From positions 1 through 22,040 of the IMG/VR virus record IMGVR_UViG_3300020074_000141: a stretch of 22,040 bases of DNA. One strand, written 5' to 3'. This document shows, piece after piece, positions 1-22,040 of the stretch. Every line of letters starts with the position of its first letter. The first letter of the stretch is position 1. A program made the position numbers and the translations under genes. A model generated the notes under the pieces. The model was not told where the DNA came from, did no database searches, and was given only the letters and a program-made list of their open reading frames with translations. This DNA is from a virus.

Positions 1-16
1 TACTGATTTTTTTTTC

Positions 17-44
17 TTGCGAGTGTACGCGCATGGCCTACTCT
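17..44 (+). promoter_or_regulatory. Host-like sigma70-type promoter, probably leaderless
   Basis: TTGCGA at 17-22 and TACTCT at 39-44 are separated by 16 bases, and the ATG of the next gene follows 7 bases later at 52. A transcript starting about 7 bases after the -10 would begin at or next to the ATG, so the mRNA would be leaderless. The same geometry recurs at 842-869 and, on the minus strand, at 4704-4731, which is the main support. The -10 is a weak match taken alone. Confidence 0.45.
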
Positions 45-51
45 CTCGCGC

Positions 52-756
52 ATGAAATTAAATCTTCTTTCGGTTGGCTCGGATGCCAAGACTAGCAAGG
101 GCGAAGCTTTCGGATGGCTCACGGCTATTCTCTACCTTGCGCCAGCGCGTCAAGCTGGGCGCGGCGAAGTCTGCGGTAATCGTTCGAAAGGTTGCACGCT
201 TGCGTGCCTTTATTCGGCAGGGCGTGGCAAGATGTCCAACGTGCAGCAAGCGCGTATTCGTCGCACGCAATTGTTTTTCGATGACACGCCAACGTTCAAG
301 GCTCTTCTTTTCGCAGACATCCGCGCTTTCGTTGCTAGTTGCGAAAAGCAAGGAATGCGTGCTTGTGTTCGTCTCAATGGAACATCTGACATCGCGTGGG
401 AGCGGCTGGGCGTGTTCGCTGCGTTCCCTACTGTGCAATTTTATGACTACAGCAAAAGCCCGATTCGCGCCTTGCAATTTGTCAAAGGTGCAATGCCCAG
501 CAACTACCATTTGACTTTCTCGCGCAGCGAGAGCAACGAGGCGCAAGCTCTGGACGTATTGCGTGCAGGTGGTAACGTTGCGGTGGTGTTCGCTGGCATT
601 CTTCCCACAACGTGGCAAGGGTTCGAAGTAGTCAACGGTGACGAAAGCGACTTGCGTTTTCTCGACAAGCGCAACGTGGTGGTTGGCCTCAAGGTCAAGG
701 GCGACGGTAAGAAAGACGCAACGGGGTTCGTGGTGCAACTGGAGGCCAGCAAGTGA
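52..756 (+). CDS. DUF7227/gp88-like phage protein
   Basis: This 234-residue protein belongs to a widespread phage and plasmid family known to me as gp88-like or DUF7227; its biochemical role is not established. Visible hallmarks are an N-terminal NLLSVGSDAKTSKGE, a cysteine cluster (C41, C48, C52, giving a CxxxxxxCxxxC pattern), an AGRG motif near 57-60, RLNGTSDIAWE at 107-117, YDY at 131-133, TFSRSE at 155-160, and a C-terminal GDESDLRFLD followed by VVGLKVKG. The cysteines could bind metal, but that is inference. The start at 52 keeps the conserved N terminus and sits 7 bases after a promoter -10. The stop overlaps the GTG of the next small gene. Codons are GC-rich, unlike the AT-rich genes after 1135. 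Family assignment is confident; function is not known. Confidence 0.82.
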   Translation: MKLNLLSVGSDAKTSKGEAFGWLTAILYLAPARQAGRGEVCGNRSKGCTLACLYSAGRGKMSNVQQARIRRTQLFFDDTPTFKALLFADIRAFVASCEKQGMRACVRLNGTSDIAWERLGVFAAFPTVQFYDYSKSPIRALQFVKGAMPSNYHLTFSRSESNEAQALDVLRAGGNVAVVFAGILPTTWQGFEVVNGDESDLRFLDKRNVVVGLKVKGDGKKDATGFVVQLEASK

Positions 757-833
757 ACGGGGACTTGTTTTCCCTTCTTGTGTTTTTAGTCCTTGTCGTT
801 GCGCTACTTACAAAACCGCAAAGAAAAAAATGA
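753..833 (+). CDS. 26-residue single-span membrane peptide
   Basis: A GTG start at 753 overlaps the stop of the preceding gene as GTGA, and a perfect GGAGG Shine-Dalgarno at 741-745 lies 7 bases upstream. The product is a short polar start (MNGD), about 15 hydrophobic residues rich in Leu, Val and Phe (roughly residues 5-19), then a basic tail (KPQRKK). By the positive-inside rule the C terminus would face the cytoplasm. It ends at the TGA at 831-833. The SD is one of the best in the window, in a genome where most genes lack one, which argues that this very short frame is translated. Function is unknown; phage membrane peptides include holins, lysis regulators and host-interaction factors, and none can be chosen from sequence. 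Confidence 0.62.
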   Translation: MNGDLFSLLVFLVLVVALLTKPQRKK

Positions 834-841
834 AATTCCGC

Positions 842-869
842 TTGCAATGCGGGGCGCGTGTGGTATCTT
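842..869 (+). promoter_or_regulatory. Host-like sigma70-type promoter, probably leaderless
   Basis: TTGCAA at 842-847, a 16-base spacer and TATCTT at 864-869 are followed 6 bases later by the ATG at 876. Spacing and distance to the start match the elements at 17-44 and 4704-4731. No Shine-Dalgarno lies between the -10 and the ATG, which fits a leaderless message. Confidence 0.5.
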
Positions 870-875
870 CAGAGC

Positions 876-1055
876 ATGAAAAACAAAATGATGATTAACG
901 GTAAGGAAGTAGAAGATTACAAGCTGCACGTTCAAGGCGATTGCGGCGATGACTCTTGGGTCGAATGGGCTGCGTTCGTAGATGGAGCGAAGCTTGAGCC
1001 GAGCGAACTAGAGGAGTTCGAGAAGCTCTATCTCCCGAAATTGGTGTGGGGTTGA
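876..1055 (+). CDS. Small acidic hypothetical protein
   Basis: A 59-residue protein, strongly acidic, with a central aromatic stretch (DDSWVEWAAFVDG) and an acidic C-terminal helix (SELEEFEKLY) ending in LPKLVWG. A GTG at 858 would add six residues, but it lies upstream of and inside the -10 element, so the ATG at 876 is preferred; ATGs at 888 and 891 are further possibilities. Base composition is GC-rich like the gene at 52. I do not recognise a family with a known role. Small acidic phage proteins of this size often act as inhibitors or DNA mimics, but nothing here proves that. Confidence 0.6.
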   Translation: MKNKMMINGKEVEDYKLHVQGDCGDDSWVEWAAFVDGAKLEPSELEEFEKLYLPKLVWG

Positions 1056-1247
1056 GGTCGCCGTCGTGCCTGACACTCTCCCCCATTAATTAAAAATCGC
1101 GTCCCGCGCTTCTGTGGGGCGCGGCGGGGGGTGGTATTTAATCCGCTCTACTTCAATTTTCCATACTCCAAATGCTTATTCTCTCTCTTTGTTCTTATAT
1201 ATTCTAATAACTATTCGATCAGGTCTTATTAATGCACAGTATAGTGC

Positions 1248-1286
1248 TATATATTGAACAATAATGGGGTTAATGCCCAATATATA
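1248..1286. repeat. Inverted repeat with competing inner stem
   Basis: TATATATTG (1248-1256) and CAATATATA (1278-1286) form perfect 9-base arms. Inside, TGGG (1265-1268) can pair with CCCA (1276-1279), which shares two bases with the outer arm, so the two foldings partly compete. No T-run follows, so it is not an obvious terminator. Its function is unknown. Confidence 0.55.
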
Positions 1287-1330
1287 AGGCGTTATGGTAT
1301 TAGAGGTTTATACCCCCCCTACCCCATTTA

Positions 1331-1353
1331 TAGAAAATGGGGAAATTTCCCCA
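1331..1353 (-). terminator. Probable terminator of the leftward operon
   Basis: Read leftward, the RNA forms UGGGGA, loop AAUU, UCCCCA (1353-1338), followed by UUUUCUAU (1337-1330). It lies 6 bases past the stop of the last leftward gene. The stem is only 6 bp, so strength is uncertain. The 16-base element TGGGGAAATTTCCCCA is a perfect palindrome, and its left half can also pair with CCCCATTT at 1322-1329. Confidence 0.5.
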
Positions 1354-1359
1354 CTTTAT

Positions 1360-1494
1360 TTATGTTTCTTGAGCCTGGAAACCGGGCGGCTCATCAGTTA
1401 AAGAAAATTTTTTTAAAGATTCTTTAAGAAATTTTACCTCTGACTCGTATGGAGTTTTTAAAGTAAAGCCGCTGATTATTGTAAAGTTACTCAT
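1360..1494 (-). CDS. 44-residue protein, possible truncated glycosyltransferase N terminus
   Basis: The start ATG (1494-1492) overlaps the TGA of the upstream methyltransferase gene as ATGA, a classical translational-coupling junction, and the TAA is at 1362-1360. The product begins MSNFTIISGFTLKTPYESE, followed by KFLKESLKKFSL, then a proline-rich tail ending FQAQET. The TPYE(x)E...L..SLKKF pattern resembles the N terminus of a family of bacterial and phage glycosyltransferase-like proteins, which are normally several hundred residues long. The similarity is from memory and covers only about 25 residues. If it is right, this is a remnant cut at about 1395, close to a hairpin (TGAGCC 1370-1375 with GGCTCA 1388-1393). 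Otherwise it is a genuine small protein. Confidence 0.5.
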   Translation of the reverse strand: MSNFTIISGFTLKTPYESEVKFLKESLKKFSLTDEPPGFQAQET

Positions 1495-1991
1495 TTTTTT
1501 ATATACCAAGATGGATCTGTTTTTTCGCGAGTAACATGTATTTTATATCCAAGCTCTTCCTTTAAAAATTTATTTACATTAAAAAATGTTTTTGGCCACC
1601 TTTTTGGACAGTAATCATGACCAGAAAAAATTCCGCCCTTTCTAAGTTTTGGGAACCATTCTCTTAATGTTTTACCGCCATCTTGTCCAGTATGCGCATA
1701 TCCATCTATATAAATAAAATCAAAAAAATTGTCCTGAAAATTAACTACGGCATCAGAAAAAGAAGAATGTATTATTGTAACATTTTTTTTATTTTTGAAT
1801 AAAATCTCAACTTTATTTTTTTCATTTTCGTTATGATGATCATTCCATTTATCTATACAATAAAATTTTTCAAAATCATAAGCGCTATTTAGCCTATAAC
1901 TATAAAATCCAGCCGCAACTCCAAGCTCTGCTCCTATTTTTATATTTAATTTTTTAAATAAAATTGGCAAAAATACTCTATTTTTTATCAT
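1491..1991 (-). CDS. Class I SAM-dependent methyltransferase
   Basis: A 166-residue protein with the class I Rossmann methyltransferase pattern: motif I GAELGVAAGFYS at 20-31, an acidic residue after the second strand (CID, D47), motif FDFIYIDG at 90-97, and GGIFSGHDY at 119-127 near the end of the fold. It resembles the small Methyltransf_24-type enzymes often linked to sugar or surface-glycan modification; the real acceptor is unknown. The length is short but covers the whole core. The start at 1991 lies 7 bases after the previous stop, and the stop overlaps the ATG of the next small gene, so it is translated from the leftward operon. An adjacent possible glycosyltransferase fragment fits a role in glycan modification, which is inference. 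Confidence 0.8.
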   Translation of the reverse strand: MIKNRVFLPILFKKLNIKIGAELGVAAGFYSYRLNSAYDFEKFYCIDKWNDHHNENEKNKVEILFKNKKNVTIIHSSFSDAVVNFQDNFFDFIYIDGYAHTGQDGGKTLREWFPKLRKGGIFSGHDYCPKRWPKTFFNVNKFLKEELGYKIHVTREKTDPSWYIKK

Positions 1992-1998
1992 AAAAATT

Positions 1999-2151
1999 TT
2001 AATTTATTTTCGGCAATTTGCGTCGAGAAGACGCATGATTAGTATTTTTTTTATTTAAAATTGAAAGCAGTTCGCCTACTTTAATCTGTTTCCCTTCGTG
2101 AGTCGTGTAATGCTCTTTCGGGATTCTGCTTAGTAATTCTATTTGATCCAT
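1999..2151 (-). CDS. 50-residue hypothetical protein
   Basis: An ATG at 2151 opens 50 codons to a TAA at 2001-1999. The protein starts MDQIELLSRIPKEHYTTHEG and continues KQIKVGELLSILNKK, then ends with a basic tail (SSRRKLPKIN). The middle looks like a small folded domain with a helix (VGELLSILNKK). It fills an otherwise empty gap within the operon, 43 bases after one gene and 7 before the next, on the same strand, which supports it as real. No Shine-Dalgarno is visible, as for most genes here. Its family and role are not recognised. Confidence 0.6.
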   Translation of the reverse strand: MDQIELLSRIPKEHYTTHEGKQIKVGELLSILNKKNTNHASSRRKLPKIN

Positions 2152-2194
2152 GTAAAATATTAGTTAAGCGATCAATTTCTTCTTTACCAAATGA

Positions 2195-2386
2195 TTAGCT
2201 GTAATATTCTCCACCTTTTGAAGCAAATATCCACAAAGACTTTAATGACTCGGAGTAATCTTTTAACGCCTCATCATAAAAACAAAAACCAATGAAAAAG
2301 ATTATAGAGGCTAGAAAAAAAAGCGGAACGCAAATTAAAAATCTAAATGGAGTAAAAAATATTTTAAATAGAATTTTAGGGTTCAT
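2195..2386 (-). CDS. Small single-span membrane protein
   Basis: A 63-residue protein with one long hydrophobic segment (about residues 7-37, rich in Phe, Ile and Leu) and a charged C-terminal part (YDEALKDYSESLKSLW...). N-terminal Lys and Arg residues suggest the N terminus is inside. Its ATG follows the upstream stop by a single base (TAATATG), so translation is probably by reinitiation. Function is unknown. Confidence 0.6.
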   Translation of the reverse strand: MNPKILFKIFFTPFRFLICVPLFFLASIIFFIGFCFYDEALKDYSESLKSLWIFASKGGEYYS

Positions 2387-2387
2387 A

Positions 2388-2996
2388 TTATGTCCAAAAA
2401 TATTCTCTGTTAGCGCTTACCCAAACGCACATTTCATTATCAAGTTTATCTATCGTTTCATGTTTCCTTGCCCAAGTTTTGGTCTTTTTAAAGTCTGCCT
2501 TCAGCTTTGATATTTTCATTGGGAGGGAATTATCAGCTTCATTAAGCATTTGCGGTCTTGTTTCAGTAACATATTTATAATATTTTTTCAAATTTTTTTC
2601 GAATTGTCCGCTTTTTGATTTATTCGACGAAGGCTCAATTTTATCGAAATATTTTTCTCTTTCGTAAATTTCTATAATAACTTGTTTATTAAAATTAAAT
2701 ATAATCTCTGGCAGATCTTCATATCTAGCGGGAAACACAATTTTTCTCATCTCTTTTCTTGGATTAGAGATGCGGTTTCTAATTGCCCAAATATAATCGT
2801 TTAATTTTCTCCTGCAAACCCAGAGTTTTAGAGTCAACTCTTCTCTAAAGAAATATTGAATTGGATGCTTCTTCTTTATCTCGGCTTCAAAAATATCCCA
2901 ATCCTCCACGGATAATGCCCAAGGCTTTCTGTAAAGCTTGATCAATTTGTTCTCGTATTCAATTGGCAATGCACTTGGTATTGTTTTATATTTCAT
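2388..2996 (-). CDS. Conserved-looking phage hypothetical protein
   Basis: A 202-residue protein, charged and rich in Lys, Trp and Tyr. No catalytic motif is recognised. The middle contains RRKLNDYIWAIRNRISNPRKEM followed by VFPARYEDLPE, which resembles a class of phage proteins with amphipathic helices around a PR-W/Y-D pattern, but I cannot name it with confidence. The C-terminal third is helical and lysine-rich (SKLKADFKKTKTWARKHE). It is coupled to its neighbours by one-base gaps on both sides (TAAAATG upstream, TAATATG downstream). It is probably an early phage protein given its operon. Confidence 0.65.
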   Translation of the reverse strand: MKYKTIPSALPIEYENKLIKLYRKPWALSVEDWDIFEAEIKKKHPIQYFFREELTLKLWVCRRKLNDYIWAIRNRISNPRKEMRKIVFPARYEDLPEIIFNFNKQVIIEIYEREKYFDKIEPSSNKSKSGQFEKNLKKYYKYVTETRPQMLNEADNSLPMKISKLKADFKKTKTWARKHETIDKLDNEMCVWVSANREYFWT

Positions 2997-2997
2997 T

Positions 2998-3573
2998 TTA
3001 ATATCCTCTCATTTTTTGACCAACGAAAATAATTCCATCCGCAATCTTGTTGCAGATTTTTCTTTTGAACCAGAGAAAGGGAGCGGTGTGAAAAAAATAT
3101 TTATTATACCAGAGATTATTTTCGCGATCCAATCTCTCCTCCCATTTTTTTGACTGCTCCTTTCTTCCTTGATTATCAGTTTTTTCAAACTTAAAAAGTT
3201 CAATGCGTTCAAGTTTTGAATCTGTAAAAATTGCCTTAAATTCTATCCAGCAATCCCACTTATCTTGGACATCGTATTGGTTATCGTAAAAATGAATGAC
3301 GCCGTGCAAATCTACTTTATCCCAATACTCATCAGTTCTTTCCATGCGTCCTGCACGGTCAGCAAAAGACTTGCCTTTTGGATCGGCTTGAATCCACCTT
3401 TGGTTTTTATATTTCTTCTCGAAAAGTTCACCATGCTGAATGCAATATTCAGACAATGAACAATCTAAATCTTTGGTTTGAAAATCTCTATTGTTCTTGT
3501 TCAAACCAAGATCAATCATTTCCTGTGAATAAGGAAGCTTGTCTGCTACAGATATATTATCGAACATTCCCAT
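2998..3573 (-). CDS. Conserved phage protein of the MFDNI...FQTKDLDC type
   Basis: A 191-residue protein beginning MGMFDNISVADKLP and carrying FQTKDLDCSLSEYCIQHGELFE near residues 31-52. This start and the FQTK-LDC-Y pattern recur in small proteins of many unrelated phages and some prophages; their function is unknown to me. The middle (GVIHFYDN...WDCWIEFKAIFTDSKLERIELFKFEK) looks like a beta-rich domain, and the C terminus is basic and aromatic. The ATG follows the upstream stop by one base (TAACATG). Confidence 0.7.
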   Translation of the reverse strand: MGMFDNISVADKLPYSQEMIDLGLNKNNRDFQTKDLDCSLSEYCIQHGELFEKKYKNQRWIQADPKGKSFADRAGRMERTDEYWDKVDLHGVIHFYDNQYDVQDKWDCWIEFKAIFTDSKLERIELFKFEKTDNQGRKEQSKKWEERLDRENNLWYNKYFFHTAPFLWFKRKICNKIADGIIFVGQKMRGY

Positions 3574-3574
3574 G

Positions 3575-3808
3575 TTATTTTTTAGTTAATTTAAATACGC
3601 CATCAGATTGCTCGGCCCAAATGATTTCGTCGTCTACTTTCCAGCCCAAACCATCTAGTAGCACTTTAGGAATCTCAATGAATTGGTCGCCGTTGTCAAG
3701 TGTTTTTATCGGAACATTTGCTTTTTTAGCGAAAATTTCATCCCAATTTTTGTCGAATTCCTCCTTAGAAACAGAAGGAGGTCTAGGCTTTGATCCTTTA
3801 CCGTTCAT
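3575..3808 (-). CDS. Small phage protein with AbrB/MazE-like C-terminal half
   Basis: A 77-residue protein in two parts. Residues 1-29 (MNGKGSKPRPPSVSKEEFDKNWDEIF) match a short conserved sequence found in tiny phage proteins (GKGSxxRP...F..NWD.IF). Residues about 42-77 (FIEIPKVLLDGLGWKVDDEIIW, then VFKLTKK) have the pattern of AbrB/SpoVT-type swapped-hairpin DNA-binding domains: short strand, IP, helix, LGW, GDE-like turn, strand. If that is right the protein may be a dimeric DNA-binding regulator. Only two bases separate it from the upstream stop (TAAAGATG). The first part is recognised from known phage proteins; the second assignment is by pattern. Confidence 0.68.
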   Translation of the reverse strand: MNGKGSKPRPPSVSKEEFDKNWDEIFAKKANVPIKTLDNGDQFIEIPKVLLDGLGWKVDDEIIWAEQSDGVFKLTKK

Positions 3809-3810
3809 CT

Positions 3811-4002
3811 TTAATTATAATTTTTATAATCAGGATAATCGAAATGCTTTTCCAGCAAACCCTGAAGCTCATCAAAAAAAGCATCGTCAGCTGTTACAGA
3901 ATTGAAGTGAATATTATTTTTATCTAGATTTTTATAAAGATTAAGAATAATATTCTTAACCTCTTCCATAGAAACTTCTCTGTTAATGTTTTTTTGATCC
4001 AT
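3811..4002 (-). CDS. Small acidic hypothetical protein
   Basis: A 63-residue acidic protein with two predicted helices (SMEEVKNIILNLYKNLDK and DAFFDELQGLLEKHF). No family is recognised. The ATG lies one base after the stop of the metallophosphoesterase gene (TAACATG), so it is very likely translated by coupling to it. It may be an accessory or regulatory peptide of the early operon, but nothing in the sequence defines the role. Confidence 0.62.
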   Translation of the reverse strand: MDQKNINREVSMEEVKNIILNLYKNLDKNNIHFNSVTADDAFFDELQGLLEKHFDYPDYKNYN

Positions 4003-4003
4003 G

Positions 4004-4696
4004 TTAGTGTATATTTATAATATCGATATTCTTATTTTCGTCAATGTCGAAAATAAAAGGCTTGTTGAGCGGAACATATTCCTCAGTGCAGATTGAGGCG
4101 TTAGCGTAAATGGTGTGATCCGTAGAAAAAATCTGACCACCTGAAGCGTGGATATGACCAAAGACATGCAATTTAGGTTTAACTTTTAAAACCTTATCTA
4201 GCAAATCTTTGCATCCCACATTTTCATAAGAGCCAAAATTCGAGCGAGGAGCTTCGTCTAAAATCTTGTAAGGTGGGCCATGAGTAATGAGAACGTCGGT
4301 GCCGCTTGGGATTTTATCCCAATGCTTTTTAATATCCTCTCCTCTATCTCTGTTGAACGCCCAGTTGAGGAAGCGAGGTTGAACAGGACTACCCCAAAAA
4401 TTTATTCCGAAAAGGTTGATGCCGCTATCGTTGAGATAATTGGTCGAATCATTCAAAAAGATATGCGTGAGCATTTCAATATCATGGTGCGAACCTTGCT
4501 CAAAAACAAGATCATGGTTTCCAGCAATAAAAATTTTTCTTTGGTGAGGTTGCGCTTGAAACCAACCCAAAAATTGGATTGCATCTTTGTATTGGCCATG
4601 AGAGCAGAAATCACCACAATGTATGAGAACGTCTCCGTCTGGCAAAGGAGCGCCATGCTTACCATGAGTGTCTGAAATTACGACTATTCTAGTCAT
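4004..4696 (-). CDS. Calcineurin-like metallophosphoesterase (MPPED/239AB type)
   Basis: A 230-residue enzyme with every metal-binding motif of the calcineurin-like superfamily: SDTHG (D9, H11), CGDFCSHG (D29), GNHD (N60, H61), THGPP (H139) and GHIH (H181, H183). The GNHD, LITHGPP and VFGHIH wording and the compact length fit the MPPED1/2 (239AB) class of metal-dependent phosphodiesterases. The substrate is unknown; phage members may act on cyclic nucleotides, nucleic acid ends or phosphorylated signals. It is the first gene of the leftward operon, 7 bases from a near-consensus promoter -10, so it is probably expressed early from a leaderless mRNA. Confidence 0.9.
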   Translation of the reverse strand: MTRIVVISDTHGKHGAPLPDGDVLIHCGDFCSHGQYKDAIQFLGWFQAQPHQRKIFIAGNHDLVFEQGSHHDIEMLTHIFLNDSTNYLNDSGINLFGINFWGSPVQPRFLNWAFNRDRGEDIKKHWDKIPSGTDVLITHGPPYKILDEAPRSNFGSYENVGCKDLLDKVLKVKPKLHVFGHIHASGGQIFSTDHTIYANASICTEEYVPLNKPFIFDIDENKNIDIINIH

Positions 4697-4703
4697 AAAA
4701 AAT

Positions 4704-4731
4704 ATCTTACTCTAAAAATTTCCTTTGTCAA
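4704..4731 (-). promoter_or_regulatory. Strong early promoter of the leftward operon
   Basis: On the minus strand TTGACA (4731-4726) is a perfect -35, followed by a 16-base spacer and TAAGAT (4709-4704) as -10. The ATG at 4696 lies 7 bases further on. It is the only close host-type promoter seen for nine leftward genes. The short distance predicts a leaderless or nearly leaderless message. It sits back to back with the rightward GTGTAAAT element at 4750. Confidence 0.75.
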
Positions 4732-4749
4732 TGGTTTTCCCTCAAAAAA

Positions 4750-4757
4750 GTGTAAAT
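4750..4757 (+). promoter_or_regulatory. Putative late promoter motif GTGTAAAT (copy 1)
   Basis: An exact GTGTAAAT lies in the divergent gap between the leftward operon and the rightward structural genes, 47 bases before the ATG at 4805. There is no -35-like partner. The core TGTAAAT resembles the T4 late element TATAAATA. It is one of four exact copies, all on the plus strand in gaps before late-type genes. Confidence 0.5.
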
Positions 4758-4804
4758 TATTAATTAGGCTTTAAAATATCAAAAAAAAATTAGAATAAAT
4801 TCTA

Positions 4805-5614
4805 ATGGCTTACGTTTCATATAATAATATTCGGGCATTTGTGTCCAATGGAGATGAGCAAAATACAAGCACAGGAGTTTGTAACGTATTATACGCATCT
4901 AATTTTAACGCCAATAATACAACTCAATTAAAAAGAATAAAAAGAATTGGTCAAGAGTTAGATTATTATATTCAAACTGGGCCTAAAAGCTCGTCTGTGT
5001 CTACAACAGTATTGCCCGTAACAGGCGCTGGAGTTAATCAATTCACTGGATTTCTCGCATTAACTGGAGATTTTACAAGTGGATCTTTTATTCATGTACC
5101 TTCGTATAGATTTGACAAATGCTTTTTAAAAAGCATGAGTTTTTCTCTTGAGCCTTGGAAGCCCATGTTTTTAGACATGCAGTTTGATTCTTATGGTCTT
5201 GCGACAGGCAGTGGTATATATGTATACGACGGTCAAACAGTTGAAACAGGAGTAATTTCTCCATTGAGAAACATGACAATTAATTTGTCAGGAATTAATT
5301 TTACGCAGCAAATTAACGAGTACGAAAATTTAAATTTTAGTATTGAGATCGACAGAGCAGCTAATTTTGAAATAGGAAGCACATACCCAACAAAAGTTAG
5401 CGTAAGTAAAATAACAAAATCATTGCAAATAAATGGTATATCCAATATTGATTGGCTTTCTGATTTTCAACCTAACACAACGGTTTCTGGCTCAATAACG
5501 ATGGCAGACGGAAATTCATTTTACATGTCTGGTGTTTTAAATTCTCAGACAGTTTCGATTGATAGTAACGGTGTAGCGAAAGGAGGGCTACAGATAATCG
5601 AAGAGATGGTGTAA
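4805..5614 (+). CDS. Putative tail tube or related virion structural protein
   Basis: A 269-residue beta-rich protein, poor in Cys and with many Ser, Thr, Gly and Asn. Residues about 176-214 (NLNFSIEIDRAANFEIGSTYP, then VSVSKITKSLQI) resemble the conserved segment of phage tail tube-like proteins, where a strand with a basic residue is followed by E-IG-xxP and a beta hairpin. The N-terminal part (YNNIRAFVSNGDEQ) and the repeated SG/TG strands fit a virion component. It is the first gene after the divergent promoter region and is followed 4 bases later by the PhoH gene. The structural role is reasonably likely; the precise tail tube label is inference. Confidence 0.5.
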   Translation: MAYVSYNNIRAFVSNGDEQNTSTGVCNVLYASNFNANNTTQLKRIKRIGQELDYYIQTGPKSSSVSTTVLPVTGAGVNQFTGFLALTGDFTSGSFIHVPSYRFDKCFLKSMSFSLEPWKPMFLDMQFDSYGLATGSGIYVYDGQTVETGVISPLRNMTINLSGINFTQQINEYENLNFSIEIDRAANFEIGSTYPTKVSVSKITKSLQINGISNIDWLSDFQPNTTVSGSITMADGNSFYMSGVLNSQTVSIDSNGVAKGGLQIIEEMV

Positions 5615-5618
5615 TTTT

Positions 5619-6389
5619 ATGGCAAAAAAGCCCAAGAAAACAAAGTCGGCATCTTCGGAAGTAATTATTCCGCAGATGAAAACAGAAATAAAATTCAAAG
5701 AGCGTAAATTCAAATTCACTGATAAACAACAACAGCTATTAAAAATACTTTTAGGAGACGAGACCAAAATAGTCTTTGTCGCTGGACCAGCGGGAACTTC
5801 AAAGACTTTTATGGCAGTCTACGCGGCGCTCAACCTCATCAACCACAATGAAAAAGATATTATCTATATTAGAACAATCGCTGAAAGCGGTGAAAAATCT
5901 CTTGGCTCGCTGCCAGGAACAATTGGTGAAAAGTTTCAACCATACCTACTTCCTCTTGAAGACAAAGTCCAAGAAATAATTGAAGCCATTGACGCTCACC
6001 GATTAAAAGAGGCTGGTTCAATCTCTGCGACTCCCATTAATTTCCTTAGAGGTAGCACTTTAACAGATAAAATTATAATAGCAGATGAAGTGCAAAATTT
6101 TACATTCAAGGAAATCACAACCCTGCTTACCAGAATCGGGGATGGGAGTAAAATTTTCCTATGCGGAGATTTTATGCAATCAGACATCAAGGGTAAAAAT
6201 GGATTTTTCGACTTTTACAATTTATTTTCAGACGAAGATTCCGAGCGACATGGAGTTTTTTCGTTCGAGTTCACAGAGGAAGATATAAAACGCAGCGAAA
6301 TTTTAAAATTTATTATCAGAAAAATTAAAAACATCGATTACGAAGAGGGTATAAAGAAAAACAGGGTTCCTTTCGAACAATCAAATTAA
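5619..6389 (+). CDS. phoH: PhoH-like P-loop ATPase
   Basis: A 256-residue protein with the PhoH family core. Walker A is GPAGTSKT at 56-63, the family segment GSLPGTIGEKFQPYLLP is at 96-112, FLRGSTL is at 142-148, and Walker B is IIIADEVQN at 152-160. A sensor-like FLCGDFMQSD follows. The first 30 residues are lysine-rich and probably disordered. PhoH genes are common in marine and freshwater phages; the family is thought to have RNA-related ATPase or helicase activity, but its phage role is unsettled. It starts 4 bases after the previous gene without an SD, so it is probably translated by coupling. It is unusual but not unique to find it beside packaging genes rather than in a metabolic block. 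Confidence 0.92.
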   Translation: MAKKPKKTKSASSEVIIPQMKTEIKFKERKFKFTDKQQQLLKILLGDETKIVFVAGPAGTSKTFMAVYAALNLINHNEKDIIYIRTIAESGEKSLGSLPGTIGEKFQPYLLPLEDKVQEIIEAIDAHRLKEAGSISATPINFLRGSTLTDKIIIADEVQNFTFKEITTLLTRIGDGSKIFLCGDFMQSDIKGKNGFFDFYNLFSDEDSERHGVFSFEFTEEDIKRSEILKFIIRKIKNIDYEEGIKKNRVPFEQSN

Positions 6390-6465
6390 TAAATTGAAAT
6401 TCAACGATATACAAATACAATATTGGTAAAGCTAGAAAATCTCAACAGTAAACTTATAAATTAAT

Positions 6466-6837
6466 ATGGCAAGCGCTTTCTGTCCAAATTGCGGCGCGAA
6501 ACACGAATATAGCGGCTTCGCCCCAAACTTTTGTTCAAAATGCGGTTCTCCTATGAACGGCAAGGCTTCATCGCAAGTACAAAAAAAGCCAAGTAGAAAT
6601 ACACATCAAGATGATATAGAAGAAGATTCGGAAGATAATACAAATATCAACGAACTCCCTCACATAGATAATCTTGATGTCGAGATTGAAATGGAGGGCG
6701 GATTCAGAGCTTTTAATTTAGAAGATTTATCGCGGAACCCTCAAGCTGGAGTAAGGAAATTTACTCCAAAAAGAGTTGGTGGGATAGATAGCTTATCTCC
6801 TACCAAATATGGAACTACAAAAGTCAGACAAGATTAA
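6466..6837 (+). CDS. N-terminal zinc-ribbon protein
   Basis: A 123-residue protein with a zinc ribbon at residues 6-26 (C6, C9, C23, C26; CPNCG...CSKCG), an acidic disordered middle (DDIEEDSEDNTNINELP) and a C-terminal segment ending in PTKYGTTKVRQD. The single ribbon plus an acidic linker is typical of adaptor or transcription-associated proteins. It overlaps the sigma factor gene by 29 bases, so the two are co-expressed and might work together. TATAAATT at 6455-6462 precedes the ATG by only 3 bases and is not counted as a promoter. Function is not known. Confidence 0.72.
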   Translation: MASAFCPNCGAKHEYSGFAPNFCSKCGSPMNGKASSQVQKKPSRNTHQDDIEEDSEDNTNINELPHIDNLDVEIEMEGGFRAFNLEDLSRNPQAGVRKFTPKRVGGIDSLSPTKYGTTKVRQD

Positions 6838-7513
6838 ATACGAAGATAAGCAAGACGTAGTTGATAAAATCATAGAAAAGCACAGGTATATCTGGCAACT
6901 TAAAGCCGTTGCTTGGATGGATTACGAAGATGTCGCGCAAATAATTCGTTTCCATATTTTCAAAAAATGGGAGATGTGGAAACAAGATCGTCCACTTGAG
7001 CCTTGGATTGCGCGCATCACCGTCAATCAAATTAAAAATCTTTTACGAAATAATTATTCAAATTATGTTCGTCCATGTTTATCTTGTAAGTTCAATTTGG
7101 GTAATCACCCCCCAGCTTGCTCTATCACACCAAGCGGTAAACAATGTTCAGAATGCCAATTGTATAGAAAATGGGAGAAAACAAAGAAAGCCGCATATGA
7201 TGTTAAACTTTCCGTCTCTATAGAAAATCATTTTGAATCTATCCAAGAGATGAGAGATTTAAATTTTAATATTATAGGTAGCGCGGCAAGACTTCACGAA
7301 GAAATGAAGCATCGTTTAGCGCCTAAACAATATAAGGTTTATTCTAGGCTTTACATTGATGGGATAGATGAAGAAAAAGTTGCGATAGAAATGGGATACA
7401 AAACAAATGAAAAGGGCAAGAAAGCTGGGTATAAGCAGATCAAAAATCTTAAAAAAATATTTAAACAAGTCGCAATTAAAATTTTACAAAACGAGGATAT
7501 TTTAGGTGGTTAA
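6809..7513 (+). CDS. Phage RNA polymerase sigma factor with zinc-binding insert
   Basis: A 234-residue protein with the two-domain plan of small sigma factors. Residues about 36-82 (WMDYEDVAQIIRFHIF...PLEPWIARITVNQIKNLLR) match region 2, where YEDVAQ and the PWI-RI-N-IKNLLR helix correspond to the core-binding and -10 recognition parts. Residues about 170-222 (LAPKQYKVYSRLYIDGIDEEKVAIEMGY...) match region 4 with its helix-turn-helix. Between them lies a cysteine cluster (C90, C93, C104, C113, C116) suggesting a zinc-binding insert. In T4-type phages gp55 directs host polymerase to late promoters; this protein is the natural candidate to read the GTGTAAAT elements, which is inference. It overlaps its neighbours on both sides. 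Confidence 0.72.
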   Translation: MELQKSDKIKYEDKQDVVDKIIEKHRYIWQLKAVAWMDYEDVAQIIRFHIFKKWEMWKQDRPLEPWIARITVNQIKNLLRNNYSNYVRPCLSCKFNLGNHPPACSITPSGKQCSECQLYRKWEKTKKAAYDVKLSVSIENHFESIQEMRDLNFNIIGSAARLHEEMKHRLAPKQYKVYSRLYIDGIDEEKVAIEMGYKTNEKGKKAGYKQIKNLKKIFKQVAIKILQNEDILGG

Positions 7514-8570
7514 TAATAAAATAAGCTTTTCAGAAGAAGACAAAAAGAAAATATTGGAAATATCAAAAGAGTTTCCAGATTTAAATAGTATTACGCGCAA
7601 ATTTTTTAATGACGAAAGTCTAGACGGGCGCACAAAACAAGGCATTGCGATAAGGTCTCTTTTAGCTTCTAATAAAATACAATATAAAACGTCAAAGTAC
7701 GAAAAGGTTGGAGATCTGCACCTTACCCCAGAACAGGAACAGTTTATAGAAGAGCAAGCCAATAATGGCATTTCTAGCCTGAGAATTGCTGAACTTCTTT
7801 ATTCAGATAGGCCAATATCAACAATGGGTTTGGAGCATAGAACTGTTGCCGCTCATATTAGAAATTCTGGCTGCGAAAACAATGGGGTATCTGACGACGC
7901 CATTTTTGTTAAATACCAAACGCCGCGATCAATAGAAAGAGTTATTAACCGAATTAATGAGGCAACTGGAGAAAAAATAGATAAAGATAAACTGACCAGA
8001 CATCACAAAATGTGTGCGGAAAAACTTTCTATTAATCTGGGGAATTCTAGATTTCAAAAGATTATAAATTGCTATACCGCAGAAGATGACAGGAATATTT
8101 TTGAGCAAGAATTTATCCGCATGACATGGGACAAGCCTGATTTGACTGCTGATGAAGTTAATTTGTATATGAACGTTTGCAAAGAGATTATCAATCTAGA
8201 AACTATCTCTCGACACTTGGACAAACTTAACAAAATGTTTGAAGAGACGCAAGAGCAGAATGAAATGAGTATTCGTTTGGCCGAAATTATAAAAGCCAAA
8301 AGCAGTGAATATCATCAATGCGAAGGCCGAGTAGAAAGCTTAATTAAAAAATTACAAGGAGACAGGCGCGAGAGAATTTCTTCCAAACAAAAAGAAAACG
8401 CCTCTATTCTTTCTATCGTTCAACTTTTTCAAGACGAAGAAGAGCGAGCAAATATGATTAAAATTGCAGAAATGCAAAAGTCTTTAGTTATCGATGAAGC
8501 TAAAAAAATGGAGACTATGGTAGAATGGAAAGCTCGTATATTAGGAATATCATTAGACGATGCAACCTAA
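7506..8570 (+). CDS. Helix-turn-helix protein, candidate small terminase subunit
   Basis: A 354-residue helical protein starting with GTG at 7506, inside the end of the sigma gene (8-base overlap). Residues about 73-120 (LTPEQEQFIEEQANNGISSLRIAELL...HRTVAAHIRN) look like a helix-turn-helix DNA-binding domain. A long helical part follows, with probable coiled coil between about 230 and 300. The C-terminal end (ETMVEWKARILGISLDD) overlaps the next gene by 11 bases. DNA-binding plus oligomerising helices, two genes before the large terminase, suit a small terminase subunit, but the protein is larger than usual and the sequence is not diagnostic. A transcription regulator is the alternative. Confidence 0.5.
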   Translation: MVNNKISFSEEDKKKILEISKEFPDLNSITRKFFNDESLDGRTKQGIAIRSLLASNKIQYKTSKYEKVGDLHLTPEQEQFIEEQANNGISSLRIAELLYSDRPISTMGLEHRTVAAHIRNSGCENNGVSDDAIFVKYQTPRSIERVINRINEATGEKIDKDKLTRHHKMCAEKLSINLGNSRFQKIINCYTAEDDRNIFEQEFIRMTWDKPDLTADEVNLYMNVCKEIINLETISRHLDKLNKMFEETQEQNEMSIRLAEIIKAKSSEYHQCEGRVESLIKKLQGDRRERISSKQKENASILSIVQLFQDEEERANMIKIAEMQKSLVIDEAKKMETMVEWKARILGISLDDAT

Positions 8571-9537
8571 CGACTCTAACTGCTGCAAAATTTGCCGCAG
8601 TTCCTTTTCTTCAGAAAGGAGTCTCCACGCGCATTTAAAAAAGCACAAGATTACTATTAATGAGTATTACGCTACTCATTACCCAAGAAAAAATCTTTTA
8701 ACAGGGACTTATTTGCAGTTTAAAGACAAAGAGTCATATTTCGAAAAAGATTTCGAAAATAGAGAGCAGCTTTTAAGGTGGTGTGAAATAGAATCTCCAG
8801 AAAAGGTAAGAGAGCAGATTAAAAAAATGCTAGTGTATAGGGTGCAGAGTAAAGATTTAAAATATGCACCATGTCATTTAGAGTTGGAAACTAGTGATAT
8901 GCCAACTATTGATCTTTATAAAAAATATTTTGGTTCATATTCTGCAATATGCGACGAGATCAAAATTGAGACTATGTTTAGAAAAAGTTTGCCTAAAAAA
9001 TTTCGCGAAGACTTTTCTGACGTTGAAATTTTTGTTGATACAAGAGAGCAGCAGCCCTTGAGTTTCAAAAGAGAGAGACAGGTTAAATTAGATTTTGGTG
9101 ACTATACCGCTGGTGGGGCCAACTATACAAAAACTTTTGTTGATAGAAAGTCTGAATCTGATTTTAAAGGAACTTTAGTTGGAGATAACTTGAATAGATT
9201 TAGGCGAGAGCTACAAAGATGCAAGGAAATGGAATGTTATTTGTTTATAGTTGTCGAATCTACTTTAGAACGTATAAAGAGTAATAACGACTTTACTCCT
9301 CATAAGGCGAATTTGAAATTCATATACCACAACATGAGATTGCTGCAACATGAGTTTGCGGGATATTGCCAATTTATATTTTCAGGTAATAGAACTAATA
9401 GTGAAATTCTAATTCCCAAGTTGACTGCAATCGGCAGTCTTCTTTGGGGCGTGGACGTTCAATATTTTCTAGACAAGGATTTATTATGGCTTGGATCGAA
9501 GGAAATCAAAAAAGAAACGGCTTATTCCGTAACGTAA
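8560..9537 (+). CDS. C2H2 zinc finger-ERCC4 nuclease fusion
   Basis: A 325-residue protein. Residues 9-29 form a canonical C2H2 finger (C9-x2-C12-x12-H25-x3-H29) followed by KITINEYY, as in MucR-like and phage fingers. Residues about 154-260 carry the ERCC4/XPF nuclease motif: VDTREQQP (159-166), GDY (180-182) and VDRKSESD (194-201), the equivalent of the catalytic GDx(n)ERKxxxD, with RFRREL downstream. ERCC4 nucleases cut branched or structured DNA near single/double-strand junctions. Placement directly before the large terminase, with overlap, suggests a role in trimming replication intermediates before packaging or in recombination. The D-R-K variant of the usual ERK is noteworthy. Domain calls are firm; the role is inference. 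Confidence 0.82.
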   Translation: MQPNDSNCCKICRSSFSSERSLHAHLKKHKITINEYYATHYPRKNLLTGTYLQFKDKESYFEKDFENREQLLRWCEIESPEKVREQIKKMLVYRVQSKDLKYAPCHLELETSDMPTIDLYKKYFGSYSAICDEIKIETMFRKSLPKKFREDFSDVEIFVDTREQQPLSFKRERQVKLDFGDYTAGGANYTKTFVDRKSESDFKGTLVGDNLNRFRRELQRCKEMECYLFIVVESTLERIKSNNDFTPHKANLKFIYHNMRLLQHEFAGYCQFIFSGNRTNSEILIPKLTAIGSLLWGVDVQYFLDKDLLWLGSKEIKKETAYSVT

Positions 9538-11354
9538 ATCAAGAAATTCTTAATAAGCGAGGATTTCTTGAAGAAAGAGAGGCCAAAATTCTTCTCTACA
9601 AATTCTTGCGTTCAAATATTTCATTTTCTTCGGAGATTATTTGCGGCGTCAAACTTTTTCCATTTCAACACATGGCAATTAAAACCATGTTTGAAACAGA
9701 TTATTCTATGATGGTATGGAGTCGTGGATTATCAAAGAGCTTTACCTGTGCAGTGTTCGCTTCTTTGGATGCGATATTAAATCAAGGCGTACACATTGGC
9801 ATTGTTAGTAAAACATTCCGTCAAGCAAAGATGATTTTCCGAAAGATAGAAGAGATCGCTGAAAAGCCTAACGCGGTATTTTTAAAACAATGTATCACCA
9901 AAGTATCCAAAAGCTCTGATGAATGGACAATGGATATTGGGCGCAGCAAAATTACTTGTTTACCTTTGGGTGATGGTGAAAAGCTTCGTGGCTTTCGTTT
10001 TCACCGTATGATGATTGATGAATTTTTACTAATGCCAGATCGTATTTTCAATGAAGTTATCATCCCGTTTCTTTCTGTTGTTCAAAATCCGACCGAAAGA
10101 AAACAAGTTTATGATTTAGAGACCGAGCTTATAAAACGCGGAGAATTAAAAGAAGAGAACAGATTTATTTGGCCTAATAATAAAATCGTCGTTCTTTCGT
10201 CTGCGTCTTATCAGTTTGAATATATGTATAAATTATACAAGCAGTACGAGGATTTGATAATGGTCCCCGAAAAGAATGCTAAAGCTTCTGCTAGTAGAGC
10301 AATTTTACATTTTTCTTACGATGTAGCTCCTAACGGTTTATACGATGAGAGCTTACTAACTCAAGCTAAAGCAACGATGTCCGAATCGCAATTTAAAAGA
10401 GAATTTGGCTCACAGTTTGTTGATGATTCGTCTGGTTATTTTAAACTTAGTAAAATGCACGAATGCACAATCAAAGCTGGTGAAGGACAGTCAATTGAAG
10501 TCGCTGGCGAAAAAAATGCCGAATATATTTTAAGCTTTGACCCATCGTGGGCAGAAAATGAATCTTCTGACGACTTTGCCATGAATATAATAAAAATTGA
10601 TAAAGCGGCTCGAAAGGGAATTCTTGTTCATAACTATGCGCTTTCAGGAACAAATTTGAGAAAACATATTGAATATCTTTATTATTTATTTAATCACTTT
10701 AATATTGTTGCAATGTGTGGTGACTATAATGGTGGATTACAATTTATAAACGCCGCAAACGAAAGCGAATTATTTAAAAATAGTAAAATTGAAATTAAGA
10801 TATATGAAGCTGATTTTGATACGCCAGAAATTTATCAAGATGAGTTAAGAAAAGCAAGAAATGCATATAACAAAAGCGCAAATAAAATTTGTTACTTGCG
10901 GATACCAACAAGTTCATGGATTAGATATGCTAATGAGCTGCTGCAATCAAACTTCGACCATAGGAAAATTCTTTTTGGAGCAGAAGCGGTCGATAATGAT
11001 TTTACCACCCAAAAAAATAAAACTATCCCAATTAAAAGTTTAAAATTTATTCGAGACCAAGAAGATAGCCAAAGTATTGAAGCCAAAATGGTCGATTTTG
11101 TTGACCATCAGGCTGATATGATAGAATTGGTAAAAGCGCAATGCTCTCTTATAATGCCTACAACAACGGCTAATGGACACCAGAGTTTTGATTTGCCGCC
11201 AGAGTTAAAAAAACAAAGCGGAGCAGAAAAAACGAGAAAAGACTCTTACTCCTGTTTGGTTTTAGGTAATTGGATGACTAAAGTATATTTTGATATGATA
11301 GATGTGAAAGTCGAAAAAAGTACTTCTACATTTGCCCCGTTTTTCGCTCGGTAA
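9486..11354 (+). CDS. terL: Terminase large subunit
   Basis: The 622-residue packaging motor ATPase and nuclease. FPFQHMAIK (58-66) precedes a Walker A-like SRGLSKS (79-85); VSKT at 108-110 follows, and Walker B is MMIDEF (175-180). The C-terminal part is the RNase H-like nuclease, with a first acidic strand YILSFDPS (D352) and later GDYNGG. The start at 9486 is chosen because AAGGA at 9475-9479 lies 6 bases upstream; an in-frame TTG at 9444 would add 14 residues inside the previous gene and has no such support. It pumps DNA through the portal encoded next. The phage-type Walker A lacks the common GxxGxGK pattern, as in many terminases. Confidence 0.92.
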   Translation: MAWIEGNQKRNGLFRNVNQEILNKRGFLEEREAKILLYKFLRSNISFSSEIICGVKLFPFQHMAIKTMFETDYSMMVWSRGLSKSFTCAVFASLDAILNQGVHIGIVSKTFRQAKMIFRKIEEIAEKPNAVFLKQCITKVSKSSDEWTMDIGRSKITCLPLGDGEKLRGFRFHRMMIDEFLLMPDRIFNEVIIPFLSVVQNPTERKQVYDLETELIKRGELKEENRFIWPNNKIVVLSSASYQFEYMYKLYKQYEDLIMVPEKNAKASASRAILHFSYDVAPNGLYDESLLTQAKATMSESQFKREFGSQFVDDSSGYFKLSKMHECTIKAGEGQSIEVAGEKNAEYILSFDPSWAENESSDDFAMNIIKIDKAARKGILVHNYALSGTNLRKHIEYLYYLFNHFNIVAMCGDYNGGLQFINAANESELFKNSKIEIKIYEADFDTPEIYQDELRKARNAYNKSANKICYLRIPTSSWIRYANELLQSNFDHRKILFGAEAVDNDFTTQKNKTIPIKSLKFIRDQEDSQSIEAKMVDFVDHQADMIELVKAQCSLIMPTTTANGHQSFDLPPELKKQSGAEKTRKDSYSCLVLGNWMTKVYFDMIDVKVEKSTSTFAPFFAR

Positions 11355-11395
11355 AAGTTATTGAAAGTACTTTTGATACTTTTAGTGTAACTTTT
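11353..11395. repeat. Stem-loop and ACTTTT repeats between terminase and portal
   Basis: AAAAGTTA (11353-11360) and TAACTTTT (11388-11395) form 8-base inverted arms. Between them AAAGTACTTT (11364-11373) is itself palindromic, and ACTTTT occurs three times (11369, 11378, 11390). The first arm includes part of the terminase stop codon, and the last overlaps the late-motif variant. It could be a weak terminator or a regulator-binding site. Confidence 0.45.
11385..11392 (+). promoter_or_regulatory. Putative late promoter motif, variant GTGTAACT (copy 2)
   Basis: GTGTAACT differs by one base from the exact motif and lies 15 bases before the portal ATG at 11408. As with the other copies there is no convincing -35. 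It overlaps an inverted repeat. It is the weakest of the five sites. Confidence 0.4.
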
Positions 11396-11407
11396 AATAT
11401 AAGAAAA

Positions 11408-13330
11408 ATGGCACGCCAATATAATAAAAAATCTGATTATTGGACTAAATTTAATAAAGTCGAGACTGTTCAAGTTTCTCAAGCTTCTTATGAGCCGAAA
11501 CTTATGGGAGAGTCTTTCTACAAAGAAATATCTCAGGCTTCATACGCAAGGACGAAAGACAACCAGTCTTCAACAAAAACAAAAGTTCCGAGAAATGGAA
11601 GAGATGTTAATATTGGTAGATATTCGCTTTTAAGTCAAGGACTTTTGCCTTATGAATATACAAAAGATGGAGTAGATATAAGAGACGCAATTATGCTTTG
11701 TCAAAAAGCATATGCTAATGTCGCGATAGTCAGAAACACTATAGATATAGCTACTGAATTCGCGAATACCGATGTTTATCTTGAAGGGGGGACTGAAAGA
11801 AGCAGGGAGTTTTTCCAAAAATGGTTTAATAAAATCAAGCTTTGGAAATTAAAAGATCAATATTTTCGCGAATATTATCGTAGTGGAAATATTTTTCTCT
11901 ATAGAATCGACGGTAAATTTAATGCAGAGGATTTTAAACTACTTTCTGGTTTAAGTGAAAACGGCATAAAAAACAACAAAGTTCCTCTTCGTTATATTTT
12001 AATTAATCCATACGACATTGTCGCGAAGATTTCTAGTTCGTTTGCGGAAGCGGTTTACGAAAAAATTCTTTCCGAATATGAACTCGAACGTCTAAAAAAT
12101 CCCAAAGATGATACTGATGTCGAACTTCTTAATGGATTTGATCCAGAGGTTCAAAAACAAATCAAAGGTAAACAGTATTTCAGAGATGGTTTGAAAATGA
12201 AACTTGACCCAAAATATTTACTTTATTCTTTTTATAAAAAACAAGATTATGAGCCATTTGCGGTTCCTTTCTCTTATCCTGTTCTTGAAGATATTAACGC
12301 AAAAATCGAATTAAAACGCATCGATCAAGCTATTGCTCGTACTGTGGAAAACGTAATTTTGTTAATTACGATGGGAGCAGAACCAGACAAGGGTGGAATT
12401 AATCCCGCCAACATGACAGCTATGCAAAACTTATTTATGAACGAAAGCGTTGGTCGCGTTCTTGTTTCCGATTATACAACAAAGGCTGATTTCATAATTC
12501 CTGATCTAAAAAAAGTTATCGGTAAAGAAAAATATGAAGTTTTAAACGAAGACATTAAGGAAGGTTTGATGAACGTTATGCTTGGTAATGAGAAATATAA
12601 CGGTCAAAGCGCGAAAATTAGCTTTTTTATGGAGCGCTTGAAAGAAGCTAGAAATGCTTTTCTAAATGATGTTCTTCAGCCAGAAATTATTCGCATTTCA
12701 AAAGATTTGGGGTTTCGCACTTGGCCTATGGCGAAATTTACTGAGATTGACTTAAAAGATGAAACCCAGTACATGAGGACTATTAGCCGTTTAATGGAAA
12801 TTGGCATTCTTACTCCAGAACAAGGCATTGAATCAATTAGTAATGGTAAGCTTCCAAATCCAAATGATCTTGCTCCCGCGCAAGAAAAGTTTGTTTCAGA
12901 TAGGGAGAAAGGGTATTACAATCCAATTATAGGCGGGGTTCCAATGATTCAAGACACAGCACCGACTCCAACCGCGATACCAAAAGAGTCTGGTGCTGGA
13001 AGACCAATTGGGACAACAGCCTCAAGAAAAGATATTCAAACAACTGTTTATGAAATTGATGCCTTTATGAAAGCTGCGGAAGACTTTACCGCAAAGAAAT
13101 TTGGAGTAGCGTCTTTAAATTCAGATCAGCAATCAAACGTGATAACACTTTGTAAAAAAGTTATCGCGTCAAGTTTAAGAGAAGATTGGGTTTCAAACGT
13201 GCAAAAATGCATAGGTAATGTCGATGAAATAGAAAAACTTCACCCTATGCAATCTGTTCTTGATAAGGCTGATGAATTTTTACTTGATGAATATTCTGCG
13301 GCTATTTTATATCATTCTGCTGTAAAATAA
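11408..13330 (+). CDS. Portal protein
   Basis: A 640-residue protein immediately after the large terminase. Residues about 90-190 have the portal wing and crown pattern (YANVAIVRNTIDIATEFANTDVYLEGG, then WFNKIKLWKLKDQYFREYYRSGNIFLYR), and about 310-440 the clip and stem region (ELKRIDQAIARTVENVILLITMG, then EKYNGQSAKISFFMERLKEAR). The dodecameric portal forms the DNA channel and binds terminase. The C-terminal 120 or so residues follow a proline-rich linker (DTAPTPTAIP near 515) and look like a separate helical domain (VYEIDAFMKAAEDFTAKKFGV...), which is longer than a minimal portal. It is followed after 3 bases by the protease-scaffold gene. Confidence 0.88.
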   Translation: MARQYNKKSDYWTKFNKVETVQVSQASYEPKLMGESFYKEISQASYARTKDNQSSTKTKVPRNGRDVNIGRYSLLSQGLLPYEYTKDGVDIRDAIMLCQKAYANVAIVRNTIDIATEFANTDVYLEGGTERSREFFQKWFNKIKLWKLKDQYFREYYRSGNIFLYRIDGKFNAEDFKLLSGLSENGIKNNKVPLRYILINPYDIVAKISSSFAEAVYEKILSEYELERLKNPKDDTDVELLNGFDPEVQKQIKGKQYFRDGLKMKLDPKYLLYSFYKKQDYEPFAVPFSYPVLEDINAKIELKRIDQAIARTVENVILLITMGAEPDKGGINPANMTAMQNLFMNESVGRVLVSDYTTKADFIIPDLKKVIGKEKYEVLNEDIKEGLMNVMLGNEKYNGQSAKISFFMERLKEARNAFLNDVLQPEIIRISKDLGFRTWPMAKFTEIDLKDETQYMRTISRLMEIGILTPEQGIESISNGKLPNPNDLAPAQEKFVSDREKGYYNPIIGGVPMIQDTAPTPTAIPKESGAGRPIGTTASRKDIQTTVYEIDAFMKAAEDFTAKKFGVASLNSDQQSNVITLCKKVIASSLREDWVSNVQKCIGNVDEIEKLHPMQSVLDKADEFLLDEYSAAILYHSAVK

Positions 13331-13333
13331 AAC

Positions 13334-14923
13334 ATGGCATTTAAGTATAGCACAATTTTAGATAATGTTGCTGTTGCTTGTTATGGCATTTCTGACGAAA
13401 GATTTAAAGTGTCCAAAGCATCTTTGGACGAACTGAAAAAACTTTCTCCCAAAGTTGATTTCGAAGATAATCCTGATCTTCTTGGCGTTTCTTTTAATCT
13501 TGCCGTACCAAACATGATAAATAATAATGGCGATGGAATTTCTGGGGCCACGGCCTCAAAAATTGCCAAGCGCTTCATGGATAAATATCTTAATATTGAG
13601 CATAATAAAGAGCGCATTGTCGGTCATATTACAAATTATTCATTCAATAAAATGAGTGATAATAAATTTTTAACTGAACAAGAAGTTGGCCAAACTCTTG
13701 ATCCAGTTTATTTGTCTGTAGCTGGAGTGATCTATAAGACAGTTGATAAAAAGTTTACATCATTGATGTTAAGAAATTCTGATTCAAAAGATTCTTTATA
13801 TAATTCAATTTCTGCAAGTTGGGAAATTGGTTTTAGTAATTATTATTTAGCTATCGGCAGCAAGTCATTAAAAGAGGCTGACATTATCACTGACCCAAAA
13901 CAGATCGAGGAGTTTGCTCCGTTTTTAAAAGCAAAGGGTGGTTCCGGTAAATTAAAAGATGGCACTCCAGTTTATAGATTAATTGTTGGAGAAATTTATC
14001 CTCTTGGGGGTGGATTTACTGCAAATCCAGCCGCACAAGTTAATGGTGTTGTGGCATTTGAGAACACTCCGTCGTTTTCTGTGCAAGAAGACGAAAAGAA
14101 AAATGAAGAGACTGAAGCTACAGAAAACTGCATTGAAGAAGTCAATGCATTTTTAACCAATAAAAAATCAAATTCCATTTTAGACAGAAAAAATGTAAAA
14201 ATAATAAACCATATGGACTTAGAAAAACTTATCACAGAGTTAAAATCTGCTCTTTTGGAAAAAAAGTTTGGCGAAGAAGCTGTCGCTTCAATGACAACTC
14301 ATTTCGCTGAAGCTATCAAACAAAAAGATGCGGAGTACCGCGATTCCATTGCCGCCGAAAAAGCTGCAAAAGATAAAGCCGAAAAGCTTTATAACGAGAC
14401 TGTCGCTTCAGTAGAATCAATGAAAGCAGAACTTTCTAAAACACAAGAAGAGCTTAATAAAATTAAAGAAGCCAAGGCCCAAGAAGAAGCCGTAGCTCGT
14501 CTTAACGCTCGCGTTGGTGAACTTGATGCCGCTTATGATCTTTCTGACGAAGATCGTAAACTTATTATCGGTGAGGTTCAGTCTCTTGAGGCAACAGAAG
14601 AGGCTTTTGCCTCTTACAAAGACAAGTTTGCTACCGTGTGGAAGCATAAAAACAAAGAGTTTATTAAAGCCCAAGCCGCTGAGATTGAAAAGAAAATATT
14701 AGAGCAGGTTGAGGCTCGTCTTAAAGAAGTCAGCAAAGCGTCTGCCACTGCCGAAGTAAAAGTGGAAGAAGAGAAAAAAGCTGATGTAGCTGCCGCATTG
14801 GATAATGCTACAGCAACCAACAGAGCACCCGACAGCAAAATTGCTGTTGAGCAGTCTTTCCGTGAGAAGTTCGCAAAAGCCTTCTCTCGCGAAAATATTA
14901 GCGTAAGCTATTCCAAACAATAA
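13334..14923 (+). CDS. Prohead protease-scaffold fusion
   Basis: A 529-residue two-part protein. Residues 1 to about 245 resemble U35-type prohead proteases: YLNIEHNKERIVGHI with H90 as the likely catalytic histidine, YLSVAGVIYK as a core strand, and SASWEI (S162, E164) as a likely serine/acid site, then a long insert. From about 294 the protein becomes a charged helical region rich in Ala, Glu and Lys (KQKDAEYRDSIAAEKAAKDK, then coiled coil to about 480), typical of scaffolding domains. The C-terminal end (SFREKFAKAFSRENISVSYSK) may bind the capsid protein. Such fusions assemble the prohead and then cleave it. The catalytic residues are assigned by pattern only. Codon use becomes GC-richer in the scaffold half. 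Confidence 0.68.
   Translation: MAFKYSTILDNVAVACYGISDERFKVSKASLDELKKLSPKVDFEDNPDLLGVSFNLAVPNMINNNGDGISGATASKIAKRFMDKYLNIEHNKERIVGHITNYSFNKMSDNKFLTEQEVGQTLDPVYLSVAGVIYKTVDKKFTSLMLRNSDSKDSLYNSISASWEIGFSNYYLAIGSKSLKEADIITDPKQIEEFAPFLKAKGGSGKLKDGTPVYRLIVGEIYPLGGGFTANPAAQVNGVVAFENTPSFSVQEDEKKNEETEATENCIEEVNAFLTNKKSNSILDRKNVKIINHMDLEKLITELKSALLEKKFGEEAVASMTTHFAEAIKQKDAEYRDSIAAEKAAKDKAEKLYNETVASVESMKAELSKTQEELNKIKEAKAQEEAVARLNARVGELDAAYDLSDEDRKLIIGEVQSLEATEEAFASYKDKFATVWKHKNKEFIKAQAAEIEKKILEQVEARLKEVSKASATAEVKVEEEKKADVAAALDNATATNRAPDSKIAVEQSFREKFAKAFSRENISVSYSKQ
14213..14923 (+). other. Possible nested scaffold product starting at internal ATG
   Basis: An in-frame ATG at 14213 (Met294) marks the exact boundary between the protease-like part and the coiled-coil part. 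Translation from it would give a 236-residue scaffold beginning MDLEKLITELKSALLEKK. The bases before it (ATAATAAACCAT) are AT-rich with no SD, like many starts in this genome. Phage lambda makes Nu3 scaffold from an internal start of the protease gene C in the same way. This is a proposal, not a demonstrated gene. Confidence 0.35.
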
Positions 14924-14959
14924 AAATTAACTGTAATAAACAATTAAAGGACAACTAAT

Positions 14960-15580
14960 ATGGCAAATCGTCTCCTACCATTCCGTCAATACGACGACAA
15001 TGATGTGGTAAATATGTACGCTCTCGTTGACGCAGCCGTCAACGATAACGTAACCGGCGTTGGAACTGGTGACGCAGGAGTCTTCGTTAAAGTTTCCGCT
15101 GGTAACTTTGACCTTGACCCTGTTTCATACGCTTCCGACTCTTATCTCGGCAAGACCGACTATCCTCATGTCGGTGTTAATCAATATCCCAAGGTAAATC
15201 TTAAAGTTACTCCTGCCGCTTCTGGCGACTTGACAAACTGCCTCGGGATCACCCTTCGTCAGACCGCAAAGCACGACGAGAACGGTGAGAAACTTCTCTA
15301 TTATCGCCAAAAAGCTGAAGAGCTTATGTGCGTACTGCCCGGCCAAGCCGTTCCAGTCGCCACTCGCGGTATTTTCTCTCTGTCCGCAGGTGCAATTGAC
15401 GGAACCCTTACTGTCGGTTCAGGCTTTAAGCTTTCTGAAAATGGCGGTAAAGTCACTGGCTGCGCTCATACTGATGCCGGTAAACTCGGCATCGTTCTCG
15501 GCACAGGTTCACGCGCCTCGCTCACAAGCATTACTGACGCTTTCGCGGGCAACTTCGCGGTAATCGGCCTGCGCATGTAA
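14960..15580 (+). CDS. Capsid decoration or head-stabilising protein (putative)
   Basis: A 206-residue Gly, Ala and Val-rich protein beginning MANRLLPFRQYDDNDVVNMY. It is predicted to be mostly beta structure, with small-residue turns (VGTGDAGVFVKVSAG, LSAGAIDGTLTVGSG). It lies between the scaffold and the major capsid genes, where phages commonly encode decoration proteins; the sequence alone does not prove it. A good SD, AAAGGA at 14946-14951, sits 8 bases before the ATG, and codon use is GC-richer than in the phage body, both consistent with high expression. TGTAATAA at 14932-14939 resembles the late motif only weakly. Confidence 0.58.
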   Translation: MANRLLPFRQYDDNDVVNMYALVDAAVNDNVTGVGTGDAGVFVKVSAGNFDLDPVSYASDSYLGKTDYPHVGVNQYPKVNLKVTPAASGDLTNCLGITLRQTAKHDENGEKLLYYRQKAEELMCVLPGQAVPVATRGIFSLSAGAIDGTLTVGSGFKLSENGGKVTGCAHTDAGKLGIVLGTGSRASLTSITDAFAGNFAVIGLRM

Positions 15581-15600
15581 TAACAAAGGAAACTACTTAA

Positions 15601-16740
15601 ATGAAAATCACATTAAAGCGCACTCCAGAACAAATTGAGCTTGTTAAAGCAATGGCCAGCCGTAATCGCACCGTTGCTTATGACGCTCAAGTCGCACTTG
15701 CTGAGTTTATCGGACCCGTTCTTGCAGAGGTAATCAACAATGCTCCTACACTGAGCAATCTGTTCACAAGCCTCTCTTACAACGCTGATGATAATCCCAG
15801 CATTCCTCTTGACCTGTATTACGATGTAACTGACGAGGACTACATCACTGTATACTCGCAGTCCGTAGCTGGTGGTCTTCCCACAAATCAGGTTCTTCCA
15901 ACCGTCTCCGAGATGAAGCTGTCCACTTATACATTAGACAGCGCCCTCTCGTTTGACCGCCGTTATGCGGCCAAACATCGTATGGACGTTGTAGCTAAGA
16001 CATTCACCCGTATGGCTCAGGAAATCCTGCTCAAGCAGGAGCGTACCTCTGCCACACTGGCAATGACTGCTCTTGCCAACGCTACCACAAATAGCAAAAA
16101 GCACGTTCAGCGTTCAAACACCTCTGGCCGCTTCCTTCTTGCTGACTTGAACGAACTGCTCACACTAGCCAAGCGCATCAATACATCATGGGCCAAGGGT
16201 ACACCTGCCACTGGTTCACGCGCTGGCCTTACCGATCTTCTGGTTTCTCCAGAAATCGTTGAGCAGATTCGTGCAATGGCTTACAACCCCATCAACACCG
16301 TTGCTGGAGTTACAGCCACTGGCGGCACAGGTTCGACAGTTGGAATTACAGCTACTGACGAAATGCGCAGCGCTATTTATAGCGCCGCTGGCATTCCCAG
16401 TTTCTATGGCGTTTCTATCCTTGAGTTCAATGAACTCGGCAAGGGTCAGAAGTTCAACACGATCTTCGACACTGCCGCTGGTGCTACAGCTTACACCACA
16501 GCTGCTGGTGGTAGCTCGGGAGCATTCGACGGAGACGCTTCAGAAATCCTCGTCGGTCTTGACCGTACCCGTGATTCCTTACTGCGCGTTGTCGCAACTG
16601 ATCCAGACTCCAATGCGGAGTTCAATCTGGTTGCCGATGACCAATACAGCATCCGCCAGAACAAAATTGGCTACTTCGGCTCTCTTGAAGAGGGGCGTGT
16701 AGTCCTTGATGTTCGCGCTCTTGTTGGTAAGATCGTCTAA
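15601..16740 (+). CDS. Major capsid protein
   Basis: A 379-residue protein that directly follows scaffold and decoration genes and has the HK97-fold pattern: an N-terminal helical arm (TPEQIELVKAMASRNRTVAY...), an E-loop-like region, and a long central helix region (QEILLKQERTSATLAM). A P-domain follows, with LLADLNELLTLAKRI and LLVSPEIVEQIR (the strand-then-helix seen in capsid A-domains), and the protein ends in GRVVLDVRALVGKIV. AAAGGA at 15585-15590 gives a good SD 10 bases upstream. The GC-rich, C-ending codons suit a highly expressed gene. A strong terminator follows the stop within 17 bases. No other gene in the window could fill this role. Confidence 0.87.
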   Translation: MKITLKRTPEQIELVKAMASRNRTVAYDAQVALAEFIGPVLAEVINNAPTLSNLFTSLSYNADDNPSIPLDLYYDVTDEDYITVYSQSVAGGLPTNQVLPTVSEMKLSTYTLDSALSFDRRYAAKHRMDVVAKTFTRMAQEILLKQERTSATLAMTALANATTNSKKHVQRSNTSGRFLLADLNELLTLAKRINTSWAKGTPATGSRAGLTDLLVSPEIVEQIRAMAYNPINTVAGVTATGGTGSTVGITATDEMRSAIYSAAGIPSFYGVSILEFNELGKGQKFNTIFDTAAGATAYTTAAGGSSGAFDGDASEILVGLDRTRDSLLRVVATDPDSNAEFNLVADDQYSIRQNKIGYFGSLEEGRVVLDVRALVGKIV

Positions 16741-16756
16741 GGTTTAAAAACCCACC

Positions 16757-16785
16757 AAACCCGCCTCGAAAGAGGCGGGTTTTTT
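16757..16785 (+). terminator. Strong intrinsic terminator after the capsid gene
   Basis: AAACCCGCCTC (16757-16767), a GAAA tetraloop and GAGGCGGGTTT (16772-16782) form an 11-bp GC-rich stem followed by further T (16783-16785). It lies 16 bases after the capsid stop codon and separates the head genes from the connector and fibre genes. The GTGTAAAT motif at 16808 begins 22 bases later. Confidence 0.92.
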
Positions 16786-16807
16786 ATTTCATTTATAAAA
16801 TAGAAAA

Positions 16808-16815
16808 GTGTAAAT
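16808..16815 (+). promoter_or_regulatory. Putative late promoter motif GTGTAAAT (copy 3)
   Basis: An exact copy lies 18 bases before the ATG at 16834 and 22 bases after the terminator, where a new transcript must begin if the following genes are to be expressed. The flanking sequence is AT-rich (AGAAAA upstream). There is no -35-like element. Confidence 0.6.
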
Positions 16816-16833
16816 GTTACGATAGTATTTAGT

Positions 16834-17229
16834 ATGGAAATCTCAACTGGACAATCCAAAGAAATTACTAAAGCTAGTCTATTAGATCAGCTTAATTCTA
16901 TTGTGGATAAAAATTCATCCGAATATCGTTCGAAAGTAAGAGAACTAGAAGTCGCGCTAGGCATAAAGGAAGTTAATATTTTTGGCACAGCTAATCGTAA
17001 AATTTTTGAAGAGAACATTGATGCGATGTCTCAATTACAACTCCAAGATTTTGCGCGAAAACTCAAAATTGATGGGTCTGGTACTATGGCCGCTATCAAA
17101 ACGCGTCTTTTGCGTCAATTTGACACTCAAAATATACAATCCAGAGGATACTTCTCTCCCCAACCAGAACAAAAAGAATTGTTCTCAAAACAGCAAAAAG
17201 AAAAGCTGTATAAGATTTTAAATGGCTAA
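16834..17229 (+). CDS. Post-capsid protein with SAP-like motif
   Basis: A 131-residue helical protein. Residues about 64-96 (AMSQLQLQDFARKLKIDGSGTMAAIKTRLLRQF) match the SAP motif: leucine-spaced helix, LKI-GSGT turn, and a second helix with IKTRLL. SAP motifs usually bind AT-rich DNA, and in phages they also occur in head-end proteins. Residues 1-45 look like another helical region, and the C terminus is basic and polar. Its place after the capsid gene suggests a head-completion or DNA-end protein, but that is inference. Its last eight bases overlap the next gene. Confidence 0.6.
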   Translation: MEISTGQSKEITKASLLDQLNSIVDKNSSEYRSKVRELEVALGIKEVNIFGTANRKIFEENIDAMSQLQLQDFARKLKIDGSGTMAAIKTRLLRQFDTQNIQSRGYFSPQPEQKELFSKQQKEKLYKILNG

Positions 17230-17698
17230 TTTATTTCAAGTCGCTAGTGGAATTTTTTTTTATGAATTTGACGCTGACACATCAGAGGTCAATATTAGTT
17301 CAATCTCAGGCTGGTTAGAAGCAAACATTGGAGAATTAAATAATTTATTATATACAAGTTTTAGTGGAACTAATGTTGATTTAAATCCAGAACAGGCAAA
17401 CATTTATAAGCATTTGTATCTTGGCCATTATTACAAAAAAAAATCCCGAAACGCAATCAAAGCATTGGGTGCAGGTTCTGGCAGCGCGATTTTATCGATT
17501 AGAGATGAAGACAGTTCCGTTACATTCGTAAATAGTAACGAAATTAGCAAACAGTTCCGTCAGATATCAAAAGACAATTTTGAGGAAATGAATCGTTTAG
17601 TCAATTTTTACAATTCATATCAGGCCGCGCCCGTTCAGGTAGTTGGTAAAAATATGGTTGGCGACGCGTTAACATTGACTGGCACAGGATTAGTTTAA
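17222..17698 (+). CDS. Putative head-tail connector protein
   Basis: A 158-residue mostly helical protein. Its pattern, NISSISGWLEANIGELNNLLYTSF followed by PEQANIYKHLYLGHYYKKKSRNAI, resembles small head-completion or adaptor proteins that sit between the portal and the tail, and it lies in the usual order after the capsid gene. The identity is not certain; a general virion protein is the alternative. The start overlaps the previous gene (AAATGG), and translation is probably coupled. A terminator follows. Confidence 0.5.
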   Translation: MANLFQVASGIFFYEFDADTSEVNISSISGWLEANIGELNNLLYTSFSGTNVDLNPEQANIYKHLYLGHYYKKKSRNAIKALGAGSGSAILSIRDEDSSVTFVNSNEISKQFRQISKDNFEEMNRLVNFYNSYQAAPVQVVGKNMVGDALTLTGTGLV

Positions 17699-17717
17699 TA
17701 TATTTAATATTAGATTT

Positions 17718-17745
17718 AAAAGCGCATCGTAAAGATGCGCTTTTT
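17718..17745 (+). terminator. Intrinsic terminator abutting a late motif
   Basis: AAAAGCGCATC (17718-17728), loop GTAAA and GATGCGCTTTT (17734-17744) make an 11-bp stem with a following T. The next base begins GTGTAAAT, so termination and reinitiation are immediately adjacent. Confidence 0.85.
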
Positions 17746-17753
17746 GTGTAAAT
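17746..17753 (+). promoter_or_regulatory. Putative late promoter motif GTGTAAAT (copy 4)
   Basis: An exact copy directly after a terminator hairpin and 18 bases before the ATG at 17772, exactly the distance seen for copy 3. The stretch where a -35 would lie is occupied by the terminator stem, which argues for a promoter without a -35. Confidence 0.62.
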
Positions 17754-17771
17754 TTAGTAATAGCCATCATT

Positions 17772-18113
17772 ATGCCCGCGTCAACACATAATATTTCAAT
17801 TGAAAGAAATGCAAATTTCGGTGTAAGTTTAATCTTAAAAAATGCTGACGGAACTCCAATTGATGTTACTAATGCGACCATAGATGCAGAAATTAAACAA
17901 GATTATTATCTTCCAACCTTAGAAACATTTACGATTACTAAAACGTCACCTGCCGTTGGTCAAATCACTCTTTCTTTAACCTCCGCTCAAACTGCCGCTT
18001 TACATCCTGGTCCGTTAAAATATGATGTGTTGATTAAGTACAACAATAACCACTTTCAAAAAATTATGAAAGGTGTGGTATTTGTTGATACAAACATAAC
18101 AACATTATCATAA
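17772..18113 (+). CDS. Virion protein of the BppU/fibre N-domain type
   Basis: A 113-residue beta-rich protein with the pattern ISIERNANFGVSLILKNADGTPIDVTNATIDAEIKQD...GQITLSLTSAQTAALHPGPLKYDVLI...KGVVFVDTNITTLS. This is a common phage structural module (strand-rich, with G-P-D-T/V-T near 26-32, LT--QTAAL, G---YDV, and a closing G-V-V-D--IT) found in fibre or baseplate proteins. Its role is probably attachment of fibres to the virion. It is separated from the next gene by one base. It does not contain the whole fibre, so it may be an adaptor subunit. Confidence 0.6.
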   Translation: MPASTHNISIERNANFGVSLILKNADGTPIDVTNATIDAEIKQDYYLPTLETFTITKTSPAVGQITLSLTSAQTAALHPGPLKYDVLIKYNNNHFQKIMKGVVFVDTNITTLS

Positions 18114-18114
18114 T

Positions 18115-18840
18115 ATGCCAGACACAATAGAGTTAATTATAATATCGGGAGCCGCTAGCCCGATCTCTCTAGTTGAAGTGTCGGGAATTAATGATCCGAT
18201 CTCTTTAATCGACTCAGATTCATCTCTTCACAACACCTCGCATGATTTGCAAGGAGGAGGATCAGGAGAATTTTTTCACTTAAATAACCAACAATATTCG
18301 TTTGTTACAGGAATTTCACAAGATAAAATCGATCCAAGTAATGACGTTATTTTGGAAAAAAATGCCGCTATAAGCGGAACTATTTTACAAGGCTCTGGAT
18401 ATTCTAATTATCTTAGCGGGTTAAGGGTTTTGGCTGATGGAAAATTTTCCATCTCTGGAGACGCTCAAGTTTCAGAACATATATTAAAAAAACAAACAAC
18501 CGATGGACAGGTTCATGAGCTTGAATTCTCAAACTCTTCCAAAAAACTTTCTCTTCCAGACAATTCATCTTGGAATTTCAATCTAAGAGTTGTTGCCAAA
18601 GACACCGAGAATAATACTGCGACCTTTAACGCCGACGGCGCAATTAAAAAAGGCATAAGTGCTGGTTTTACTGAGATTGTTGGGAAATGCCAAATAGTTA
18701 ATTTAACTAATGAAATTGGGTGCAGCGGCATTTTATTTTCTGCTGACACTACATATGGCTATTTAAAAATAGATGTAGTGGGCAAAGCCGACACAACTAT
18801 TCGTTGGGTTGGCTATTTAGATTTAATCGAAGTAAGATAA
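18115..18840 (+). CDS. Fibre-like structural protein with C-terminal beta domain
   Basis: A 241-residue protein. The N-terminal part contains internal near-repeats ending in SLVEVSG and SLIDSDS, then a glycine-rich linker (GGGSGEF) and the FHLNNQQYSFVTGI segment (54-67) common in tail-fibre subunits. From about 120 to 241 it forms a beta domain with W153 and a closing GKADTTIRWVGYLDLIEV (223-240). The next gene ends with a related domain (see finding), so both probably expose a similar outer module. It follows the previous gene by one base (TAATATG). The receptor is unknown. Confidence 0.6.
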   Translation: MPDTIELIIISGAASPISLVEVSGINDPISLIDSDSSLHNTSHDLQGGGSGEFFHLNNQQYSFVTGISQDKIDPSNDVILEKNAAISGTILQGSGYSNYLSGLRVLADGKFSISGDAQVSEHILKKQTTDGQVHELEFSNSSKKLSLPDNSSWNFNLRVVAKDTENNTATFNADGAIKKGISAGFTEIVGKCQIVNLTNEIGCSGILFSADTTYGYLKIDVVGKADTTIRWVGYLDLIEVR

Positions 18841-18845
18841 AAATT

Positions 18846-18853
18846 GTGTAAAT
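18846..18853 (+). promoter_or_regulatory. Putative late promoter motif GTGTAAAT (copy 5)
   Basis: An exact copy lies between the two fibre genes, 23 bases before the ATG at 18877. A GGAG Shine-Dalgarno at 18863-18866 lies between the motif and the start, which leaves room for a short leader. Confidence 0.58.
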
Positions 18854-18876
18854 CATATAACTGGAGAATATAAAAA

Positions 18877-20430
18877 ATGGCAATTTATTATACAGGAGTA
18901 CAAGTCGGCAACCAAATTAATTTCGCTACTGGTGATGCGTCAATAGTAGCTTCCGATGTTAAACAACATTTTATACAACAAAGTGTTACTGGCGGAACCA
19001 CGGGAAGTGTTCCTAGTAATAAGGCCGTTTTTGATTTTGGTACTGGCCTATCGGGCTTTCTTTACACAAATGCTGGTGGTCTATATCAATTATCTGCTCT
19101 TCCTAGCGGTACTGACGTAGCGGCAATTAATTTAACAGGCACCGTTAGCGGAGCATCATTTGTTGATAGCGTTAGAATTTCTGGCGGTGAAGCTATAGAT
19201 GTTTCTGTTTCAAGCGACATTATAACCGTTTCTCATACCGATACATCTAGTGTTGAAAATGTTACGGTGAACGCCATTGCTGGATCAGCTATTACAGGAA
19301 TCTCATTTACATTTGATACATATGGCCACGTTCAGACTGCGACTGGTACATCCGCTGTTATTGTAAGAAATCAGATTCAAAGCGGAGTAACGGCCACTGC
19401 TCCTAGTGAAGCTGCTGTTCATGGTCTTTCTGGAACACTAAGACCTCTCATCAATCAAGCTCTTGAGAGAGATCTGCAAAGCATAACAAATAGCGGAAAC
19501 AGTACAAGTAACGGAATCAATATTGGTGGCGATCTCGTTGTAAGCGGAAACACGATACTTGGTAGTGACGCTTCTGATTCAGTTACTGTAAAATCTGGTC
19601 CAGTTATTTTAGAAGCAGCGACAGCTTCGGCTGACGCTCTTATTTTTGGCCTTAATGACTCCAATAAAGTTTCGGTTTACAAATCAGATCCAACAGTTTT
19701 AAGAATTGACGGTGGACTCATTATTACTGGTAATCTTATTGTACAAGGGACAACGACAACAATTGACAGTAATACAGTTGCAGTTGGGGACAACATAATT
19801 GTTTTAAACAATGATTTTACCGGATCAACTCCAGTCGAAAACGCTGGCATTGAAATTGAGCGCGGTACTCAAACAAATGTCAATTTAATTTGGAATGAAG
19901 GAACTGATCGTTGGTCATTCACAAATGATGGAACTAATTATTCCAATATTCCAGTAAGTTCAGATTTGACTCTTAATGCGGTCACTACAAATGGGGCTTC
20001 AACTGAAAATGATATTACAATTGGAGGCTTGACTGTTTATGCGTCCGCACAAGCAAAAAGTGATCATTTTGTAGTTTACTGTACAACCGCAAATAATGTT
20101 GTTACAGAAATGTTTTTAAACGGAACAAACGGAAGAATTTCTATAGCTCCTAATTCCGCAGTTTCCTTTGAAGGACAAATTACAGCATTCGACTTAACTA
20201 ATCAAAAAGCGGCTTCTTGGGGATATAAATGCTTATTGGCTAACAAAACTGGTAATACAGCAATTGTTGGGAGCGCTCATGTTACAAGAATTGGCGATGA
20301 TTCGAATGGTATCTGGGAAGTATTTGTTGATGGCGACAATACTAATGATTCGTTTAAATTGCAAGTAAAGGGTGAGGTTGGTTCAACCATTAAATGGACA
20401 GCGAGTGTATTAACCTCTGTTGTTTTTTAA
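18877..20430 (+). CDS. Tail fibre protein
   Basis: A 517-residue beta-rich protein, low in Cys and rich in Gly, Ser, Thr and Asn. About 206-230 reads NGINIGGDLVVSGNTILGSDA, then about 289-350 VQGTTTTIDSNTVAVGDNIIVLNNDFTGS...NAGIEIERGTQTNVNLIWNEGTDRWSF. This segment is known from tail fibres and structural proteins of T4-like and other large phages, where it is thought to form trimeric beta-helix shafts. From 431 a terminal domain (FEGQITAFDLTNQKAASWGYK...VGSTIKWTASVLTSVVF) resembles that of the preceding gene. An SD is present (GGAG at 18863-18866). It probably contacts the host surface. Confidence 0.8.
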   Translation: MAIYYTGVQVGNQINFATGDASIVASDVKQHFIQQSVTGGTTGSVPSNKAVFDFGTGLSGFLYTNAGGLYQLSALPSGTDVAAINLTGTVSGASFVDSVRISGGEAIDVSVSSDIITVSHTDTSSVENVTVNAIAGSAITGISFTFDTYGHVQTATGTSAVIVRNQIQSGVTATAPSEAAVHGLSGTLRPLINQALERDLQSITNSGNSTSNGINIGGDLVVSGNTILGSDASDSVTVKSGPVILEAATASADALIFGLNDSNKVSVYKSDPTVLRIDGGLIITGNLIVQGTTTTIDSNTVAVGDNIIVLNNDFTGSTPVENAGIEIERGTQTNVNLIWNEGTDRWSFTNDGTNYSNIPVSSDLTLNAVTTNGASTENDITIGGLTVYASAQAKSDHFVVYCTTANNVVTEMFLNGTNGRISIAPNSAVSFEGQITAFDLTNQKAASWGYKCLLANKTGNTAIVGSAHVTRIGDDSNGIWEVFVDGDNTNDSFKLQVKGEVGSTIKWTASVLTSVVF

Positions 20431-20472
20431 TGATTGAATAGATCGTTTTACAAAATACTATATATTTAGGTT

Positions 20473-22040
20473 ATGGGGAAGTATTATCTAGGTACAGGTA
20501 GTCAACAAATTAATTTCCAAGTAGTTGATGCTACTGGAGTTATAAATGATTTAAATTTAAGTGGTTTGTATTTAAGTGTTACTGGCAAAGCTGCCGATGC
20601 TGATAAACTAGATAGCTATGATAGTTCTTATTTTTTAAATAATTCAAATGTTAGTGGGGTACAAAATTATTTAGCAAAATTTACGCAGACAAATTCTGTT
20701 GGAATTAGCTCAATATACGATAATGCATCAGGTCAGATTAGATTTAATGGATACACTTCTACATCATCATTCCCAGGAACAGTAGCAGGTTTCATAGGTT
20801 TTGATTCTAGTGGTAATTTAATTACTGTAGCAGCAAGTGCAGGTGGCCTTGGTGGTTCTGGTATTACAAACTATGTAGCTAGATGGACATCTAGTTCTGC
20901 TATAGGAACAGGAGTATTATATGATAACGGAACAAATGTTGGTATAGGTACTACAAATCCAAATCAAAAATTAGATGTTCGCGGATATGTAGTATCTGAT
21001 GTAACAGGAGCTGTTAACGAAGGTGGGTTTTATCTAGGCAATAGCGCTCATGGAATCAGAAGAGCATCTGCTACAAATGACGTTTATGTCTATACAACCA
21101 GCGGTTCTCTTTACTTGGGCGCTAGTGGAGCCAGTACGCAGCACGTCGCAATAAGTTCTGCTGGAAATGTTGGTATAGGTACTACAGCACCTGCTGCTAA
21201 ACTTAATGTAAAAGGAGGCGATGTCTGGATAGATAATAGGGCAGCGGGTTCATATCAGGCAACTAAAATTTCATTATTCGCAGGCGATTCTAGCGGCGCA
21301 TGGAATATTTTTGATATTAAATATACTAAAACGAATTTAGTTGATAGAATTGGATTTGTTGACGGCGGCGCGACTGAGGTAATATCTATTCTAAATGGCG
21401 GTAATGTTGGTATTGGAACAACAAGTCCTAATGCGAAGTTGGAGGTGGCGGGCAACGCGACGGTGGGCGGGACGCTTGGTGTCAGCGGAAAGGTCACTGT
21501 CACCAACGCGAATGTCCGCTTGTCTAACGCCTATGCGTTGAGTGGGAATCTTGTAGCCGGAACGGAGATTGCGTTGATCCTGAGGAATTCCAGCGATAAG
21601 GTCGGAATTGATCCAGACGGTTACGGAATCGTGACTGGTGGAGCCGCGACGGTGGGCGGGACGCTGACGGTCAGCGGCGCGGGAGACAGTAGCGTGGCGG
21701 GTAACTTCGGAATTGGAACGACGACTCCGAGTTATTCGCTACAAGTATCTTCGTCCAGCAGCGCCAACTACTTTCCGCTAGCTCTTTCTTCCGGTCTGAT
21801 CGGAACGATTGGAAATACGGTTGGCGTTCGTTTTGGATACATCGGGTCAACCTACCAGAAAGGCGCAATCATTTTCGAAAGCACAAGCGTCAACGGCGTT
21901 GGGAAAATGCACTTCGCGCTGAACGCAACGGAAAACTCCAGCAATGCTGTTTTAGCTGACTCAAAAGCGGTTCTCACAAGCAGCGGCAACCTCCTCATCG
22001 GCAAGACTACTCCTGACGGCGGGCAGAAGTTGCAGGTGGC
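20473..22040 (+). CDS. Tail fibre with GxGTT repeats (3' end outside window)
   Basis: An ATG at 20473 opens a frame of 522 codons that continues past the right edge with no stop, so only the N-terminal part is seen. The N terminus (MGKYYLGTGSQQINFQVVD) resembles that of the preceding fibre gene (YYTGVQVGNQINFATGD). Five repeats carry N-V/F/L-G-I-G-T-T-x-P followed by KL-V: N at 155, 232, 311, 411 and 506, 77-100 residues apart. Such repeats are common in fibres. Codon use is AT-rich to about 21430 and GC-rich after. No SD is seen; TATATATTTAGG precedes the ATG. It is probably receptor-binding. Confidence 0.82.
   Translation, partial: MGKYYLGTGSQQINFQVVDATGVINDLNLSGLYLSVTGKAADADKLDSYDSSYFLNNSNVSGVQNYLAKFTQTNSVGISSIYDNASGQIRFNGYTSTSSFPGTVAGFIGFDSSGNLITVAASAGGLGGSGITNYVARWTSSSAIGTGVLYDNGTNVGIGTTNPNQKLDVRGYVVSDVTGAVNEGGFYLGNSAHGIRRASATNDVYVYTTSGSLYLGASGASTQHVAISSAGNVGIGTTAPAAKLNVKGGDVWIDNRAAGSYQATKISLFAGDSSGAWNIFDIKYTKTNLVDRIGFVDGGATEVISILNGGNVGIGTTSPNAKLEVAGNATVGGTLGVSGKVTVTNANVRLSNAYALSGNLVAGTEIALILRNSSDKVGIDPDGYGIVTGGAATVGGTLTVSGAGDSSVAGNFGIGTTTPSYSLQVSSSSSANYFPLALSSGLIGTIGNTVGVRFGYIGSTYQKGAIIFESTSVNGVGKMHFALNATENSSNAVLADSKAVLTSSGNLLIGKTTPDGGQKLQV
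20935..20955 (+). repeat. 21-base direct repeat, first copy
   Basis: Twenty-one bases encoding NVGIGTT recur exactly at 21166-21186, 231 bases (77 codons) later in frame. The third copy at 21403 has diverged. Confidence 0.85.
21166..21186 (+). repeat. 21-base direct repeat, second copy
   Basis: Identical to 20935-20955. The exact match over an otherwise different segment suggests recent duplication or homogenisation of the fibre repeats. Confidence 0.85.
21457..21476 (+). repeat. 20-base GC-rich direct repeat, first copy
   Basis: Twenty bases encoding most of ATVGGTL recur at 21646-21665, 189 bases (63 codons) later in frame, and GTCAGCGG follows both copies a few bases downstream. Both copies lie in the GC-rich part of the fibre gene. 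Confidence 0.85.
21646..21665 (+). repeat. 20-base GC-rich direct repeat, second copy
   Basis: Identical to 21457-21476. Together they show internal duplication within the acquired GC-rich fibre segment. Confidence 0.85.

Follow-up and report, generated by a model that had tools for sequence, protein, structure and literature searches.

The DNA analysed here (in the following called the window) comprises 22,040 bp and is an entire IMG/VR virus record, so that its last gene is cut by the contig end. It contains a structural block of a tailed phage with a terminase gene (PF03237, 5.8e-9), capsid-region genes and tail genes. The protein encoded at 15601-16737 is taken to be the capsid protein, judged by its position; it has 520 relatives in viral contigs, the best 80 of which were taken for our locus set, and no match in phage records. 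Directly before the terminase frame, with an overlap of 94 nt as called, sits an ORF (8560-9537) with a DTREQQP motif that presumably resembles those of ERCC4-type nucleases.

The last gene is tail-fibre-like. Its first 522 codons (20473-22038; + strand, as for all fibre features given below) are open to the contig end, in agreement with a preliminary description of this DNA. A profile search matched it to the PHROG tail fibre families phrog_9942 (1.5e-10) and phrog_18345 (1.8e-8) and gave no Pfam match. Because the complete homologous fibre in L224, which is part of the L005 record, has 2169 codons, the window covers about the first quarter of a gene of this kind. The relatives are collinear with the window at about 70-82% DNA identity until fibre codon 56-63, beyond which the alignment is lost. 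Codons 1-63 (20473-20661) constitute a conserved N-terminal domain with 80-89% amino-acid identity to L003-L014 and others, the last part collinear with the family members, and the fibre after it is variable. T-even-type module-exchanging fibre genes likewise have a conserved N-terminal part and a variable remainder. In L007-L014 and L062, the same N-terminus is followed by many internal tandem repeats in place of NVGIGT modules. The domain Peptidase_S74, a C-terminal intramolecular chaperone, is present in the GC-rich locus L102 (1.1e-12) and was not found in the L224 fibre by profile search; the window gene ends before the C-terminus. An AlphaFold2 model of the fibre was set aside at a mean pLDDT of 51.

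The fibre contains repeated linkers with the consensus G-N-V-G-I-G-T-T-S-P-x-x-K-L-x-V and relatives of it. Three of them belong to a 44-nt repeat family: the AT-type repeats 1 (20935-20978; NVGIGTTNPNQKLDV) and 2 (21166-21209; NVGIGTTAPAAKLNV), and repeat 3 (21403-21446; NVGIGTTSPNAKLEV), a hybrid with an AT-type first and a GC-type second half, which starts exactly where a third NVGIGTT had been reported. Further linkers, all of the GC type, follow downstream. A GNATVGGTL linker (21451-21476) and a second GNATVGGTL/TVSG copy (21645-21677) match L090 and L092 exactly over 26 and 25 nt, respectively. The short duplication described earlier for the GC-rich part was recovered here as 33 nt at 21456 and 21645 with 88% identity, the first 21 nt being identical. 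A fourth motif, GNFGIGTTTP, was recognized from its sequence at 21700-21729, and at the contig end lies the linker GNLLIGKTTPDGGQKLQV (21983-22040; 96.6% identical over 58 nt to L094). The contig thus ends within another linker (22015-22040), and its last 26 nt include the 23-mer GACGGCGGGCAGAAGTTGCAGGT.

A composition switch within the third linker

A change-point scan of the fibre gene located a GC3 step at 21433, from 0.18 upstream to 0.63 downstream, with a log-likelihood ratio (LLR) of 56.7. The highest LLR among 1000 codon shuffles, which served as the null, was 13.8, and the remaining window genes reach at most 4.2. The change in composition and codon use, previously placed at about 21430, is therefore real and can be positioned at one codon. 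Across the switch, the observed/expected CpG ratio rises from 0.81 to 1.32. We compared the fibre with 483 ORFs, each 400 codons or longer, in the fetched viral loci; a single one, the linker-bearing fibre of L088, has a higher LLR (64.6), and the four ranking next below the window fibre are linker-bearing fibres, too.

The seam falls inside a single linker, the third repeat. Positions 21400-21432 match the AT-type linker of L215 at 32/33 positions, and from 21436 a stretch of 18 nt (AAGTTGGAGGTGGCGGGC) is one base off the GC-type linker AAGTTGCAGGTGGCGGGC. Together, the GC3 change point and the switch of DNA relatives place the putative crossover at 21430-21438.

Searching all fetched loci with each half separately, as the preliminary description had suggested, yielded different best relatives. 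The upstream part (20641-21432) has DNA matches only in phages of GC 0.31-0.48, whereas the GC-rich part (21433-22040) matches almost only fibres of phages of GC 0.48-0.63, apart from L006 and some weak matches to linkers. In the GC-rich loci matching the downstream half, all of them short, none of the window structural proteins was detectable; the donors were therefore not close relatives.

Two other regions of the window deviate in composition. The left end (1-1100) is GC-rich, with a gene at 52-756 having a GC3 of 0.59. We considered this as a sign of a chimera and discarded it, since an independent, near-identical contig, L223 (99.95% over window positions 2-12111), passes through and runs on for 7.8 kb at GC 0.47-0.54 (L223:12000-19912). 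The phage genome itself hence has a GC-rich part adjoining the AT-rich structural part. At 14960-16740, two adjacent structural genes, probably of the capsid region, have a GC3 of 0.48-0.49 compared to about 0.28 in their neighbours, and an equivalent rise (0.53) occurs in the relative L227. This is possibly due to codon selection in abundant proteins.

Exchange points in related fibres

All sequences compared here are metagenome contigs. L006, from the window's family and another metagenome, has a GC-rich island (16973-17790) inside an AT-rich fibre, both seams of which lie in GNV(L/G)IGT linkers (entry GNVLIGT, exit GNVGIGTTSP). L016 and L017 represent one species from two metagenomes, with 98.3% identity over 8 kb. 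The two fibres are 97% identical for 902 nt, then part within SGNVGIGT(P/T)SPG into unrelated segments of about 1260 and 770 amino acids (GC3 0.51 and 0.44, compared to 0.31 upstream), and come together again at another conserved linker, G(N/D)LTVNGTTTTVNSTTVTVDDPI. The pair documents a natural swap of the segment between two linkers within a single species from the phage family of the window.

Similar cases were found in further loci. L095 and L096, whose backbones belong to different groups, share a 357-nt cassette with 100% identity between unrelated flanks, starting with the GNLTVSG linker and ending just past a DGGQKLQV linker. In the pairs L090/L091 and L099/L102 only one flank is common, from the linker onward. 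A module of L096 between two GNLTVSG linkers is 91% identical over 219 nt to a module in the fibre of L005, a member of the window's family. Around the GTTTTVNSTVTTIDDPI linker, a 143-nt fibre segment of L089 (7671-7813) is 97.9% identical to L006:18765-18907, while the backbones differ. The fibre frames of L006 (18743-18781) and L017 (19375) end or shift just past the VDDPI linker and those of L005 and L016 stay open; these are either assembly errors or real breaks at an exchange point.

Exchange points thus coincide with conserved motifs in the window, in L006 and in the L016/L017 pair. Across 61 dereplicated fibre ORFs, GC3 steps are enriched in the vicinity of the motifs (KS test, P=2e-4; P=0.001 when motifs are compared with random sites). 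For the ends of near-identical shared segments, a first test showed no enrichment in linkers (43/1369) and was dominated by the redundant tandem-repeat fibres L007-L014 and L062. The version replacing it, which is dereplicated, uses a broader linker definition and has a P value to be read accordingly, placed 16 of 48 independent breakpoints in linkers, with 7.9 expected (about 2-fold; P=0.003). As the other 32 lie outside linkers as defined, linkers are favoured but not exclusive breakpoints.

The linkers are also conserved as DNA. The 23-mer GACGGCGGGCAGAAGTTGCAGGT occurs exactly in 16 other viral contigs and in none of the contigs that make up 84,980 species genomes of bacteria and archaea. 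A degenerate search with every synonymous form of it hit 59 viral contigs and 35 genome contigs. The latter matches are all outside of a fibre context, and we rejected a cellular donor on these two grounds. We assembled a non-redundant GC-rich set (n=16) of the window and L006, both entering via the exact form of the 23-mer, and 14 GC-rich contigs from the degenerate search, 13 of which have an identical linker, with one base different in L119. Within this set, the linker is 99% identical (third positions 96-100%), and the flanks drop to chance identity (25-31%) beyond about 45 nt from it. Even the low-frequency codons GGG (background 12%) and TTG (background 14%) are fixed. In 29 AT-rich phages encoding the same peptide, identity at third positions is 0.36-0.43 and thus close to background. 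Of the 19 sites with a second linker, GGCAACCTCACCGTCAGCGG (GNLTVSG), in the GC-rich set, 12 are identical, and this linker occurs in L017 as well.

Such conservation is not universal. The window's own motif GNVGIGTTSPNAK appears in many synonymous versions in 41 other viral contigs, so that the conservation at the DNA level belongs to the GC-type linkers. In the AT-rich phages L205, L206 and L184, a GNVGIGTTSP linker is GC-rich (GC3 0.58-0.67) amid AT-rich flanks, as if it had its own history. Searching isolate phage records with the linker DNA gave no match at useful scores; at the peptide level, relatives in these records were found only in phages of Polaribacter, Synechococcus and Roseobacter.

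Origin of the mosaic and candidate recombinases

The fibre gene is a mosaic with its seam in a linker, separate relatives for the two halves and GC-type linkers that are identical at silent sites. We consider it probable that this structure arose as fibre modules were swapped in frame at short linkers, for the most part guided by homology. The long tail fibre would then consist of modules parted by short repeated linkers that serve as exchange points, a crossover in one of them altering the adjoining module. Such a crossover would keep the reading frame and the protein fold because the linkers are the one stretch common to different fibres. In an ancestor of the window phage, an in-frame and in-register exchange within the third linker probably joined an AT-rich fibre to the modules of an unrelated GC-rich phage. 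Homology within the linker presumably guides the exchange, and single-strand-annealing phage recombinases of the ERF/RecT kind probably act on it in cells infected by both phages. Overall, phages in the wild seem to remodel their fibres with interchangeable parts that they have in common.

The outcome would be an altered host recognition. Of the proposal made in the preliminary description, the part that invokes a frame-preserving recombination at the conserved repeat is well supported by the differing relatives of the halves, the seam position, the L006 island and the L016/L017 swap. Its second part, the replacement of the receptor-binding end, is not supported: the seam lies at residue 320 of a fibre that in relatives is as long as 2169 residues, the contig breaks off within the gene, and the exchanged piece in L006 is internal.

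Candidate recombinases were found in some of the phages. An ERF annealase is encoded in the L102 record (5e-29), and another one is annotated in C75C1, a distant relative with a complete circular genome; one of its large proteins and the L090 counterpart have 54% identity. The records of L098 and L099 contain RecT-like matches that stay below the cut-off, and RecA is present in one distant record, G034. Neither ERF nor RecT nor RecA was found in the close family of the window, whose records are incomplete.

Illegitimate recombination is a rather unlikely alternative, in which modules are joined without linker homology and joints in linkers are seen only because they give working fibres. It would account for the 32 of 48 breakpoints outside linkers and for the few long exact runs that AT-type and GC-type linkers have in common. 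The two types differ at most silent positions, and a crossover between the lineages therefore had little exact homology available. However, it does not predict the silent-site identity of linkers between otherwise unrelated modules, in the n=16 set as well as at the GNLTVSG sites, nor its loss where AT-rich phages encode the same peptide. Silent-site identity is not needed for protein function and points to exchange at the DNA level.

It is similarly unlikely that an assembler joined AT-rich and GC-rich phage contigs at a linker common to both. The window's exact seam occurs in no other viral contig searched and is known from this contig only, the exact seam of L006 was not found in other contigs either, and a near-identical contig (L002) stops at 17410, ahead of the fibre. 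Contigs moreover tend to end at linkers, as does the window itself. Against such a chimera, no GNxxIGT motif of the GC-rich loci fetched matches the window linker exactly over more than 13 nt (L083), a length below that of common assembly k-mers. Furthermore, the frame remains open across the seam, and like seams occur independently, twice within the L006 contig and in the L016/L017 pair.

That a site-specific system, such as an invertible fibre segment, a shufflon or a diversity-generating retroelement, reassorts the modules is very improbable. Exchangeable modules flanked by repeated, near-identical DNA sites would fit it, but the inverted repeats within the fibre gene are weak and no crossover sites of the invertible-segment or shufflon kind were seen in it, the crossover place varies from the start of the linker in L006 to its end in the window, and the window ORFs searched yielded neither a recombinase nor a reverse transcriptase gene. 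We regard as negligible the chance that the 3′ part became GC-rich through codon selection or mutational bias acting locally, without any exchange, since, despite the raised GC3 of the capsid-region genes, the step in the fibre is abrupt and the sequence following it is near-identical in DNA to that of unrelated GC-rich phages, as in L094.

Beyond the preferred reading of homology-guided swapping, we tentatively suggest that unrelated environmental phages may share a pool of fibre cassettes between standard DNA linkers, such as GGCAACCTCACCGTCAGCGG and GACGGCGGGCAGAAGTTGCAGGT, whose silent positions would be kept as recombination sites. If true, this would be a natural interchangeable-parts system for tail fibres across phage lineages and GC classes.

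How unrelated phages trade pieces of host-recognizing proteins with frame and fold unbroken is an open question, to which the usual answers are only general. Here, exchange points are named to the base in several lineages and conserved as DNA besides protein, so that the question can be put to a direct laboratory test. The linker DNA also provides a sequence handle for finding exchanged fibre cassettes in metagenomes. A warning follows for such data, as assemblies break at the linkers and could be falsely joined there.

Relation to known systems

One close parallel is the swapping of gp37/gp38 adhesins in T-even phages via recombination between conserved tail-fibre motifs, which Tetart, Desplats and Krisch are said to have described in 1998. 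In both systems, short conserved motifs in tail-fibre genes are the exchange points for neighbouring segments, which in T-even phages are specificity segments. The window fibre differs in its protein and motif, in an internal seam that comes early in a fibre reaching up to 2169 residues, in exchange that crosses unrelated backbones of different GC, and in linker DNA that is conserved at silent sites. No homology to gp37/gp38 was found: L224 matches Phage_T4_gp36 only below the threshold (0.0075) and the window fibre lacks a Pfam match, making the system T-even-like in its working but not a member by descent.

Motif-directed tail-fibre mosaicism is thus known, and the linkers themselves are apparently undescribed. 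In the part of the literature covered, no paper joined the VGIGT motif with phage fibres and no description of conserved fibre linkers was found, which is weak evidence of novelty.

Rad52-like phage recombinases were shown experimentally to make mosaics between diverged sequences in lambdoid temperate phages (De Paepe et al. 2014, PMC3945230). Common to that system and ours are homology-driven mosaics tolerating diverged sequence and ERF-family annealases; here, a role of the recombinase is inferred, and the annealase was found in a GC-rich phage, but in no close family member of the window. Smug et al. 2023 (PMC10684548) reported mosaicism of the domains of receptor-binding proteins in phages, including widespread fibre mosaicism. 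As in the window, fragments of tail fibres are being shuffled between phages. That study worked at the level of protein profiles, with the word "linker" absent from its main text, whereas the fibres described here have base-resolved exchange points in conserved DNA.
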